A DNA stretch of 64,000 nt from Nostoc foliaceum FACHB-393 (lineage in GTDB: Bacteria; Cyanobacteriota; Cyanobacteriia; Cyanobacteriales; Nostocaceae), in the NCBI RefSeq assembly GCF_014698505.1, contig NZ_JACJTD010000022.1, forward strand, positions 1 through 64,000, given 5' to 3'. A program made the translations under genes and the position numbers. Positions 1 to 64,000 of the stretch are shown here, in pieces (the first letter of the stretch is position 1; every line of letters begins with the position of its first letter). Under the pieces are notes generated by a model. It was not told where the DNA came from and did not search any database. It was given only the letters and a program-made list of their open reading frames with translations.

Positions 1-157
1 ATTGACGAGGAAGAAAGTCTAATGCAAGAAATACTTCAGCAGTGAGAACGTTTTCAAATCCTCGTCCACCATCTCGATATTCTTTAATCGTACTACCAAC
101 CCACGATAGTTCCTGTAAAAGCCGCCCTATAACCCTAGAATTGCTAGTAAAATTCAT
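1..157 (-). CDS. Hypothetical protein, N-terminal part (runs off left edge)
   Basis: An ATG at 155-157 on the minus strand opens a frame that stays open to the window edge and gives 52 residues, beginning MNFTSNSRVIGRLLQEL. A G-rich stretch (GGGATGTGGG) just upstream could serve as ribosome binding site. The translation has normal, mixed amphipathic composition, which supports coding. I do not recognise the family. The C-terminus lies outside the window. Confidence 0.55.
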   Translation of the reverse strand, partial: MNFTSNSRVIGRLLQELSWVGSTIKEYRDGGRGFENVLTAEVFLALDFLPRQ

Positions 158-564
158 TGCACCCACATCCCATCAATAGCCTCATGGCTTTGCATTTTAG
201 GGTTCCCATGCAGTAACATTTTCTAACATGACGATGGGAGATAATTTTTATAAATAGTTGTGCAAAATTCTCAGAATTCAAGTTTTAAAACTTCAAGCTT
301 TGGATTCACTATTGGCATTTCCTGATTCTAAAACAGGTAGAGGTTTATTGAATGGCTCGATCCAATTCCATTACTTTGGGTTATTAAAAACTGCGCTCGT
401 TAACGTGTATCAGTAAATCAAACGTACAATGTTGTAGTTTGCAGCTTATTAATTTTTCTCACTCCGAATCCTTCAACATAAGAGTCAACACCCTAGACAC
501 CTACTAAAGCATCATTTTGGAATATATATCGATTGCATCTACCCAAGAATCCAACAAACCAATC
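158..564. other. Intergenic region, no gene seen
   Basis: About 400 bp of AT-rich sequence between two genes that diverge from it. I see no convincing ORF, RNA gene or long repeat here. It probably carries the promoters for both flanking genes. Confidence 0.4.
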
Positions 565-999
565 ATGATTCAAGAAATTTTAACTACATTTACTGAAATA
601 GTTGCCTTAAGTGGGCTAGGTCTCATCTTTGTATCAGCTTTTTTAACTGATACCCAAAAATCCCAAAAAATTGTAAATTCTTTACAGGATGGAATAGCCA
701 ATGATTCACCTAATGTGGAGCAAGAATTTGAGCTAGAAGAAGAATTTACCCAGCTACCTTTTCTTACTGCTTATGAAATGGCTGAAAGATTTGGGGTGAA
801 AGCTGACACAATAGTTGCTCATGCAAAGCAATGGCGAAATGGGCAACGTTACGACTACAGCTTTGAAGAATGGGCATCTGATTTTGACACCAAGTATCGC
901 TGGCATTTCTTTTTGAACGCTGACTATGAGCCAGTGTTTTACCCAGTTTCATCTAAGTTGTTCACCAAGCACTTACTGAGTTATTGCAATAAACAATAG
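565..999 (+). CDS. Hypothetical protein with one membrane segment and a C-terminal HTH-like region
   Basis: The 144-residue protein is read from ATG 565. The frame opens earlier at a TTG (517), but ATG is more likely. The first 30 residues (IVALSGLGLIFVSAFL) form a likely single membrane segment. An acidic linker follows, then a region with EMAERFGVKADTIVAHAKQW that looks like a helix-turn-helix. The final third is rich in aromatic residues. The family is not recognised. The layout, a membrane anchor plus a DNA-binding-like end, recurs in the genes at 3644 and 46134. Confidence 0.55.
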   Translation: MIQEILTTFTEIVALSGLGLIFVSAFLTDTQKSQKIVNSLQDGIANDSPNVEQEFELEEEFTQLPFLTAYEMAERFGVKADTIVAHAKQWRNGQRYDYSFEEWASDFDTKYRWHFFLNADYEPVFYPVSSKLFTKHLLSYCNKQ

Positions 1000-1092
1000 T
1001 TAAATGGGTTCTAAATTTTGACCAAAATAGTACAGATAAACTATATCGTGTTCGCGTTTATCCTTATTATTTAGCATTCCTTGTCATAATTA

Positions 1093-1314
1093 TTAAAATG
1101 ACCAAGTATTAGTGCCAGAGAAATCTACTTCTGTGACCTGAAGCGTGATTTTATCGGCTACGGCATTGCTCACTCCCAGACTTAATAAGTGTCTATGGAT
1201 ATCCCATGCAAGCCATTTTTGTTTCCATAGCTCTGTTGCTTTTTTGAACAAGGTCTGTTCGGAAATTTCTTGAATTGCTTCTGCTGCTTTAGAGCGCATT
1301 ACGTCATCCGCCAT
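1093..1314 (-). CDS. Small hypothetical protein
   Basis: A 73-residue protein beginning MADDVMRSKAAEAIQEI. I chose the ATG at 1314 because AAGGGA lies about nine bases upstream; the frame also extends to a TTG two codons earlier. It is largely helical with an AxxKITLQV strand near the end. It is the first of a run of minus-strand small genes reading toward the left. No family is recognised. Confidence 0.5.
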   Translation of the reverse strand: MADDVMRSKAAEAIQEISEQTLFKKATELWKQKWLAWDIHRHLLSLGVSNAVADKITLQVTEVDFSGTNTWSF

Positions 1315-1448
1315 AATCAAAATTCCCTTTTTATCTTATGAACTCGCAGCTTCCAGAATAACATCTATGTAATCTTCAATCGCTTTTAGTGCTGAATATT
1401 CATCGTCAAAATTAGCACTTTTTGAACGATGGAGTTTTTAGATAGTTC

Positions 1449-1889
1449 TTAAATTTTAAAGTCTTGCCAGTTCCAAAAAATGCCACTACGACTAATTAAG
1501 AAAGGCTTACTAAGTTTATCCAATAGGCGAGCGCAACAGCTTAGAAGTTGAGCATAATCGTCAGGATGAATGTCAAAGCTGCTTCTAGCTCGCGTTAACT
1601 CTTGTGTTTGGTTTTTGCGCCATTCCCAAGACTTATACCACCACGATGGATAGAATTCACTTTGTGGAGCAATTACGGCATAATCACGCCCCTTTTGCCT
1701 ATCTTCATAATCCCATGCAGGGAGATATGCAAGTAAATCAGTGGTAGCCCACCATTCTTCGATAATTGCTGTACCATCATCATCGCGCGTACCGATTCGC
1801 TTTCTGGCTTTGATGCGAATTTTTGCATTCCTTGCAATCGCGGCGTAATCTTCCAGTCTTGTTGCTAGTGGATTGAACTCGATCAACAT
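1449..1889 (-). CDS. Hypothetical protein, 146 aa
   Basis: The protein begins MLIEFNPLATRLEDYAAIAR. It is rich in Trp and Tyr in the middle (WWATTDLLAYLPAWDYED, YPSWWYKSWEW), with basic stretches near the N-terminus. There is no signal peptide or membrane segment. It belongs to the minus-strand cluster of small genes. The aromatic richness suggests a compact globular fold. No family is recognised. Confidence 0.5.
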   Translation of the reverse strand: MLIEFNPLATRLEDYAAIARNAKIRIKARKRIGTRDDDGTAIIEEWWATTDLLAYLPAWDYEDRQKGRDYAVIAPQSEFYPSWWYKSWEWRKNQTQELTRARSSFDIHPDDYAQLLSCCARLLDKLSKPFLISRSGIFWNWQDFKI

Positions 1890-2076
1890 AATTTAATTCT
1901 CTGCTACCTGAGCACCTATAAAACTCAAATTGTGGTTGTAAAGTTATTAAAACCAACGATACTAGGTTAATCAAGAATATCAAAAGTCAAGTCAGTAATA
2001 CACAAAAATAATAATCCTTGAAAAAACCACATTGTGCTTGAGCAATTTATTTTAGGGAAGTACCTTAGTTCAATCC

Positions 2077-2238
2077 CTAGCTGACTCCAAATAAAGATAG
2101 TTGTCCTGGCGATACATTTCCCCTGCGTCGAGTATGAAAACTCAGGTGACAAGCTGTGCATAAGGCATATAAGTTTTCTCGACGATTATCAATAAGGCAG
2201 GAAATTAGAGTTTTGTGTTGGTGGTCAAAAGCTTATTG
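2077..2238 (-). pseudogene. C-terminal remnant of an HNH endonuclease gene
   Basis: The minus-strand translation contains NRRENLYALCTACHLSFHT and then RRRGNVSPGQLSLF before a TAG stop. This matches almost residue for residue the C-terminal half of the intact HNH protein at 6242-6541 (NRAENLAALCSGCHMLFHT, RRRGNVSPGQLSLW). The N-terminal zinc-binding half and start are missing, and an in-frame TAA lies just upstream of the homologous part. The DNA of the last 15 codons is also nearly identical between the two. This is a decayed paralogue, not a working gene. Confidence 0.8.
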
Positions 2239-2272
2239 TTGATTTGACTCGATGAAAGAGGTAATAGATTAA

Positions 2273-2551
2273 TTAATCAAGTGTTGAAGAATCATAAACT
2301 TCTGTCGGTTCTAACTCCCTTAAAAAGCCAGTTAATGCAAATGGACATTTACAATTTAGTTCTTTTTCTATCAACTCAGCATTTAGGTGATATTCTTGAC
2401 ACACAGCATCAAAAATATCTTCAGTGGTTAATTCGAGATTTTGATCTAATTCCCAAACTCGCCCTTCTATTAAGTAGATGAAATCTCCTTCTAGGTAGGA
2501 AATTTCTGTTTTATAAGCGATTATTAGGTCAGTTATTTTGGAGACCGCCAT
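2273..2551 (-). CDS. Small hypothetical acidic protein
   Basis: The 92-residue protein begins MAVSKITDLIIAYKTEISYL. It is acidic and mostly helical, and its two Cys (NCKCPFAL) are close together near the C-terminus. It sits two bases downstream of the stop of the next minus-strand gene, so the two are probably co-transcribed. No family is recognised. Confidence 0.55.
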   Translation of the reverse strand: MAVSKITDLIIAYKTEISYLEGDFIYLIEGRVWELDQNLELTTEDIFDAVCQEYHLNAELIEKELNCKCPFALTGFLRELEPTEVYDSSTLD

Positions 2552-2553
2552 TT

Positions 2554-2832
2554 TTAAATCTCCTCTGACTTCACAATATAATCATCAAAAGCCTGCAAGT
2601 TTATTAGACACCAGCCATTAGGTTGGGTTTCAACGTAAAAATGATCCGACTCGCAGACCGTATACCATGTGACTTTGAAGCCGGAATTGAGAAACTCCAT
2701 TGGTCTGCTAGTTAAATACCAGCTTTGCGGTTCTTCATGATTAATACCAAAGTCTTGATGCTCCTTATAACCATGATTTTCTAAATACGTGAACAAAGTT
2801 CCAAGGATGATGTATGCCTCACTTAAACTCAT
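2554..2832 (-). CDS. Hypothetical protein, about 92 aa
   Basis: I read it from the internal ATG giving MSLSEAYIILGTLFTYLENH. An upstream ATG at 2883 would add 17 basic residues. The protein has an alpha-beta look with conserved-type aromatic positions (SWYLTSRPMEF, KVTWYTVCESDHFYVE). It lies directly upstream of the 2273-2551 gene and downstream of the 2903-3271 gene, forming a small minus-strand operon. The function is unknown. Confidence 0.55.
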   Translation of the reverse strand: MSLSEAYIILGTLFTYLENHGYKEHQDFGINHEEPQSWYLTSRPMEFLNSGFKVTWYTVCESDHFYVETQPNGWCLINLQAFDDYIVKSEEI

Positions 2833-2902
2833 TTGTTTAATCTTGTTAACAGATTTTTTGTAGATCCATGAAATGATCAGCAAGTTTAGAATGGATGTGC
2901 AA

Positions 2903-3271
2903 TTAGATGCGATAAGCCCTTGATATAGGGATTTCTAGAAAATAAAATCCACAGATTTCCAGATACTCTTTAGAAATCTGCTCTGGGCGATTAGCAATAA
3001 AACTGCAAACATCATCTAGGGAACTATAAACATTTGTGCAGATAGTTGGGTGCTTGTAATCCCCAACCCCTACTAAATATTGTTCCTCTCCATCTTCCTT
3101 GTAAGAAGAAAGAAAAATTCTAACCACATTATCTGGATAGCAATGCCAGTTTTGTGGATCAGAAACTACAGATATTGCATCTGTAGGCATAGGCAATTCA
3201 TGGTGAATTTTCCCATCTGGAAATTCACCCTTGTGTTTCGCTATATATTCTTGAATTTTTAGTTTTGTCAT
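2903..3271 (-). CDS. Hypothetical protein, 122 aa
   Basis: The start is taken at MTKLKIQEYIAKHKGEFPDG because GGGGGCAG sits right upstream of that ATG. An in-frame start four codons earlier is possible. The sequence alternates helix and strand (VVRIFLSSYK, EEQYLVGVGDY) and has no membrane segment. It heads the three-gene cluster reading left. No family is recognised. Confidence 0.55.
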   Translation of the reverse strand: MTKLKIQEYIAKHKGEFPDGKIHHELPMPTDAISVVSDPQNWHCYPDNVVRIFLSSYKEDGEEQYLVGVGDYKHPTICTNVYSSLDDVCSFIANRPEQISKEYLEICGFYFLEIPISRAYRI

Positions 3272-3643
3272 TTCTGCCCCCAATCAGTTTTCTTATATTT
3301 TATTGCCTGAAAGCAAAGGCGATCACTTCTATTTCGGTGGGGGCGATCGCCTTGCTCATCAGTTGGTATTCCTGAAGCGTGCAGTACGTAAAAATTTAGC
3401 TGACTTTTCCCGTTAAGTCTCTCAAGATCGCTGCCAACCCTCTCTACGTTCGCGCAGCGTGTCGCAGACAGACGCTACGTGAACGCAGAGGTCGTTCAAT
3501 TTTAACCAGCCTCGCCACAAAACCTGGATGCCAATTGGTGTTTTGCTTCGATGTTATAGCTAGCCTCCAAGATGAGCGATCGCCCAGATCACAGGTTTAT
3601 ATAAACTGATAGTAGAATAAATTACTATCAGTTTATAGTTTTA
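3272..3643. other. Intergenic region with palindromic repeat and HIP1 sites
   Basis: About 370 bp with no gene. It holds two HIP1 octamers (GCGATCGC near 3346 and 3575) and a 50-bp palindrome-rich repeat at 3441-3490 (core TACGTTCGCGCAGCG ... CGCTACGTGAACGCAGAG). The repeat is related in sequence to the short dispersed repeats elsewhere in the window. Confidence 0.6.
3441..3490. repeat. Short dispersed palindromic repeat
   Basis: The segment contains TCTCTACGTTCGCGCAGCG followed by an imperfect inverted copy ending CGCTACGTGAACGCAGAG. Related cores occur at 11262-11312, 17683-17709, 30237-30295 and 54602-54630. Such repeats are common in Nostoc-type genomes. Confidence 0.65.
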
Positions 3644-4018
3644 TTATGCTGACTGTTTAATCTTGGTTAAAGCTATTAACATTTCTTCTCGGTTGAGATG
3701 TCGTTTCTTACCTGTTTTGGATTCTTGGATAGCATAACTCCATTTTATTCCAGCTTGTGAGCATCTTTTTCTTAAGTGTTGAACAGTCATCTTTTTGGTT
3801 GTAGATAGTTTATTTTTGTTTTTGTTAGATATATTAATTTTGGATTTTCCAGTTAAGGTCTCGGTTTTAATTACGCTATGTTTTGTAGGTGTAGTGCAGT
3901 TACAGTGTTTTTCAAAAGCGATAGATATATCTAGCAAGAATTGGAAAATAAAGAGAGTAGAAAATCCGTAAATAATAACGTAGAGAAGTCCTGTTAGGAT
4001 ATACTGTGCTAATTCCAT
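3644..4018 (-). CDS. Membrane-anchored protein with C-terminal HeH/SAP-like domain
   Basis: The 124-residue protein starts with a strongly hydrophobic segment (residues 5-33) and continues with a Lys/Asn-rich linker. The C-terminal half has VQHLRKRCSQAGIKW and HLNREEMLIALTKIK. These are the two helices typical of HeH, SAP or Rho-N type nucleic-acid-binding modules. The topology suggests a membrane-tethered nucleic-acid-binding protein. The domain call is tentative. The 46134-46640 gene has the same plan. Confidence 0.55.
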   Translation of the reverse strand: MELAQYILTGLLYVIIYGFSTLFIFQFLLDISIAFEKHCNCTTPTKHSVIKTETLTGKSKINISNKNKNKLSTTKKMTVQHLRKRCSQAGIKWSYAIQESKTGKKRHLNREEMLIALTKIKQSA

Positions 4019-4366
4019 TGTTTTAACTCCTGTTGATATAACTAGTAACTGGCTATTTATGAAGCGATATGCCAGGTTGCCATTTATATTAAGCGTTAGC
4101 TTGTGTGATATTAAAAATAACTTTTACAATACTACTATATCGGCTTTGATGTTATCCCAAAACCAGAAATATTTAATATGGGTAAATGAATTTTAATTAT
4201 TTAGTTTTGGTTGGTGTCGGGAGTTTCGGGAGTATTGATATGATAACTTTCCTGTTAAGCAAAGGTTCAGTATCAACTCAAGTTTTGATACTTTCTGTAT
4301 CAAACTGATGCAGGAATAGTGATAAGATAACTTTTGAGTTTGGTTTGGTTAGATGAACCTGTTTAT

Positions 4367-4816
4367 CTATATGTACTTAATAACTGTTCTGATATTATCT
4401 ACTAACTGTACTATCATACCCAAAATAGCTTTCCAGCCAAGTATTATACCCCAAAAGCCGCTAATAAATAGACCAAATACTGAGTTGAGGAAGATAACTC
4501 CCCTGTAATTTATCTCGATATTTGATTCAGCTCTGGCATAGATAAAACCATCCCCAATTTTATTTTCCAACTTCCTCATTTTTCGTTCTTCTTCTCTATC
4601 CCTTCTTTCTTCTTGTACCTTCCAACCCCAAGGGGCAAATCCCAAAATAATCGAAATTGGAAGATAGAATGGCCAGCTATATATGTAGCCAAGGGAAGCA
4701 TAGATGATAAAAAAGGTTAGCCCCAAACCAGTACGCCAAACTAAACACCAGAGGATAAAAAAACTGTCGATAATAGCGTTATGGATAACTATACTTCGGT
4801 TTTTGTGATATGACAT
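4367..4816 (-). CDS. Hypothetical membrane protein
   Basis: The 149-residue protein has two N-terminal hydrophobic segments (AIIDSFFILWCLVW, LGLTFFIIYASLGYIYSW), a charged cytoplasmic-type loop (EERRDREEERKMRKLE), and two C-terminal hydrophobic segments (FLNSVFGLFISGFWG, ILGMIVQLVDNI). It probably has four membrane passes with a highly charged central helix. No family is recognised. Confidence 0.5.
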   Translation of the reverse strand: MSYHKNRSIVIHNAIIDSFFILWCLVWRTGLGLTFFIIYASLGYIYSWPFYLPISIILGFAPWGWKVQEERRDREEERKMRKLENKIGDGFIYARAESNIEINYRGVIFLNSVFGLFISGFWGIILGWKAILGMIVQLVDNIRTVIKYI

Positions 4817-5248
4817 TTTAAGCTTGCTCCCGATAACTAATATTTAAGTTTTTATTTAGGGTGATTGCATCCCTTCAGATTAAACTTAAACTTAGCAGTA
4901 GTTTGAATTATCATATTGATAGTTGAAAATAGAAACTACCTAATCAATTGCAATTACCTATTTAGCCACACTAAATAAGGTTAAATATACCAACCTATCG
5001 TAACGATGTTTGTACCTAATCCGACATAGTTACTGTTGCTGTCATTGATATCTACAATTTCATCGATTATATCTTCACGGAGTTTAAATTCAGGCAAAGT
5101 TTTGATGATTTTTTGAAGAAGTTTAAAATGGTGCTATAGGTTAAAAAAAATAAAAATGATTAAGATTTGACCCTTAACCATTTGATGATATTTTTGTAAA
5201 ATGATGGGATATACCTATGTTTGATTCACATGGTTGGGGCGTATGCCA
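4817..5248. other. Intergenic region, AT-rich, no gene seen
   Basis: About 430 bp between two minus-strand genes. I see no ORF with a plausible start, no clear terminator and no repeat that recurs elsewhere. Confidence 0.4.
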
Positions 5249-5851
5249 TTAGTTGTGGTTTTTCTTGTTGCGAGACTTACTACCTGATTGCACCTTAAAC
5301 CGCACCTGCTTCCCGATACTTACCTCGGCAAGATTGCTAATATCTTTACCAGATTTATAAGCTTCAAGAATTGCCTTATTATTAGCTTGGTACTTAATAA
5401 CTCTAAATTCATCAGGAAAATCTTCATCATCTACTTCTACTAGTAATTTAGCGACCTTTGGTGGGTTATCCCTGATTTCAATTATCCTTTCTTTACCGAT
5501 GTTTTTGTCACTAATTAATCCAATCTCGTGCAGATGGATGAGGGTGCGCTTGATTTGTTCAAGTTGAGTTTTGCGACGTGAAATTACCCGGTCGTGGAGT
5601 TCGGCTACTCGCGCTTTTCTTTCCTCCCAGGTTTCAAAGTCAAGATTTAACTGGTCAACTACCCAGGCGATCGCATCGATTTTGGTTTCGATACCATCTT
5701 GAACACCCATAACTTCTTGTAAGAGTTGTTCTACATTACCCTGTTCGCCTAACTCGCTTGCTTCTTCTATCTGTGACCAAAGTTTAGCAGCATCTAGGCT
5801 TAATTCTTTGAGAGTGAGTTGGTTGATTTTGCGTTCAATTGCTTGAGTCAT
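5249..5851 (-). CDS. Gp157-like (Siphovirus Gp157 family) protein
   Basis: The 200-residue protein is helical through residues 1-115. It has the block VQDGIETKIDAIAWVVDQL followed by a long coiled coil (ERKARVAELHDRVISRRKTQLEQIK), the pattern of the Siphovirus Gp157 family. Proteins of that family occur in phages and plasmids next to recombination genes; the first one described was linked to phage resistance in Streptococcus. A C-terminal domain (residues 120-200) carries PPKVAKLLVEVDDEDFPDEF, as in the phage proteins, and ends in a basic tail. The specific function is unknown. The family assignment is by pattern only. Confidence 0.6.
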   Translation of the reverse strand: MTQAIERKINQLTLKELSLDAAKLWSQIEEASELGEQGNVEQLLQEVMGVQDGIETKIDAIAWVVDQLNLDFETWEERKARVAELHDRVISRRKTQLEQIKRTLIHLHEIGLISDKNIGKERIIEIRDNPPKVAKLLVEVDDEDFPDEFRVIKYQANNKAILEAYKSGKDISNLAEVSIGKQVRFKVQSGSKSRNKKNHN

Positions 5852-5938
5852 AATTTACTTTTGATATAAAAAACAACTAGCAGTTAGTTGCTACTAGTTG
5901 TTGACTAAGAAGAGTTGATGCTTGAAGGGAGATTGAAT

Positions 5939-6106
5939 TTAGTATCCGTACTGCAAGTGATAGTAGTCTGATTTTTCTTGTGCTAATTCTGCTTCGTAGT
6001 CGTAGTAATCTGCTTCGCTTATGAAGGTGCTTCTTTTTTGAATTTGCTGTGCAGATTTTACTAATTCTTTGTTAGTTTTTAGGTTAGAACTCGTAGTAGT
6101 TTTCAT
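5939..6106 (-). CDS. Very small hypothetical protein, 55 aa
   Basis: An ATG at 6104-6106 opens a 55-codon frame ending at TAA 5939-5941. The product begins MKTTTSSNLKTNKELVKSAQ and ends in a Tyr-rich tail (YYDYEAELAQ, SDYYHLQYGY). The repeated Tyr pairs and balanced composition suggest it is real. It lies about 90 bp upstream of the Gp157-like gene on the same strand. No obvious Shine-Dalgarno sequence is seen. Confidence 0.45.
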   Translation of the reverse strand: MKTTTSSNLKTNKELVKSAQQIQKRSTFISEADYYDYEAELAQEKSDYYHLQYGY

Positions 6107-6241
6107 GTCTATACAACTTCAATTGCTTCAACGAAGTTGTTGCGTCAGCAAATGTTGTTATCTTGAATTAGAAAGATAATATTTATCTTTTCCCTTTATC
6201 ATAACTATCTACTATTGATTTGTCTTAAACTACTAGTTTTT

Positions 6242-6541
6242 CTACCACAAAGATAGTTGTCCTGGCGATACATTTCCCCGTCTGCGTGTATGAAACAGCA
6301 TATGACAGCCACTGCATAAAGCCGCGAGATTTTCTGCTCGATTGTCCTCGGGCGTATAATTTCGGTGGTGAACCACTAATGTTTTAATGCTGCGTTCTCT
6401 ACGATTTAACCCATCTCTTTTATCAGTTGGACGTAAGCATTGCATACCGCAGCGCGTGCATTTCCAGTCTGATTTGGATTTGACCTCAAGTGCGATATTA
6501 TCCCAGTTTGAAGAATAGCGACTGCGGTTTTTACCAGTCAT
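6242..6541 (-). CDS. HNH endonuclease family protein
   Basis: The 99-residue protein has the HNH/treble-clef pattern: a first zinc pair (WKCTRCGMQC, residues 26-34), the catalytic His region (VVHHRNYTPEDNRAENL) and a second zinc pair (ALCSGCHMLFHTRR). All expected Cys and His are present, so it looks active. Small free-standing HNH proteins are common on plasmids and phages as nicking or restriction-type nucleases; the exact target is unknown. A degraded C-terminal copy lies at 2077-2238. Confidence 0.85.
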   Translation of the reverse strand: MTGKNRSRYSSNWDNIALEVKSKSDWKCTRCGMQCLRPTDKRDGLNRRERSIKTLVVHHRNYTPEDNRAENLAALCSGCHMLFHTRRRGNVSPGQLSLW

Positions 6542-6611
6542 TAATCAGTTCCTTTTGGGTTGCAGAAAACTAATTTCGATTTAATTTGACGCGATATTAT
6601 TGTGATTATAT

Positions 6612-7151
6612 TTACGCAGAAAGTTTTCCGGAAAAATTCACCTGTGACATAACTTGTGTGCGTATTGAATTAGCAGCCTTCTCTGCAATTTCTTCTCTAT
6701 CAGCATCAGTAAGAACTACTGCAAGTAGCGATTTGAGGGCTTCGCGGTTAGATATAAACTCCTCACCGTATAAATCATCTTGCAACAAAGTAGCTTCCAA
6801 GTGAGGTATTAACTCAGGCGTAGGAGATAGCAACCGCTCTTTAATGCGTGTCCTTGCAGTCTCTGTTGCAGAAGTTGTACCTATACCTAAATCCCATGTT
6901 TCAATTATTAGCCTGACCTCGCGGTTGAGAGATACACGCAGCGTTGATAGGCGACCAAATAAAGGAAGGTTGAGCATTAAAGGTGGTAATGCATTACCCC
7001 AATCCAAACCAGCGCCAATCGTGCAATTTGCTTCATCTTCGATGCAAACAGCCTCTTCGAGCCATCCTTCACCAAAAAGTAAATCTATAGCTTCTTGGGT
7101 TGTTATTGACTCGTTTGCCTCAAAATTATCCTTTTGCTGTTGATGGTTCAT
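6612..7151 (-). CDS. Hypothetical protein, 179 aa
   Basis: It begins MNHQQQKDNFEANESITTQE. A central beta-rich stretch (LSTLRVSLNREVRLIIETW) is followed by a helical C-terminal half (PELIPHLEATLLQDDLYGEE, DADREEIAEKAANSIRTQ). There is no membrane segment. It is 22 bp downstream of the GNAT-like gene on the same strand. The family is not recognised. Confidence 0.55.
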   Translation of the reverse strand: MNHQQQKDNFEANESITTQEAIDLLFGEGWLEEAVCIEDEANCTIGAGLDWGNALPPLMLNLPLFGRLSTLRVSLNREVRLIIETWDLGIGTTSATETARTRIKERLLSPTPELIPHLEATLLQDDLYGEEFISNREALKSLLAVVLTDADREEIAEKAANSIRTQVMSQVNFSGKLSA

Positions 7152-7173
7152 AAATTTTTACCCGGATCAGCCC

Positions 7174-7722
7174 TTATCTTCGTCTCAATACACCATACTC
7201 AAAGTAGACTAAATTATCATATTCTTCTTCCGAACCGCAGTTCAACATGTTTTGTTTTTCATAAAATCCTTCAGACCTTGGTAAGGAATGCAACCCAATT
7301 CTACCTTCATACCCAAGCTCAACACTTCTAATTCTTGCGAAATTTAATAGTGCTTGACCAACACCTTTGAATTGAGGCGGGCGTTGAATCTCGATTCGGT
7401 TAGTGGGGGCAGTGGCAATACCATCAACATAAACTAGCCTCTTACCAATATTTAACCGGGAACCGTGCATTTGCGTTTCTATTATCATTAATCCTTGAGT
7501 TTTGTTTTCGCACTCAATTGCGTAACCTTCAAGATTTTCTTGATTGGCAATATATCTTAATTTGAATATCCAATCCCAGTATTTATCTGATTGACTAAAT
7601 AACCTTAAGCTTTCTACCCAATAATTGACATAATCATCAACATGTCTTTGGACTAAATCTCCCAAATAGGCTTCAACAGATGTATTATCAACACCCCTTT
7701 TTAATTCGATTTTTCGCTGCAC
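7174..7722 (-). CDS. GNAT-like N-acetyltransferase
   Basis: The 182-residue protein has a C-terminal acetyl-CoA-binding-like motif: PPQFKGVGQALLNFARIRS resembles the Q/R-x-x-G-x-G/A loop plus helix of GNAT enzymes. It is followed by GYEGRIGLHSLPRSEGFYEK, which matches the usual beta-strand and FYEKxGF end motif. The N-terminal part (YVNYWVESLRLFSQSDKYW) is less typical. The substrate is unknown. It is the upstream partner of the 6612-7151 gene. Confidence in the fold is moderate. Confidence 0.6.
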   Translation of the reverse strand: MQRKIELKRGVDNTSVEAYLGDLVQRHVDDYVNYWVESLRLFSQSDKYWDWIFKLRYIANQENLEGYAIECENKTQGLMIIETQMHGSRLNIGKRLVYVDGIATAPTNRIEIQRPPQFKGVGQALLNFARIRSVELGYEGRIGLHSLPRSEGFYEKQNMLNCGSEEEYDNLVYFEYGVLRRR

Positions 7723-7749
7723 CTAAAGCTCCTAATTTTCAACTGATTA

Positions 7750-8280
7750 TTAAAGCTTGTGACTGCTATTTGACTGGTAGATAAAAGAGTAAATGTGAAT
7801 GCGTATATCAATAGCTTTATCCCAACCAGCAAGCACAGCATCATCTGAAATGTCTCCAAGAACTACCAAACTATCTTCTTTATCCATATAGTAAGGTAAA
7901 GGTTCAGCGCTCAACCAACCATAAGCAATGGCTTCTTGGTCTCGCTCAATAATTGAAACTTCTAAACTTTGCTCATATGTTGAATAGTAGTAAGGTAAAT
8001 AGCAGGCTGGATACTCTCTTAGAGATTCACGATTAACTGTGTATGATTGCCAACGCAGTTGCTCTCCCTTGATTTCTTTTGGATTAGCTTCTAGCCAATC
8101 ATAGAGCTTTTTAGCTTGCCGCAATGCGTGGTCTTTGCCTTCAAAAACGACGTTGGGAAGAAAAATATCGCCGTCAAAATGCACCGCAACGTCAAATAAA
8201 TCTTCATCTTCATCTTCATCTTCATCTTCATCTTCTGCTTCTGTTATCTCAATGATTCCAGCCTTATATAGTTCGGTCAT
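7750..8280 (-). CDS. Hypothetical protein with an acidic Asp-Glu repeat
   Basis: The 176-residue protein has a run of alternating Glu and Asp near residue 16, produced by a tandem hexanucleotide. The rest is a globular-looking domain (VAVHFDGDIFLPNVVFEG, EALAYGWLSAEPLPYY-like segments). It is the last gene of the local minus-strand group. The repeat is likely a flexible acidic linker. No family is recognised. Confidence 0.5.
   Translation of the reverse strand: MTELYKAGIIEITEAEDEDEDEDEDEDLFDVAVHFDGDIFLPNVVFEGKDHALRQAKKLYDWLEANPKEIKGEQLRWQSYTVNRESLREYPACYLPYYYSTYEQSLEVSIIERDQEAIAYGWLSAEPLPYYMDKEDSLVVLGDISDDAVLAGWDKAIDIRIHIYSFIYQSNSSHKL
8201..8235. repeat. Tandem hexanucleotide repeat (TCTTCA)n
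   Basis: Five perfect copies of TCTTCA followed by TCTTC lie inside the 7750-8280 gene and encode alternating Asp-Glu. Because the unit is six bases, changes in copy number keep the frame and only alter acidic-run length. Confidence 0.9.
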
Positions 8281-8581
8281 TTCCCTGCATTACTTCGTCA
8301 GATGTACTCCTACCCTACATGATTAAAATTTTAGTTTTCAGTTACAGAATAATCAGAATACTTTAACTATGGATGAGAAAATAATTTACGTAGCAATTGA
8401 TAGAACGAATTGGAGTCGCATAAATTTATTTATGGTTGGCGTCATTTCGGATAAAAGAGCGTTTCCAATATATTTTACCTTGCTGCAAAAATAATGATTG
8501 CGCTCCTTTTCTTATCTGCGATCGCTCTATTCGGCGAGCGAATCAGTGTAAATTCAGAAATTCTTGAAAATAATAAAAATA
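8281..8581. other. Intergenic region with a HIP1 site
   Basis: About 300 bp without a convincing gene. It contains one HIP1 octamer near 8519. I see no recognisable RNA or terminator. Confidence 0.4.
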
Positions 8582-9271
8582 CTAACTTACCGAATGATAT
8601 GATCCCGTATTTTCGTTAAATTCCCATCCCATACCCGATTTATCCTTGCCCTTGCACCATGCCACAAAAAGCGGTGGGTGCAGCTTCATTCGCTGTTCGC
8701 GTACAGTTTCTTGACTTACACCAAGTCTTGAAGCTAAACCTTCTTCCGTCAACGGTTGGATTCGGGGAGTATGCCCTTGGAAGGATGAATTATTGTACGA
8801 TTTATTGCCCCGCCTCGGTTGGTTGTTGAGATGATTTTGAATTTTAATAATCGCCTCAGTAAACTGTGTCATTCGGGCTGTTATCCCCTCCACTTTTTCT
8901 GATAAATTGGTGAGATTAGGGATTGCTGTGGTTTCGTTGCTATTAGATTCACTTGAAAACTGTGACTCCAGCTTATCAAGTCGTGAGCAAATAGCTAATA
9001 TCGTTTCATTCGTAGGACTGCCGTTACTATTATTACCATTAACTAAGTACTCCTCAACACTTGCCTTAATCTTAGAGTCCAAGCGTTTATCTAAATTATC
9101 GCCACCAATTGCATCAAGGTTATCTATATCATCTAGGTAGAGTTCGATAAATTGGGTCAGCGTGGCTGTTGCCGTCGTGCCTTTCTCCCGGCAACGGGCG
9201 ATAAACTGCTCCCACATCTTTTGGTCACAGTTAAAAGATGCCAGTTTCTTGTTTTTCCCTGTTTGGCTCAT
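8582..9271 (-). CDS. DNA-binding-like protein with N-terminal plasmid-type domain and C-terminal HTH
   Basis: The 229-residue protein begins MSQTGKNKKLASFNCDQKMW. The first 50 residues resemble the short N-terminal region of small plasmid ribbon-helix-helix-like proteins. The middle is a coiled-coil stretch (ICSRLDKLESQ, LSEKVEGITARMTQF), and the end carries TEEGLASRLGVSQETVREQR, a clear helix-turn-helix. It lies just downstream of the recombinase on the same strand, so it may act with it as an accessory DNA-binding factor. That role is inference. Confidence 0.55.
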   Translation of the reverse strand: MSQTGKNKKLASFNCDQKMWEQFIARCREKGTTATATLTQFIELYLDDIDNLDAIGGDNLDKRLDSKIKASVEEYLVNGNNSNGSPTNETILAICSRLDKLESQFSSESNSNETTAIPNLTNLSEKVEGITARMTQFTEAIIKIQNHLNNQPRRGNKSYNNSSFQGHTPRIQPLTEEGLASRLGVSQETVREQRMKLHPPLFVAWCKGKDKSGMGWEFNENTGSYHSVS

Positions 9272-9273
9272 GT

Positions 9274-9468
9274 CTAGGTACTATCTAGGTTAACCGGGAC
9301 TGGACACGACCGAATAAGCGCGTCATCCATCTTGATAACTACCTTGACAGTATCATTTTGGAGCGCATGAGCGCGATGGCGTACCCGCCATGAACCGGTG
9401 GCGATTGCTTTTTTACCGATGTTTGCTTTTTTTACGCAGTGCGTGAGAAGTCCCAACACGCCCGACAT
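9274..9468 (-). CDS. Possible small ORF between recombinase and DNA-binding gene
   Basis: A minus-strand frame from ATG 9468 gives 64 residues beginning MSGVLGLLTHCVKKANIGKK. It overlaps the recombinase 3' end by about 56 bp and ends two bases before the next start. The part outside the overlap (DTVKVVIKMDDALIRSCPVP) reads like protein. It may equally be an intergenic chance frame. Confidence 0.25.
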   Translation of the reverse strand: MSGVLGLLTHCVKKANIGKKAIATGSWRVRHRAHALQNDTVKVVIKMDDALIRSCPVPVNLDST

Positions 9469-10495
9469 GGTGAATGTACTTTGCAGTTGTCGCAGGCGAA
9501 GCATGGCCCAAATCTGCTTGCAAGTCGAAATCAGAAGCTCCATTTTTCTTAGCCAGCGTCGCATGAGTGTGGCGCAGAAAGTGGGCACTGAACTTAATTC
9601 CCGCACTAGCAGAAATTTCCGCCATCATCAACCGCAATCCGCGATCGCTTAGAGGTTTACCCCTATCCCGCCGGCTGGGACTAGGAAACACCGGCTGATC
9701 ATTGCTGGCATCGCCACGGTAATCCAGTAGCACTGCACTCGTCTCCGGATCGAGACTAATGGTTCTGGTTTTATTTCGTTTCCCCGTCACAGTTAACAAT
9801 AGACAATCTCCATCCTCCCGAAACTGCCGCCAAAATAACCCCGGCGTAACTATACGCTTACCATAATCAGAAGTTTGCCGCGCAATTTCTCCCGCCCTCA
9901 CTCCACTGTAAAAGACGAGAGTCAACAGCAGCCAATGCATCTTATTAGTGTTGTGTTGCAAATCTACTTCAATCGCCGCTTTTTCCAACTTAGCAATCTC
10001 GCGTTCCGACAGAATGCGCTCTGCGAGCTTATCGTCCCATTGGATACTTAAGTCCTTGCCCAAGTCGATAGCAAAATAACCAATAGAAGCTCTAGTACCC
10101 CACTCCCACAAACTTTTAATCGCCGCAGTGTATTTAGCTGCCGTATTTTTACTAATTCCATAAGTATTTTTCTGTCCCCGTACTGGCTTTTCATCTTTCA
10201 GCCAAGCAAGATAAGCGTGTAGATGGAATAACGTTACCATCCTCAAATCAGATATCCCAAACCGCGACTGCATATAATCAGCAAGCTCATAACCAATTTG
10301 CCGATATGCCCGTCGAGTTTGGTCGCTTTTAATAGTGACAGAATGCACCCATAGCTCAATTAGCTGCTCCGTCGAATTAATTCTCTGGCGGTTGGGAAAA
10401 TAATAATCCACAAGCGCAACCCGGGCTTGATCAAGCGGCAGAGTTACCATCTCCACTGCAAGTGATTCCACGCTTAATACAGGTAAATTTTCCAT
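9413..10495 (-). CDS. Tyrosine recombinase / phage-type integrase
   Basis: The full set of tyrosine-recombinase residues is visible in the C-terminal half: Arg in YSGVRAGEIARQ, the His-x-x-Arg box in SAHFLRHTHATLAKK, the second His in LGHASPATT, and the nucleophile Tyr in TTAKYIHHVG. The N-terminal half holds a SAM-like core-binding domain (TEQLIELWVHSVTIKSDQTR). The frame extends upstream to 10693, but ATG 10495 (MENLPVLSVESLAVEM) fits the usual family length, about 360 aa. It catalyses site-specific strand exchange. It could resolve plasmid multimers or integrate a nearby element; no att core is seen. Confidence 0.9.
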   Translation of the reverse strand: MENLPVLSVESLAVEMVTLPLDQARVALVDYYFPNRQRINSTEQLIELWVHSVTIKSDQTRRAYRQIGYELADYMQSRFGISDLRMVTLFHLHAYLAWLKDEKPVRGQKNTYGISKNTAAKYTAAIKSLWEWGTRASIGYFAIDLGKDLSIQWDDKLAERILSEREIAKLEKAAIEVDLQHNTNKMHWLLLTLVFYSGVRAGEIARQTSDYGKRIVTPGLFWRQFREDGDCLLLTVTGKRNKTRTISLDPETSAVLLDYRGDASNDQPVFPSPSRRDRGKPLSDRGLRLMMAEISASAGIKFSAHFLRHTHATLAKKNGASDFDLQADLGHASPATTAKYIHHVGRVGTSHALRKKSKHR

Positions 10496-10753
10496 AAGAT
10501 AAATCCCCAACCCCCACTGATAATTATGATGCCGAGAACTATAATTCCCGGTATCTTTATGATAGTTGTTTCCCAGACACGATCCAATTGCCCATCTAGA
10601 ATCATCTATATCGTATATACGCGGATATCCCGTATGCGATGATAGTAGGGGGAGATAGAGAGGTAGGGGGAGTGAGTAAATATTAGAACTCAAAGCAAAT
10701 GGTTAAAGAACTGGTTAGAAATCACTTCTCCACAACAAAAGCGCGAGGGACTG

Positions 10754-11236
10754 GTGGAATATCCGCAGATAAATATAAAACTTCTGTCAGAAGAAGACCG
10801 GGAGTTGGTGAAGCAGGCCAAGCAGCGTGCTGAGGATTTGCGCTTAACTTTTAAAGAGTTTGTGCTGGATTGTATTAGAAATGCACTTGTAGAAGAGAGT
10901 CCCGATAGTGCAGATAGTGCAACTGCTGCCGAAATTGAAGCTTTGAAAGCTCAAATCGCCGCCCTGTCAGAGAAAGTGAGTATTCCTTCTGCGACCAAAA
11001 CGGAAGTGCATACCCTCCAGGAAAGGGTAAATCAATTGCGGGTGGGAATTTCAAATGAAATTAAGAAGGATAGGGAGCAACTTGCTTCTTTGACGTTGGC
11101 GCTCTCCCGACTTGAAAGCCAAATTGAACAGCTGGTGCCTTCTTTAAATCTTCAAGTGGATGGCGAGGTAAATTCAAACAGTGATGGCGATTGGCTTTTT
11201 GGAGAAGACTCCGGTGCTGAACTACCGTTAACTTAA
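10754..11236 (+). CDS. Ribbon-helix-helix-like plasmid protein with coiled coil
   Basis: The gene starts at GTG 10754 with GAGGGA just upstream. The first 45 residues (YPQINIKLLSEEDRELVKQA, LRLTFKEFVLDCIRNAL) match the strand-helix-helix pattern of plasmid RHH proteins. The remaining part is a coiled coil with a Gln/Glu-rich heptad pattern and an acidic tail. It is divergent from the recombinase across about 260 bp. A partition or regulatory role is plausible. No specific family is recognised. Confidence 0.55.
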   Translation: MEYPQINIKLLSEEDRELVKQAKQRAEDLRLTFKEFVLDCIRNALVEESPDSADSATAAEIEALKAQIAALSEKVSIPSATKTEVHTLQERVNQLRVGISNEIKKDREQLASLTLALSRLESQIEQLVPSLNLQVDGEVNSNSDGDWLFGEDSGAELPLT

Positions 11237-11261
11237 GCATGGGAATTGAAGAATGGGGACG

Positions 11262-11312
11262 GCGTAAAGCCTGCGGCATAGCTACGCTTAACGCGCAGCG
11301 TCTCGTAGAGAA
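11262..11312. repeat. Short dispersed palindromic repeat overlapping the 3' end of the AIPR-like gene
   Basis: It contains GCGTAAAGCCTGCGGCATAG and CGCGCAGCGTCTCGTAGAGA. The second core recurs at 30237-30295 and, inverted, at 54602-54630. On the minus strand this DNA encodes the last eight or so residues and the stop of the AIPR-like protein. Confidence 0.75.
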
Positions 11313-12340
11313 TAAATTCGCCTGCGCCTTTCTGCCATGCTTTCAAGCACCAGGTAGTTATAGTCTTGGTCTAGGAATACCCGATAGGATGCAATTATGG
11401 GTAGTGCCAGGTCAGTTGGCGCACCAAACCCAAACGAGTACTTGCTATCGGGAAGCAAGGTACTTTTGCGTGTATCGATTGATGCTAAATCGTTGACACC
11501 CTTTCTTCTGGGGTTGCTGATATGTTCTTGGATGATTTCGTACAGTCTTTGCTCTATCCACAGAGCTTTGGGAAGTAGAGGCAGTAGAAGAGTTAATCTT
11601 TCTCTCTCAGTGTCTGTGATTTGGCTTGGGGTATTCGTACCTGTAGGGTGCTTGCTTCGTTTATTGCCGTCGGGATTGTATCTATTTCTGTCGAGGCAGT
11701 TGATCAGCTTGAACAAGTGGTTAACATTACACTGTGCATTTCTAGGAGCGCCGCTTTGGTTTTGGTAATAGGCTATTCTAAATTTTCTATCTTCTGCTCT
11801 TTCTAACTGGGCTAAATACTGCTTGATAAATTTGTAATCTCCCCTGGCGTTGACTTTGGAGCGAGAATCCACTGGCGATGTGGTATTTGAGGCGAGAGCG
11901 ATATCTTTAGCCTCCTCTTCCTGGAGTCCGATGTGGATGGTAACTTTGACTCTGGCTTGGGTTAGGTCATATTTGTAATTTTTAGCTTGCTCAAATGCTA
12001 AAACTGTGTGACCTCCGTTGATAATGCCATCGCTACCCCCCTCGCTAGCTTCTAAGACTTCTAACTCCAGTTCGGTTTTGTTTTTGCTAGGTTTAACTTT
12101 ATTGGCTGACAGAACGATTCCACTGTGACGAGAGAAGAATTTTTCTGGTTGAGTCGTCACAGAGTCAAAGATTTGTCGGTATGTCGCACTTTTGCGGTTT
12201 GGTTCCCGGATGTTGGGTTCTAGGGGTAGGTTTGTGGGAAACCTGTCCACATGGGCGGTGGCGATAATGCAATTGGGGTTTGCATGGAAATAGTTGTCTA
12301 CTTTAATAATCCAGTTTTTCGGCATGGGTGGTTTCTGCAT
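11288..12340 (-). CDS. AIPR-like (abortive infection phage resistance family) protein
   Basis: The 350-residue protein carries the hallmark of AIPR-family proteins: an early region ending in IINGGHTVLAFEQA, which is equivalent to the NGGQT block. It is followed by VKVTIHIGLQEEEAKDIALA and NTTSPVDSRSK, matching the segment after that block in the family. AIPR proteins are known from abortive-infection loci and other defence islands. This copy is shorter than the usual 550 to 700 residues. The final residues (YSLRDAAR) come from the dispersed repeat, so the native C-terminus may have been replaced. Activity is uncertain. Confidence 0.6.
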   Translation of the reverse strand: MQKPPMPKNWIIKVDNYFHANPNCIIATAHVDRFPTNLPLEPNIREPNRKSATYRQIFDSVTTQPEKFFSRHSGIVLSANKVKPSKNKTELELEVLEASEGGSDGIINGGHTVLAFEQAKNYKYDLTQARVKVTIHIGLQEEEAKDIALASNTTSPVDSRSKVNARGDYKFIKQYLAQLERAEDRKFRIAYYQNQSGAPRNAQCNVNHLFKLINCLDRNRYNPDGNKRSKHPTGTNTPSQITDTERERLTLLLPLLPKALWIEQRLYEIIQEHISNPRRKGVNDLASIDTRKSTLLPDSKYSFGFGAPTDLALPIIASYRVFLDQDYNYLVLESMAERRRRIYSLRDAAR

Positions 12341-12390
12341 CTTAGCGATACATTCTCAATTATTCTTCTCGAGCGTCTCAGTCTCATCCC

Positions 12391-12588
12391 ACAGTCATCC
12401 TGGGTGGTGGCTTCGCTGGACTGTTTACAGCTTTACACTTAAGCCAGCAAAATTATTCCCATCCGATTATTTTAATTGAACAGCGCGATCGCTTCAGTTT
12501 CAAGCCGTTATTGTACGAACTACTAAGCGGCGAAAACACTTGCGCCACTTGTGCTGAACGGATTATTCCCGGCTCATTGAACGGATAG
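12391..12588 (+). pseudogene. Fragment of a type II NADH dehydrogenase (NDH-2) gene
   Basis: In-frame codons 12391-12588 read TVILGGGFAGLFTALHLSQ, then PIILIEQRDRFSFKPLLYEL and LSGE. This is the FAD-binding GxGxxG start and second-strand region of NDH-2 proteins, which transfer electrons from NADH to quinone. The frame then runs 20-odd unrelated residues to a TAG. Only about 45 of roughly 400 residues remain, and no good start is present. A HIP1 site lies inside. It is a clear gene remnant. Confidence 0.75.
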
Positions 12589-12765
12589 CTTAACGTGTAT
12601 AAAAACAACAAGAATAGTAGATGATAATCATGCCTTGGAACCTAAAGCAATTATCTCAGTAATGCAAATCCAAGGGTCTACTTTTCTCATTTCAGTAAAT
12701 TCACTGCAACAGTATTTCTCTAGAAAGGTACATAAAAGTATAAGTTAACTTTCAGGAAAATTACG

Positions 12766-13362
12766 ATGAATTTTACAGAGTCTATCAAAAATGAGCTAAT
12801 TTATTCAGGTATAATTGACCAAACTTTAAAGGTAGGAGATATTATTCCTAATTTCATTCTACTTAATGCTTTCGGTCAAGCAGTAGAATTACAAAAATTA
12901 CTAGTTAGTGGGCCTGTAGTTATTTCCTTTTTTCGAGGTTCTTGGTGTCCTTTCTGTAACTTAGAACTAGCAGGACTCCAGCAAGCATTACCTGCAATTA
13001 AAACATTAGGAGCATCACTAATTGCTATTTCACCTCAAACTACTCGTCATACCATATCAACTGTAGAAAAACATGAACTAACTTATGAAGTATTAAGCGA
13101 TCGCAGCAATATGATTGCTCGTCAATTTGGAATTGTGTTTCAAATCCCGGAGTATCTAAGACCTATATTAGAGTCAAAGGGTCATGTGTTACCTAGATAC
13201 AATGGAGATGAGTCTTTTGAACTACCTATTCCAGCTACATTTGTAGTTGATCGAGACGGAAAAATCGTTTATGCTTTTGTTGATGCAGATTATACTAAAC
13301 GGTTAGACCCAATTGAAATAGTGAGTATTCTACGAAATATTCCTACAGTTAGCAAAAGCTAG
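12766..13362 (+). CDS. Peroxiredoxin-like protein (AhpC/TSA superfamily)
   Basis: The 198-residue protein has the thioredoxin-fold redox motif GSWCPFCNLELAGLQ at residues 57-71, with the peroxidatic-type Cys in a CPFC arrangement. Family-typical SLIAISPQT, YEVLSDRSNMIARQFGIVF and IPATFVVDRDGKIVYAF follow. It should reduce peroxides in the cytoplasm using thiol reductants. TTG and upstream options are poor; ATG 12766 follows a CAGGAAA Shine-Dalgarno sequence. It lies upstream of an msrA gene on the same strand with a gap of about 300 bp, so the two may form an oxidative-stress pair. Confidence 0.85.
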   Translation: MNFTESIKNELIYSGIIDQTLKVGDIIPNFILLNAFGQAVELQKLLVSGPVVISFFRGSWCPFCNLELAGLQQALPAIKTLGASLIAISPQTTRHTISTVEKHELTYEVLSDRSNMIARQFGIVFQIPEYLRPILESKGHVLPRYNGDESFELPIPATFVVDRDGKIVYAFVDADYTKRLDPIEIVSILRNIPTVSKS

Positions 13363-13659
13363 TACCGTTATGCGTAATTCGTAATTCATAATTCGTAATT
13401 CGTAATTTAGATACTGCAAGCCTTCCATTGATTTGGAATGGGTATTTTATTTACGCCGTGCTGTAGTAGTAATTTTAGATTTAACTATTTTTTCCAATTC
13501 TTAGATAATATTCAGCTTTATACCATACTCGTATCAGGATAATCTGTAATTCTAATAATTAAAATAAATCAGGCAGCTTTGAGAAAATATTTCCTTCTCA
13601 AGTATCTATCTGATTTGATGATTTTTATTTAGAATTATCACAAAATAGTTGTCAAAGAC
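13363..13659. other. Intergenic region between peroxiredoxin-like gene and msrA
   Basis: About 300 bp, with the AATTCGT tandem repeat near its left end. I see no gene or clear terminator. Confidence 0.45.
13371..13408. repeat. Tandem AATTCGT-type repeat
   Basis: The run of overlapping ATTCGTAATTC units (GCGTAATTCGTAATTCATAA and following) is a typical short tandem repeat of Nostoc intergenic DNA. Its position just after the peroxiredoxin-like stop is where such runs are usually seen. Confidence 0.75.
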
Positions 13660-14151
13660 ATGCAAAACGCTAATCTACAAAAAGCGACATTTGGAGCAGG
13701 CTGTTTCTGGGGAGTTGAAGCAGCATTTCGTCAAGTAAAAGGAGTAACTTCTACAGCAGTTGGTTACAGTGGCGGACACTTTGAAAATCCAACCTACGAA
13801 GATGTCTGTAGAGGCAAAACTGGACATGCTGAAGCAGTGGAAGTGGAATACAATCCAGCAATAGTATCTTACGATCAACTGCTAAATGTGTTTTGGAATA
13901 AGCACAATCCCACAGCATCAAACCACGAGGAACCAGATGTTGGTTATCAATATCGGTCAGTGATATTTTTCCACACTCCAGAGCAGGAATTATTAGCAAG
14001 AGCCTCCAAGGAGCAGCTTGAAAATAGTTCTCGTTATCGCAAAAATCCAATTGTGACGGAGATTGTAGCTGCACCGCAATTCTATAGAGCGGAAGAGTAT
14101 CATCAGCAATATCTGGAGAAGCATGGACGAGCATCTTACAGGATAGGCTAA
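13660..14151 (+). CDS. msrA: Peptide methionine-(S)-S-oxide reductase MsrA, cytoplasmic
   Basis: The 163-residue protein has the MsrA active-site motif [12 protein letters not shown] at residues 12-23, with the catalytic Cys. It also has the conserved [17 protein letters not shown] and [13 protein letters not shown] blocks and the late [11 protein letters not shown] strand. It reduces methionine-S-sulfoxide in proteins with thioredoxin. The length matches the family. There is no signal peptide, so it should be cytoplasmic. It is convergent with a second, membrane-anchored msrA. Confidence 0.95.
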
Positions 14152-14200
14152 TCTTTCACTGGTTCAGGGGGATGTTAAAAGCCGAATGCTACAAATCCCC

Positions 14201-14878
14201 TTACTTGCTATACATATGAGGGAACTTTGCTTGAAGTTTAGCCAGCTTCGGCAAGTCATTCATTACAACATAGCGATCGCTCGGATGATGCACTATATAA
14301 TTCTGATGGTATGCCGCAGCCTGATAAAAACTTTTCAAAGGATCTAATTCCGTCACAATCGGCTTGTCGAAGATTTGCGATTTGTTGAGTTGAGCGATAT
14401 ATTCTTGTGCAGCTTGTTTCTGCTCATCGTTAGCAAAAAAGATCGCCGAACGATATTGCTTACCTGAGTCTGGGCCTTGTCGATTTAACTCTGTTGGGTT
14501 ATGCGCTACCAAAAAGTAGACCTTCAGAAGCTGGTTATATGATATTTTTGATGGATCGTAAGTGATTTTTACGGATTCAGCATGATTAGTTAATCCAGCA
14601 CTGACAAGTGTGTAGTCTGCGGTTCTTGCATCGCCTCCAGAAAAGCCAGAAACGACATCAGAAACACCTAATAGATGCTCAAAAACTGCTTCCATTCCCC
14701 AGTAGCACCCACCAGCGAAAACCGCTACTTGCTTTCCCTGCGGTGCAGCATTCGAGATATCAGTGGCGGGAGCAGAAAGCATCACACGAGACGCACCGTA
14801 TAGGAGTAAAAAAGTCAGCGAAATGATGGACAAGTTGCGTAATAACTGACGGGAGAGAGTAAAGTTATGAATTGACAT
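14201..14878 (-). CDS. msrA: MsrA with N-terminal membrane anchor or signal sequence
   Basis: The catalytic motif here is FAGGCYWGMEAVFEHLLG, with Tyr in place of the usual Phe, which is seen in one MsrA branch. HAESVKITYDP and YRSAIFFANDEQK follow. The first 40 residues (residues 13-32 LRNLSIISLTFLLLYGASRV) form a membrane anchor or signal peptide, so this enzyme probably acts in the periplasm or thylakoid lumen. It repairs oxidised methionine in exported proteins. It converges on the cytoplasmic msrA, the two stops being about 50 bp apart. The pair thus covers two compartments. Confidence 0.9.
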   Translation of the reverse strand: MSIHNFTLSRQLLRNLSIISLTFLLLYGASRVMLSAPATDISNAAPQGKQVAVFAGGCYWGMEAVFEHLLGVSDVVSGFSGGDARTADYTLVSAGLTNHAESVKITYDPSKISYNQLLKVYFLVAHNPTELNRQGPDSGKQYRSAIFFANDEQKQAAQEYIAQLNKSQIFDKPIVTELDPLKSFYQAAAYHQNYIVHHPSDRYVVMNDLPKLAKLQAKFPHMYSK

Positions 14879-14934
14879 GAGGTTGTGAACTCCTTTATTT
14901 AATAGAAGAAGAACCGAGTTTATTCAGCTATAGA

Positions 14935-14963
14935 GCGATGTCTACGACGGGCTACGCCTACGC
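14935..14963. repeat. 29-bp dispersed repeat, copy 1 (inverted relative to copy 2)
   Basis: The sequence (GCGATGTCTACGACGGGCTA and nine more bases) is the exact reverse complement of 24798-24826. On the minus strand it follows directly on the truncated glucosidase N-terminus and supplies its stop. Confidence 0.85.
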
Positions 14964-15203
14964 AAAACAAAGTCGCTGATGATTATCAGAAATACCAAAA
15001 ATTCCATCTTCACCCCAACGGTAGGCGCGAGAACGAGCCTGATCGTGGGTGAAATAGTCCCAAGCTGTACCGTTGGGGCTGTTGTCTTCGCGTACTGTTC
15101 CCCATTGGCGATCGCTTAAATAAGGCCCCCATCTGCGCCAATGGGATATCTGATTTTGGGCTTCTGCTAATCTGATTTCTTCTTGGGTTGGAGTTGTCAT
15201 CAT
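14958..15203 (-). pseudogene. N-terminal remnant of a large MGH1-like glucosidase gene
   Basis: The 81 residues read [18 protein letters not shown], then [39 protein letters not shown] and [19 protein letters not shown]. This is the conserved N-terminus of cyanobacterial MGH1-like glucosidases, which are around 900 residues long. The frame then enters the 29-bp repeat (GCGTAGGCGTAGCC on this strand) and stops at once. At least 90 percent of the gene is missing, so it cannot be an enzyme. Confidence 0.75.
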
Positions 15204-15620
15204 CTCACCCCGTGCATATCTGCACTTTATTTTAATTAATTTGATATATTGAGTATCACGTTTTTATCAAAGATTGGGCTGATATTTTGATTAAAATTTG
15301 CTAGGTGAATTGATAAATAAAAATCTCGGATAAACTCAGGAAAAATTTATATTAATTTTTATTATCAAAATAAATCAGATTTACTGTCCAAATTCAATAC
15401 ACATAAGTCAACACTCTTTCTGGCGATCGATATTTGGATTATCAGTTATGAATCCTATAATGTGCTGAGAGTGGTATTAAGAGTTGATGAAAGATCAATT
15501 TTTGAATTTGTTTCAACTAGAATCTTAATTGCTAATCAAGCTTAAATTATAAGTAGCCCAATCAAATCGTTTTTCAGTTGCTATATTAGACTATAAATCT
15601 AACACAGATCGAAGTATAAT
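15204..15620. other. Intergenic region, AT-rich
   Basis: About 415 bp of AT-rich DNA between a minus-strand remnant and a plus-strand gene. No gene, repeat or RNA is recognised. Confidence 0.4.
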
Positions 15621-16445
15621 ATGTCGGAAAAAAAGACGGAAAAAAAAAGTGGAGAAGAGCCAAAAAGAGGTATTCCTTTATATGCTGATCGGAGTGAACC
15701 AGAAATTAATGACCCAGCTTTATCACAAGCCACTACAGTTTGGCGTGGCTCAAATGACATATCTTTTAAATTACTCCGATGCCTCGAAGCGATGCGGGAT
15801 CTTTCAAAAAGCATGGAAGGTCTAGCTAAACTTAATGATCCTACTTCCGAGAAGCGACTAGTAAAGCAACTTGCATCCCCGCTTTTTGCTTTGGGATCTG
15901 GCATTCTGGATATGTTTAACGAATTAGAAAGTAATGCCAAAGACTACACACTGATAGGATCTACTCAACACAAAGAGATCATCAGTAGGAAAAAAAAATT
16001 TATAGTAGAAGTACCTACAGATAATAAAAGTAATTTGCGTATTGTAAGAGATAAGATTGATTCACATATAGATAAAATCGCTGTAATTAGACCAGAAGAC
16101 TACTGGATTTACGTAGATATATTATCTTTCTTAAAGTGTATGAAAAGTTGCCTAGAGCAAATCTTGTACCTTCTGTCGTTGGATGTTTACGGTTGGACAA
16201 GGGACAGTGGGCATCCTGATGTATGGAGCTTAATGAGTGTTGATGGCACAGTAGTTGATTTTTATATGCAAAATGGTGAACCAGTAGCCATCATAAATGT
16301 AACTCTTGTAAAATCACCCAAACATGGTGTACTTAGTGAGATTAAAGCCTTTGTACCTTTATACAACGAAGTGGCGAGTAAATGTCAAGGTATAGAGTTA
16401 ATAAAAATTTCAAAATCAGATAAAACAGAATCATCGCAAATATGA
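15621..16445 (+). CDS. Hypothetical protein, 274 aa
   Basis: The N-terminal 20 residues are charged (SEKKTEKKSGEEPKRGIPL). The rest is mainly helical (LLRCLEAMRDLSKSMEGLAK, LASPLFALGSGILDMFNEL) and carries the core IVRDKIDSHIDKIAVIRPED. The C-terminal third is beta-rich (VVDFYMQNGEPVAIINVTLV). There is no signal peptide. It sits with the next plus-strand gene, about 100 bp away. No family is recognised. Confidence 0.55.
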   Translation: MSEKKTEKKSGEEPKRGIPLYADRSEPEINDPALSQATTVWRGSNDISFKLLRCLEAMRDLSKSMEGLAKLNDPTSEKRLVKQLASPLFALGSGILDMFNELESNAKDYTLIGSTQHKEIISRKKKFIVEVPTDNKSNLRIVRDKIDSHIDKIAVIRPEDYWIYVDILSFLKCMKSCLEQILYLLSLDVYGWTRDSGHPDVWSLMSVDGTVVDFYMQNGEPVAIINVTLVKSPKHGVLSEIKAFVPLYNEVASKCQGIELIKISKSDKTESSQI

Positions 16446-16543
16446 TACATAAATATTCCAAAAGCACAGTTTAACAAATAATAGGGTGTGTTATGCTGCA
16501 CGCTAACGCACCATACCACTTAATAAATAATTAAAACTTCATT

Positions 16544-17179
16544 ATGCGCTTCGGTCAACATCACCAATTTCTAGAAAAAGACGATGTTCGATTGGCCTTA
16601 ATCAACAGGGCAATCGCTCAATTTAAATTCTCTGCTGAACAGCTGAAAGAGCCATATCTACACAAAATTGACGAACACACAGCATTGTTTCTGAAAGGTT
16701 TTGGAAATGAGATCAATCTACTCTCCGCCTTTAGAGATATTTATTTGAACAGTCGAGAATTGCTTGACCTACTGCTGGGTCGAATAAGTCAGCAAACAGC
16801 TTCATCAGGGAATCAAACCCCGAAAGACTTTCTGCCGTTTGCCAAACGTCTAATGTGTGGGGACATCGATCATCTTAATCTGGAAATTATTTCCTTCTTA
16901 AAAACAAATATTAATTATATATTTCACATTAGAAAAATAAGAAACGAAATAAAGAAAAATCCATCATCCGTTGAATTTTTCTTTAATACGGATCACTTTG
17001 AAGCAAGAATGTCCTTGCCCATTGATAAGTCTGAATATGAATTACTAGAACATCTGGATATCGCAAATCTAGATGAAGCTAAAATGAAATCTTCTTATGC
17101 GTGTGTAATAAATTTAGATATTGCCTTCCCTGAAATGCTCCAATTTTGGAAAGCAGCCTTTGAAATTCAGCAACACTAA
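16544..17179 (+). CDS. Hypothetical helical protein, 211 aa
   Basis: It begins MRFGQHHQFLEKDDVRLALI and is helical throughout (LLSAFRDIYLNSRELLDLLL, HLNLEIISFLKTNINYIFHI). The segment IFHIRKIRNEIKKNPSSVEF recalls the RN-x4-H-like motif region of HEPN proteins, but the terminal His is not in place. HEPN membership is therefore only a thought. It is transcribed in the same direction as the previous gene. Confidence 0.5.
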   Translation: MRFGQHHQFLEKDDVRLALINRAIAQFKFSAEQLKEPYLHKIDEHTALFLKGFGNEINLLSAFRDIYLNSRELLDLLLGRISQQTASSGNQTPKDFLPFAKRLMCGDIDHLNLEIISFLKTNINYIFHIRKIRNEIKKNPSSVEFFFNTDHFEARMSLPIDKSEYELLEHLDIANLDEAKMKSSYACVINLDIAFPEMLQFWKAAFEIQQH

Positions 17180-17340
17180 AAAACTTTAAGTTTAAACACT
17201 GCTTCTCGCGTAGAATCATTAAACTAGAAACTATAGAAGTGCGATCGCTGTGACAGATTAATCTCCTGCATAACTCTGGCAAAATAAAATAATTTATACA
17301 GAGAATGGGTTACAGCTTTATTTTCTAACATTAATAAAAT

Positions 17341-18013
17341 TCATCTTTTAAACTTCTCGATTTGCTGCTGAAAGTAGTCTCGCCAACCTGTAGGTAAAGC
17401 CTCAACTTGTACGGCGCGGTGTAACAGTTCTAAGTCGTGTGTTTCTCGTGCATAAAGTCGGGTAATATCAGCAACAGTGACATTGTTTGAGTCTCGACTG
17501 ATTAACTCCAAATTATTACCATTTCCGACTTGACCCTCTTGCAGCACCGCAAAGTAGAACCCCGTTAGGCGGCTATCTAAAAACTGTTTAACTATATCAG
17601 CACGTCCAAACTTGACTCCCAGTTTATAACAAGGCATTCGAGGTTGAGTCACCATTACCTCTGCGCTACCGATTCGGAAGCGAGAGCGCTATCGCGCACA
17701 CTTCGTGAACGCCAATATTAATCTCATCCTCTAACAGCCCAACTGTGGTAAAGTTTTCACCAAACATTCCCCAGGGCAAATCCATGTCAGGTAACTTGCG
17801 CCGCCAATAGTCGTAATGCTCGAATGGATAAGCATAAACTGCTTTGTCTTTCCCTCCGTGGACACTCAAATCAGCTTGTCTATCACCGTCTAAGTTGAGC
17901 GCTCGCATCATCACTTGTCCCTCAACTGGTTCTTTAAAAATCCCAGTTGTAACTGTTTTGCCCTTCCAAAGTACTTCACGGGGAAGTCCTACGTTGACTG
18001 AGATAACTTGCAC
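17341..18013 (-). pseudogene. MOSC-domain protein (YiiM-like), split by a 27-bp insertion
   Basis: The upstream part (to 17666) reads MQVISVNVGLPREVLWKGKT, LNLDGDRQADLSVHGGKDKA and PWGMFGENFTTVGLLEDE. These are MOSC landmarks. The downstream part (17341-17655) reads VMVTQPRMPCYKLGVKFGRA, containing the MOSC active Cys region. The frames differ by one. Joining GGCG to CGCTTCC restores INIGDRFRIGSAEVMVTQ, with an intact HIP1 site. So a 27-bp sequence (17683-17709) replaced two bases inside GCGATCGC and shifted the frame. The gene would bind a molybdenum or related sulfur-carrier substrate; here it is broken. Confidence 0.85.
17683..17709. repeat. 27-bp repeat insertion inside a former HIP1 site
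   Basis: The inserted bases (AGAGCGCTATCGCGCACACT TCGTGAA) contain a palindromic GCGCTATCGCGC core. They resemble the dispersed repeats at 3441-3490, 11262-11312, 30237-30295 and 54602-54630. The flanks CGGAAGCG and CGCCAAT make GCGATCGC when joined with AT. Confidence 0.75.
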
Positions 18014-18102
18014 AATTTCATATCTCCTCTAATAAAATTTTGTACCGATATTAAGCCTGATAGATAATATGCTTGATATTACTTGATTATTAGAGGAATT
18101 TA

Positions 18103-18951
18103 TTAAATATCTAACACCAATTTTGCCGTTCCAGGTTGAGAAATACAAATTAACACCAAACCCTTATCAGTTGTTGCAGTTGGTTCTTCTTGGTAAGCAA
18201 CTACACCTTCGCGGATTTTACACATACAAGTACCGCAAACACCTACACGACAACTAAAAGGTGGATTAATATCATTGGCTTCGGCAAATTCTAGGATAGT
18301 GCCATCACTAGGTTGCCATGTCAAAGTTTTGCCAGATTTTGCAAAGACAATCTCTGCAAATCTTTCATCTCCAGTTGCGATCGCAGTTTGTTTATCAGAC
18401 TGACTTTTCATCGGTTTACCAAAAGATTCAAAGAATACTCTACTGTCAGGTACTCCCGATTCCTTCAATCCTTGCATTATGGACTGCATAAAAGATGGAG
18501 AACCACACAAAAAATACTCAGCTTCTTGTCGTACTAACTCTTGAATCAGAGCAGCATCAACATAACCAACACTGTGGTATTTACCTCTATTTTCAGGTGT
18601 AGGACGACTATAGCGAAAATGCACATTCAGATTATGATTTTGTCGAGAAATTTCCCTCATTTCATCCCTAAAAGCATGGAATTTACCATCTCTAGCACCA
18701 TGTAAAAACCAAATAGGACGAGTAGGATTAAGAAGGGCACAAGCTTTCGCCATACTAATCATTGGCGTAATTCCTACACCATTGCTAATCAACACTGCGG
18801 GGATAGATTTCTGTACATCCAAAACAAATTTACCGTTTGGTGGTTTCGCTGCAATTACTGAACCTTCCTGAATGCGATCGTGCATAAAATTAGATGCTAT
18901 ACCGGGCATAACATCTAATCCGTTCGGTGCAGGTTCTGCATCAATCAGCAA
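18103..18951 (-). CDS. NAD(P)H/FAD oxidoreductase with C-terminal 2Fe-2S ferredoxin domain, N-terminally short
   Basis: The C-terminus has the plant-type ferredoxin cluster: FSCRVGVCGTCMCKIREG, with a fourth Cys in LVLICISQPG. Upstream is the NAD(P)-binding half of a ferredoxin-NADP reductase module (PAVLISNGVGITPMISMAKA, EYFLCGSPSFMQSIMQGL). The N-terminal FAD-binding strands with the RxYS motif are absent; the frame begins near EPAPNGLDVMPGIASNFMHD after a stop. Only a TTG start is available. Partners of this type (FNR plus ferredoxin) are often fused to MOSC domains. Here MOSC is a separate downstream gene, itself broken. The gene is probably non-functional or a partial electron-transfer protein. 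Confidence 0.7.
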   Translation of the reverse strand: MLIDAEPAPNGLDVMPGIASNFMHDRIQEGSVIAAKPPNGKFVLDVQKSIPAVLISNGVGITPMISMAKACALLNPTRPIWFLHGARDGKFHAFRDEMREISRQNHNLNVHFRYSRPTPENRGKYHSVGYVDAALIQELVRQEAEYFLCGSPSFMQSIMQGLKESGVPDSRVFFESFGKPMKSQSDKQTAIATGDERFAEIVFAKSGKTLTWQPSDGTILEFAEANDINPPFSCRVGVCGTCMCKIREGVVAYQEEPTATTDKGLVLICISQPGTAKLVLDI

Positions 18952-19235
18952 TATAGCTCTTGGCTTGAACTTTAAACTGATTATTGCTTAAATAATTTAT
19001 CTAAAGATTATGAATAGATAAGGATTGATATCTCAAAAACTGATATTTACCTTAGAAACTTCTTACAGATTTCTCAGCCAAATTTAAATTTTTAGGTTAC
19101 GGCTGATAAAATGTAAAAAAAGATACGGGAAAATGCTAATAACTAACCTAGTGTTTGCTTGACACGCCCTAAAGTGCAAAGCTGAGTACTCAAAATCACA
19201 GCAACGGCAGTATTTATAGTTAATGGAGTTGAGCA
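18952..19235. other. Intergenic region
   Basis: About 280 bp between the oxidoreductase and the small 19236 frame. The missing 5' part of the oxidoreductase is not found here. No other feature is seen. Confidence 0.4.
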
Positions 19236-19433
19236 ATGGTGTTTTGGGGAGATGACACTGGACAACCAATGCCTTACAGGGGTTGGAATGCGGTTGTAGC
19301 TAGTGAACAAAATGGTACAAAAACTAGGCTGACTACAACATTTAATAGGCTGCTTGAGTGGTTGCGAGATTATATGTCCGTAGATACTGTTACACTTCTA
19401 CTTCCAGATGTGGAGGCGATCGCTCTTTGCTGA
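19236..19433 (+). CDS. Possible small ORF, 65 aa
   Basis: It starts at ATG 19236 with GGAG eight bases upstream and reads MVFWGDDTGQPMPYRGWNAV. The composition is protein-like, but the 3' end overlaps the methyltransferase 3' end by 44 bp on the opposite strand. The family is not recognised. It may be a fragment of a longer, lost gene. Confidence 0.3.
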   Translation: MVFWGDDTGQPMPYRGWNAVVASEQNGTKTRLTTTFNRLLEWLRDYMSVDTVTLLLPDVEAIALC

Positions 19434-20904
19434 TTTTGCTTAACCCGCTTAAAGACAGTATTTCATTGACAAAAACGACTATATTCTTAAAATTGCAATA
19501 ATTTGGTAAAAATAGGCAGTTTTGCCAATTTTGGCACTTAATTTGATAAGTGGTATTGCATTCTAGATGTTCTCTAACCTGCATTCCCACAGCATATGCA
19601 AGCAATGGGGGTACCGAATTTCCGATTTCTCTTTGGGCGTTGAGTATTGCCTCACTAAAATTAAACCAATCAGGATAACTGTGTAAGCGAGCAGCTTCTC
19701 TTACAGATATAACCCGTGGCTGTTCTGGATGGAGGGGACGTAATGCGGTGCGGTTGCCACTCCCCGCTCTTAACGTCACGCAGAATCCATCCCATTGCAG
19801 CTTTTTTGATTTGGATTTAGCTTCTCTCGCACCTGGGGGAGTGTTGATGAATTGCTGAATTACTTGTGGTGCATGTATTGTCGCTGCGAATCCCGTCTCA
19901 ATGTTAGTTACTATACCAATATTTGGGAATATTTTTTCAAGATACTTAGCATATTCTCCCTTCACCCAATCTGGATGCCATTCTTGAGTGTTTTGCTTGG
20001 GGAGTAGGGGGACTGGCAACAAGTCCGCGATCGCATCTCTAACTGTATGTTGAGGTTGATGCTTTGGCGGTATAATTTCTCCAAACTTAGATGCAACAAA
20101 AAACACCCTTTTTCTAGCTTGCGGAACTCCATAATCTGAAGCGTTCAGGTTCCACTTTGAGAGAAAATAATGTTCTTCTAGCACTGCTTGGAAGTTCGCA
20201 GTAATGCAGCCAAACTTCTGATTTTCAATCCCCGGCACATTCTCCATAATTGCCCCAAGGGGATTGAGTTCCAACACCAGCCGAACAAACTCCCCTACCA
20301 ACGAGTTTCTCTCATCTTCAACATTTTGCAGTCCGGCAACGCTAAATCCTTGGCATGGTGGGCCACCAAAAACGGCATGAATTTCCCCGTCCCAATCTAC
20401 ATACTTCGTCTGAATACAGGCGCGTATTTCTTCTCCTGTCACCTCCCGAATGTCTTTGCACAAGACTGTGGTGTGCGGGAAATTATGTTGGTATGTTGCT
20501 AGGGCGATGGGATTATTATCAATGGCGATCGCTATTTCAAATCCTGCTGCTTTAAATCCCAAATCAAATCCACCCACCCCGGAGAATAGGCTAACAGCTA
20601 TTTTTTTGTTTGCTGCTGTTGAGTTCATTATTGGTAAAACTGCCAAGTGTTCCGGGCAACTGATAAATGCTTGAAAATTCTCGGCAATTCGGAGCGATCG
20701 CCTTTCCTCAGTACTGCCCTTATCCCAGCCATACTCTTTTAACAGTGCGCGATATTCTTTTTTGGTGTAAGTCTGCTTGTACTCATAGAGTAGGAAAGCC
20801 GTATGGAGGTACTCTAGGGTACTTTGCTCTATGTGGGTGGTAGGATTGGAGTCTACCTGATGCTGCTCGACGTATAATTTATTTGCAAAAGTTGTTGTAG
20901 TCAT
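19390..20904 (-). CDS. dcm: C5-cytosine DNA methyltransferase (Dcm type)
   Basis: The 504-residue protein has the C5 motifs in order. Motif I is SLFSGVGGFDLGFKAAGF near residue 104 and motif IV is GGPPCQGFSVAG with the catalytic Cys. Then come ENVPGIENQKFG (VI), QARKRVFFVAS (VIII), RVISVREAARLHSYPDWF (IX) and GNSVPPLLAYAVG (X). It methylates C5 of cytosine in an unknown site. An extra N-terminal region of about 95 residues (YTKKEYRALLKEYGWDKGST) is unusual. A C-terminal tail past motif X appears to run into a repeat-rich end. No restriction nuclease lies next to it, so it may be a solitary modifier or defence-linked enzyme. Confidence 0.9.
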   Translation of the reverse strand: MTTTTFANKLYVEQHQVDSNPTTHIEQSTLEYLHTAFLLYEYKQTYTKKEYRALLKEYGWDKGSTEERRSLRIAENFQAFISCPEHLAVLPIMNSTAANKKIAVSLFSGVGGFDLGFKAAGFEIAIAIDNNPIALATYQHNFPHTTVLCKDIREVTGEEIRACIQTKYVDWDGEIHAVFGGPPCQGFSVAGLQNVEDERNSLVGEFVRLVLELNPLGAIMENVPGIENQKFGCITANFQAVLEEHYFLSKWNLNASDYGVPQARKRVFFVASKFGEIIPPKHQPQHTVRDAIADLLPVPLLPKQNTQEWHPDWVKGEYAKYLEKIFPNIGIVTNIETGFAATIHAPQVIQQFINTPPGAREAKSKSKKLQWDGFCVTLRAGSGNRTALRPLHPEQPRVISVREAARLHSYPDWFNFSEAILNAQREIGNSVPPLLAYAVGMQVREHLECNTTYQIKCQNWQNCLFLPNYCNFKNIVVFVNEILSLSGLSKISKERSPPHLEVEV

Positions 20905-20966
20905 GATATTGTATGCGCGGTCTTAATATCTAAGACTAAGTTTCCTAATTCGACTAGTTAAATAAG

Positions 20967-21602
20967 TCAGGCCGCTTTTTCCCAATTTTCTGATGATGAT
21001 TTGGAGATAGCAGCCAAGGCATAGCCCAAGGTGTGTTTATGAATTTTGGGCATTTTGTGAAACGACATATCCTGACCCCAATCTTGGACTGACTTGGTGC
21101 CAATATGTAATACTTGCGTGAGAGTTTTGACACAAGTTGCGCGAAAATTGGCGTGAGACACGGTTTGTAGTACTTGTTGTTCAGTTAACCCTTGAAGGAG
21201 TATTTTTTCTAGAAACGTTTGAGCATCTACTTCCGGTGCGCTATATTCTCCTCTCAAGATGCTCTTTAGCTGCTTTGGCACGATTTCGGCGGCATGAATG
21301 TAAGCAAGTGAAACTTTGCAGTAGTTGGGCATCCCGTCAAAGTTGAGGTCACTTCCCCACTTGCGAACTGTTGGTCTTTGTACACCTAAGACTGCACACA
21401 GTACAGTGATACATTTTTTGCGGTATTGTGAGTCGGTTTCTTCTTCGAGCAGTTCTCTGGGAGTGAGTTCAGCGATATCAAAACAGTGGCGTAGAAATTG
21501 TCTGGGTTCTAAGCCTTCTTTGGGTAAGTTTTTGAAGATTTCGCAGTATTTCATATTGGACTCGTGCAGAAATTTTGATTGAAACAGGTGTTTTTCTGCC
21601 AT
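20967..21602 (-). CDS. Tandem-repeat protein with two HTH-like units, upstream partner of the methyltransferase
   Basis: The protein holds two copies of a unit of about 75 residues. In the first, ELTPRELLEEETDSQYRKKC is followed by ITVLCAVLGVQRPTVRKWGS. The second has GLTEQQVLQTVSHANFRATC followed by VKTLTQVLHIGTKSVQDWGQ. Each unit ends in a motif spaced like a recognition helix (RPTVRKWG, TKSVQDWG), followed by a GMP or KMP-x-(Y/H)-x-K segment. I chose ATG 21602; 21554 and TTG 21638 are alternatives. It lies 62 bp upstream of the methyltransferase gene on the same strand, so it may be its regulator. The family is unknown to me. Confidence 0.6.
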   Translation of the reverse strand: MAEKHLFQSKFLHESNMKYCEIFKNLPKEGLEPRQFLRHCFDIAELTPRELLEEETDSQYRKKCITVLCAVLGVQRPTVRKWGSDLNFDGMPNYCKVSLAYIHAAEIVPKQLKSILRGEYSAPEVDAQTFLEKILLQGLTEQQVLQTVSHANFRATCVKTLTQVLHIGTKSVQDWGQDMSFHKMPKIHKHTLGYALAAISKSSSENWEKAA

Positions 21603-21787
21603 CTCAACTTTTTTGTGCTTTTGATTGAAGAATACCAAATCAACTAATTATGTATGTGTTTTATTTACATTTTGTAATTTTTTAGCAGTGTAAAAAACAA
21701 ATTGCACTGCCAAATAGTTACGTTTATTAACGATTCAGCATACAAAGGCTTCAAATATGCTTTGTGGTTCCGATAGACTGAAGTAAC

Positions 21788-22822
21788 ATGAGTAAACAAC
21801 AGCCCGAACAAAACCCGAAGCTACCTCCGAAGCGTGGTCGTCCTGTAGATGCAGAGAAAGACCGCGTGACAGTCCATATTAGTGTTGATATGCGAGGTCA
21901 AATTGAGAAGCTAATACCTGATATGGGTAAAAGCTTGTCAATGGTAGTTAGGAACTTGGTGAATTTGGGTTTAGAGCTTGTTGGTTTATCTCAAAAGGGA
22001 TTTACTGCTCCTCGGTCAGGTAATTTAGAGGAGTGGCTTGCAAGTTATACGTCTTTGGGAACTGAGCTGCTGATTGCTTGTGAAACTCTAAATTTGTCAG
22101 CTCCAAAATCAGGACAAATAGCTATTTGGCTTTTAGACAAAATGGCTTTTGGGTCAAATGACCCTCAAATTATTAATGATGAAGAAGATACTGGTACAAA
22201 GCTTTTAGAAAGAATTCGTTTAGGAAAGAAACTGCAAACTTTTAGCCTTGAACAAGGGATAGAATTACCTCAAAATGAGGAATTTGCTACTTGGTTGGGG
22301 CAGTTATATGCTAATGCTGCTATTGGACAAGAATTTTTAGCTGCTTGTCGGGCGCTGGATTTGCAGTTACCAGAGACAGGAAAACTACAGGAATGGTTGC
22401 AGGATTTGGAGGTGCGATCGCGCAGTGTCTCCGCAGGAGAATTGCCCTTGGCGGCTCCTCAAGGAGCATCGCACAGCATCTCCGCAGTAGAATCACAATT
22501 ATCAAACGAGTTATTAGAAGAATGCGATCGACTGGGGATAGAGCCGCCAAAACCTGGTGAGGTTGTAGCGTGGCTACAAAATACCCGCCCTGCGGTGTTT
22601 GAGCAGTCAATGCACGAACATAGATTACCTTTTACGGATGATGGTTTGCCTTTAGGGGGGTCGCAACCTTTTTTGGAGCATTTACTTACACTAAATGCAC
22701 CGCCAACTGAAGATGAGGAGTATGACATTGCTCATAGGTTTGGTGTAGACCCAGCCCATCTTAAGGATTTAATATCCCGCATGAGGTTTGACAAGAACGG
22801 ACAGACAAATAATTGTCATTAA
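21788..22822 (+). CDS. DNA-binding-like protein with RHH-type N-terminus and helical repeats
   Basis: The N-terminus has an AT-hook-like basic motif (PPKRGRPVDAEKDRVTVHIS) and a ribbon-helix-helix-like start (VTVHISVDMRGQIEKLI). Three related units follow, such as LGTELLIACETLNLSAPKSG, IGQEFLAACRALDLQLPETG and LSNELLEECDRLGIEPPKPG, each followed by a helix with a Trp-Leu pair. Between units two and three lies an in-frame repeat-derived segment (residues about 211-235). It is the first gene of a three-gene plus-strand operon divergent from the methyltransferase cluster. The role is unknown. Confidence 0.6.
   Translation: MSKQQPEQNPKLPPKRGRPVDAEKDRVTVHISVDMRGQIEKLIPDMGKSLSMVVRNLVNLGLELVGLSQKGFTAPRSGNLEEWLASYTSLGTELLIACETLNLSAPKSGQIAIWLLDKMAFGSNDPQIINDEEDTGTKLLERIRLGKKLQTFSLEQGIELPQNEEFATWLGQLYANAAIGQEFLAACRALDLQLPETGKLQEWLQDLEVRSRSVSAGELPLAAPQGASHSISAVESQLSNELLEECDRLGIEPPKPGEVVAWLQNTRPAVFEQSMHEHRLPFTDDGLPLGGSQPFLEHLLTLNAPPTEDEEYDIAHRFGVDPAHLKDLISRMRFDKNGQTNNCH
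22411..22495. repeat. Palindromic repeat inserted in-frame in a coding region
   Basis: After a HIP1 octamer at 22414-22421 there are blocks GCAGTGTCTCCGCAGGAGAA and GGCGGCTCCTCAAGGAGCAT, each with internal inverted repeats. They match the style of dispersed Nostoc repeats. The insertion keeps the reading frame of the 21788-22822 gene. Confidence 0.6.
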
Positions 22823-22842
22823 TTTGCTGAGGGGATAAATGC

Positions 22843-23637
22843 ATGGATGCCATTGAAGATTCCTCAACGTTGTGGACTTTACTATGCAAGCCTGGATGGG
22901 AAATTAAACCTAATCCAGTAAAGCATCTACTCAAAATTAAAGCTCCTGACTACCAGGAAGCATTAATGCTTTATACCAACTATCGGAAATTTCTAGCAAT
23001 GTGGGCGGCATCCCTCGATTGTACCTGTGCTTTGATAGGAACTCAGGGGATGCGTGGGTCTGCATTCAAAATTCTTGCAGCAGCGCCAGCATCGCAGCAG
23101 AAGTTATACGAAGACTTGATTTTTGCAAGCCTACGAAAGTCGGTTAGTTGTGACTGCGAAAGACTAGTTGATCGGGAATTTAAGAATGTTATCAGCAAGT
23201 ATTCAGGGTTTTACATTGCTGAAACTTGTTTGCACCCTGAGCTTAGACCAATTGTTGATGAAATATTCTCAAACCCAGACAAGAAACTTGCTTTAACGCG
23301 AATGTCTGACAATTTGCAATTAATCGTGTCCGCATCAGCAGCACGGGCGATGAGTTCTGACTCACAAGATGTGGTGCGTCGTCGAACGACTGATTTTTGG
23401 CACGCTAGAGACTACGAATGTTTTTTGCGGATGTTCAAGCAAGATGGGGGAGTGGGGTTTGAAATTACTTACCAAGCAACAACCAATCTCCCAAAAATTA
23501 ATCCTTTGGCACCGTGGGCGCGGTTTACTACAAGCTATCGGTTTTTTGAAATTGATGTTGGCGATCGCACAGAAGTGTACCGTTTGGGCGAAGGTAAAGA
23601 TATCACCCTAATCAGTCGTCCCAAGGTTATTTCATAA
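22843..23637 (+). CDS. Hypothetical protein, 264 aa
   Basis: It begins MDAIEDSSTLWTLLCKPGWE and starts 20 bp after the previous stop. A Cys-rich middle (SVSCDCERLVDREFKNVI) is followed by a helical portion (ALTRMSDNLQLIVSASAARA) and a beta-rich end (WARFTTSYRFFEIDVGDRTE). The CDC cluster could bind a metal. There is no family I know. Position suggests work with its two operon neighbours. Confidence 0.55.
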   Translation: MDAIEDSSTLWTLLCKPGWEIKPNPVKHLLKIKAPDYQEALMLYTNYRKFLAMWAASLDCTCALIGTQGMRGSAFKILAAAPASQQKLYEDLIFASLRKSVSCDCERLVDREFKNVISKYSGFYIAETCLHPELRPIVDEIFSNPDKKLALTRMSDNLQLIVSASAARAMSSDSQDVVRRRTTDFWHARDYECFLRMFKQDGGVGFEITYQATTNLPKINPLAPWARFTTSYRFFEIDVGDRTEVYRLGEGKDITLISRPKVIS

Positions 23638-23651
23638 TATAGCGAGGTTTT

Positions 23652-24503
23652 ATGGCAGTAAGATTCCTAGAAAATAAGGGCAGTGGCAATATTCTAGAGA
23701 TTAGTCGAGCTAGACTTTTAGAGCTTACCCCCAATGTTTATCCCCTCACTTGGGAAGCGATTCTTTCAGGTAATGGTGACAGTGCAGCTATCTTGGGTGC
23801 AGGTTTTGCCGAACGTGAAGTTTTTTTTGGTTTTGAGGGAGTTGACTTGACGCGCTACCAACTTCCGACAATCGACTGTTACGACATTGCTATTAATCCG
23901 CCAGAAAAGTTTTTAGCTTTACGCAGCCAATACCCAAACCTACAGTTAAATTATTTTTGCGATCGCAATCTAGCAGAATTAGAACTGACAAAACTTTACA
24001 CTCCAAATAGCCTGCGGCTAGTTTCGGTTCATGGAGTATTAGATTACTTGCAACCAGATGCCGTTACGAGAACATTACTTGATATTGTGAAGGTGCAGCC
24101 AGAGGCAATATCGATACGGTTATTTTTAATGGGCAACCCGTGGTCGTGTAATTTTGCGAGTATAGAGCAACTGGCGATGGAATTAGATTCAATAGAAATT
24201 ACTACAAGTGGCTTAGTCGAGCCGATTGATTTTGATATATTTTGTCGTACAGGTGTTGTGCAATTAAATATTTTAGACCAGGATAAAATTGAACATAATT
24301 TGTTACCAATTTACGGTGCATCTCATGTCATGCCTGATAAACTAGTTGGTTATTTCAATACTCAAGGATATCAGCTAGTTGCAACTGATGTGTACTCACT
24401 TTCAAGTCAAGATTTACAAGGGGATGAATCGCAAAATCACAATAGTAATAAAGATGTATTTTTAGATAATCCACATGGAATGTTGTTATTTTTTAAACGA
24501 TAG
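23652..24503 (+). CDS. Hypothetical protein with methyltransferase-like segments
   Basis: The 283-residue protein includes AAILGAGFAEREVFFGFEGV, resembling a class I methyltransferase or Rossmann loop, and LRLVSVHGVLDYLQPDAVTR, resembling the motif IV region of SAM-dependent methyltransferases. The typical motif I GxGxG is not exact. It starts 14 bp after the previous gene and is the last member of the operon. The substrate is unknown. The fold suggestion is weak. Confidence 0.5.
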   Translation: MAVRFLENKGSGNILEISRARLLELTPNVYPLTWEAILSGNGDSAAILGAGFAEREVFFGFEGVDLTRYQLPTIDCYDIAINPPEKFLALRSQYPNLQLNYFCDRNLAELELTKLYTPNSLRLVSVHGVLDYLQPDAVTRTLLDIVKVQPEAISIRLFLMGNPWSCNFASIEQLAMELDSIEITTSGLVEPIDFDIFCRTGVVQLNILDQDKIEHNLLPIYGASHVMPDKLVGYFNTQGYQLVATDVYSLSSQDLQGDESQNHNSNKDVFLDNPHGMLLFFKR

Positions 24504-24977
24504 AATACTCATTTGAATCGAGCTAATCAACGAATCTGTGTTAGCGAAGCTCCTCCCTTTGAGAGGCTCGCATAAATTCCCGCCTTACGATTTAGATTTT
24601 CAAATCAGCACTCCATCACCAGAAGCTATATCTTTTACATAGCAGAGGATTTAAATATATCTGCAAAATTTTTGTAAATAATTCTACTTGCAGTTAACAA
24701 AATTAGTACTTACACACTGTACAGATTGGCCATAGTATGGGTTACGATTTTTGGTCGTTTCAGGCGCTTTGCATAACCCCGATTTATTCCCATATTTGCG
24801 TAGGCGTAGCCCGTCGTAGACATCGCTGAGTGCTAAACACGGCTGAAATAGCCAAATTGCGTGTAGTACTTATGTACGATGCGTAAGTCCTAAAAATAAC
24901 AATAATTCACATTGATTTTATTGCGTATTATTACGCAGGGCATTCTAGACGCTTCAAGTTAATGTGTATTGAATATT
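24504..24977. other. Intergenic region with 29-bp repeat copy 2
   Basis: About 470 bp without a convincing gene. It contains the second copy of a 29-bp repeat (24798-24826), identical to the reverse complement of 14935-14963. The region ends at the left inverted end of the defence cassette. Confidence 0.55.
24798..24826. repeat. 29-bp dispersed repeat, copy 2
   Basis: The sequence starts GCGTAGGCGTAGCCCGTCGT and is an exact inverted copy of 14935-14963. Confidence 0.85.
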
Positions 24978-25057
24978 TGGCATCACCGCGCCAAAAGGGT
25001 AAAATTGTACGCTAAGGCTGTAATCCTTGTACAGCAATAGTTTCCGCCCTACCTTTC
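24978..25057. repeat. 80-bp direct repeat, left copy; carries insertion-sequence-type end
   Basis: It is identical to 29853-29932 except for one base (C versus T at position 33 of the repeat). It starts TGGCATCACCGCGCCAAAAG and ends CGCCCTACCTTTC. The first 38 bases after the T form a terminal inverted repeat matching, inverted, the end at 30066-30103 (30 of 38 bases). The right-hand part overlaps the last 14 codons of the Cap15-like gene. Confidence 0.9.
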
Positions 25058-25695
25058 ATCGGATGATCGCCTAGATCAGATGGATATTCGTCAAGTTTTT
25101 CACGGCAACGAAATCTTAAGGTAACTTCACCTGTTGTTTTTCTCGTAGTCCAGTAAATACCATGAAGTTTTTCTACAGGATTACCGATTATCTCTAAAGC
25201 AATTGTGCCATCGTGGGGCTGGCTACGTTCTGCAACTGATATAGAGGGAGAACTCGTGTAGCAATATCCAAGCTTTCGTAATTGCTCATCACTATCCAGC
25301 CAGAAGTCGGCGAAGTAACTTCGACTTGTCATCTCTGCTGTACGCATAACACAACTAATATGAGTGAAGGACTGTTTAATTGTGAGAATTGTGGGTATGG
25401 GGCCGGGAGTCTCCCCAGTCTGCGGATTCTTCCAGGTCGTTTGTATGCTTCCTTGCCAAGTCCCTTCAATATAAGGGAAGGGAACAAGCCACTTCTGAAA
25501 AATTCGCCATTTCCAAGCATAGGTGACAAACCCTACCCATAAAATCACCAGAATTGGAATTGTTTTATAGGCAATCTTCAATGCACTCCAGATGTCTGTA
25601 ATCTCTGCACCTGTGACAAGTGCGACATTGATAAAACAAATCGCAAACAGTGCAAAAAGAAAATATGCAAATGATTTGGCTTTCAGATTCTTCAT
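25012..25695 (-). CDS. cap15: Cap15-like CBASS effector (two membrane segments plus beta-barrel domain)
   Basis: The 227-residue protein has two hydrophobic helices at residues 9-28 (YFLFALFAICFINVALVTGA) and 41-62 (AYKTIPILVILWVGFVTYAW). A beta-rich domain follows, opening with IEGTWQGSIQTTWKNPQTGE. This is the plan of the SMODS-associating 2TM beta-barrel effectors (Cap15), which bind a cyclic dinucleotide and disrupt the inner membrane. Its ATG overlaps the CD-NTase stop (ATGA), which fixes the start and indicates coupling. The last 14 residues and stop come from the insertion-sequence-like end, so the natural C-terminus may have been altered. Confidence 0.8.
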   Translation of the reverse strand: MKNLKAKSFAYFLFALFAICFINVALVTGAEITDIWSALKIAYKTIPILVILWVGFVTYAWKWRIFQKWLVPFPYIEGTWQGSIQTTWKNPQTGETPGPIPTILTIKQSFTHISCVMRTAEMTSRSYFADFWLDSDEQLRKLGYCYTSSPSISVAERSQPHDGTIALEIIGNPVEKLHGIYWTTRKTTGEVTLRFRCREKLDEYPSDLGDHPMKGRAETIAVQGLQP

Positions 25696-26594
25696 GTATA
25701 TCCAATATAATTCCAGACTGCTTGGAGAAAATTATTCGCCTCCTGGCGAGTCCACGGTTGAGAATTGCGGAAGAGATACTTCAATTCATTTACTTCACCC
25801 CATTCAGAACAATCTTCATCTTTACGTGTGCGACTCCAGATGTCTACAATGATATATCGAAGAATTTCTGTGTATGACTCTTTTGAGAATGCTTCCAATG
25901 CAGCATTCCAAACCAGGCATTCGATAAGAAACGACGAAATGTTTTTGGCTCCTGATACGTTCTCGCTCTGCATTTTGTCTCGGAGACGTTTCAAAATGCG
26001 AATAACCCGTTTATATTTCCGGCCTGTACTATTATTTCTATTTACCCCATTATCGTAAGTCTGCTGAGGCCAATTCTGTATCAAACTACCGTTATCCGGC
26101 TTGAAGGCAACACCTGAAATGTAGTGAGGAGTGCCATCTGTGTTCCATCTTCCTGTGTAGTGTCGATGCTCGAAAGTAGGCACTACATCTGCATCAATTC
26201 TGTAAGTGTTTGCATGAACATCAAAAGCTTTATTACCTCGTGTAACCCCATTTCTACCAAAGTAATTGACTAACGCCTGCTCAACCATATTCTTGAATTC
26301 AGCAAAGGATATAGCACTACCCACATTACCAAACGTGTTTCGTGTAGTACCACTGGGATAGTCTGGAAAGAATGCTGAGTTATAGCGGACACATATATCT
26401 ACATCACTGTTCTGTCTAACATTTGTGCGGGCACGGTAAGAGCCTTGAGCAAAAACGGAAATGTCTAGGCTTGATAGTTTAACATCAGCTTTGATCGCTT
26501 TGCGAACAATTCTCTCTGCGTTCTCACATTTATCAGACTCTGTTTGGCTAGGCCCCCTCGACCAAGAAACAAAGGTATCTTCGGATATATTCAT
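25692..26594 (-). CDS. CD-NTase (cGAS/DncV-like cyclic-oligonucleotide synthase)
   Basis: The 300-residue protein carries the nucleotidyltransferase core: GS at 51-52 in SVFAQGSYRARTNVRQNSDV, the catalytic Asp-x-Asp at 64 and 66 (SDVDICV), and a third acid in YRIDADVVPTFEHR (134 or 136). The C-terminal half is helical (KRVIRILKRLRDKM, ISSFLIECLVWNAAL), as in CD-NTases. It should make a cyclic di- or trinucleotide upon phage sensing and so activate the adjacent Cap15-like effector. The clade cannot be set by eye. It lies about 48 bp downstream of the DUF6527 gene in the same operon. Confidence 0.85.
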   Translation of the reverse strand: MNISEDTFVSWSRGPSQTESDKCENAERIVRKAIKADVKLSSLDISVFAQGSYRARTNVRQNSDVDICVRYNSAFFPDYPSGTTRNTFGNVGSAISFAEFKNMVEQALVNYFGRNGVTRGNKAFDVHANTYRIDADVVPTFEHRHYTGRWNTDGTPHYISGVAFKPDNGSLIQNWPQQTYDNGVNRNNSTGRKYKRVIRILKRLRDKMQSENVSGAKNISSFLIECLVWNAALEAFSKESYTEILRYIIVDIWSRTRKDEDCSEWGEVNELKYLFRNSQPWTRQEANNFLQAVWNYIGYT

Positions 26595-26641
26595 GTACTA
26601 AAAGTCTCCCTACCTCATTCTTGGGCGGTATATTATTACAG

Positions 26642-27070
26642 TCACTTCCAATACTGCAACCACCACTGTTTCAATTTCATCCAAGAACTTTGCTTTTGTT
26701 TATCGCTCTTTGGTTTCTCTGTCATCACGTTACTAGAAGCATCTTCAAAGTATTTCTCTTTTGCAGAACGATCATATATTCTGGCAGCGTCAATCTCTTC
26801 TTGTGACCATTGGACAGCCCATATAACATCATTATGTCTGATCCAATAATGAGACTTACACTCAAAACTCCAGTTACCAATTGAAGGCTCAAGCGAAATT
26901 GATTTACCGTTAAAGATTAACTTCCAATCGGTTGGGCTTAGTGGAGTAAAAACCTCATTTCCACATCCGCAGCAACATTTATGAGCTACGGTTCCAAACT
27001 TTATAGACACATAGATAGTGTTGTCATTGAGGTTATCAGGAATATATTCAACAAATTCGTGTCTAAGCAC
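26642..27070 (-). CDS. DUF6527-family protein (Cys-rich, ubiquitin-like-module component)
   Basis: The 142-residue protein starts at GTG 27070, four bases after the E1-like stop, so translation is coupled. It has the family block VAHKCCCGCGNEVFTPLSPT at residues 28-47, then SLEPSIGNWSFECKSHYWIR. Cys32-34, Cys36, Cys71 and His74 could form a metal site. DUF6527 proteins are known from operons with multi-ubiquitin and ThiF-like proteins. The biochemical role is not set by the sequence; a hydrolase or ubiquitin-like processing role has been suggested by context for this kind of operon. The long C-terminal tail is charged. Confidence 0.75.
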   Translation of the reverse strand: MLRHEFVEYIPDNLNDNTIYVSIKFGTVAHKCCCGCGNEVFTPLSPTDWKLIFNGKSISLEPSIGNWSFECKSHYWIRHNDVIWAVQWSQEEIDAARIYDRSAKEKYFEDASSNVMTEKPKSDKQKQSSWMKLKQWWLQYWK

Positions 27071-27074
27071 TGTT

Positions 27075-28259
27075 TCAGCCTTCTAACTGGTCTTCGTTAA
27101 TTAGTGTATTGCCATCTATGGTATATGTAGTATTATGTTCCCCGTTGAAGTCTCGATAGAATCCAAATATTTTTTTCCACTTTATTACAGCTAAGGCTGC
27201 ATTAAGAGCATTCAGATCAGCAATCTGAATATTTTGAGCATAGTCGTTGTTACCGTTATTGTCTGAAAAAGAAACTCTTTTATTTATATGCTCACGCTGT
27301 TCTATAGTGCTAGTCGTGACTCTTAGTATCCCCCCTAACGATTCATCAACTAAATTCACACCAATTCCGACATCAATGAAAGGAATGCCAAATTCTTCTA
27401 ATTTTTCAATAATTAGTTTTTTTGCTGTACCTCTATCAAGGCAAAGGAATACAAACTTCATCTTCTTTAAATAATTAACGCTTATTTCATCCTCAATATA
27501 GAAAGCATGAGGAACAATACCTTGATGCATTTTGGAGTACAGTTCCTTGAAGTAAATTACCTTATAAGGAATTTCCCTCAGTTCATCAATTGATGGCGCA
27601 CCTGGAGACCTAAATGCGTTATGTTGAAATAATTTATCTCCATCAAATAGATGAACTCTTTTGACAGGAGTTTTGGCTACTAGATCCAACACGTATGTTC
27701 CCGTTCCACCTAAGCCAATAATAGCAACATCTTCCAGTGCTAATTTCTGAGAAATTAGATTGATACCCGCCCTACTTGATGCGGTATCACGATAACAGAA
27801 TGGCGATTCTCCTTCCTCCGATTGGATAACTGAGAAATTCTTTGCTGTGACAGCCGGATCAATTGCTTGTGCAGGACTAGAAATAATAGCGATATACGTA
27901 GTCAGCTTTTCATAATAGTTTGAATAGCCTTGAGGAGGTTTGCTTGAAAACGTATGTTGAACTTCAACTCCCTGAGTGAGTTGCTTTCTTGTACTCGCAT
28001 GTTTGATCTGAGTTATTTCTGTCCCGTCTTTATGGCAAGGATGATCACCGCCAAACTCAATAACGTGTGTACTAGGTTTAGTGGTTACATCGCCAGCAAG
28101 AGTCAATTCTGAAACAAGCATCCCGTATTTGATTTCTCGGTTGGAGTTTAAATACGGAATATTTTTGACCAGTAGATAGCCTGAGTTGATCTCCAGATCA
28201 AAGCCTTCATCTTGTAGACGCTTTAAGTCAATGCTACGACTTATCAGTTGCTGTGACAT
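27075..28259 (-). CDS. ThiF/E1-like adenylyltransferase with N-terminal DUF6791 domain
   Basis: The 394-residue protein joins an N-terminal DUF6791-type domain (residues 1-160, with FGGDHPCHKDGTEITQIKHA) to a ThiF-type Rossmann domain. The ATP loop is VAIIGLGGTGTYVLDLVA (178-195) and the adenylation loop HLFDGDKLFQHNAFRSPG (203-220). The protein would activate a ubiquitin-like C-terminus by adenylation. Only three cysteines occur (75, 155, 273) and none follow residue 273, so the usual distal E1 catalytic Cys is missing. Cys75 in HPCH sits in the N-terminal domain and could serve a conjugating step; that is speculation. The 5' end overlaps the multi-ubiquitin gene by 26 bp. Confidence 0.85.
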   Translation of the reverse strand: MSQQLISRSIDLKRLQDEGFDLEINSGYLLVKNIPYLNSNREIKYGMLVSELTLAGDVTTKPSTHVIEFGGDHPCHKDGTEITQIKHASTRKQLTQGVEVQHTFSSKPPQGYSNYYEKLTTYIAIISSPAQAIDPAVTAKNFSVIQSEEGESPFCYRDTASSRAGINLISQKLALEDVAIIGLGGTGTYVLDLVAKTPVKRVHLFDGDKLFQHNAFRSPGAPSIDELREIPYKVIYFKELYSKMHQGIVPHAFYIEDEISVNYLKKMKFVFLCLDRGTAKKLIIEKLEEFGIPFIDVGIGVNLVDESLGGILRVTTSTIEQREHINKRVSFSDNNGNNDYAQNIQIADLNALNAALAVIKWKKIFGFYRDFNGEHNTTYTIDGNTLINEDQLEG

Positions 28260-28707
28260 TGAAGATCATCCCATTTTTAATATGTACCGATTGTCCTTCG
28301 ACTAGAGTTCCTTCAGGCCTGCTGCCTTTGCCCTTCTCGTATGTAACTGTAAAAAGGATGTTTTCGCCTGTCGGAGGATTACTAAATGCCAAAGAGACAA
28401 TCTCGGTAAACGATAATTCCTTTGAAGTAACCTCTTTGGGACGACCGTTCACGATGATCTTGAATTCTTTAGTGCTATAAAAATGCTCGTCTTCTTTGAG
28501 ATGAATCTCATTTCCATCATTCGGGATGACTTTATCTTCCTGCTTTCCTTCTACCTCCTGAAACAGCTCGAATCCATGAGGAACGTGCCCAAGTACATAA
28601 AGCGCTGAACCTGTTGTTGGATTCGGCGACTCGTACTGCTTACGATCTATATGGACACGGACTTTACTATGCCCTACATCATGCTTGTGTTCTTTTTCGT
28701 TCATCAT
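28234..28707 (-). CDS. Multi-ubiquitin-domain protein (two beta-grasp domains)
   Basis: The 157-residue protein holds two ubiquitin-like beta-grasp units. The first spans about residues 16-86 (KVRVHIDRKQYESPNPTTGS ... FYSTKEF). The second spans 88-157 (IIVNGRPKEVTSKELSFTEI ... KNGMIFNVTATDKS). The conserved ends (ALYVLGHVPHGFELF, IVSLAFSNPPTGENILFTVT) fit the multi-ubiquitin family. There is no C-terminal Gly-Gly; it ends in FNVTATDKS. So conjugation, if any, is not canonical or needs trimming. GAGGA lies upstream of the start. It is the first gene of the operon and faces the regulator pair across a region with two palindromic operators. Confidence 0.8.
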   Translation of the reverse strand: MMNEKEHKHDVGHSKVRVHIDRKQYESPNPTTGSALYVLGHVPHGFELFQEVEGKQEDKVIPNDGNEIHLKEDEHFYSTKEFKIIVNGRPKEVTSKELSFTEIVSLAFSNPPTGENILFTVTYEKGKGSRPEGTLVEGQSVHIKNGMIFNVTATDKS

Positions 28708-28785
28708 TAAATCCTCACACCAAAATAGCTAATACAATACAAACCCCTGATGCTAATCGTGATAGAGTGAAACTATTCCATCTCT

Positions 28786-28842
28786 GCAACAACGTTGCTT
28801 CAGTGATTCAAATCTGTTATATCACCTCTGCAACAGCGTTGC
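28786..28842. promoter_or_regulatory. Paired palindromic operators in the divergent promoter region
   Basis: Two copies of GCAAC-NNN-GTTGC (28786-28798 and 28830-28842, each preceded by CTCT or CCTCT) lie 44 bp apart, about four helical turns. They sit between the operon start and the XRE gene. The repeated flanks (TCTCTGCAACAACGTTGC, CCTCTGCAACAGCGTTGC) indicate a true pair. They are the likely binding sites of the adjacent XRE repressor. Confidence 0.8.
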
Positions 28843-28872
28843 AATAGTGAAACAAAAACGAAAGGATTTTTT

Positions 28873-29232
28873 ATGGCTAGGCTTACACTTGAGCAACTTG
28901 GCCCCCTCATCAAGAAACGAAGGGGTAGCAGAGGACTGAGACAAGTTGCGGCAGAAATGAATATCAGTGCGGCAACCCTATCACGAGTAGAGGCAGGAAA
29001 ACAGCCTGATCTAGACTCCTTTACAAAAATTTGTGCCTGGCTTGGAGTCGATCCTGGCGAGGTTCTGGGTTACAAGGAGCAGGGAGAAACAGAAACTGCA
29101 TCCAAGCCCAACCAAACGGTCATGCTTGCTCACTTTAAGGCAGGCAAGACAATGAGTCCAAAGACCGCGCAACATTTGGGTGCATTAATTCTTGCTATTC
29201 ATCAAGCTGCCGTGGCAGAGGATGACGAATGA
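28873..29232 (+). CDS. XRE-family repressor, CapH-like
   Basis: The 119-residue protein has an XRE helix-turn-helix over residues 10-60: LIKKRRGSRGLRQVAAEMNI, then SAATLSRVEAGKQPDLDSFT and KICAWLGVDPGEVLG. Its C-terminal part is Gln/Thr/Ala-rich and may be the peptidase-accessible region. AAAGGA is seven bases upstream of the ATG. It overlaps the next gene (ATGA) and diverges from the CBASS operon. CapH repressors with a CapP peptidase control some CBASS operons in response to DNA damage. This pair fits that pattern. Confidence 0.8.
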   Translation: MARLTLEQLGPLIKKRRGSRGLRQVAAEMNISAATLSRVEAGKQPDLDSFTKICAWLGVDPGEVLGYKEQGETETASKPNQTVMLAHFKAGKTMSPKTAQHLGALILAIHQAAVAEDDE

Positions 29233-29819
29233 TCGGCCCAATATCAAAAAATGATGAAGCACTGTTCGTCCGGGGTTTCAAATCACGATGCGAGAACACT
29301 GCGATTCAGGTCAGGTCACATTTAGGTCTGAAAGATACAGACCCGTTGCCTGCACGCGAACTTGCAAAGTATTTAAATGTATTTATCTGGGAACTCGCCA
29401 ATGTGCCAGGCTTACCCCGTGAAACGCTTCGTTACCTTCAATCAACGGAGGGCGATGAATGGTCTGCTGTTACCGTCCGCTCAGGAACAAAAGACATTAT
29501 CGTACTCAATCCGTCCCATTCAGTTGCCCGCCAATCCAATGATCTGATGCACGAGCAGGCTCACATCATTCTTAACCATGAATCATCCCAGATCATCGTA
29601 TCTGATAGCACTGGCATAGGCTTTCGTACATTTGATAAGCGCCAGGAGGCCGAAGCCGATTGGTTGGGTGCTTGTCTCTTACTCCCTAGACCTGCTATCG
29701 CTGCCAGTCATCGTCAGAAGATGGATATTGAAGCTGCGGCCGATTATTTTGGTGTTAGTAAGGAGTTGTACAAGTATCGACTACGTATAACGGGCGTAGA
29801 GAAGCAGCTATCTCGTTAA
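29229..29819 (+). CDS. ImmA/IrrE-family zinc peptidase, CapP-like
   Basis: The 196-residue protein has the zinc motif HEQAH at residues 108-112 (DLMHEQAHIILNHESSQ) and the later EAEADWLGACLLLPR segment that supplies the third ligand. It is the ImmA/IrrE type and begins four bases inside the repressor stop. In known loci such peptidases cleave a partner HTH repressor and so release a defence operon. The cysteine in GACLLLP is in a position seen in CapP-type proteins. That it cleaves the neighbour here is inference. Confidence 0.85.
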   Translation: MIGPISKNDEALFVRGFKSRCENTAIQVRSHLGLKDTDPLPARELAKYLNVFIWELANVPGLPRETLRYLQSTEGDEWSAVTVRSGTKDIIVLNPSHSVARQSNDLMHEQAHIILNHESSQIIVSDSTGIGFRTFDKRQEAEADWLGACLLLPRPAIAASHRQKMDIEAAADYFGVSKELYKYRLRITGVEKQLSR

Positions 29820-29853
29820 GCATAGCTATGGCTATTCCTGTCCTGAAGATTCT

Positions 29854-30103
29854 GGCATCACCGCGCCAAAAGGGTAAAATTGTATGCTAAGGCTGTAATC
29901 CTTGTACAGCAATAGTTTCCGCCCTACCTTTCTGAGGTAATATTTCATTAGATAGAGAAGCAACTAGAAGTTTGGTTTAAGAAACGTTGATAATTACGTT
30001 TCTTACTTTGCATCTCAAAGCCAGTACCGCGCAACAACTCTGCGTGGCATTGGCTCAGAATTTTCCTTAGCGTACAAAAAACCTTTTTTGGCACGGTGAT
30101 GCC
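29854..30103. mobile_element. MITE-like element with 38-bp imperfect inverted ends
   Basis: The left end 29854-29891 (GGCATCACCGCGCCAAAAGG ...) and the right end 30066-30103 (... TTGGCACGGTGATGCC) are inverted copies, about 29 of 38 bases alike. The interior (about 170 bp) has no ORF. The left 80 bp equals the direct repeat that ends the Cap15-like gene. It is a non-autonomous remnant of an insertion sequence; the family is not identified by me. No target-site duplication was found. Confidence 0.7.
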
Positions 30104-30428
30104 AAGTACTGGGAAAGAGGCACAAAGGATAAATGATGCCTTACTGCAAGAGTTGGTGGTTCAGGAATAAAAAATTGAATAACAGGAATTGTGGTAAGCG
30201 CCAGCCATGTCGCTCTTGCTTATCGCCCTTCATTCAAGCGCTCGCGTTCAGCGTCTCGTAGAGAGGAAAAAAGAGCGATGCCTGCGGCGGGCTATTCGGT
30301 GTCGCCCCCATCTTTTTAGTTTTGTAGTCAGGCGATCGCACCTACAAATGATTAACTGTGATGCATAAGTTGTTAGATTATTTCAGTTAAATATATATAT
30401 ATATTCAATAACCAACACAGAATCACCT
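30104..30428. other. Intergenic region with palindromic repeat and HIP1
   Basis: About 325 bp, with a dispersed repeat at 30237-30295 (CTCGCGTTCAGCGTCTCGTA, then GCCTGCGGCGGGCTATTCGG) and a HIP1 octamer at about 30332. No gene is seen. Confidence 0.5.
30237..30295. repeat. Short dispersed palindromic repeat
   Basis: The core GCGTCTCGTAGAGA is shared with 11262-11312 and, inverted, with 54602-54630. The second block (GCCTGCGGCGGGCTA) resembles the 29-bp repeats. Confidence 0.65.
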
Positions 30429-30632
30429 ATGAAACTCGCTAACCCGCTCAATTTGGCAAATCTTGTTGGTTCTATTTTACTACCTAGAATCGCTAACAAT
30501 CAAACAGCTACTTCTAACAAGAGTGAAACATCAATTACTTTACCCAGTAATCCCATAAATATCAATTACCTGCAACCTTTTGATACTGCTGTTATTGCTT
30601 ATCACATGATGGGTATTGGCAACTTTGAATAA
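30429..30632 (+). CDS. Possible small protein, 67 aa
   Basis: It begins MKLANPLNLANLVGSILLPR and reads as ordinary polypeptide without membrane segment. It is followed about 40 bp later by a terminator-like hairpin, which supports a transcribed unit. No Shine-Dalgarno sequence and no family are seen. Confidence 0.35.
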   Translation: MKLANPLNLANLVGSILLPRIANNQTATSNKSETSITLPSNPININYLQPFDTAVIAYHMMGIGNFE

Positions 30633-30672
30633 AGCATAGTTTCAGTACAACTTTTGAAAAGCTACTTTACCT

Positions 30673-30693
30673 CTCCAACCTTGGAGGGGTTTT
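30673..30693 (+). terminator. Hairpin with T-run, probable terminator
   Basis: The stem CTCCAA-CC-TTGGAG is followed by GGGGTTTT. It is short but well placed after the small 30429 gene. Confidence 0.55.
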
Positions 30694-30809
30694 AGTTGGT
30701 GCATTAGTTCTTAAAATAAACATTATATTACTCCAGAAGATAGAGACATATTGGAAAAGTTAAAGCACACTTGTAAGAGCAACTTTAACTATTCAGTAAT
30801 GGTGTGGCA

Positions 30810-31742
30810 ATGTGGCTGAAATATGGTGTAAATGAAGAAGGTATCTTGATATGTATTGAAGATATCAACAGGGGGAAGACTTCACTTAAGTGTCCTTACT
30901 GCCATAGTAATTTAACTGCTAAAAAAGGCAAGGTGAAAGAGCATCATTTTGCTCATAATGACCAAACCTGCCGCCCCATAGCTAACCGATAATTCCCTAC
31001 TCTGCCACTCTATGACAATTTCAACGTTCAATTATCTGGCAAGGATTTGGCACAGTTAAAGCTGCTTTGGCAGGAGTACGGAGCCAAAAATTACCCTATT
31101 AGTTCCTACTTAATTACTTCTGGTTTACTCAAAGCAGGAGTGTTAAGAAAAAACCTATACTTAACCCCACCTGAGTATGAATTTAGTGATTTGGGTAAAA
31201 TTCCTGTTGGAGCGCTAGAGTTTGCGCGGTTCAATGATGTACAGGAGCCACTATTACTTAAAAAACTGCTGAAACTTGAGCTAGCTTTGAAACACGCTGA
31301 GTACAAAAATGCTCCAGATTTAGCATATCGATTTACTGATTTGAAGCTGTATCGCGCTCAACTCCAACGTATTCTATCCTATAGCCTATATTTTTTAGAG
31401 ATTGAAACGAATATTGGCATTTTGTACAAGATAGGAGTAACCCAAAGACCCGTTGTCAAGCGAGTAGCAGAAATAAAAATTGATTTACTTGCTCATTATT
31501 CGAGTGTTGCTATTAGAGTATTAGGAACTTGGGAGCATAGAGGTAATGTTGAACTGTATTTCAAACACCGCTATCAGGGCTTTAATTATCCCATCGGAAG
31601 TTTAACTGAGTATTTTAAGTTTAATGCTGAGGATACCAAAATGGTACTGCACGACCTGCAACAAATGCAACCTAAAATACTATCTCAAGATGAAATAGAT
31701 ATTCTTGAGGAGAATTCTAGTTGGGAGGAAATTGCTGTGTAA
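30810..31742 (+). pseudogene. GIY-YIG nuclease family gene broken by one stop codon
   Basis: Codons 30810-30989 encode MWLKYGVNEEGILICIEDIN ... LKCPYCHSNLTAKKGKVKEH HFAH, a CoiA-like zinc region. The reading is then cut by TAA at 30990-30992 after RPIANR. It resumes in the same frame with FPTLPLYDNFN and continues to 31742 (LYFLEIETNIGILYKIGVTQ RP and VELYFKHRYQGFNYPIGSLT), the GIY-YIG-like half. Only the single codon, most simply GAA to TAA, separates the two parts. Intact relatives in Nostoc have this joined layout. It is probably inactive unless the stop is read through. Confidence 0.8.
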
Positions 31743-31933
31743 TATTCTCATAATTCCGTAGCAAAATCTAATTAATTACCAAGCAAAAATAATTATTTTA
31801 TTGCTATATCTCTAAATACTCTACCACTGATGATGAGGCGACTGCCGACTTTTGATACAGCAGTATTTACTGAGGAGCGATGGCGTAACCGCCCAGCGTA
31901 GCTGATCGCAGTGGTCAAGTGCATTACTTGAGA
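31743..31933. other. Intergenic region between convergent genes
   Basis: About 190 bp with a GCGATGGCGTAACCGCCCAG segment that resembles the dispersed repeats. No gene is seen. Confidence 0.35.
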
Positions 31934-32284
31934 CTATGCACTCACAGATTCAGAAGCTAGCAAACCCGACATCTCCAATACTCGCTGTGACCAAGTAGAC
32001 GCAACAGATGCAATATCTGTAATTTCCATTGATTTGTCCCAAACATTGATCCAGTTTTGTAATAAGTCTTGGAGTTGATTTAATTCAACATTATTTATTT
32101 CACTTTTTTGTTGTATTAAAGACACGTACAACAAACTTTCTGACAACAATATTGGAACTAATTCACGAATTGCACTCTTTTGTGACCAAGAGTTAAGGCG
32201 TGCCAAACTAGCTGCCAATTCTCCTAATTGTTGCGCGTGGGATTGACGTAAAAAACTCGCTTCAATTGCACTCCAGTTAGGCAT
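31934..32284 (-). CDS. Hypothetical helical protein paired with DUF5674
   Basis: The 116-residue protein (MPNWSAIEASFLRQSHAQQL) is entirely helical, with LGELAASLARLNSWSQKSAI near the N-terminus. Its start overlaps the stop of the DUF5674 gene (TAATG), so the two are translated together. The pairing resembles toxin-antitoxin gene organisation, but no toxin motif is seen. No family is recognised. Confidence 0.6.
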   Translation of the reverse strand: MPNWSAIEASFLRQSHAQQLGELAASLARLNSWSQKSAIRELVPILLSESLLYVSLIQQKSEINNVELNQLQDLLQNWINVWDKSMEITDIASVASTWSQRVLEMSGLLASESVSA

Positions 32285-32571
32285 TACAATCCTCCTAGCA
32301 ATTGCTTGGTGATTTGGCTAACTTGTTCTCGAATTTGGCTAGACTGTATTATCATACTACGGTTATTCTGGCTTGGGCGAATGTTGATGATTGACTCAAA
32401 CACGATTTCTTGAGTGAAAACAGACCAATCCACACCCCAAATATCTCGTTGTCTGCTACCGTCTTTGAGTAACTCTTGTTCACATTCGTAATGGCGAACG
32501 CCACAACCTGCAAGAATTTTGCGTTCGATGTCTACTGCTATTTTAATGAATACATCCCAAGTTTTCACCAT
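32284..32571 (-). CDS. DUF5674-family protein
   Basis: The 95-residue protein matches the DUF5674 pattern: MVKTWDVFIKIAVDIERKIL at the start, then GSRQRDIWGVDW, and later IINIRPSQNNRSMII. The family has no known function and occurs in cyanobacteria. The order and overlap with the helical downstream gene suggest a functional pair. Confidence 0.7.
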   Translation of the reverse strand: MVKTWDVFIKIAVDIERKILAGCGVRHYECEQELLKDGSRQRDIWGVDWSVFTQEIVFESIINIRPSQNNRSMIIQSSQIREQVSQITKQLLGGL

Positions 32572-32756
32572 TTCGTCTATTTCTTCACGACTAGCAGGCT
32601 CACGGATTATTAAAATTAATTGAATTTAGTCCCAAGTAGCAATCAACAAGATCATTCCATAGATTAGTTAATCACGCCAAACAATTGAACACTGATGAAT
32701 AAATTCAGGAAAGTTCGCTTATATCCCCCGAATTTAGCAAAGCGCATTCGGGGCCT

Positions 32757-33560
32757 TTACGCATCACCCATCGTAAAGCTATTTGCTTCGATAAAGGATA
32801 AAAATGATAAAGGCTGACTCATATTAGCAGCAAAGCCCAGAATTCCTGGATCTCGATGAGAGTAAAGTAACTGGCCTTTACTATCAAACAAAAAAGTTCC
32901 ACCACGCTGAGTTAAGTAGGCAGAATTTGGTACATAAGTGTGCCAATTGCTCAGAACTTCCACCATATTACGTAGCCGTAGAGTTGCTAATTCAAAGGGA
33001 CGTTGAAAACCATTTCCGCCAGCTAATCGGAAAAACGAGCCTTTAAAAGCAGGTAGAGGAGTACCTTGAATAATTTCATCATCAAGAATTAGTTGAGGGG
33101 CTTGACGATCTCCCCTGTATCCCCGAAAAACTTCTCTTAGCGTTCCTGGACTTCCAAACCCTGCACACATTAACATTAGATTTAGCCAAGCTTGATGAGA
33201 CACAGAAAGTCCAGGTAGAGTCAGATTCAGACCTGAATAAAGTTTAAGTTGGTGATGTAATTCTGCATTGGGTTCAACAAATAAATTTTCCGGTGAAAAT
33301 CCTGTATATTGACAGAATCTTGTTCCAGAGGTGCGTGAGCCAATTCCCACTGCACGAATAGCGACTTTTTCAGGAGGCAATTTTTTAGCTTTGCCCTGTA
33401 ACCACCATGCATATTCAAGGCTATCAAAATCCCCAAGTTGTGGCCAGACTAAAATCAGGATATGTGAGGCAGTCTCGCAATTTTCTAGTAGGGGTCGGGT
33501 CATGCCATCACTAACACGCTGAAGTTCAGTCTGATTAAGGATATTGTAGGGATTCATCAA
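32757..33560 (-). CDS. AhpC/TSA-like protein lacking the redox cysteines
   Basis: The 267-residue protein is of the cyanobacterial peroxiredoxin-like family: NPYNILNQTELQRVSDGMTR at the start, LILVWPQLGDFDSLEYAWWL in the position of the redox strand and helix, and YSHRDPGILGFAANMSQPLS near the end. The usual Cys of the active loop is replaced (WPQLGDFDS), so classic peroxidase activity is unlikely. A structural or regulatory role is possible. It is divergent from the Septu-like ATPase. Confidence 0.7.
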   Translation of the reverse strand: MMNPYNILNQTELQRVSDGMTRPLLENCETASHILILVWPQLGDFDSLEYAWWLQGKAKKLPPEKVAIRAVGIGSRTSGTRFCQYTGFSPENLFVEPNAELHHQLKLYSGLNLTLPGLSVSHQAWLNLMLMCAGFGSPGTLREVFRGYRGDRQAPQLILDDEIIQGTPLPAFKGSFFRLAGGNGFQRPFELATLRLRNMVEVLSNWHTYVPNSAYLTQRGGTFLFDSKGQLLYSHRDPGILGFAANMSQPLSFLSFIEANSFTMGDA

Positions 33561-33627
33561 AAATGATTAACTGCTATTGAGCTATCCAATTTTAATTTAT
33601 AAGAAGTAAGTTGATCAATATAAATTT

Positions 33628-34887
33628 ATGTATGAGAGCCAAATGTTAAAAGAACTTCACCTCCAACAAGTTGGTCCAGCTGCCCATTTTGATGTTGCAT
33701 TTGCCGATAGGCTCAATATATTTACAGGTGATAATGGTTTAGGTAAAAGTTTTTTACTCGATATTGCATGGTGGGTGATGACTACAAATTGGGCAGAGCA
33801 ACCAGCGTACCCACAGCGAGTCAGAGGTGAAAATCCACAAATTACTGCCGTAGTTAGCAATAAAAAAAATATAAGAGAGTATCAGAGCCAGTTTGATTTT
33901 TCTGAACAGCAATGGCGTAATTTACAAATGCCGCCTTTATTAAAAGAAGTAGTTATTTATGTGCGAGTTGATGGTAGTTTTTCTGTTTTTGACCCTGCTC
34001 GCCAACGCGATATTGCTTATAATTTTAATCCAAATACACTTTGGAATGGATTAAAGTCAAAAGGTAAAGTTATTTGTAATGGTCTAATTCAAGATTGGGT
34101 TACATGGCAGAATCAACCCAATAAATATCCATTTGAACTCTTTTCTAATGTCATTAAAAAACTTGCACCTCACCCTTCTGAATGGATAGAAGTGGGAGAA
34201 CCAACGCGAGTTTCTATTGAAGATGTGCGTGATATTCCTACAGTTAATCTGCCTTATGGGAATGTTCCTGTTACTCAAACATCAGCCGGAATGAAGCGTA
34301 TTTTGGGACTAGCTTATTTACTAGTGTGGACTTGGTACGAACACAAAAAAGCTTCAGAACTGCGACAACAAAAGCCAGTAAATCAGATAGTTTTACTAAT
34401 TGATGAAATTGAATCTCATTTGCATCCTCGTTGGCAGAGGGTGATTTTACCAGCTATTTTATCTGTGGTAACAGAATTACAACCCAGGATGAAGATACAG
34501 GCTTTAGTAACTACTCATTCTCCACTTGTTCTTGCTTCTTTAGAGCCAAATTTTAATGAGCAAGAAGATCAACTATTTTTATTTAAATTACAAGATAGAG
34601 AGGTTAGCCTTGACGAAGTACCTTGGTCAAAACAAGGGGACATAGTTGGATGGTTAACCTCAGACATTTTTGGACTCAAACAAGCCCGTTCCAAAGAAGC
34701 AGAAATCGCAATTGAAGCAGCAGAGGCTTGGATGCGTGCTGATGATATGAATGCGTTTCCAGAAAATCTGAGAATACCAACACAAATTCATCAGGAACTT
34801 CAAAGAGTTTTACCAGGACATGACCCATTTTGGCCCCGTTGGATAGTTACAACGGAGAAAAGAAATTCTGGGTTATCAGGGGTATAA
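33628..34887 (+). CDS. AAA-type ATPase, PtuA-like (Septu system)
   Basis: The 419-residue protein has a Walker A motif FTGDNGLGKSFLLDI at residues 32-46. A signature-like region is TQTSAGMKRILGLAYLLVWT, the Walker B motif is IVLLIDEIESHLHPRWQR, and the switch His is in VTTHSPLVLASLEP. These are features of SMC/ABC-like AAA_21 ATPases. Its downstream partner is an HNH protein, the pairing of Septu systems (PtuA ATPase, PtuB nuclease). An alternative start is ATG 33643. It should sense phage infection and license the nuclease. Confidence 0.8.
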   Translation: MYESQMLKELHLQQVGPAAHFDVAFADRLNIFTGDNGLGKSFLLDIAWWVMTTNWAEQPAYPQRVRGENPQITAVVSNKKNIREYQSQFDFSEQQWRNLQMPPLLKEVVIYVRVDGSFSVFDPARQRDIAYNFNPNTLWNGLKSKGKVICNGLIQDWVTWQNQPNKYPFELFSNVIKKLAPHPSEWIEVGEPTRVSIEDVRDIPTVNLPYGNVPVTQTSAGMKRILGLAYLLVWTWYEHKKASELRQQKPVNQIVLLIDEIESHLHPRWQRVILPAILSVVTELQPRMKIQALVTTHSPLVLASLEPNFNEQEDQLFLFKLQDREVSLDEVPWSKQGDIVGWLTSDIFGLKQARSKEAEIAIEAAEAWMRADDMNAFPENLRIPTQIHQELQRVLPGHDPFWPRWIVTTEKRNSGLSGV

Positions 34888-34892
34888 CACAG

Positions 34893-35477
34893 ATGATGCC
34901 ATTTAATCCTCCTCCAGAACCACCTGATTTTGATAAAAAAGTGCGACAAACAGGAAATGCTTGGTTGGCAAAAAATCCAAATCCTAAAAAAGGAACCAGA
35001 GATTATTGGTCGCCTTTCAAAAGTGATTTAGCTGATGGATTTAATAATCTGTGTGGCTATAGCGTTATGTATGAACCAGTTGGTACAGTAGATCATTATC
35101 GCAGCCGTGAAAATTATCGCAATTTAGCTTACGAATGGAGCAATTTACGCTTTGCTTCTGCCTGGATAAACAGTAGTAAAGGTACGCTTGATGACCAGGT
35201 ACTTGACCCTTTGGATTTGGGAGAAGATTGGTTTGAAATTTTACTCCCTTCCCTACAATTAGTATTAACCGATAAAGTTCCTCCACAACAACGTCAAAAG
35301 GCAGAATTTACTTTGGAACGGTTGCGGTTACGGGATGATGAAAGAGTCTTGCGCCAGCGTCAACAATGGTATCAACTTTATTTGGATGGGGATTTGACTT
35401 TACAAGGATTAGAAAAAAAAGCTCCTTTGATAGCGCGCGCGGTAAAGAAACAGCAGCAGGCTATTTCTCAACAATAA
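34893..35477 (+). CDS. HNH nuclease, PtuB-like partner of the ATPase
   Basis: The 194-residue protein has the block NNLCGYSVMYEPVGTVDHYR SRENYRNLAYEWSNLRFASA, with the HNH His in VDHYR and the Asn in WSNLRF. The usual zinc cysteines (CxxC) are mostly missing; only one Cys appears before the His. Conserved later parts (DPLDLGEDWFEILLPSLQLV, LERLRLRDDERVLRQRQQWY) fit this HNH branch. It follows the ATPase stop by five bases. An in-frame upstream start at 34830 would overlap the ATPase; ATG 34893 is preferred. Loss of one Cys pair is odd. Confidence 0.7.
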   Translation: MMPFNPPPEPPDFDKKVRQTGNAWLAKNPNPKKGTRDYWSPFKSDLADGFNNLCGYSVMYEPVGTVDHYRSRENYRNLAYEWSNLRFASAWINSSKGTLDDQVLDPLDLGEDWFEILLPSLQLVLTDKVPPQQRQKAEFTLERLRLRDDERVLRQRQQWYQLYLDGDLTLQGLEKKAPLIARAVKKQQQAISQQ

Positions 35478-35871
35478 TAAGCTTTGTAGTTATCAGATTG
35501 TGAAGGCAAGTATTTTCATAACACGATATGGCAAGATAAATGGGTAAAAGTTCAATGAACTTGTTACAGACTATTAAGTAGCACATCGCGTTATATATTT
35601 CTGTTAGAGCAGTTTCTTACCAAAAGAGTTATTTTTCTATTTTTTTAACTCATATATACAAACGTGCTTGCATTCTCAACAGGCAGTATGTAACTTGGCT
35701 ATTGTGCAGTTTATTAGGACATGAACTGAAATTGAGTTTTATTTGAGTTGAGCTATACCTGTACTAAACTGACATGATTTGTAAATTATTTTTTAATCTA
35801 CAAACAGTTTTGCAAGGTGCTAGTTTAATTCGCTTTCAATTGATGAAGTCTTTCAGTTGGAATAGAGTTTA
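35478..35871. other. Intergenic region, no gene seen
   Basis: About 395 bp of AT-rich DNA. It separates the Septu-like pair from the long plus-strand operon and probably carries that operon's promoter. I see no repeat or RNA. Confidence 0.4.
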
Positions 35872-36270
35872 ATGATATGTGAGAACGTTATCTACACCCA
35901 GAAAACACTTGCCGAAAGATACGGGATTTCAATCGCTGCTTTACAACGGTGGTATCCCTATGCCGGTATAGTTAAACCCCGAAAGCGGGGAGGATATTTT
36001 GATGCAACAACAGTCGAGATTGCGGATGTTTTTTACGTTGCTATCAAGATTCGGCGGTTGACTTGTGAGGAATATTTACAGCAGGTGATTCCTGCTGGTG
36101 GCTTAGATGCTTATTTGCAAAAAGTCAATGACGTAAGCCTTTATGACTTTTTGACTAAGCATATATCTGATGAAGAAAAAAATAACCCAATTGTGCAAGC
36201 AGTAATTAGGAGAATTGAGCGAAATGAAGCATATCAACAAAGTGGCAGAGACTTTGCAGGTGTCGCCTGA
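35872..36270 (+). CDS. MerR-like HTH protein, operon leader
   Basis: The 132-residue protein has a helix-turn-helix at residues 9-30 (TQKTLAERYGISIAALQRWY), followed by a second block AGIVKPRKRGGYFDATTVEI like MerR winged motifs. A C-terminal coiled section is present. It overlaps the next gene by 47 bp. It could regulate the transfer-like operon that follows. Confidence 0.6.
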   Translation: MICENVIYTQKTLAERYGISIAALQRWYPYAGIVKPRKRGGYFDATTVEIADVFYVAIKIRRLTCEEYLQQVIPAGGLDAYLQKVNDVSLYDFLTKHISDEEKNNPIVQAVIRRIERNEAYQQSGRDFAGVA

Positions 36271-36844
36271 TGTAGTACGTACCTGCTGTCGGTTGTTGGA
36301 TTTAGCTTTGCAGCCAAATGATACGCTTGACGAAACTGTTGAGCAGCAGCTAGTTCAACTTAAAGAGATAGCCTCTCGTGAAGGTATGTCTCTTGAAGAA
36401 GCAGCCCAGCATTTGATTGCAATGCGCGATCGCAAATCAGAAGTAGGCGAACATAAGTTCGACAAGCGGGAGTACATAAAACAGCGATTTGGCGTAGACC
36501 CAGAACAAGCTTTGCCTGACAGCTTTGTAGGAATACTTTACCGAGATGCAGATAGGGGTATTCAGTTAGGGGAATTACGCCATAAAGTGGTGCTTGAATC
36601 TTCGACACTTGCTCTAGAAGAATTTGTTTTTCATGGCAGCAGTTTACTTGGTGAAGGTAATACTTCCGTTCCACCTGGTTACGATGAAGCGCAAGAGCGA
36701 ATTAACTCGCGCATCGATAACGATTTTTTCGGCAAAGTGAACTGGGGGGAAGAGACTCATCCACTGTTAGTCGGTACATCGACACCGCAGCCGAGACAGT
36801 TGAAGTCCTCGCAGCCGAAAACCGGGCAATCTCCGAAGAAATAG
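36224..36844 (+). CDS. HTH-like protein, 206 aa
   Basis: The start at ATG 36224 is favoured by GGAG upstream. The N-terminus MKHINKVAETLQVSPDVVRT CCRLLD has an HTH pattern, then EIASREGMSLEEAAQHLIAM and FDKREYIKQRFGVDPEQALP. The C-terminus is Ser/Pro/Thr/Lys-rich and unstructured. It probably works with the preceding MerR-like protein. The family is not recognised. Confidence 0.5.
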   Translation: MKHINKVAETLQVSPDVVRTCCRLLDLALQPNDTLDETVEQQLVQLKEIASREGMSLEEAAQHLIAMRDRKSEVGEHKFDKREYIKQRFGVDPEQALPDSFVGILYRDADRGIQLGELRHKVVLESSTLALEEFVFHGSSLLGEGNTSVPPGYDEAQERINSRIDNDFFGKVNWGEETHPLLVGTSTPQPRQLKSSQPKTGQSPKK

Positions 36845-36852
36845 TAGCTCAA

Positions 36853-37113
36853 ATGCTACCCATCTGCTATCAAATACGGGATGAGAGTTTACTCAACTTG
36901 AGAAAGACATCTACCCAGGCAGTTGGTATAAATTTACTTTCAGTAGTAGCTGGGACTGTGATTGGGACGTGGGTAGCAGTCCCCCCAACTCAAGAAAGAC
37001 AGGAAATTCCGAGTATTCAGCCAATTTTGATTGGTGTGGGTATAGGTGAATTAGTTGGTTTGATTCTGGCACTAGTAATAATTTGGTTTACCAGGGACGA
37101 ACAAAAAACCTAA
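36853..37113 (+). CDS. Small membrane protein, 86 aa
   Basis: Two hydrophobic helices are visible (residues 25-45, VGINLLSVVAGTVIGTWVAV, and 58-79, ILIGVGIGELVGLILALVII), with Gly-rich faces. It starts eight bases after the previous gene. It may be a pilin-like or pore-subunit component of the module. No family is recognised. Confidence 0.5.
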   Translation: MLPICYQIRDESLLNLRKTSTQAVGINLLSVVAGTVIGTWVAVPPTQERQEIPSIQPILIGVGIGELVGLILALVIIWFTRDEQKT

Positions 37114-37174
37114 TCAACTTTTCTCTCATCAAGGGAATTACTCATTTTAGTCGCATTATTGCCAGGGAGCAGTT

Positions 37175-37393
37175 ATGAGTGCAGCATTTGACTTTTTGGT
37201 TAACACGGCAGGTGGTTTGTTGATGAACCTGGGTGTTTCTGGGATGGTGGGACAATTATTGGGAGTCGGGGCGACCCTTGCCTTGCATCCTCTGTTGCTA
37301 CTTACTGGAATAGTTGTCGGTGGTGCGGGAATTGCGATCGCACGCGAGTTAAACAAGCGCCCTCAGTTGCAGTTGGTTGTTGATAATACATGA
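37175..37393 (+). CDS. Small Gly-rich membrane protein, pilin-like
   Basis: The 72-residue protein has two hydrophobic segments (VNTAGGLLMNLGVSGMVGQL and ALHPLLLLTGIVVGGAGIAI). The size, the two Gly-rich helices and the neighbours recall VirB2/TrbC-type pilins, but no signal sequence is present and I do not recognise a specific family. AGGGAG lies upstream of ATG. The transfer role is inference. Confidence 0.45.
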   Translation: MSAAFDFLVNTAGGLLMNLGVSGMVGQLLGVGATLALHPLLLLTGIVVGGAGIAIARELNKRPQLQLVVDNT

Positions 37394-37403
37394 GGGGTAA
37401 ATT

Positions 37404-38246
37404 ATGTTTACTCCTACACCTGTGCGAAATAAACAGCCAAGTCGCAGAAAGAAAAAGGTAAATGTTACCCTGTGGACGGTTTGTTCAACTGTTAGTGCGC
37501 TGTCTGTTATTGGGGCGGTTGCATTGATGGTTGGATGGAAGCAACAGGTTCCAGGTAATCAAATATCGGAGGTACAACAGGTAAAGGCGCAAGTTTCCCA
37601 AATTCGGGAAGTGTACTTAGAAAAGCTTTCTCGTACTGACTACAATATAGACCATCTTTCCAGTTACTCCTCAGTAGAGGGTGTGCCTACTCTTACGGGC
37701 TGGCGACAGTTGGCGGCGGCATTGTGGGGACAGCAATTGCGAAGTGAAATATCCAGAATGCAGGCTAATGATAAATCTGGGTTTTACCGCCTTCACTATA
37801 TGCCGGCACTGGAGATAGTTAAATTCAACTCGCTGGATGTTTTACTAGAAGCGGCTTCTGGAAATAATAGTTTTTACTGGGGGTACCGCAAAACCGATGG
37901 TACGAAAGTTGAGGAGAAGATACCAACTGGGGCGGCTGCTGTTTTGATTTTGGGTAAATTAGAGGCAATTGATTACGCTCAAAACTTAGAATCTCAACCA
38001 TCGGTTGATCTGAATCAAATGCTAATTCAGATTAAGAATGCTCAAGAACCATATTCTCTTGCACAGGCACAGCTGTTACGAGCGCGGGGGTATTTAGACC
38101 CAGTAGAGCAGATGGCACAGGTGGCAGACATCCGCGAGAGAATACGCCAACGGGAGGAGGAAAGGCGGATGTATATCCAACAAATGAAGAAGCAATTACC
38201 TCAGCCAGTTCCTAATAGAAAGCCTGTTAATAAATCGAGGGGGTGA
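37404..38246 (+). CDS. Membrane-anchored protein with large extracytoplasmic domain
   Basis: Basic residues (RRKKKVNVT) precede a single membrane helix (residues 21-45, LWTVCSTVSALSVIGAVALM). A domain of about 200 residues follows, with a coiled start (VQQVKAQVSQIREVYLEKLS) and helices. GAGGGG lies upstream of the ATG. Inner-membrane proteins of secretion machines look like this. The family is not recognised. Confidence 0.5.
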   Translation: MFTPTPVRNKQPSRRKKKVNVTLWTVCSTVSALSVIGAVALMVGWKQQVPGNQISEVQQVKAQVSQIREVYLEKLSRTDYNIDHLSSYSSVEGVPTLTGWRQLAAALWGQQLRSEISRMQANDKSGFYRLHYMPALEIVKFNSLDVLLEAASGNNSFYWGYRKTDGTKVEEKIPTGAAAVLILGKLEAIDYAQNLESQPSVDLNQMLIQIKNAQEPYSLAQAQLLRARGYLDPVEQMAQVADIRERIRQREEERRMYIQQMKKQLPQPVPNRKPVNKSRG

Positions 38247-38250
38247 TGTC

Positions 38251-38820
38251 ATGTATGTCAAGTTTGCTGCTGCGATAATTTGCATAGCTTTATGTTCGCT
38301 CAATGTTGTAGCGGCAGTCAAACGTACCCCTATTCGTACTACCCTTGAAGGTTCAACTCGCACGACGGTCGAGATGATGCCATCTCCCAATTCAGGAGTG
38401 CATTGGATGAGTGCAGTTATATTTCTGGCTGGATTTGCTTGTTTTTTGGGCTGGGGAATTTCTGACTATAACAATGCAATTGAAGAGAGAGACGAACTGT
38501 CTGATAACTTGGCTAATCCTGGCAATCCACAACTTCATGTTGGTGCTTCTGATACTGATATTCAGCCTTCTTTAATGCCCCCAGTATCACCTTCTTCTGG
38601 GATGAGATTAAATAGCGAATTCTCTGCCAAGAATGTAGTCCAATTTTCTCCTCGTTCTAGTGTTTCTGGATTAGGGCGAGTACATAGTAGCCAATTTGTT
38701 AAAGATGGAGTGCAAAACCAATCTGGAATGTTATCTCCAGAGGAGTTTTACGCCCAACTTCAGGATGAAGATTTCTGGGAAGATACTAACTCCCAGGTAA
38801 ATGATAAACCCGCCAGCTAG
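38251..38820 (+). CDS. Membrane protein, 189 aa, with Ser-rich C-terminus
   Basis: There is an N-terminal signal or membrane segment (residues 5-22, FAAAIICIALCSLNVVAAVK) and a second one at about 52-68 (WMSAVIFLAGFACFLGWGIS). The rest is a low-complexity Ser/Pro/Asn-rich region. It follows the previous stop by four bases with a GAGGGGG upstream. It may be a component of a surface or transfer complex. Confidence 0.5.
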   Translation: MYVKFAAAIICIALCSLNVVAAVKRTPIRTTLEGSTRTTVEMMPSPNSGVHWMSAVIFLAGFACFLGWGISDYNNAIEERDELSDNLANPGNPQLHVGASDTDIQPSLMPPVSPSSGMRLNSEFSAKNVVQFSPRSSVSGLGRVHSSQFVKDGVQNQSGMLSPEEFYAQLQDEDFWEDTNSQVNDKPAS

Positions 38821-38842
38821 TTACTTAATTTGAGGTCATATT

Positions 38843-39334
38843 ATGAGCAGAAATCAGCGCCGCAACTTTGATGTTGATTATTCTGAAGGTGGAGCAATTG
38901 TGCCTGCAAACCGCTTGCAAAACATGTTGCAGCAGGTACAGCAACAAGGAGGAATAGTAAATCAGCAACCTAACGTTTCTCCCATGACTACTTATGAGAC
39001 TCAGCCAGTAGAGGTTAGGTATATCAATGCACCTACTGCTTATAAGCCGAGGGTTCCTCAGATAGAGATTCCTTATATTGAGACTTGGAAAGCACATCGG
39101 CTGCACCCACAAAACCCCTGGAGATTCGGCTGGTATCCAGTATATTTTTTATCGGATGTAATTAAATCTCCTGTGGGTGTGGCTGGTGTGGGAGTGTGGT
39201 TGTTAATAATGCTGTTGAATTTTTTCCTAAATGGCAGTTATACCGGGCCGGGGTATGCGTCTGGGAAGAAGATTGAAGTTGTACCCAAGGAAGTTCCCTC
39301 TTTTGCCCTGCCTGTGGTTAAGCAATTGGAATAA
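38843..39334 (+). CDS. Membrane protein with single C-terminal helix
   Basis: The 163-residue protein has a Gln-rich N-terminal half (NMLQQVQQQGGIVNQQPNVS), a Pro/Trp-rich segment (AHRLHPQNPWRFGWYPVYFL), and one strong membrane helix (VAGVGVWLLIMLLNFFLNG). The stop TAA overlaps the next ATG (TAATG). No family is recognised. Confidence 0.5.
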   Translation: MSRNQRRNFDVDYSEGGAIVPANRLQNMLQQVQQQGGIVNQQPNVSPMTTYETQPVEVRYINAPTAYKPRVPQIEIPYIETWKAHRLHPQNPWRFGWYPVYFLSDVIKSPVGVAGVGVWLLIMLLNFFLNGSYTGPGYASGKKIEVVPKEVPSFALPVVKQLE

Positions 39335-39675
39335 TGACGGTAAAGGCAATTTTTTGGTTCGTACTGCTGGTATGGATTGCAGATATTTTGCAACCGGGAT
39401 ATTTGCAGTTTTATAACTGGCGTAATGCTGTGGCATTGGTACAAAAGCTTCAGTTTTCATCGCCGGCTGTTGTACCCACTGCTGCACCTGGCGTGAATAT
39501 ATCTTCTACTTCTGTTCCTATACGTTACTCTCCTCAAGTAAGGGAACCTGCAACATCTGGGGATGGCCTAAATTCTCCTGATTGCCATGTGGCTAGGAAT
39601 GATTTTGAGGAAGTATTGAGTACTGCAAGGATTGGTTGTTGGCAGGTTTCTCCTGCTAATGCGAAAAGGCGTTGA
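39334..39675 (+). CDS. Small membrane-anchored protein, 113 aa
   Basis: The N-terminal hydrophobic helix (FWFVLLVWIADILQPGYLQF) is followed by a Val/Pro/Ser-rich extracytoplasmic tail with two Cys. It is translationally coupled to the previous gene through TAATG. The function is unknown. Confidence 0.5.
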   Translation: MTVKAIFWFVLLVWIADILQPGYLQFYNWRNAVALVQKLQFSSPAVVPTAAPGVNISSTSVPIRYSPQVREPATSGDGLNSPDCHVARNDFEEVLSTARIGCWQVSPANAKRR

Positions 39676-39679
39676 GGGA

Positions 39680-40330
39680 ATGCGAATAATCTTTGAAACT
39701 GACGGTGACAAGGAGGTTAGTAATTCGACTGTAACTAGTTTGAATGAGACGGTCGATACTAGTTCGAGTGCAAATTGGAGATATGCGATCGCAACCTCAG
39801 TTTTAATTGCAGCTATGGTCATTCCCCAGGTTTCTGGGTGGATTGAATCTCAACTGTTAGTTAAATCTCTCCAGGGTCTAATACTACGTAGAACTGTTGT
39901 TAGTAATCAGGTTTTAAATAATCGTCGAATTGTCTTTCCTACTGCGGCTGGTACTCCTGTAACTAGTGAATTTGGTTGGCGGACACACCCCATTACGGGC
40001 AAACACAAGTTTCATACTGGGATTGATTTTGGTGCAGCAAAGGGGACACCAATTTATGCGGTTGATGCTGGTCGAGTGGTTTTTGCGGGCGACAAGGGTG
40101 GTTATGGCAAAGCGGCTGTTATTCAGCATCAGGGAGGTTTATCTACTCTGTACGGTCATGCCAGTCAGCTGTATGTACAGCAGGGACAACAAGTTGTGCG
40201 TGGACAGATGATTGCGGCAGTAGGTAGTACGGGCTTTTCGACGGGGCCGCATTTGCATTTTGAAGTTCACGTTAATGGTGTAACACAGAACCCCCGTTCT
40301 TATTTACATAAGTATTTAGCTAACCGTTGA
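39680..40330 (+). CDS. M23-type (LytM) peptidoglycan endopeptidase
   Basis: From ATG 39680 the protein is 216 residues with an N-terminal membrane helix (residues about 32-50). The M23 domain follows: SEFGWRTHPITGKHKFHTGI DFGAAKG, where His and Asp bind zinc, then YGHASQLYVQQGQQVVRGQM and GPHLHFEVHVNG, with HLHFE supplying the last ligand. It cleaves peptidoglycan cross-links. In this operon it may open the wall for a transfer complex. GAGGG sits upstream of the chosen ATG. Confidence 0.85.
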   Translation: MRIIFETDGDKEVSNSTVTSLNETVDTSSSANWRYAIATSVLIAAMVIPQVSGWIESQLLVKSLQGLILRRTVVSNQVLNNRRIVFPTAAGTPVTSEFGWRTHPITGKHKFHTGIDFGAAKGTPIYAVDAGRVVFAGDKGGYGKAAVIQHQGGLSTLYGHASQLYVQQGQQVVRGQMIAAVGSTGFSTGPHLHFEVHVNGVTQNPRSYLHKYLANR

Positions 40331-40356
40331 AGGTTATTTAGCTATTGGCAAGAGAG

Positions 40357-41184
40357 ATGCAAATTGTACCGATTTTTATATCAGGTGTAGTTGGTGCAGC
40401 CTGCTCTGTTGCATTTTCTTACGGAGTAGCTTCACTGCCATGTGGATTGGTATCAAAGGGTGCGGATACTGTTTGTCAGGTGCGTAGTTTTGGTAAAGCA
40501 CTTGATAGTTGGAAATTTGGGTTTATTGTTGGTGGTTTGGCTGGGTTGATTTTGAGTCCTCGCCATCAATTTATATCCCGTTTTCAACCCATTCATCTGT
40601 CAACTGCTTCCTTAATTACTTTGGGCATTTATTTTTCAATTTCTCAAAGTACTGGTGTTTCTTCAGCATCATTAAATACTTTAAGAGGAAGAGTTAGTAC
40701 AAGTTCTTACTCACCACATCCTGATTCACCACGGTTAAGTGCTTTTTTAGCGACAATTCGTTGGGCAGAAACAGGAACTAGTGAGACAGAAAGTTATCGC
40801 AAGTTAGTATTTAACGGAACTTTTAATGATTTTTCTACACACCCGTTAAAGAAACAGTGCGCTCCTATTAATGGTAAAAATGTTTGTTCAACTGCGGCTG
40901 GTGCTTATCAAATGTTAGATATAAGTTGGTATGATATTCAGCCAAAGTTAAACTTGAAGGATTTTAGTCCAGCTTCTCAGGACAAGATGGCAATTGAATA
41001 TATTCGTCGTAATAATGCCTTAAGTGATGTTGAAGCAGGAAACTTTGATGCTGCTGTATGTAAAGTAGGTAGGGTATGGGCCAGTCTTATTTGCAACTCG
41101 TACAATCAAAACCCAAAATCTTTAGCGCAGTTGAGAATTTACTATCAGCAGCAATTACAAAAATTTGAAATTTCTAAGAGGTGA
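40357..41184 (+). CDS. Membrane-anchored lambda-type lytic transglycosylase/muramidase (GH104-like)
   Basis: The first 100 residues hold two or three membrane helices (FISGVVGAACSVAFSYGVAS; FGFIVGGLAGLILS). The C-terminal domain has RLSAFLATIRWAETGTSETE, with the catalytic Glu in WAETG, then STAAGAYQMLDISWYDIQPK and FSPASQDKMAIEYIRRNNAL. These are the landmarks of lambda-endolysin-type muramidases. It degrades glycan strands. ATG 40357 follows GAGAG; an earlier TTG is possible. VirB1-like enzymes of conjugation machines do similar work. Confidence 0.8.
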   Translation: MQIVPIFISGVVGAACSVAFSYGVASLPCGLVSKGADTVCQVRSFGKALDSWKFGFIVGGLAGLILSPRHQFISRFQPIHLSTASLITLGIYFSISQSTGVSSASLNTLRGRVSTSSYSPHPDSPRLSAFLATIRWAETGTSETESYRKLVFNGTFNDFSTHPLKKQCAPINGKNVCSTAAGAYQMLDISWYDIQPKLNLKDFSPASQDKMAIEYIRRNNALSDVEAGNFDAAVCKVGRVWASLICNSYNQNPKSLAQLRIYYQQQLQKFEISKR

Positions 41185-41194
41185 ATATTTACTA

Positions 41195-43366
41195 ATGTTA
41201 GTACCCCACAACGATAAGATAGAATCTCAAAAACAACAGATTTTGACTGCAATTGTGCAGGCAAAACAAGATGGTTTGGGCAATGAAGAGATTATAGATA
41301 ATGTACGGGAGACTTTACCTTCCCCAATGGTCTCTTATGCTGAAACTGTTCTACAACAAATAGATTTTAGAGCAAAATTATCACGTCAGGTTATAGAATT
41401 TAATTTAGAATTTTTATTTCAGTCAATATACGAATCATTAATTGCAGGTACAAGTGATGAAGAAATATTATCAATATGTGCAGAACACTGTACTTTAAAC
41501 CAATATGAATTTGTACGTTATGCTCTTGAGTATATTCACCTCAATCGAATGCCATCACACTGGGAGCAAAATAACGTATATCATAAGATGATTGAGATAG
41601 TTAACATATCACCAATTGAATCTTTATTTGAATACATTGAATCAATCAAAAATATTCATCTTAAGCAGATTGGATATAAAGTAGTTCAAGAGAATCTTTA
41701 TAATTTATTTTTAAGAAATAAAGAAACTAGTTATTTTACTGATTTAGCTAATAAATCTAGAGATAAATGCATTAAAAACTATTGTTACCGAACGGCAGTG
41801 CTTGTTGCGCGTGCCACAGGTAAGCCATTAGATTTAAAACTGACAGGTGATGGCTCAATTATTTTAAAAGAGCCTAAATATTTAGATAGAAATACTGGTG
41901 CAAATGAGATTGCTACTTCACAAAAATTAACTATTTTACAGGCAGGGAAGTTATTAGTTGAAACGTTAGAAGATTTTAATATTAATGCTAAGTATGTTGA
42001 TGCCAAAAATGGCCCTACTTTTAACCGTATTAGGGTAAAACTGGGACGGGGTGTTAGTTACAAGAAAGTAGAAGACATCGGTAATGACTTAGTGCAGCAG
42101 CTTGGTGAAGAGTTAGGCTTAAAATTTGCACCAATGGTGAGTGTAGTGCCTGGAGGAGTTGTATTTGACATACCCCGATTAGATAGACAATTTGCTTATT
42201 TCCGCGATTATTTTACTTTTGACGGCGAACCTGATATTTATTCGGTATCGATCCCCGGTGGTGTTGATGTAGATGGCACCTATGTAGAAATTCCACTTTA
42301 TAGCGACAACGTGACTCATATCCTGGGTGGTGGGCGGACGCGGGGTGGGAAGTCGCAATTTGAGAAAGCAGCAATCTTATATTTAGTGCGGCGGTATCCA
42401 CCTTCTGTTGTTCGGTTGGCACTTTCGGATGTCAAACGCGTGACCTTTGGTAAATTTGATGGGCTACCCCATCTTGTTGCCCCAGTTGCGCGTGACGCGG
42501 AGGCGACTGCTAACTTGCTTGATTACTTGGTTGAAGAGATGGAATTGCGGTACCAGGAATTTGAGCGCCACAGCAGTATTGAAACGATCGCACAGTACAA
42601 CCTACGGTTTGCACCTAATTTTGTCATGCCGCGAGTGATTTGTCTAATTGACGAGTGTTTTGATCTACTTTCTGATGATAACTACTGCGATCGCATTGAG
42701 ACTGCGCTGATGAAGTTGCTTGCAAAAGCTGGTGGTGCAGGGATTCATGTACTGTTGTACACGCAACGGCCTGATAAAAACGTGATTGATCCGTTGATTC
42801 GCTCAAACTTTCCGGCAAAGACAGCCTTTGTTACGACTCGCCCTGAAGACAGTTGTATTATCCTTGGGGACGATAAAGACAAACGTGCGGTTTACTTACT
42901 GGGATACGGGGATTTCTTGTATAAAACAACTGAGGTGGTGCGACTTCAGGCGCTTTATGTAGCTGACGATGAAGACCCTGAATACTTCCAGCAATTACTC
43001 CTAGAAGCTAAAAATCAAAACGACCCCTACACAGCTTGGCAGTCTGGGTTAGACTTTGATGAATTTGTCGCTAGTTTGTACGGCGAGCGCAATAGTAAGG
43101 ACATAGGTAAATCTAAAGCTACTGCTGTTATTAAAACTAAACAGCATAAAACTGATTTTGAGGGCAGTTTTAACTTTAAGGTACAGCTTGACGAGGAAGC
43201 AAGAAACTCAATTTTTAATTTGTACCAAAAGGGCTATCAACTTGATGAAATTGTCAAAGCGGTATTCAATTTATCCCGTCAAGATGGTAGGTCGTACAAG
43301 AAATTTAGAAATGTTGTTGAGGAATTTTTAAATAGCTTGAAGCGGGGTGAGGAAGATGATATTTGA
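41195..43366 (+). CDS. FtsK/SpoIIIE-type DNA-translocating ATPase
   Basis: The 723-residue protein has a helical N-terminal part (residues 1-240) and an FtsK-like motor. The motor has Walker A HILGGGRTRGGKSQFEKAAI at about 374-393, SDVKRVTFGKFDGLPHLVAP, Walker B VICLIDECFDLL near 482, and VLLYTQRPDKNVIDPLIRSN, the FtsK sensor region. The C-terminus is a short helical domain. Such motors pump DNA in conjugation (TraB type) or partition. AAGAGG lies upstream of ATG 41195. It follows two wall-degrading enzymes, which supports a transfer role. Confidence 0.85.
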   Translation: MLVPHNDKIESQKQQILTAIVQAKQDGLGNEEIIDNVRETLPSPMVSYAETVLQQIDFRAKLSRQVIEFNLEFLFQSIYESLIAGTSDEEILSICAEHCTLNQYEFVRYALEYIHLNRMPSHWEQNNVYHKMIEIVNISPIESLFEYIESIKNIHLKQIGYKVVQENLYNLFLRNKETSYFTDLANKSRDKCIKNYCYRTAVLVARATGKPLDLKLTGDGSIILKEPKYLDRNTGANEIATSQKLTILQAGKLLVETLEDFNINAKYVDAKNGPTFNRIRVKLGRGVSYKKVEDIGNDLVQQLGEELGLKFAPMVSVVPGGVVFDIPRLDRQFAYFRDYFTFDGEPDIYSVSIPGGVDVDGTYVEIPLYSDNVTHILGGGRTRGGKSQFEKAAILYLVRRYPPSVVRLALSDVKRVTFGKFDGLPHLVAPVARDAEATANLLDYLVEEMELRYQEFERHSSIETIAQYNLRFAPNFVMPRVICLIDECFDLLSDDNYCDRIETALMKLLAKAGGAGIHVLLYTQRPDKNVIDPLIRSNFPAKTAFVTTRPEDSCIILGDDKDKRAVYLLGYGDFLYKTTEVVRLQALYVADDEDPEYFQQLLLEAKNQNDPYTAWQSGLDFDEFVASLYGERNSKDIGKSKATAVIKTKQHKTDFEGSFNFKVQLDEEARNSIFNLYQKGYQLDEIVKAVFNLSRQDGRSYKKFRNVVEEFLNSLKRGEEDDI

Positions 43367-43814
43367 ATTAACGATGCCTTTACCTCCTAGTATGAACGAA
43401 ATTATTAACCAGGCACGGTCAGGTTGGCAAGCCAGCGCTGGACTTAAGAAGTACTGGACAAACTTAATTGGTGAATTTGTTAGAGAATGTGGATTTTGTT
43501 TAGATGGTGCAGTTTGGATTGAATTTCATTGGTATGTCAAAAATTTTGGACGAGATAGCGATAACGTAGCTGCTGCCGCCAAATTTATCATGGATGGTCT
43601 GGTTACAGGACAAGCAATCCGTAACGATAACTTGATAGTTATCCAATCACCTGTAGTTCATTATTATCATCGCAGTAGTGGTGATGATGGTGTACTGTTG
43701 AGACTTTCACAATCACCTGATTTCCTGTTAGATAATTTTATTGTGTCTAACCAATTTTCCCGAAACAGCTTAGAAAAGCATAGTCAAAAAATTACATATT
43801 TACTGTTAACTTAA
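43356..43814 (+). CDS. RusA-family Holliday-junction resolvase
   Basis: The 152-residue protein has the RusA pattern: PLPPSMNEIINQARSGW at the start, the acid-rich NFGRDSDNVAAAAKFIMDGL, and IRNDNLIVIQSPVVHYYH. The Asp residues in GRDSDN and NDN fit the metal site. It cuts four-way junctions arising in recombination or replication. The ATG lies inside the FtsK 3' end (11-bp overlap). Plasmids and phages often carry RusA. Confidence 0.8.
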   Translation: MIFELTMPLPPSMNEIINQARSGWQASAGLKKYWTNLIGEFVRECGFCLDGAVWIEFHWYVKNFGRDSDNVAAAAKFIMDGLVTGQAIRNDNLIVIQSPVVHYYHRSSGDDGVLLRLSQSPDFLLDNFIVSNQFSRNSLEKHSQKITYLLLT

Positions 43815-43848
43815 TTTTTAGATATATTGGATTTAAAGGATGACCATA

Positions 43849-44328
43849 ATGTTACGTTATAAAGACTACTGTCAGTTAATCGATCAGGTAAATGCAGGTA
43901 AAAATATTAACCTATGGGGCAAGCAAAATATTGGTAAGACTCTTACTGTTAAAAACTGTTTACTCAAGGATATTAACTTAGAGTCTGTTTACCTCAATCT
44001 TGAATATCCTTTTAGTGTGGATCATCTATTCAACGTTATTCCTATTAGCTTCAGTTTTTACTACCAGCAGGATTGGCAAAATATCATAAGCGAATTATCT
44101 GATGGTTATAATAGGCTGCTGGTGATAGATAGTTTTGATAGATTGCATTTTGTTAGCAATACTTTTAGTCACGACTTATTCCGATTACAACATTTAGCTC
44201 AACTAGAAAATTTTTCTTTACTGTTAATATCTCGTATGCCGCTAGAATATTTCCATTTTCCAGATTTTGCTAACTATTTTGAAAAATTGGAATTGAACGA
44301 AACTAATACTTGGACTTTTGGACGGTAG
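43849..44328 (+). CDS. Small P-loop NTPase
   Basis: The protein has a P-loop NLWGKQNIGKTLTVKNC and a Walker B-like LLVIDSFDRL, with a strand-helix pattern of AAA/STAND ATPases. There is a truncated feel at about 159 residues. ATG 43849 has AAAGGA nine bases upstream. It is the last gene of the operon. The role may be regulatory or in DNA handling. Confidence 0.6.
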   Translation: MLRYKDYCQLIDQVNAGKNINLWGKQNIGKTLTVKNCLLKDINLESVYLNLEYPFSVDHLFNVIPISFSFYYQQDWQNIISELSDGYNRLLVIDSFDRLHFVSNTFSHDLFRLQHLAQLENFSLLLISRMPLEYFHFPDFANYFEKLELNETNTWTFGR

Positions 44329-44365
44329 ATATATTGTTTGTAAATATCCTTTTTGGTGATATTTT

Positions 44366-44387
44366 ACTCCGGGTGGAGTGTTGTTTT
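44366..44387 (+). terminator. Hairpin followed by T-rich tract
   Basis: The stem ACTCC-GGGT-GGAGT is followed by GTTGTTTT. It lies 38 bp after the P-loop gene, which fits an operon terminator. The stem is short. Confidence 0.6.
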
Positions 44388-44597
44388 AAGCAATAAAGTA
44401 AGTTCGACTCTTGCTATCACCATTGGGAATGAAACTACTGCCGATACTGAAAATTAACGAGTACGGATCTATTAATAGTTTTGGAATTGTTAATAGAGTA
44501 AGGGGTAGGTTAGTAGTGTAGTTCTCAGCAAATCCCAATTTATGCCGGGGCAAGAGTAATTAAAAACCTTGTAACCTGCATTTTGGAGGGATGAATT
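44388..44597. other. Intergenic region before the 44598 gene
   Basis: About 210 bp. A Shine-Dalgarno-like TTGGAGGGA lies just before the ATG at 44598. No other feature is seen. Confidence 0.35.
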
Positions 44598-45863
44598 ATG
44601 TTGAAGAAGTTTGCGTTTAATTGCTTGAGGAACTTTAATGCTGCTTTTGGAATGGTGTCTTTGACTGCTATTGGTTTGGGCGCTATAGCAACTTTTTCTG
44701 GTTTGGGTTTATTGTACTTAGCTAGGGGCGGATTCCCAATTGTTGAGAAAGAACGCTCTGAACAAATTGCCTCTACCGGCATTGGTGCTATTGTATTAGG
44801 CTTTACCGGAATTATTTTTGCTTCCTTGGGCGGTGCTTTCTTAAGTGTTGTTGAAGAATTGGAGGAAACTAATTCGGGTATAGAACCTGCAAAAATAACT
44901 GACATAAAACCGCTTGTATTTACAAAACCTGAGAGCTTTGAAAAATCTAATGGCGTGCCTTTTATTTACACCTATACAGTGATGAATTTTGAGGGGCATT
45001 CTGATTTTAAGGGCTTGGTTGTTTGCAGATTTGAGGAAGAACCGTGTCGTAAATTAGTACTTTACGAGAAATTACGTTCTCACCACATTGACGACTTGGC
45101 AGTAATCTGTGATGAAATTGATCCAGACAGATTAATTGGACAAACTTTTTCCTCATATAAGCCTTTACTTTGTGAAGCTTTAGAGGAACATTTAGATATA
45201 CACCGACGCTATGTTAATGCAGTTAATAGCGAAGAATTTACTTCTTGCTATTTGCAAGTGTGTACTGGGTGTAAGTTACTGCATGGTGCCAATAATATTG
45301 TTTGTGGCATTCATCCATACGGATGGTTTGAAGATGGTTGCTGTCCAGATAAGCAATGGGATGAACGTAAGGCGTTGTTTCCATTTGAAGATGATGCTGT
45401 TGTCGAAAGCTTAAATAGAGAAATATCGTCCAATCAGGCGAATATTTGCAAGTTTTACGGCGACCTTATTTTGTGGGATGAATACGCTAATCGTAGGTTT
45501 TCTTTTTCTTATTCCGGTATCTTGCTGAAACATTCTGATAGACTGCTTGAGCTTGGTACGGAAGCGAGACTTCTTTCCTACATCCAGTATTTCCGCACTC
45601 GAAATGTAGTGGTCTTTGACTACGTAGCATCAGGGCGAGTTTCGGAGTTTACGAAGGAACTTAAGGGCATAGCCCAAATCGAGGTTGATGGTGATGAGAT
45701 ATCTATCTTTTTTGATATATATGCGCCTTGTCACTGCTTTCGCCGTGATGGTGTAGCGCTGCATCCTTACTCAACTTTTGTTCCCCAAGAACTCAGATAT
45801 AACTACAACTTGGTTAGTTACGTCAACTATCTTAAGAGTAAAAAATCTGGAGTGCTGGGATGA
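44598..45863 (+). CDS. Membrane protein with Cys-rich cytoplasmic domain, 421 aa
   Basis: Two or three hydrophobic helices at the N-terminus (AAFGMVSLTAIGLGAIATFS; IGAIVLGFTGIIFASLGGAF) precede a large domain of about 320 residues. The domain includes clustered Cys (CYLQVCTGCKLLHG, CGIHPYGWFEDGCCPD), like a zinc ribbon or knuckle. GGAGGGA lies upstream. It overlaps a tiny ORF (ATGA) at its end. The family is unknown. Confidence 0.55.
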   Translation: MLKKFAFNCLRNFNAAFGMVSLTAIGLGAIATFSGLGLLYLARGGFPIVEKERSEQIASTGIGAIVLGFTGIIFASLGGAFLSVVEELEETNSGIEPAKITDIKPLVFTKPESFEKSNGVPFIYTYTVMNFEGHSDFKGLVVCRFEEEPCRKLVLYEKLRSHHIDDLAVICDEIDPDRLIGQTFSSYKPLLCEALEEHLDIHRRYVNAVNSEEFTSCYLQVCTGCKLLHGANNIVCGIHPYGWFEDGCCPDKQWDERKALFPFEDDAVVESLNREISSNQANICKFYGDLILWDEYANRRFSFSYSGILLKHSDRLLELGTEARLLSYIQYFRTRNVVVFDYVASGRVSEFTKELKGIAQIEVDGDEISIFFDIYAPCHCFRRDGVALHPYSTFVPQELRYNYNLVSYVNYLKSKKSGVLG

Positions 45864-45940
45864 ATAAGGAAGTTTCTAAAAGCTGCGGGTGCAAGTCGGA
45901 AAAATCGCATTTTTGTAATTTCTGTATCTTGGATTGGTAA
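45860..45940 (+). CDS. Cys-rich micropeptide, 26 aa
   Basis: The ATG at 45860 overlaps the stop of the previous gene (ATGA). The frame gives 26 residues with CGC near the middle and HFCNFC at the end. The overlap suggests translational coupling, and the Cys pairs suggest metal binding. A gene this short cannot be proven by eye. Confidence 0.4.
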   Translation: MNKEVSKSCGCKSEKSHFCNFCILDW

Positions 45941-46133
45941 TTTCTAAAATTCAACAACTGCAAATTTTGGAAAACTTGGTTCGTCTAATTGCTTAAAGGC
46001 AATTTACCCTCCTTCCTCCTACTGGTAGATGGGATACGTATAAAGGCTTTCACTCAGTACGGGGGTTTCCCCCGCTACTGGGTGGCAAGTCGCTATAACG
46101 CCGCTCATCAGTAATTTATGGAGGAATCACATT
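45941..46133. other. Intergenic region with a strong hairpin
   Basis: About 190 bp, including a GC-rich hairpin at 46055-46080 in the leader of the 46134 gene. No ORF is seen. Confidence 0.4.
46055..46080 (+). promoter_or_regulatory. GC-rich leader hairpin
   Basis: CAGTACGGGGG-TTT-CCCCCGCTACTG pairs along 11 bp with one bulge. It lies in the leader, about 54 bp before ATG 46134. It has no T-run, so it is not a clear terminator. It may be a structural or regulatory element of the leader RNA. Confidence 0.5.
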
Positions 46134-46640
46134 ATGTCTGCTTTTGCAACATCACCTTTTGTGCAATCTGTTAACGATGTTTTGTTTCCAATCGAGTTGT
46201 TTTTGACTATCTTCCCAATCTTGTACGTGATTTTTGTCCCTGCTCAATCAGCATCACTTCAAGTTAGTAATAGCGCTGGGGTGATTTCTGAAGAGTCGCT
46301 AGTTTTGGAAACCCAGGGGTATTTGACTGTGGTTGGTGCTGTTTATGATGAAAAAGAATTTTCTGAACCAGAATCTTCGATTATTGAAACTGCGCCGCCA
46401 TCTGTTGAAACTAGGATTGCAGATGAAGCCATACAACTTGTGCTAATAGAGGTTACGGAAGAAAGGAAGAAGCTTTTGGATTTAGGTGCGAGGAAGCTGC
46501 GACAGTTCTGCAAAGAACGTCAGATTCAAGGCTATTCTAGCGTTTACAACCGTAAAAAACTCGATGGACTGGTTGACTTTCTGATCACACAACAAGTGAC
46601 TTCTGCTCAAGTAGTCGAGTTTGTGGAAATGCTTGCTTAG
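46134..46640 (+). CDS. Membrane-anchored protein with C-terminal SAP/HeH-like motif
   Basis: The 168-residue protein starts with a hydrophobic helix (NDVLFPIELFLTIFPILYVI FV, about residues 14-36). The middle is acidic. The end has LLDLGARKLRQFCKERQIQG YSS and NRKKLDGLVDFLI, the two-helix pattern of SAP/HeH or Rho-N modules. GGAGG lies upstream of ATG. It resembles the 3644-4018 protein in layout. A membrane-tethered DNA-binding role is suggested by topology only. Confidence 0.55.
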   Translation: MSAFATSPFVQSVNDVLFPIELFLTIFPILYVIFVPAQSASLQVSNSAGVISEESLVLETQGYLTVVGAVYDEKEFSEPESSIIETAPPSVETRIADEAIQLVLIEVTEERKKLLDLGARKLRQFCKERQIQGYSSVYNRKKLDGLVDFLITQQVTSAQVVEFVEMLA

Positions 46641-46725
46641 AGTTTAATGAAAAGCCTCGGTAAAAACTGGGATTTCAAAACTACTTTCTTGATATAGGAT
46701 GGTACTTGCTTGATAAGTCCTTCTA

Positions 46726-47178
46726 TTAAGTTTGGGCTTCTAAGATGCGTCCTATACTTCTTGGCGATAATGTCGGTAATCCCCTCCGAGTAGCTTCCTC
46801 AGCTACCTGGGTATGGTAATGGTGCTTTGAACGACTGGGTTTTCGGTTCTTGCTCCATTCGCTGATTTCGACGATTTTGCTCGCCTCTGTACTTTTGCAC
46901 TTCTTAGGTCTACCGACGTTGACACCTAATACCTCGTTAGCTTTTGCGATCGCCCCCTCCTGGGTTTCTGACAAGATGGTACTTGATGTCCATCTTTTTT
47001 TCCACTTTGCTATTGAGTTTTCGGTTACGCCAATCTCTTGGGCTAAGGCTACATATTTTTTGCCTTCGTTTAGTCCTAGCAGAATTTTCGCTCTTTTGCT
47101 AACTTCATCGCTGCTGGTCGCTGCTATGTGCTCTAGTGCTTGCTTTTCAATAGAATTTAGTATTTGAAGACGAGGCAT
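46726..47178 (-). CDS. HTH protein resembling the N-terminus of IS630-type transposases
   Basis: The 150-residue protein (MPRLQILNSIEKQALEHIAA) has the HTH series RAKILLGLNEGKKYVALAQE IGVTENSIAKWKKRW. A basic linker follows, and it ends with LPTLSPRSIGRILEAQT, the spot where the transposase catalytic domain would start. No catalytic half is present on either side. It is either a truncated transposase or a stand-alone DNA-binding protein. Confidence 0.65.
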   Translation of the reverse strand: MPRLQILNSIEKQALEHIAATSSDEVSKRAKILLGLNEGKKYVALAQEIGVTENSIAKWKKRWTSSTILSETQEGAIAKANEVLGVNVGRPKKCKSTEASKIVEISEWSKNRKPSRSKHHYHTQVAEEATRRGLPTLSPRSIGRILEAQT

Positions 47179-47271
47179 CTAAAAATTTACCCCTCTTTAC
47201 TGTACAATTTTGCCAAATGGAATGAAGCCTGATATACTTTTTTTGTAGAGTCCATTTTTCCTAAAAATTCA

Positions 47272-47302
47272 CTCAAAGCCCTGGTGCAAACAGGGCTTTG
47301 AG
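47272..47302. repeat. Perfect 12-bp inverted repeat with 7-bp loop
   Basis: CTCAAAGCCCTG at 47272-47283 pairs with CAGGGCTTTGAG at 47291-47302, followed by a run of seven A. On the minus strand the trailing TGAATTTTT gives a T-rich end. It could act as a terminator for minus-strand reading or as a mobile-element end. Confidence 0.7.
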
Positions 47303-47379
47303 AAAAAAACAAACCCACCTGTTACTAAAACAGGACGGAATTTCGTTTTGTCAATTTAGTTATCTAGAGCCATCATATC

Positions 47380-47571
47380 ATGAGTTTACACAGTTTTACA
47401 AATCTTTCTTCGGATAGATGCTTTTTGTGCCAATATCAGTGCTTTAAATATCTCTTCAGTTGTATTAGTTGTCAATGGGTTGAGAATAATAGTTACTGCG
47501 GGAGAAAATCTCTCAAAGAGAATCTTCTGGTAGGTAATTTTTGGTATTTACAAGAATTAATTATTTTTTAA
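47380..47571 (+). CDS. Possible small Cys-rich protein, 63 aa
   Basis: It reads MSLHSFTNLSSDRCFLCQYQ followed by CFKYLFSCISCQWVENNSYC. Its CxxC pairs are spaced like a zinc ribbon. No Shine-Dalgarno sequence is seen. The composition and the paired cysteines argue for a real gene, but the length leaves doubt. Confidence 0.35.
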   Translation: MSLHSFTNLSSDRCFLCQYQCFKYLFSCISCQWVENNSYCGRKSLKENLLVGNFWYLQELIIF

Positions 47572-47700
47572 AATAATCAATTTTCCCAAGGGATAGAAGC
47601 GCTGCAAATGTTGCTGTATAGGCTTTTCCTGCTTGATTTTTGGGATTTTCACTTCTTGAAATTATCTTTTGACTGACAATTTGTGAACCGGAGTATAAAT

Positions 47701-48885
47701 ATGTCTCTTGTGCAGAATCCGGCAATCGTATATATTTCGCCTGCGGAGTTGGTTGTTCATCCGAAGCTGATAGAAATATATGGTGAGAATGAGGAACGTC
47801 CGGCTTTAGAAAAAAGTATCTCGGAAAAAGGGATTCTTGAATCTTTAAAGGTATCTGCACGTACTGGTGTCAATGTAGTCTTGGCAGGTAAGTGTCGTTT
47901 GCAGATAGCTCGCCAGTTAGGAATTTCCACTGTGAAAGTGGAATTTGTCGAGTCTGGTTCGCCTGAAGAAGATTTGAAACTAGTGCTTGACTTTAATCTC
48001 CACCGGGAAGGTGGGAAGACTCATTACCAGAAATTTCACGAGGGGCAGTACTGGGAGAGCGTACTTCGTCCCCAAGCGAAAGAAAGACAAAGGGAGAGCG
48101 CTCGTCGTTTGAATGAATCGAAGTATTCAAATTTGAATTATTCGATAAATGAGAGTAAGTCTCAATTAAAGAAGGGTAAACCCGTGATTCAGGAGGTATC
48201 GGAGAATTTAAATATAAGTGTTGGTAGTTATCACAAGGGTAAGAAAGTTTTTGAATTAATTTCTCAATTACGAGAAATGGAAAAATTTAAGGCAGTTGTT
48301 GCACTGGAGATGGAGTTTAACCGGAGTATTGATGCAGCGTACAAGTTTGTTTGCAATCAAGATATGTGTTACCAGGTGATAGACCTTCTGGAGGCTTCGG
48401 AGATAGGTAGTATAGGCGATGGTATTGCTTGGATGCTGAATGGCGAACGCAATCCGTTTCGACGTTTCCAGCTTGACCAAGTATATCAATTCAAAAAGAG
48501 ACTGCGGCCGGAGTTGGAAATTGTGGGACGGGTTATTGGTATAACTAATGAGTTTGTTGTGTTTGGATTGAGGAATTTAGTGAATATGAGCCTAGAAATT
48601 GTGAATCTACGTCCGCGACAAATTGATGCAGAATTGCAGGATGAACCATCTGCATCACAGAGGAAAAGAATATTTCACTTAATGCAAAAGTTTAGTGATG
48701 TTTTCCCAGTTCAGGTATCTTTAGCGGAGTTGTTAAAACTCCCAAATTTAACTGATAAAGAGGAGGTTTTATTGCGGATGTATGAGTCTGACGTATTTGA
48801 AAAAACTTGGGAAGATTATAAGACCCAAATGAAAGCAATGGAAGTTTCTACAAATAGAAAAAAGGATAAGATTTGTGCTGCATAG
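47701..48885 (+). CDS. parB: ParB-like partition protein
   Basis: Read from ATG 47701, the protein begins MSLVQNPAIVYISPAELVVH. The ParB N-terminal domain includes the region NEERPALEKSISEKGILESL KV, then VLAGKCRLQIARQLGISTVK, equivalent to the GxRR box. A central HTH region (VSENLNISVGSYHKGKKVFE) and a C-terminal helical part follow. It binds centromere sites for plasmid partition or serves as a regulator. No ParA neighbour is seen, so it may be an orphan ParB or work in another role. Confidence 0.75.
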   Translation: MSLVQNPAIVYISPAELVVHPKLIEIYGENEERPALEKSISEKGILESLKVSARTGVNVVLAGKCRLQIARQLGISTVKVEFVESGSPEEDLKLVLDFNLHREGGKTHYQKFHEGQYWESVLRPQAKERQRESARRLNESKYSNLNYSINESKSQLKKGKPVIQEVSENLNISVGSYHKGKKVFELISQLREMEKFKAVVALEMEFNRSIDAAYKFVCNQDMCYQVIDLLEASEIGSIGDGIAWMLNGERNPFRRFQLDQVYQFKKRLRPELEIVGRVIGITNEFVVFGLRNLVNMSLEIVNLRPRQIDAELQDEPSASQRKRIFHLMQKFSDVFPVQVSLAELLKLPNLTDKEEVLLRMYESDVFEKTWEDYKTQMKAMEVSTNRKKDKICAA

Positions 48886-49443
48886 GTAGCTGTGGGCTGC
48901 TAATTTAGTAGAGAATTTATCCCACAATTTAACATTACTTACTAGATTAGCATCTCAATACTGATTACAGTACGAGTTCACTTTTTTGGGTGCTGAACTC
49001 GTATCAAGATATTTGACCGTTTTTTGTTTTTTAATTCGGTGGTGGAGTATGAGTAATTTCATCTTCACCAGTTGTACTAACGAGAGCCAATGTAAGGTGA
49101 CACTTGTGGGTGTTACTAGCTTTGCATTGTTATCCCAAAACTCTTTTGTCGATTTAGTGACAACTTCGCTAGAACTGCCTCATTTAAATAATTACTAAAA
49201 AAAAGTTGGGTAGTCGCATTGTTGTTGGTGAAGCGTGTTGGACTAAATCTTAGCCTAAGCCTACGTATGTCTAAGCCTAAACAAGTATAAACCTTTGTTT
49301 GCTTTCAACCATGAGACGATTACCAGTCGCCTCCAACAAGCGGATAACCAACCGCTTAAACATAAAAATTTCAAATTTAGGCTAACACATTTTGACCAAC
49401 AGCGAGACTACCTGATGCACAAAAATCATCAGGACAGTCACTC
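48886..49443. other. Region upstream of the primase gene, with iteron-like repeats
   Basis: This stretch of about 560 bp includes CTAAGCCTA at 49255-49263 and again at 49271-49279, and the related TTAGCCTAAG just before. Their position right before a plasmid-type primase suggests replication iterons. A 49-aa frame at 49049 (MSNFIFTSCTNESQCKVTLV) is possible but weak. Confidence 0.4.
49250..49280. repeat. Iteron-like CTAAGCCTA repeats
   Basis: Two copies of CTAAGCCTA 16 bp apart, with a partial inverted TTAGCCTAAG in front, lie in the region upstream of the primase gene. The copy number is too low to call an origin. Confidence 0.4.
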
Positions 49444-51669
49444 ATGTACCAAGAAAATTTCGGGGCAGATTTTGATAACAAGCCCCAATTAAGCCTTTCA
49501 CAGCCTTCAAAAAAGAAAATCAAACCCCACCTGCCCGCAGAATCCGTGGGCAAACGCTACGTAGAGCGCTTTTGGCATCCATTTGGGGCGATAGTTGCCC
49601 CAAATCAAGCACAAGGTGTAAAACCAGCATGGCGTACCATCGATTATTACCTCCAACCCTCCCAACTGTGGAACCTGCACCAAGACAAGTCGAAACTAGT
49701 AGGTCTGCGCTTTAACGACACAACTCGTTACGCCACAATCGATTTAGACCTAGAAGGCGACTACCATAACATTGAATCTATAAATCGCATCAAAGCAGTG
49801 CTAGAGGACATCGGCATAGTCGATATCATCATCCTCCAGTCCAGCTTTAGTGCCGGCTATCACCTAATCCTAACCTTTGCTTCCTCCCTGCCCACCTTTC
49901 CCCTAGCCTGCGCCCTAGAGATTACCTTGAGAAACGCGGGCTTTATCCTGCGCCAAGGACACCTAGAAATCTTCCCCAATACCAAACCATATAGTGCCAA
50001 ACAAATAACCAACTACAAAGCCATCCGTTGCCCCATGCAACCGGGTAGCGGGTCATTTTTACTTAATGATGACCTACAACCAATTAGCGACTCAGTTTCT
50101 ATCTTCCTCGATTATTGCGATCGCGCGGCAAGTCGGCAAGATTTAACCAAACTCAAACGGGTAGCGAACAAAGCCAAAAAACAAATTTCACGGGAGAGAT
50201 ATCGCAAGCAAGAATCTGCTGACGTTGCCCAGTGGCGTGCAAACTGGGAAGAAATCATCACCACAGGCTGGACAGGAAAAGGACAAACAAACACCCTCCT
50301 ACAAATCTTTGTAGGCTACGGAATCGTCTTTTTAGACTTAGAGAGTGAGAAATTAGTAGAATTTTGCCTTACTACCGCAATTAACGCCCCCGGCTACAGC
50401 CAATATTGCCGACACCAACACGAAATCGAAGCGAGAGTGCGGCATTGGGTAGAATCCACAATTCGCAACAAATGGTACAGCGCCTACATTAGTTATCCCG
50501 AACGGCTATTGGGTACATTCGCCAACACATTTGCAGAAGCCATAGCAGGCATTAGCAGCATTGATAAACCCAAAGACAACGTAATCCCATTTGACCGTCG
50601 TAAGCAACAGAACTGGGAACGCAGCCAACAAGCCCAAAAACGCATCCAGATAGTAGTAAGGGCAATAGAGTGGGATAGAGGGTTGCCAGTAGGGGCTACT
50701 GAACGGGGTAAAGTGATACGTGCTGAGTACAAGCGCCGCTTTCACAAAACTATCTCACAAGAGACACTACAAAAGCACTTGCATTTGTGGCATCCCACGC
50801 GCTACATCTTAGATCCGTGGGCAGAAAATAGCTCAAACCCTTATCAATCAAGTAATGACGGGCAATTTGATAGTTTTGAAAACTCATTTGCAAAACAGAG
50901 TGTTGAAAACCCTTACCAAAAGCGAAATGACGGTCATTTTTACTATATGAAGGTTTTTTGTAACTGTTTATCTTTGGCTGCCGATGCCCCTACAGGGCAG
51001 TCGGCAGTAGCAAGTTTTGAAGAAGTTGCTGAGTCTGAAGGAGAATTATTTGTACTACAGGTACAAGATCAATCTGAGGAAATTAAGATTAATTCCGAAG
51101 AATTGAATTTATTGCAACCAAAGGATCTGTCTTTAACTTCAGATGTCAATAATTCTGATAATTCATTAGTCTCTTCAAATATTATAGAATTAGCTGAAAA
51201 TCTTAATGAAAGTACTTCAGATAAGAATTTTAAATACCTTTCTAATCCCAGCACGGTTGAAAATTACAATAATAAAAACTTATTAATCAATTCTGTCAGT
51301 ATTCCACCTACTGCATCTACACCTGCAATTGTGCTGCCTGAAGCGTCACAAAAAGCCGAAGTTAGCGAGCAAAGTATATCTTCAGGTGATTCAGCAGCAA
51401 CTCTCGCTTTATCAGAATTGAAGAATCTGACTAAGTTGCGACTCCAAGCAGCATCTCACGCCAAGCGTGTAGCTAGAGAGTATTGCCTAATTGGGCGACG
51501 CCTAATTGGAGGCAGGGAACGCGAAAGACTGGAGCAGAGTGCCAAAATGCAATTTTATCTCGATTCGGGTAACAAAACTCTAATTGCACAAGCCAACGAG
51601 TGGGCAGCTGCTAATCCTGGGTGCCTACCGTTTTCGTTGGAGTTAGCGTTTCAAGAAGGTGAGACGTGA
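49444..51669 (+). CDS. Archaeo-eukaryotic-type primase / plasmid replication protein
   Basis: The 741-residue protein has an AEP core. The catalytic DLD motif is in RYATIDLDLEGDYHNIES (residues 95-112), SSFSAGYHLILTFASS supplies the His near residue 140, and LEIFPNTKPYSAKQIT fits the third motif. The rest is a helical section (LLQIFVGYGIVFLDLESEKL) and a long low-complexity Ser/Asn/Glu-rich linker, with a helical end. It probably primes plasmid DNA replication. The unusual size comes mainly from the linker. Confidence 0.7.
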   Translation: MYQENFGADFDNKPQLSLSQPSKKKIKPHLPAESVGKRYVERFWHPFGAIVAPNQAQGVKPAWRTIDYYLQPSQLWNLHQDKSKLVGLRFNDTTRYATIDLDLEGDYHNIESINRIKAVLEDIGIVDIIILQSSFSAGYHLILTFASSLPTFPLACALEITLRNAGFILRQGHLEIFPNTKPYSAKQITNYKAIRCPMQPGSGSFLLNDDLQPISDSVSIFLDYCDRAASRQDLTKLKRVANKAKKQISRERYRKQESADVAQWRANWEEIITTGWTGKGQTNTLLQIFVGYGIVFLDLESEKLVEFCLTTAINAPGYSQYCRHQHEIEARVRHWVESTIRNKWYSAYISYPERLLGTFANTFAEAIAGISSIDKPKDNVIPFDRRKQQNWERSQQAQKRIQIVVRAIEWDRGLPVGATERGKVIRAEYKRRFHKTISQETLQKHLHLWHPTRYILDPWAENSSNPYQSSNDGQFDSFENSFAKQSVENPYQKRNDGHFYYMKVFCNCLSLAADAPTGQSAVASFEEVAESEGELFVLQVQDQSEEIKINSEELNLLQPKDLSLTSDVNNSDNSLVSSNIIELAENLNESTSDKNFKYLSNPSTVENYNNKNLLINSVSIPPTASTPAIVLPEASQKAEVSEQSISSGDSAATLALSELKNLTKLRLQAASHAKRVAREYCLIGRRLIGGRERERLEQSAKMQFYLDSGNKTLIAQANEWAAANPGCLPFSLELAFQEGET

Positions 51670-51909
51670 TGGCTGAATTTCACAGGTGAGAGTGATTTGG
51701 ATGCCTATACGGGTACATGGGATTGAAAACAGTTTGCCGCAATGGAATGTATTCTGTATTAACAGTATTTTGAAAACAGAAATATCCGCCATTTAATTCT
51801 ATTACAACTAATTTATTAAGTCTGAGTAGTTTCTCCCAGTCCTTTTGACATTCTTCGATATGTACTCATTTCTTTTAATACGAATTCGTGCAGTTGTAGT
51901 AACAGCAAT
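51670..51909. other. Intergenic region between convergent genes
   Basis: About 240 bp; no repeat or gene is seen. Confidence 0.35.
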
Positions 51910-53301
51910 TTAGTGACTATGGCGATGGTGAATATCTCTCTTGTGAGGATGGTTGTGATAGATAATCATCGTATGTTCGTGAAGATGGTTGTGAGATTCG
52001 CCTACAGCCATCCCCTCATTGTGGTCATGCTGATGGTGTTCATCGTGGATGTGTTTATGTTCATGCACACTAGGATAGTGGAGATGTTTGTGTTCATGCT
52101 CCTGATGTGAGAGGGTAATTTGTACTACTACTAGCAGCATCAAGCCAATCAAACTACCGTAAAGAAACTCACGTTCAGCAAAGTTACTTCCCAACCAACC
52201 GGCAAGAGGGTATGAGATTGCCCACCAAAGATGACTCCAGGCAAAGTGTGCGCCATAAACCCGCCCTTGTACACCAGCTGGGATGCGGTCTGCAATTAAT
52301 GTCTGGGTGGGTAAGTTCACTAAACTTTGCCCTGCACCCGCCACCAACCATAAAAGCATCAGTGGTGCTAAATTTGCGTAGTTAGCAGGCAACAAAGCCA
52401 ATGTTATCAAAGTTGCACCAATCAAAACAAACGTTGTACGTGGCAAACTTCTATTGAACGTACCAAAAATCACTGCACACAGGGTTGCACCAATCCCAAA
52501 AGCTGCCATCACCCAGCCGTACTGCACTTCTCCCAATTTGAGTGTACCTTGGACGTAGCCAACAGTATTTACTAAGATTTGTGCTCCGGCAATTGATGCG
52601 ACTAGCTGCATGAAGAGCGCGTAACGAATAGGTGTGTCTGTAAGTAGGCGAGTTGTACCGTCTTTAATGTCTCCCCATGTTCGGCGTGTTGTTCTGGAAT
52701 ACTGTTGATTTTGTGTAACGACGAGCTGACCTGGTAGGGTGAAGATTAAGACTGCCGCGATCGCAAAGCTGAGAGCATCCAAATAGAAAACTTGTCTCGC
52801 ACCAATGAAGGCGGCGACACTCCCAGCGATACCTGGGCCAAGTACACCAAGTAATTGAAAAGTAGCGGCTGAAAGAGCGATCGCGCCTGCATAGTCATTC
52901 TCACCTGTGACTAATGGAATTGTGGCTTGGTAAGTTGGGGTGAAGAAAGCATTAAAGACGTTAAGTGCAAAGATTAATACGTAAACTTGCCAAATCTGCG
53001 TCACAAAAGGCAACATACCCACAATTAACATTCTGAATATATGGGTAACAACCATGATTTTCTTACGATCTAGGCGGTCTGCGATCGCACCTGCAAGGGG
53101 AGACAGCAATACAAAAGCAGTGACACGCAGAGTCAAAGCGACTGAAAGCACAACCGCAGCATTTTTTCCAGCTAACTCAAAGGCCAGAAGGGCTAAACCC
53201 ACCCAAGTGAGTGCATCGCCCAATAAACTACTGGTCTGAGCAGTGTACAGCCTTGCAAATACCGGATTTCTCAAGCTGCGGAAAAATGTCAAGGTATTCA
53301 T
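51910..53301 (-). CDS. MFS metal exporter with His-rich C-terminal tail (NrsD-like)
   Basis: The 463-residue protein has MFS features, including GAIADRLDRKKIMVVTHIFR in loop 2-3, repeated membrane helices over about 400 residues, and late helices (LMLLVVVQITLSHQEHE). The C-terminal tail of about 65 residues holds 24 His. NrsD, the nickel exporter of Synechocystis, has a comparable His-rich tail. So nickel or cobalt export is likely, but the metal is inferred. Confidence 0.75.
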   Translation of the reverse strand: MNTLTFFRSLRNPVFARLYTAQTSSLLGDALTWVGLALLAFELAGKNAAVVLSVALTLRVTAFVLLSPLAGAIADRLDRKKIMVVTHIFRMLIVGMLPFVTQIWQVYVLIFALNVFNAFFTPTYQATIPLVTGENDYAGAIALSAATFQLLGVLGPGIAGSVAAFIGARQVFYLDALSFAIAAVLIFTLPGQLVVTQNQQYSRTTRRTWGDIKDGTTRLLTDTPIRYALFMQLVASIAGAQILVNTVGYVQGTLKLGEVQYGWVMAAFGIGATLCAVIFGTFNRSLPRTTFVLIGATLITLALLPANYANLAPLMLLWLVAGAGQSLVNLPTQTLIADRIPAGVQGRVYGAHFAWSHLWWAISYPLAGWLGSNFAEREFLYGSLIGLMLLVVVQITLSHQEHEHKHLHYPSVHEHKHIHDEHHQHDHNEGMAVGESHNHLHEHTMIIYHNHPHKRDIHHRHSH

Positions 53302-53610
53302 TTATCAGAGGGCATAGTTACACAAGTCTTTTATATCAAGATTTTAACAGAAATGGGGGGAGGGGGCATATTTCTCAAAGCCAGAAAATTGCGTTGCCAA
53401 GACCATTTTCACCACTCTGCTGTTTTCTCGAAGGAGTGTAGTGTTTTTTAGTTATAGCTGTGATGTTCCTGTAGCAACCATCATTGCTCAAAAACTGCTT
53501 TTGGTACTTTGCCATTTAAAACTGAGAAACTAGCTTTCTTTGACATCCAGAATTCTCAATTGCATCGGTAAACTTTGCACCCGTTTCTCAATATACATTG
53601 AAACTTGAAA
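53302..53610. other. Intergenic region upstream of the MFS gene
   Basis: About 310 bp. A GGGGGGAGGGGGC tract is seen near 53355. No gene or MerR operator is recognised. Confidence 0.35.
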
Positions 53611-54318
53611 CTACTTGTTATACCAAGCTTTGCGCCACTGTTTCATTTGATTAATCTCTAATTCTTGGGCTTTGATAATTTCTTGAGCCAAGTTTTTGAT
53701 TTCAGGACGCTGAGACTTTTGCAAGGCATCTTTCGCCATAACTACAGCTGATTCATGGTGAGGAATCATCGCGTTAATAAAACGCAGGTCAAATTCTGTA
53801 TCAGCTGCACCCAAGTCCATGTTCATCATCATGGCTTGCATTTGATCAGGTGACATCTCCATCATGTGACCCATTTTGGTATCATAAGCCATTGGTTTAT
53901 CTCCCGCTTTGGGATACCAGGTTGTACGCCACTGTTTCATCTGCGTAATTTCTTGGTTTTGTGCTTTGATAATTTCGTCTGCTAGCTTTTTGATCTCAGG
54001 ACGTTTCGATTTCTGCTGTGCTTCCTTGGCCATTACCGTTGCTCCCTGATGATGCGGAATCATCGCATCGATAAAGCGCAAATCATAGTTAGCATCGGCT
54101 GGGCCTAAATCCATTGCCATGCTGTGGTTCATCATGCCACCGTCGTGATTCATCGGTTGTTTGTCGCTAGTATCAGTGGCGGTGTTAGTGGGGTTTGGTG
54201 CTTGACTTTGGCTTTGGGAAGTGGGTGTAGAACAGGCTGTTAACACGCTGCTGGAAAAAGAGGCGATCGCTACCAAAGCAAATGTCAAAAAGCTGTTTTT
54301 CAGAGTAAGGAATTGCAT
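53611..54318 (-). CDS. DUF305 lipoprotein with two domain copies
   Basis: The 235-residue protein begins with a lipoprotein signal (SSSVLTACSTPTSQ; the lipobox is LTAC). It has two copies of the DUF305 domain, each with a His-rich metal motif (FIDAMIPHHQGATVMAKEAQ and FINAMIPHHESAVVMAKDAL) and a Met-rich segment between them (MGHMMEMSPDQMQAMMMNMD). It is probably a periplasmic copper- or silver-binding protein. A MerR-type promoter (54347-54378) reads into it. The duplication is typical of this family. Confidence 0.85.
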   Translation of the reverse strand: MQFLTLKNSFLTFALVAIASFSSSVLTACSTPTSQSQSQAPNPTNTATDTSDKQPMNHDGGMMNHSMAMDLGPADANYDLRFIDAMIPHHQGATVMAKEAQQKSKRPEIKKLADEIIKAQNQEITQMKQWRTTWYPKAGDKPMAYDTKMGHMMEMSPDQMQAMMMNMDLGAADTEFDLRFINAMIPHHESAVVMAKDALQKSQRPEIKNLAQEIIKAQELEINQMKQWRKAWYNK

Positions 54319-54346
54319 AGGGATGATCTAAATATTTCCTGATTAC

Positions 54347-54378
54347 AGTCTAAAATCTCTAGTTAGCTGGAGAGTCAA
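54347..54378 (-). promoter_or_regulatory. MerR-type promoter 1 (for the DUF305 gene)
   Basis: On the minus strand, TTGACT is followed after 20 bp by TAGACT. The spacer holds the dyad CTCTCCAG ... CTAGAG. A 20-bp spacer is the mark of MerR-activated promoters. It belongs to the CTCCAG class. Confidence 0.8.
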
Positions 54379-54703
54379 TCATTTAGGTGATCTATCTTTT
54401 GCTTAGATAGCTAGTTATTCACAAAGCGACTGCGGCACTTACTACATAGTTTGACAGCCAAAAATGAAATCAGGATGAAATCAAAGTTTGGTGCTAATCG
54501 TACAGATAATATATGAATGCATGTAAATATAAAATCTGCATGAAATCCTGATACCTCAGTAGCTAGAAATATTTATTACCTCATTGGTATGACGCGATAC
54601 CTTCTCTACGAGACGCTCCGCGAACGCACCCGCAAATCTTTAAGGTGAGTCTAGAGACAATAAGTCCTCTAGTAAACTCAAAAAATTTCAAGAAGGTGAA
54701 GAA
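54379..54703. other. Intergenic region between divergent units
   Basis: About 325 bp with a dispersed repeat at 54602-54630 and otherwise plain AT-rich DNA. Confidence 0.4.
54602..54630. repeat. Short dispersed palindromic repeat
   Basis: TTCTCTACGAGACGCTCCGC followed by GAACGCACC is the inverse type of the GCGTCTCGTAGAGA repeat seen at 11262-11312 and 30237-30295. Confidence 0.65.
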
Positions 54704-54802
54704 ATGGCTATACAAGAACTCAAAGTGACTTGGAAATGCGGCAGTCATCTGGTTCCATTAGTATTTGCCTTTATTTCGCTGCTGGTATTGATAGCAATTT
54801 GA
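54704..54802 (+). CDS. Small membrane peptide, 32 aa
   Basis: An ATG at 54704 (with AGAAGGTGAAG upstream) opens 32 codons. The peptide has a polar start (MAIQELKVTWKCGSHLV) and one hydrophobic helix (PLVFAFISLLVLIAI). The good Shine-Dalgarno sequence and the membrane-type composition favour a real gene. It lies between the DUF305 and CopA promoters. Its role is unknown. Confidence 0.45.
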   Translation: MAIQELKVTWKCGSHLVPLVFAFISLLVLIAI

Positions 54803-54890
54803 GCCACATATTCACCATCTATATCTCTAAGTGTAAGCATTTAGAGCGCTGTATCTAATATGTGGCTGAAAAATTTTTCAGCACGACCCT

Positions 54891-54922
54891 TGACTCTCCA
54901 GTGTACTGGAGCATTCAAGATG
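54891..54922 (+). promoter_or_regulatory. MerR-type promoter 2 (for copA)
   Basis: TTGACT is followed after 20 bp by CAAGAT; the spacer contains the dyad CTCCAGTGTACTGGAG. It lies about 50 bp before the copA ATG. Confidence 0.85.
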
Positions 54923-54970
54923 AAATCAGTTAGATGTTAGTTAGCGCCATTTAGTTATTGGAGTAGTCAG

Positions 54971-57232
54971 ATGGAGAATACCACACTCAAACTGCGCGGC
55001 ATGAGTTGTGCCTCTTGTGCTAGCAGCATTGAAGACGCGATTAATTCTGTCCCAGGTGTCAATGAATGTATCGTGAATTTTGGAGCACAACAGGCAACAG
55101 TTAAATATGACCCTAGACGAACTGATTTAAAAGCTATTCAAGAGGCGGTAGATGTAGCAGGTTATTCCGCCTACCCACTCCAAGAACAAAACCTAATGGC
55201 GGGAGAAGATGATGCTGAAAAAAGATATCGCTTAAGAGAATCCCGTGATTTAATGCGAAAAGTGATGGCAGGGGGCATCATTAGCACTGTGTTGGTCATA
55301 GGTTCACTGCCCATGATGACAGGGTTGCACTTACCCTTTATCCCAGCATGGTTGCACAATCCTTGGGTACAGTTGATACTCACTACCCCTGTACAGTTTT
55401 GGTGTGGTTACTCTTTCTACATCAATGGTTGGAAAGCTTTAAAACGTCACGCTGCCACAATGGATACCCTAATTTCTTTGGGTACAAGTGCGGCGTATTT
55501 TTATTCGCTGTTTCCTACATTATTTCCCAGCTTTTTCATCAATCAGGGTTTAACGCCAGATGTATATTATGAAACTGCTGCTGTTGTCATTACCCTGATT
55601 TTGCTAGGAAAATTATTTGAAAATCGCGCTAAAGGACAAACCTCAGAAGCTATCCGTAAGCTAATTGGGTTACAAGCTAAAACAGCGCGTTTGATTCGCA
55701 ATGGACAAGAAGTAGATGTCCCAATAGAAGAAGTAATTATTGGAGATGTGATACTGGTTCGCCCTGGTGAGAAAATTCCTGTTGACGGGGAAGTTATTGA
55801 GGGAGCATCCACAATTGATGAAGGGATGGTGACAGGGGAAAGTTTACCCGTCAAAAAGCAACCAGGCGATGAGGTGATTGGAGCTACCATCAACAAAACT
55901 GGGAGTTTCAAGTTTCGGGCGACACGAGTCGGAAGTGATACAGTGCTGGCGCAGATTGTCCAATTAGTACAGCAAGCACAGGGTTCTAAAGCTCCAATTC
56001 AGAGATTAGCAGACCAAGTAACTGGATGGTTTGTACCTGCGGTAATTGCGATCGCACTGCTCACTTTCATCATTTGGTTTAATTTTACAGGCAACATGAC
56101 TTTGGCGCTGATCACCACAGTTGGGGTACTAATTATCGCCTGTCCTTGTGCGCTGGGTTTAGCCACACCAACATCTGTGATGGTAGGAACGGGTAAAGGT
56201 GCAGAAAATGGCATTTTGATTAAAGGTGCCGAAAGCCTAGAACTGGCACACAAAATTCAAACAATCGTGCTAGATAAAACTGGAACTATCACTCAAGGTA
56301 AACCAACAGTTACCGATTTTGTCACCGTCAATGGTACTGCTAATGGCAATGAGATGAGGTTGGTGCAACTTACGGCATCTGTGGAACGCAATTCTGAACA
56401 TCCATTAGCAGAAGCTGTTGTGAGATACGCCCAATTTCAAGAAGTGGCGTTAGCAAATGTCAAGGAATTTGAAGCAATTACAGGCAGTGGTGTACAAGGT
56501 ATAGTGTCTGGTCATCTTGTGCAAATTGGTACGCAACGATGGATGTCAGAATTAGGCATTGATGCCCAAGTCTTACAACAAGATAAAGAGCGTTTGGAGT
56601 ATCTGGGCAAAACCGCGATTTGGATCGCGGTTGACGGACAAATTCAGGGATTAATGGGGATTTCTGATGCCATCAAACCCACCTCCATACAGGCAATTCG
56701 CGCTTTGCAAAAACTGGGTTTAGAAGTGGTGATGCTCACGGGAGATAATCGCCGCACCGCAGAAACCATTGCCCGTGAAGTTGGTATCGAGCGTGTTTTG
56801 GCAGAAGTCCGCCCCGACCAAAAAGCCGCTACAGTAAAGAAACTCCAATCAGAAGGAAAGATTGTGGCTATGGTTGGTGATGGTATCAATGATGCACCAG
56901 CATTAGCCCAAGCCGATGTAGGAATGGCAATTGGCACTGGGACAGATGTAGCGATCGCAGCTAGTGACATCACGCTGATATCCGGTGACTTGCGAAGCAT
57001 TGTCACTGCCATTCAACTTAGCCGCGCTACGATTCGCAATATTCGTCAAAACTTATTCTTCGCCTTCATCTACAACGTTGCCGGCATTCCAATCGCCGCT
57101 GGTATTCTCTTCCCCATCTTCGGTTGGTTGCTTAACCCCATTATTGCAGGTGCAGCAATGGCATTTAGTTCGGTTTCAGTGGTTACGAATGCCCTACGTC
57201 TGCGTAAATTTCAAGCTAAACCAGTAGCATAA
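54971..57232 (+). CDS. copA: Copper-exporting P1B-type ATPase CopA
   Basis: The 753-residue protein has an N-terminal HMA domain with GMSCASC at residues 10-16. Then come membrane helices and the metal-passage CPC motif in [12 protein letters not shown] near residue 390. The phosphorylation motif DKTGT lies near residue 435 and a [10 protein letters not shown] hinge near residue 637. It exports Cu(I) from the cytoplasm. Transcription from the MerR-type promoter just upstream, and the cupredoxin gene right behind it (12 bp away), fit a copper-resistance operon. Confidence 0.95.
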
Positions 57233-57243
57233 GGAGGTAGCAA

Positions 57244-58149
57244 ATGTTGAGTAAAGTAATTCTTGGCAGTATAGCAAGCTTGGGATTGGCATTCAGTGTT
57301 GTCTCAGATAAAGTAATTGCACAGATGAATCATGAAATGCCAACTACGGAGCGAGCAAAGACAACTCAGTTCCGCCGCATTGAGCAACCATTCTCGGTAA
57401 AAGGTGCAGTTACAACAGTCGGTCTGGGGTTAATCGGACTAGAAATCTGGTGGTTTCTCCTAAGTAAACCAAAGTCCCAAAAAGCCGAAGCCCATGATGG
57501 TATTCAAGAAGTTGGCATTACTGTAGATGGAGGCTATGAACCTAGTCGAATTCTAGTCAATGCCGGTCAAAGAGTCCGCCTTAATTTCCTACGCCGTGAC
57601 CCTAGTAGTTGCCTTGAAGAAATACGGCTACCTGATTTCCATATTGCCAAAAACCTACCACTTAACGAAGTCACATCCGTTGAGTTCACACCCGACAAAG
57701 CTGGTACTCATACTTTCAACTGCGGTATGAATATGTTCCGAGGAGTTATAGAAGTTCAACCTACTGACTCCACTGCAAAAGCAAGCTCAGTAACTACTTC
57801 TCAATCTACTCAACAGATCCAACCAGAGCTTTCTTTGCCTACAGAGTCAGCAACAAAAGCAGTAAAAACACCAGAAGGCACTCAAGAAGCGACTGTTACG
57901 GTTGAAAAGGGTTACAAACCGGAAAGAGTAATTGTGGAGGTGGGACAATCAGTGAGATTGGACTTCCAACGTCATAATCTAAGCAAGTGCTTTGATAAAT
58001 TACTAATACCAGACTTTGACTTAGCCGTTGACCTTGCTCCTAACCAAACCACTTCAGTAGAATTTACTCCTAAGTATCCTGGTGAATATGAGTTCACCTG
58101 CGGTATGAAAATGTATCGTGGTGTTGTGGAAGTAAAGCCTGCCACATAA
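57244..58149 (+). CDS. Membrane-anchored protein with two cupredoxin-like domains
   Basis: The 301-residue protein has a signal-like start and a membrane helix (AVTTVGLGLIGLEIWWFLLS, about residues 56-75), followed by two cupredoxin-like domains. Each has GYEPSRILVNAGQRVRLNFL or GYKPERVIVEVGQSVRLDFQ near its start and a copper-site end (FNCGMNMFRG and FTCGMKMYRG), with Cys-Gly-Met. It probably binds copper outside the membrane and may pass it to or from CopA. It is in one operon with copA. Confidence 0.85.
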   Translation: MLSKVILGSIASLGLAFSVVSDKVIAQMNHEMPTTERAKTTQFRRIEQPFSVKGAVTTVGLGLIGLEIWWFLLSKPKSQKAEAHDGIQEVGITVDGGYEPSRILVNAGQRVRLNFLRRDPSSCLEEIRLPDFHIAKNLPLNEVTSVEFTPDKAGTHTFNCGMNMFRGVIEVQPTDSTAKASSVTTSQSTQQIQPELSLPTESATKAVKTPEGTQEATVTVEKGYKPERVIVEVGQSVRLDFQRHNLSKCFDKLLIPDFDLAVDLAPNQTTSVEFTPKYPGEYEFTCGMKMYRGVVEVKPAT

Positions 58150-58188
58150 TCCAGTAGCAAATAATTAGCAAGATGATCCTGTTCTCAC

Positions 58189-58220
58189 TTGACTCTCCAG
58201 TTAACTAGAGAGTTTAAGAT
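58189..58220 (+). promoter_or_regulatory. MerR-type promoter 3 (for the first merR)
   Basis: TTGACT is followed after 20 bp by TAAGAT, with CTCTCCAG ... CTAGAGAG in the spacer. It suggests autoregulation of the following merR. Confidence 0.85.
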
Positions 58221-58258
58221 AAGGTAAATAAACTTATCTAGCATGAGAGCAGCTAATT

Positions 58259-58672
58259 ATGTTAGTCCAAGAAGCGCCAAAACTCATTGGTAATGTTGCT
58301 AAGTCTAGCGGTGTACCAATTAAAACTATTCGCTATTATGAGGAGCTAGGTCTACTTAGGTCATTAGGGAGAACCGAGGGTGGATTTAGATTATTTAACT
58401 CTGATGTTTTGGCTCGCTTGAACTTTATCAAACGTGCCCAAAGTTTGGGATTGACCTTATCAGAAATTAAAGATTTTTTAAATGTTCACGACGGAGGTGA
58501 ATTACCCTGCGTACATATAAAAGCTAAACTGCAAGATAAGATAACAGCCATTGATGAGCAAATTCAGCAATTACTCATTCTCAGGCAAGAATTATCAGGA
58601 CTAGTTTCTGGTTGGGAAACAATACCTGAAAATCCTGAACAAACAATTTGTCCTATTATTGAAAGAAATTAA
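58259..58672 (+). CDS. MerR-family metal-responsive regulator 1
   Basis: The 137-residue protein has an N-terminal MerR HTH (IGNVAKSSGVPIKTIRYYEE) and wing, followed by RLNFIKRAQSLGLTLSEIKD. The metal-binding residues are likely Cys84, His86 and Cys131 (ELPCVHI, TICPII). A Cys at the position equivalent to ZntR Cys79 is more usual for divalent metals than for copper sensors of the CueR class. It probably controls the operators of the CTCCAG class. The metal is not certain. Confidence 0.85.
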   Translation: MLVQEAPKLIGNVAKSSGVPIKTIRYYEELGLLRSLGRTEGGFRLFNSDVLARLNFIKRAQSLGLTLSEIKDFLNVHDGGELPCVHIKAKLQDKITAIDEQIQQLLILRQELSGLVSGWETIPENPEQTICPIIERN

Positions 58673-58799
58673 ACAATTAGGCTGTTCATTTAATTTTTTA
58701 TCAGCACATCGACGTATTAAGTTAAGTTGATGTGCTGATTCTTTATTAATTCAATTAATCATTTATAAATAAATCACTTATTTTTTTTAATTTTACCTC

Positions 58800-58831
58800 T
58801 TGACTCTCCCGTAAGCTGGAGAAATTAAACT
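58800..58831 (+). promoter_or_regulatory. MerR-type promoter 4 (for the copZ-like gene)
   Basis: TTGACT is followed after 20 bp by TAAACT; the spacer has CTCTCCCG ... CTGGAG. It drives the small chaperone gene. Confidence 0.8.
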
Positions 58832-58912
58832 AATTTTAGTTGAGTAGATTAATCGTATATTTACTCAACAATTTTCAGAAAAGTAGTTATCTTCACTAAG
58901 GAATTTAATCCT

Positions 58913-59107
58913 ATGACGCTGCAACTAACGGTTCCCAAACTAGCTTGTTCTGCTTGCGCGAATACTATCACCAAAGCAATTCAATCAATTGATTCTACAG
59001 CAACAGTGCAAGCTGATACAAAAACAAAAATTGTCAGTATAGAAACTCAAGCACCTGAAACTAAAATTAAAGAAGTAATAGCTGCCAGAGGCTATCCATC
59101 TGTTTAG
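58913..59107 (+). CDS. CopZ/Atx1-like copper chaperone
   Basis: The 64-residue protein is one HMA domain with a CxxC motif in KLACSACANTI (residues 9-19), followed by a standard beta-alpha-beta pattern. It binds Cu(I) and delivers it to CopA. It has its own MerR-type promoter. Confidence 0.85.
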   Translation: MTLQLTVPKLACSACANTITKAIQSIDSTATVQADTKTKIVSIETQAPETKIKEVIAARGYPSV

Positions 59108-59213
59108 GTTTTTGAGTTTATTCTACTATCAGTAGTCAGCATTGAATGAACTGCTGATAGTCAAATATTCATTTCAGAAAAGTCCTTCTGCTTTTAGAAG
59201 AGAGGTGACTTAT

Positions 59214-59417
59214 ATGAGTTTACTTTTTCTGATTCCACTGACGATTGGTTTAGCAGTTAGTTATTTGTTTAAAAATTCTAGTGACGACATGGCAGAATTA
59301 ACAAGTTTATCTACAGTTGCTTGCCTAATTGTCAGTTTAATATTAGCACCTTGGCAACTAAAAGTTGTGGTTCTAATGCTTGCCATATTAACTCCCCAGA
59401 CGAATTCAGACTTTTGA
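59214..59417 (+). CDS. Small membrane protein, 67 aa
   Basis: The start at ATG 59214 has AGAGAGG upstream. The protein is hydrophobic at its start (LLFLIPLTIGLAVSYLFKN) and again near residues 36-56 (TVACLIVSLILAPWQLKVVV LMLAIL). It has two membrane helices. Its position in the metal operon suggests a role in metal handling. No family is recognised. Confidence 0.5.
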   Translation: MSLLFLIPLTIGLAVSYLFKNSSDDMAELTSLSTVACLIVSLILAPWQLKVVVLMLAILTPQTNSDF

Positions 59418-59451
59418 ATAACTTCAATTATTAAAAAATGGAGCAAAATCA

Positions 59452-60330
59452 ATGAATCGATTTCTGAATGCAATTGCTATAACTACTACTTTGATACTGG
59501 CTCAAAGTTGCTCCTTATTAGTTAGAGACGAAGGGAAACCAATATCTGCTGCCACACATCAGCATGAGGAGCATTCGATGGGTGAGATAAATCACAGAGA
59601 ACATTCAACAAGTGGCGCGGGTGATGAGAAGAAAGCATTGACTCAGGCAAAACTCAAAGTTCTAAGCATCATTACCCCCAATAAAAGTATTCCTATATTG
59701 ATTGATGTTCAAGATTTGGATGGGAAAGCGATCGCCAAATTTAACACTTTCCAAGAAAAGCTAATGCACCTCATTCTTGTCAGCGATGATCTTCAGTTTT
59801 TCAGTCATCTTCATCCCACATATAAGGAAAATGGGCAGTTTGAAGTTACAGCCCGTTTTCCGCAAGCAGGCAATTACACATTTTTTAGTGACTACAAACC
59901 TGCTGGTCAAACAGAACAAGTCTCAGTATTGAAAACACAAGTTTCTGGGAACAGTATTGCAGCCCCAGAAATTAACCTAAATCGCAGTAAAACGTTCAAT
60001 GATACTAAAGTTAATCTTGCTGTTTATGAACCTACTGTGAAAGCGGGTAAAGAAGTCACTTTAATGTTTAAATTACAAGAAGCTTCTAACAATCAACCGC
60101 TTACAGACTTGCAGCCATACTTAGGAGAAAAAGGACATTTAGTTATTCTGCGACAGTCAACCTCATTAACAGCAGCAGATTACATTCATGCTCACGCGCT
60201 AAAAGATACCCCTGCTGGACAGGTTCATTTTATGACTAGCTTTCCTCAACCAGGAAAGTATAAACTCTGGGGTCAGTTTAATCGCAATGGCAAAATCGTC
60301 ACAGCTGATTTTTGGATAAATGTTGTTTAA
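59452..60330 (+). CDS. Metal-resistance lipoprotein with His-rich linker
   Basis: The 292-residue protein begins with a lipoprotein signal peptide (ITTTLILAQSCSLL; the lipobox is LAQSC). A His-rich stretch follows (THQHEEHSMGEINHREHST), then two beta-rich domains with His motifs (LMHLILVSDDLQFFSHLHPT and YIHAHALKDTPAGQVHFMTS). It probably binds metal in the periplasm. It resembles the YtkA/FixH-like layout, but the family call is tentative. Confidence 0.65.
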   Translation: MNRFLNAIAITTTLILAQSCSLLVRDEGKPISAATHQHEEHSMGEINHREHSTSGAGDEKKALTQAKLKVLSIITPNKSIPILIDVQDLDGKAIAKFNTFQEKLMHLILVSDDLQFFSHLHPTYKENGQFEVTARFPQAGNYTFFSDYKPAGQTEQVSVLKTQVSGNSIAAPEINLNRSKTFNDTKVNLAVYEPTVKAGKEVTLMFKLQEASNNQPLTDLQPYLGEKGHLVILRQSTSLTAADYIHAHALKDTPAGQVHFMTSFPQPGKYKLWGQFNRNGKIVTADFWINVV

Positions 60331-60456
60331 TTTAGCTGATATTTTATCAGTAAAACGAGAAGTGCAAAACTCTTGTGTTTTTAACTTTATATGTACACAG
60401 TACCCTATGCGAATTTACCACCCAAATGGGTAGTAAATTCCTCCTTCTTACTGCCT
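60331..60456. other. Short intergenic region between convergent genes
   Basis: About 125 bp, with ACCACCCAAATGGGTAGT forming a small hairpin near 60416. No gene is seen. Confidence 0.35.
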
Positions 60457-60708
60457 CTAATTTAGGGGTTGACCTACACCAGCTGCTCGCAGCTGCTCTA
60501 AATTCGGTTTACCAGTTAAGACAAGTCTTCCATTGATTGCGATCGCTGGTACTGCATTTACTCCATACTGCTGGGCTTTCTCCTGTTCTTGTCGCAAGTT
60601 ATAAACCGATACTTCACAGTCAGGACAAGTCAGTTCTTGCACCATTTGCACTGTCTCATCACAAAGAGGACAGTCAGCTGTAAAAATCTCAATTTGACGT
60701 TTTGTCAT
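60457..60708 (-). CDS. Small thioredoxin-like protein with two CxxC motifs
   Basis: From ATG 60708 the protein is 83 residues. It has a CPLC motif in FTADCPLCDETVQMVQEL (residues 10-27) and a second CPDC in TCPDCEVSVYNLRQEQEK. It ends with the glutaredoxin-like AVPAIAINGRLVLTGKPNLE. It could act in redox or metal transfer in the cytoplasm. It has a MerR-type promoter of the CTATAG class. Confidence 0.8.
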   Translation of the reverse strand: MTKRQIEIFTADCPLCDETVQMVQELTCPDCEVSVYNLRQEQEKAQQYGVNAVPAIAINGRLVLTGKPNLEQLRAAGVGQPLN

Positions 60709-60739
60709 GATGTCTACCAAAAATTTTTTCTACTCATTC

Positions 60740-60771
60740 ATTCTGAATCCTCTAGTCGGCTATAGAGTCAA
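60740..60771 (-). promoter_or_regulatory. MerR-type promoter 5 (for the thioredoxin-like gene)
   Basis: On the minus strand, TTGACT is followed after 20 bp by CAGAAT, with CTCTATAG ... CTAGAG in the spacer. Confidence 0.75.
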
Positions 60772-60928
60772 CCCCATAGGTAAATATTATTTTTCAAATA
60801 ACCTTTATTAAAATTTATTGGACATATCATTCCCTAAAATTTGCAAGCCTGCATTGTCAAGTTTTAAGCTAATATTTTTGCCTACAAGTATTGTAATTAA
60901 ACTTTACACAAAAATTGACAATTATCAC

Positions 60929-60960
60929 TTGACTCTCTAGCTGACTATAGACTTTAAAGT
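60929..60960 (+). promoter_or_regulatory. MerR-type promoter 6 (for the second merR)
   Basis: TTGACT is followed after 20 bp by TAAAGT; the spacer holds CTCTCTAG ... CTATAG. It is a mixed type between the two operator classes. Confidence 0.8.
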
Positions 60961-60987
60961 TATAACAACACATAGTAGTAAATAACT

Positions 60988-61476
60988 ATGATTGCTGTCG
61001 TGAAACAAGTTTGCTGTGAAGTATCATCCCCAAAAAAGCTGCTGAAAATTGGTGAGCTGGCGAAGCAAACTGATGTGGCAGTGGGAACAATTCGGTATTA
61101 CGAAGGCTTGGGCTTGATAAAACCAGTTGAAAGAAGTGAAAGTGGCTACCGTTATTACGACTGCGAGGCAATCAACAGGCTGCAATTCATCAAAAAAGCC
61201 CAATCCTTACAGTTTTCCCTATCTGAAATTCAACAAGTACTAGGCATTCGTTCCCAAGGCGACCCTGCTTGTCCACTAGTTCGGGATTTACTCAAACAGA
61301 AAATTGCTCATCTTGAGGAGCAGATTTATCGCATGAAGCAACTGAAGGATGAGCTAGAGGCATATCAACAACGTTGGGAAAACCGACCTTTGGATAATCC
61401 CTGTAATAAAGAGCTTTGTAGCTTGATTGAGGAAGTTGCTTGCTCTGATATACCTCCTCACAATTTCCGAGACTAG
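60988..61476 (+). CDS. MerR-family metal-responsive regulator 2
   Basis: The 162-residue protein has an N-terminal extension of about 16 residues with Cys-Cys (VVKQVCCEVSS) before the MerR HTH (IGELAKQTDVAVGTIRYYEG). The metal-site Cys are Cys95 (GDPACPLV), Cys139 (DNPCNKELC), Cys144 and Cys152. The pattern resembles Zn/Cd/Pb/Hg-type MerR sensors. It probably acts on the CTATAG-class promoters (60740, 60929, 61489). The metal is not certain. Confidence 0.85.
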   Translation: MIAVVKQVCCEVSSPKKLLKIGELAKQTDVAVGTIRYYEGLGLIKPVERSESGYRYYDCEAINRLQFIKKAQSLQFSLSEIQQVLGIRSQGDPACPLVRDLLKQKIAHLEEQIYRMKQLKDELEAYQQRWENRPLDNPCNKELCSLIEEVACSDIPPHNFRD

Positions 61477-61488
61477 TAAATTTATTAC

Positions 61489-61520
61489 TTGACTCTATAC
61501 CCGAATAGAGACTTTAGAAT
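61489..61520 (+). promoter_or_regulatory. MerR-type promoter 7 (for the secreted Met-rich gene)
   Basis: TTGACT is followed after 20 bp by TAGAAT; the spacer has CTCTATAC ... ATAGAG. It lies just before the 61573 gene. Confidence 0.8.
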
Positions 61521-61572
61521 GGCCTTAGTTTCTCAGAAACTACTAAATTAACAGAATAATGGAGAGTACAAA

Positions 61573-61893
61573 ATGAACATTAACATTAGTACAGGCGTTA
61601 AGACACTATTGAGCGGAGCCGTAGCTAGTTTTGCATTGCTTACGTTAACCACTACTGCTTCCTTTGCCAACACCCCCAAGGTAACTGTGACACCGAATCA
61701 ATCCGCCAGGGCTATAAACGAAGCAAAACTAATTCAAGTGCTGACCAGTCAAAGAACAGCGCCAACGAATCAAACGCCACAGCAGCCAAACCAAACGGGA
61801 TGTAAGTGTTGCCAAGGAATGATGAATAAGATGCCAGGAATGATGAACAATATGCCGGGAATGATGAACAACCAAGATAGTCCATCAAAATAG
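61573..61893 (+). CDS. Secreted Met-rich, Cys-containing metal-binding protein
   Basis: The 106-residue protein begins with a signal peptide (residues 10-32, ending TASFANTP). It ends with GCKCCQGMM and a repeat of Met-Pro-Gly-Met-Met units. The Cys cluster and Met repeats are typical of copper-binding tails. It sits behind a MerR-type promoter of the CTATAG class, so it is part of the metal response. No family is recognised. Confidence 0.7.
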   Translation: MNINISTGVKTLLSGAVASFALLTLTTTASFANTPKVTVTPNQSARAINEAKLIQVLTSQRTAPTNQTPQQPNQTGCKCCQGMMNKMPGMMNNMPGMMNNQDSPSK

Positions 61894-62048
61894 AGCTTGA
61901 TAAATCCCTCGGCGGGAAGCACATTTTGAAAATGTCAGAAAAACTAGGAGTCCTTAGAAAAATCTCGCCGAAAAAGGCTAATGAACTCATTGCTAAGGAA
62001 GCCATTTTATGGTTTGGCTAAGGAACTTAAGCTAAACCATTATGACTA

Positions 62049-62579
62049 TTGAACTCGTTCCTTTTATCCAGAAGCTCAAATCGCACTTGCTTTTGCGTTT
62101 TTTATGGATGGCCTGCTTCTGGGGCGCAAGGGCTGCATACTTCTACTGATGGTGGCAAAACTTGGACTAAACCCCGCATGAATGGATTAGGCGATACTCC
62201 TTTTGACTTTGTGGTTGAACCCCGTAACCCTGAGCATTTGTTTGCAACTACCCGTTCGGGAATGTACAAAAGCACTAACAGTGGTAATGACTGGATGCTA
62301 GTACCTAATACGCGGGAAGCTCCTGTTGCCAGTCTAGCTCTGCAAAAAGAGGGTAACAGCACTGTAATGTATGGCTATCGTTTTCTCAAGTCAGCGCCGG
62401 GTGTTTATCGCAGCAGTGATGGTGGTAAGACGTGGGAGAAACTTTGGACTGAAACTAATGGAGTCGTTGTGAAACTAGCGATCGCTCCCAACAATCCCCA
62501 AATGCTTTATGCAGTGAATGAGAACAATACTGTCTTTCAATCGCAGAATCAAGGCAATAGCTGGAAAGAGTTAAATTAA
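62049..62579 (+). pseudogene. C-terminal part of a BNR-repeat (sortilin/Ycf48-like) protein
   Basis: The useful frame from about 62100 has beta-propeller repeats: GLHTSTDGGKTWTKPRMNGL, MYKSTNSGNDWMLVPNTREA, VYRSSDGGKTWEKLWTETNG and FQSQNQGNSWKELN. These are Asp-box-type BNR repeats. The expected N-terminal signal and first repeats are missing, and the upstream frame is unrelated. It may be a fragment of a secreted propeller protein. Confidence 0.6.
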
Positions 62580-62602
62580 CTGTCTGTCGTCTACGTAAGA
62601 CC

Positions 62603-64000
62603 TTACGGTTGTGATGTAGCTGTAGAAAAACTAGCACTAACAGCACGTTGCAAATTAGCTAAAGCACGATTGTAATCCAAAATAGCCGTAACGCGATTAC
62701 CTTCAGCCCTTGTAAGCTCAGTTTCAGAAACAATAACATCTGTTTGAGTACCTACACCAGCTTGAAACCTCAGCCTTGCTATACGTAAAGCCTCTTGAGC
62801 CTGTTCTAGAGCAACGGTAGCAGTCTGAACATTACTTAAATTAGATTGCAAACTAGTATAAGCCTGTTCCACCTGAAAGCGAATCTGATTGCGTTGCTCT
62901 GCAAAACGAGTTTCGGCAATAGCAATGTTGGCTTTCTGTTGAGCAGCCCTAGCCTTAGCTGCTCCACCATCAAATAAATTCCAGTTGGCTCTAACTCCCA
63001 GTGAATAGCCATCTGTAATGCCAACACTATCATTAAAAGCGTCCAACAAGTTGTAACTAGCAACCAAACTAACTTGGGGACGAACCTCAGAAAGCGCCAA
63101 ACGTCGCTGTTGTTCACTAATATTGCGTTGTACTAACTGTTGTTGAAGTTCTGCACGATTTTGAAAAGCAAGCACAATACTTTCTTCCTGTGTCTTATTC
63201 CACAAACCCGCCAATTTCACCGAGTCTGCTGCACTGATGTTTACAGATTGTGGTAAATTCAACCGCGTCGCCAACCGCCTTGCAGCAATTTGCTGTTGAC
63301 TAATAGCATTAGTTAGCGCTTGTTGAGCATTTGCTAAGTTTACCTGAGAACGAAGAACATCAAATCTCGTACCAACTCCAGCCCTTTCTAATGCTTGAGC
63401 ATCCTTTAAACTTCGTTGGGCATTTTCTACAGCAGCACGATTAATTCGTACTTGTTCATCTGTTTGTTGTAAATTGTAATATTCAGTAGCAACATTCAGC
63501 CGAATTTCCTGTGACAAACGCTCTACATCCAACTCATCAAAACGTAATTGTTCCTCAGCTGCTCTGATGCGAGCCGATCTGGAGCCAGAGGTGTAAATGT
63601 TATAACTCAGTTGTGCCGCTCCAGAAAAGTTTGTACTTGGAGCTTGTTCTGTAGAAGGTATCCCACTTCGAGAACGCAGTTCAGCAGAAAGCTGACTGCC
63701 AGCAGATTGTTGGCGAGAAATGTCAGTGTTTAAACTAACATTGGGATACAAAGCAGCTTGTGTTTCACGTAGAACTGCACGACTTCGTTCTGAAGTCAGT
63801 ATTGATACTTGTAGCTCCCGATTATTCCGCTGTGCCAGTTCCAAAGCTTGTTGCAGAGTGATTGGCTGAGTTATCTGAATTTTGACATCTTCTGGTTTGG
63901 TAGGAAACTGGAGAGAATTTGGATTAGGGTTGAGTTTATCGAGTAAAGTCGGAGTGGGAGATGCAGACTGAGCAGTTAGTAATGAGTCTGCTTGAGAAGC
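62603..64000 (-). CDS. TolC-family outer-membrane efflux protein, N-terminus outside window
   Basis: The frame runs to the right edge without a start; the visible 465 residues include the linker PITLQQALELAQRNNRELQ and the TolC repeat ends (AERAGVGTRFDVLRSQVNLA and ARLRFQAGVGTQTDVIVSET). Long coiled regions and beta-barrel segments (DGYSLGVRANWNLFDGGAAK) alternate. It forms the outer channel of a tripartite exporter, probably the metal efflux route. It is convergent with the BNR fragment. Confidence 0.9.
   Translation of the reverse strand, partial: ASQADSLLTAQSASPTPTLLDKLNPNPNSLQFPTKPEDVKIQITQPITLQQALELAQRNNRELQVSILTSERSRAVLRETQAALYPNVSLNTDISRQQSAGSQLSAELRSRSGIPSTEQAPSTNFSGAAQLSYNIYTSGSRSARIRAAEEQLRFDELDVERLSQEIRLNVATEYYNLQQTDEQVRINRAAVENAQRSLKDAQALERAGVGTRFDVLRSQVNLANAQQALTNAISQQQIAARRLATRLNLPQSVNISAADSVKLAGLWNKTQEESIVLAFQNRAELQQQLVQRNISEQQRRLALSEVRPQVSLVASYNLLDAFNDSVGITDGYSLGVRANWNLFDGGAAKARAAQQKANIAIAETRFAEQRNQIRFQVEQAYTSLQSNLSNVQTATVALEQAQEALRIARLRFQAGVGTQTDVIVSETELTRAEGNRVTAILDYNRALANLQRAVSASFSTATSQP

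Follow-up and report, generated by a model that had tools for sequence, protein, structure and literature searches.

Two MerR-type regulators and two operator classes on a gene island of Nostoc foliaceum

Genes and promoters of the island

We analyzed a stretch of 64,000 nucleotides from Nostoc foliaceum FACHB-393 (contig NZ_JACJTD010000022.1; hereafter the window). Its copper-resistance island opens on the minus strand with a gene for a CopM-type DUF305 copper-binding protein (53611..54318; PF03713; NF049983, 129.3 bits for a cut-off of 90). On the plus strand follow the copper-type P-ATPase CopA (54971..57232; TIGR01511, 664.9 for a cut-off of 397), which also passes the Cd-type model TIGR01512 by a lower score (417.9 over 313.5), a protein with two cupredoxin-like stretches (57244..58149; PF13473 twice) and the first regulator, MerR1 (58259..58672; PF13411, PF09278), in which alignment identifies recognition-helix Lys22, Cys84 and Cys131. 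The same strand then encodes an HMA-domain metallochaperone-like protein (58913..59107; PF00403), a small ORF without Pfam match (59142..59417) that is conserved in the plasmid relatives L203-L205 and L207, and a His/Met-containing exported protein (59452..60330) without Pfam or NCBIfam match, whose homologues adjoin MerR1 orthologues. The remaining genes encode a thioredoxin-like protein on the minus strand (60457..60720; PF13192) and, on the plus strand, the second regulator, MerR2 (60988..61476; PF13411, PF09278; by alignment recognition-helix Gly33, Cys95 and Cys144), and a small Met-rich protein with CKCC (61573..61893) that looks exported from its translation and has no family match in Pfam or NCBIfam. 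PADLOC returned no match.

Seven promoters were found in the island. All of them combine TTGACT, a spacer of exactly 20 bp and a -10 element (in site order TAGACT, CAAGAT, TAAGAT, TAAACT, CAGAAT, TAAAGT and TAGAAT) over a dyad, and each points into a downstream gene. The dyad operator within a promoter of 19-20 bp spacer, which marks members of the family, is thus present in 7/7 sites, always with 20 bp. Direct reading of the sequence, a script and shuffling confirm in this respect the preliminary description, which had proposed seven such promoters. Its 54891 should read 54890, and its 54347 and 60740 mark the -10 ends of minus-strand sites.

The promoters fall into two classes. We give their half-sites as the left half and the reverse complement of the right half, with the log-odds of a MerR1 over a MerR2 matrix (see below). 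Class 1 comprises the promoters of CopM (54347..54378, minus strand; CTCCAG/CTCTAG; +5.5 bits), of CopA and the cupredoxin-like protein (54890..54921, plus; CTCCAG/CTCCAG; +13.6 bits), of MerR1 (58189..58220, plus; CTCCAG/CTCTAG; +3.7 bits) and of HMA and probably of the genes that follow (58800..58831, plus; CTCCCG/CTCCAG; +9.4 bits). Class 2 comprises those of the thioredoxin-like gene (60740..60771, minus; CTATAG/CTCTAG; -3.5 bits), of MerR2 (60929..60960, plus; CTCTAG/CTATAG; -7.9 bits) and of the Met-rich gene (61489..61520, plus; CTATAC/CTCTAT; -4.9 bits). This is the assignment proposed earlier from CTCTCC-type and CTATAG-type half-sites, but the distinction has to be redrawn. Indeed, a CTCTAG half occurs in 4/7 sites, two per class (54378, 58189, 60771 and 60929), and therefore does not discriminate. 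What does is CC at operator positions 9-10 (the first T of TTGACT being position 1), which is found in at least one half of every class 1 site and of no class 2 site.

A chance origin of these sites was ruled out. We counted sites that carry TTGACT without mismatch and reach at least 14 in a class-neutral score built from -35, dyad and -10. There were 7 in 54000-62000, where 500 dinucleotide shuffles gave 0.046 on average and never more than 1, and 8 in the whole window, where 60 shuffles averaged 0.267 and never exceeded 2. At a score of 14, the relatives L091-L150 had 97 sites and reversed controls 12, which also speaks against chance. Two candidates for an eighth site were rejected, 32391, the additional site of the whole-window count, for its poor -10 element and 60096, which is intragenic and carries TTGATT. 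Genome-wide, the pattern TTGACTCTNNAGNNNNCTNNAG with at most one mismatch gave 10 rows: 6/7 island sites, a palindromic site on contig C98 (both strands) and two others; the seventh island site matches only at two mismatches. Loose genome-wide patterns were set aside, with counts near their controls (235 versus 188 and, for TTGACTCTNNAGNNNNCTNNAG at up to two mismatches, 78 versus 55 in the reversed control, which is not far above). The exact class 2 pattern occurs at three places in the genome, all within the island, for a control of 2.

The palindromic site on C98 raises the possibility that class 1 is under two regulators. A third MerR of this genome, 61% identical to MerR1, is encoded on that contig with a class 1 site nearby and may share the class 1 sites of the island. 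It lies near a second HMA-CopA-cupredoxin set, and the promoter of that set is a palindrome of CTCCAG, but the recognition residue of this third MerR is Arg rather than Lys and the -35 element of its site is TAGACT. We regard such shared control as a serious possibility, though not as the expected outcome.

Family placement and metal-site residues

Both regulators exceed the cut-offs of PF13411, PF00376 and PF09278 (winged-helix MerR and MerR DNA-binding domain). Neither reaches those of the CueR model TIGR02044 (147.4; MerR1 88.7, MerR2 83.9), the CadR-PbrR model TIGR02047 (151.45; MerR2 100.4, MerR1 79.7) or the MerR model TIGR02051 (150.85; MerR1 96.2, MerR2 95.3). One loop Cys is fully conserved in the MerR1 and MerR2 sets. 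The column aligned with the first loop Cys is Trp in 24/24 MerR2 and 35/46 MerR1 sequences, and the 18 preceding residues are free of Cys in 46/46 MerR1 sequences. The missing first loop Cys does not exclude membership of the MerR family, because the source for the family speaks of "almost all" members. Among the openly licensed PMC papers listed as full-text matches for MerR operators of cyanobacteria or for copper regulators of the MerR type, none has a title that describes these regulators.

The two regulators could respond to different metals, MerR1 to copper and MerR2 to Cd/Pb/Zn-type ions. CadR-PbrR is indeed the best model for MerR2 (100.4 bits), and the CTATAG half of its class resembles PbrR/CadR operators. 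In addition, Cys95 of MerR2 occupies the place of Ser77 in CueR, a position linked to divalent ions (PMC9909328). However, the score of MerR2 stays below the cut-off, MerR1 has the same Cys, and orthologues of MerR2 are found near CopA, cupredoxin or CopM genes (L097, L099, L101, L104, L109 and L110). A division by metal is therefore unlikely in our judgment.

Operator class and regulator across relatives

We then compared operators and regulators across relatives with a site score that rewards neither class; 53/115 regulators have no site nearby and are outside the counts. A CC half was present in 23/24 sites adjacent to MerR1 and 0/21 adjacent to MerR2 (window excluded). A later set of relatives, in which there is no MerR1-type regulator, had a CC half in 0/22 sites. 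Matrices trained without the window and the close plasmids L203-L207 classified left-out training sites correctly in 43/43 and 17/17 cases, and they assigned 7/7 window sites to the class claimed. These results support the proposal that each operator class is paired with one regulator. As in paralogues with selective operators, class goes with regulator clade, with known exceptions.

A single functional regulon, in which both regulators would act on all seven promoters because CTCTAG halves are common to both classes, would reduce the sub-classes to drift. The four sites with such halves fit this reading, and so do the smallest class log-odds, 3.5-3.7 bits at 58189 and 60771. Yet the split is maintained in plasmid relatives and distant orthologues. 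The plasmid relatives L203 and L206 encode both regulators and each have four CC and three non-CC gene-assigned sites, whereas in L204 and L205, without MerR2, every gene-assigned site has CC and no class 2 site is assigned to a gene in their stretches. Loss of the MerR2 segment in L204 cuts the class 2 operator of the Met-rich gene in half. In the stretch of L208, MerR2 is accompanied by two non-CC sites. We thus consider a single regulon quite improbable.

It is less probable still that the target gene or promoter history sets the class: CC is nearly always found at CopA, HMA, CopM and the exported protein (34/36 sites in stretches with MerR1-type regulators only) and is retained at CopM (L099) and HMA (L104) beside MerR2, but the promoters of the two regulators themselves belong to different classes, and target swaps weaken this explanation, with CopA lacking CC at 2/2 sites in stretches with only MerR2-type regulators (L101 and L110) and the thioredoxin gene carrying CC in L176, where only a MerR1-type regulator was found in the genome. 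For the most part, operator class thus appears to go with the regulator and not with the target gene, although there are exceptions. CTCTAG/CTCTAG occurs despite a Lys regulator at the regulator's own promoter in L096 and at HMA in L184; the L099 and L104 sites have CC in stretches with only MerR2-type regulators, and elsewhere in both genomes there is a MerR1 orthologue or a MerR1-like match. In L211, where the stretch yielded MerR2 alone, the right half of the thioredoxin site has CC, and the stretch of L210 encodes an Arg-type relative of MerR1, yet no site in it has CC. The division of genes proposed in the preliminary description, CopA on one side and the thioredoxin-like and Met-rich genes on the other, is valid for the island and for the plasmids closely related to it, without being tied to the genes as such.

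The specificity determinant is likely one residue of the recognition helix. In the alignment, MerR1 and MerR2 share the same Thr and Tyr and differ at the residue before Thr, Lys22 versus Gly33. MerR-family metal regulators pair Lys with C at the two site positions, and T-K is under-represented (PMC5045206). Across relatives, a CC half is present at 26/27 sites whose regulator has Lys and at 0/33 of those whose regulator lacks it (12/13 and 0/21 after removal of duplicate residue/half-site combinations), counts that represent consistency and not repeated origin, because Lys/non-Lys changed once on the tree. Within the MerR1 clade, L132 has Gln in place of the Lys. Within the MerR2 clade, the first set presented T at position 10 in 21/23 Gly and 0/8 Ala sites, which the tree reduces to three independent pairs (P = 0.25 by sign test); in the later set, T was found in 18/19 Gly and 1/2 Ala/Pro sites. 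Given these three pairs and the later set, we demoted a strict code for this clade (Gly-T and Ala-A at position 10) to a tendency.

Proposed circuits and known systems

Our results suggest that the island most probably carries two MerR-type circuits side by side, with Cu(I) the most likely signal. MerR1 dimers (Lys22) would act on the four CC promoters, of copM, copA-cupredoxin, merR1 and HMA with the following genes, and MerR2 dimers (Gly33) on the three non-CC promoters, of the thioredoxin-like gene, merR2 and the Met-rich gene, with no cross-binding. The dimer would hold the promoter with its 20-bp spacer in an unproductive state until binding of metal distorts the spacer and makes the promoter usable by RNA polymerase. 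Activation by DNA distortion is the known mechanism of the MerR family. Specificity would be due chiefly to the recognition helix, whose second residue probably reads positions 9-10 of each half-site. Each class goes with one adjoining sensor, and a slight variation in the DNA read by the sensors thus seems to separate the two circuits.

The island, with its two regulators, its seven promoters and a single candidate residue inside 8 kb, is a compact natural example of the ways in which cross-talk is avoided between MerR circuits of close kinship, and relatives that lost a regulator or swapped targets provide natural experiments. Should the proposed pairing hold, one residue and two bases could suffice to predict the members of a regulon in many metal islands of cyanobacteria; the island also points to an atypical ligand set in metal sensors.

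More speculatively, and with considerable doubt on our part, these cyanobacterial copper sensors could form an undescribed MerR sub-type that binds metal through the dimer-helix Cys and one loop Cys, with a conserved Trp (Trp119 of MerR1 and Trp130 of MerR2) in place of the first loop Cys. A one-residue code (Lys-CC, Gly-AT/AC, Ala/Pro tending to CA) that moved operators across whole regulons would insulate the pair and split one copper response into export and periplasmic-capture arms on conjugative plasmids.

Operator sub-classes among MerR paralogues are already known, and the present pair is a variant of that theme. CueR and GolS of Salmonella are reportedly paralogues with distinct operators (Perez Audero 2010), and a JBC paper of 2013 concerns the selectivity of paralogues for operators. 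Like MerR1 and MerR2, they are paralogous MerR-type metal sensors in one cell, separated by few operator bases. Their selectivity residues reportedly stand at helix positions 16 and 19; in contrast, MerR1 and MerR2 are identical at the matching places (Thr and Tyr) and differ at the residue before Thr.

The CadR/PbrR group is the best NCBIfam match of MerR2, and its operators share the CTATAG half-site with the MerR2 class. The -35 element TTGACT of the island is that of the pbrA promoter (PMC3431237). However, MerR2 falls below the cut-off, lacks the first loop Cys and has Gly in place of Glu at the recognition position, for which a T-E pairing is described in this group (PMC5045206). CueR-type regulators share with MerR1 a recognition-helix Lys with a CC half-site (PMC5045206, Table 2), the loop end CPIIE and CopA as a target. 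They differ in that Cys here replaces Ser77, the first loop Cys is missing, TIGR02044 is not reached and the spacer is 20 rather than 19 bp, the latter being given for the family except ZntR (PMC3431237). Finally, the copMRS/copBAC system of Synechocystis uses CopM and RND efflux against copper (PMC4284471). The island shares with it the use of CopM, but copM of Synechocystis is under the two-component system CopRS, whereas copM of the island has a MerR-type promoter.

Promoter anatomy and setting of the island

The preliminary description had claimed seven promoters in which TTGACT and a -10 element lie exactly 20 bp apart. Our reading and a script both recovered them, each with a -10-like hexamer and a dyad centre between bases 14 and 15 from the first T. 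We observed seven such sites in 54000-62000, relative to a mean of 0.046 and a maximum of 1 in 500 shuffles. Every one is directed into a gene, the distance from the -35 element to the ORF start being 60 bp for CopM, 81 bp for CopA, 70 bp for MerR1, 113 bp for HMA, 51 bp for the thioredoxin-like protein, 59 bp for MerR2 and 84 bp for the Met-rich protein. The proposed split into CTCTCC- and CTATAG-type half-sites was nearly right: two classes exist (class 1 at 54378, 54890, 58189 and 58800; class 2 at 60771, 60929 and 61489), but CTCTAG is common to both (54378, 58189, 60771 and 60929). The two separate cleanly by CC at positions 9-10, which at least one half of each class 1 site has and no half of the three class 2 sites.

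The island encodes CopM (NF049983, above cut-off), a P-type ATPase (CopA) that passes the copper model TIGR01511 and, with a lower score, the cadmium model TIGR01512, a protein with two cupredoxin stretches, an HMA protein, a small ORF, an exported His/Met-containing protein without family, a thioredoxin-like protein and a Met-rich protein containing CKCC. In the profile comparison, neither MerR1 (58259-58672) nor MerR2 (60988-61476) reached an NCBIfam equivalog cut-off. The contig bearing the window (C93; 137,602 bp) is likely itself a plasmid. The island stretch also occurs on plasmids of the record collection (17 matching records); three of ~215 kb, of which the one examined was typed conjugative, align over 91% of 53500-62600 with 91.4% identity. 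At 62049-62579 there is a partial ORF of F510_1955 glycosylhydrolase type, probably a remnant, which matches only C-terminal model positions 106-246 of 246 and scores below cut-off. Further right (C93 60001-100000), the contig carries TolC, a histidine kinase paired with a response regulator, two RND efflux genes, an ArsR-like gene and a P-type ATPase containing three HMA stretches; a search there for further MerR-type promoters gave none apart from one weak match.

Operator class and regulator in relatives

Each regulator was used to query 291 genomes of the class, from which we collected 100 stretches (5 of them from the window's own genome), and ten more came from named plasmids. The regulator sample took in 98 of the first group together with the plasmid ten and the window. 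Sites were scored on -35, -10 and dyad, which is class-neutral. A site, one per regulator, was found at most 260 bp upstream of 62 of the 115 regulators, the remaining 53 being left out of the count. Many MerR1 genes are located downstream of copA and look like members of the same operon. With the window excluded, a half-site with CC was found at 23 of the 24 sites next to MerR1 (the exception being stretch L096) and at 0 of the 21 next to MerR2. When regulators were grouped by the residue aligned to MerR1 Lys22, the counts were 26/27 for Lys and 0/33 for non-Lys, or 12/13 and 0/21 once duplicate residue/half-site combinations were removed; these counts show consistency, not many origins. Two Lys regulators go with non-CC sites, at their own promoter in L096 and at HMA in L184. 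In a later set of 28 loci, 22 of 32 regulators had a site and CC was present in 0/22, but this set contained no Lys regulator and tested one side of the rule only.

Half-site matrices were built from 43 unique sites of MerR1 and 17 of MerR2, the latter restricted to the Gly type; the later set contributed, whereas the window and plasmids L203-L207 did not. Leave-one-out placed all training sites correctly. The matrices scored class 1 of the window at +5.5, +13.6, +3.7 and +9.4 bits and class 2 at -3.5, -7.9 and -4.9 bits, in order of position. The association of operator class with regulator advanced in the preliminary description is supported, both in relatives and at 7/7 window sites.

It is less likely that the target gene, rather than the regulator, sets the class. 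Target sites were counted at homologues of at least 45% identity. CC was found at 35/37 of them in stretches with MerR1-type regulators only; the thioredoxin gene of L176, a stretch of this type whose genome gave no separate MerR2 match, has a CC site. Where a stretch had no regulators other than the MerR2 type, CopA lacked CC in 2/2 (L101, L110), but CC was present at CopM of L099, whose contig also bears a MerR1 orthologue outside the stretch, and at HMA of L104, whose genome has a MerR1-like match (E 1e-33). MerR2 of L097 adjoins HMA, CopA and cupredoxin genes, but the only site found is directed at merR2, so this is evidence for copper association and not for a swap. Plasmid L211 contradicts the rule that class follows regulator: the right half of its thioredoxin site contains CC, and MerR2 is the only regulator found in the stretch.

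On plasmid L203 (Tolypothrix), CC sites precede CopM, CopA, MerR1 and HMA, and non-CC sites thioredoxin (below threshold), MerR2 and Met-rich; on L206, CC sites precede CopM, HMA, MerR1 and the exported protein, and non-CC sites thioredoxin, MerR2 and Met-rich. L204 and L205 lack MerR2, and all their gene-assigned sites have CC. On L208, MerR2 is accompanied by two non-CC sites, and L210, with MerR2 and an Arg-type MerR1 relative, has only non-CC sites in the stretch. L204 (pNPM1, 9346-9416) lacks the thioredoxin-MerR2 segment, and only the right half and -10 remain of the Met-rich operator; this single deletion counts as one event and fits a joint loss of regulator and operators. In comparison with L203, 209/224 positions of the seven 32-bp promoters are identical vs 563/705 in the remainder of those intergenic pieces; the MerR1 promoter (30/32 vs 73/77) and the MerR2 promoter (29/32 vs 71/76) alone show no difference. 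The copA piece of L206 could not be aligned because another gene sits there. In L207 (N. linckia NIES-25 plasmid, 6422-7914), MerR1 is annotated as two pieces flanking a transposase gene, and in L209 (Brasilonema) and L210 (Nostoc) RND efflux adaptor and permease genes directly follow the MerR2 orthologue.

Recognition helix and metal site

The recognition helices read PIKTIRYYE in MerR1 and AVGTIRYYE in MerR2. Lys22 is kept in 40/42 MerR1 orthologues, and the matching MerR2 position (Gly33) holds Gly in 8, Ala in 8 and Pro in 1 of 17. In the analysis of Korostelev et al. (PMC5045206), the most significant correlation links position 14 of the protein to position 6 of the site, the C-K pair is seen 191 times, T-K is under-represented, and cyanobacterial HMRTR regulators also show C-K, at site position 5. 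Judging from helix register, their position 14 would be Lys22/Gly33 and their site positions 5-6 our 9-10. Within the MerR1 clade, Gln is found in L132, whose HMA site is CTCTAG/CTCTAG, and Arg in L145, where a CopM-like gene (38% identity, under the 45% limit) has a non-CC site. Arg also occurs in L183 and in a paralogue on contig C98 of the genome that holds the window, where the HMA promoters are CTCCAG palindromes; this paralogue (37830-38234, 60-61% identity to MerR1) lies near a second HMA-CopA-cupredoxin set with such a promoter (41493-41520). On a quick tree of 62 rows with the residue column masked, Lys/non-Lys needs one change, CC/non-CC two and Gly vs Ala/Pro four. For the last, base 10 follows the residue in 2.8 and opposes it in 0, on average, of three independent pairs on starred branches (sign test, P = 0.25). 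Upstream of thioredoxin-like genes in L106 (1304) and L108 (8365) we noted a different dyad promoter, TTGACC-TTGAAG...GTTCAA; a third MerR kind, with Ser in the recognition helix, lies nearby in L106.

Alignment of orthologues showed Cys84 in 41/42 and Cys131 in 42/42 for MerR1, and Cys95 and Cys144 in 17/17 for MerR2. Both regulators keep a Cys in the dimer helix and one in the loop but are without the family's first loop Cys; the column that this residue occupies in CadR and the 4ua1 protein holds Trp (W119, W130) in 35/46 MerR1 and 24/24 MerR2. According to PMC9909328, almost all members carry two loop Cys, and ion charge is linked to the residue in the dimer helix. Given CopA, CopM and cupredoxins as neighbours, the likeliest signal is copper, although the ligand set calls for caution.

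Proposed switching and known systems

MerR-family dimers are described, in PMC9909328 and PMC3431237, as holding an over-long promoter unproductive and, with metal, distorting it into use. By analogy, we infer that the regulator dimers would bind the seven promoters and keep them unproductive, and that with metal they would distort them into use. MerR1 would raise CopA, HMA, CopM, the cupredoxin protein and the exported protein; MerR2 would raise the thioredoxin-like and Met-rich proteins.

Operator selectivity between MerR paralogues is already known from CueR/GolS. The Lys-C pairing seen here likewise corresponds to a pairing known in MerR-family regulators (PMC5045206). As far as literature searches show, what is new is the two-class promoter layout on one cyanobacterial copper island, a Gly-type regulator predicted to read AT/AC half-sites, and a Trp within the metal loop of MerR1 and MerR2.
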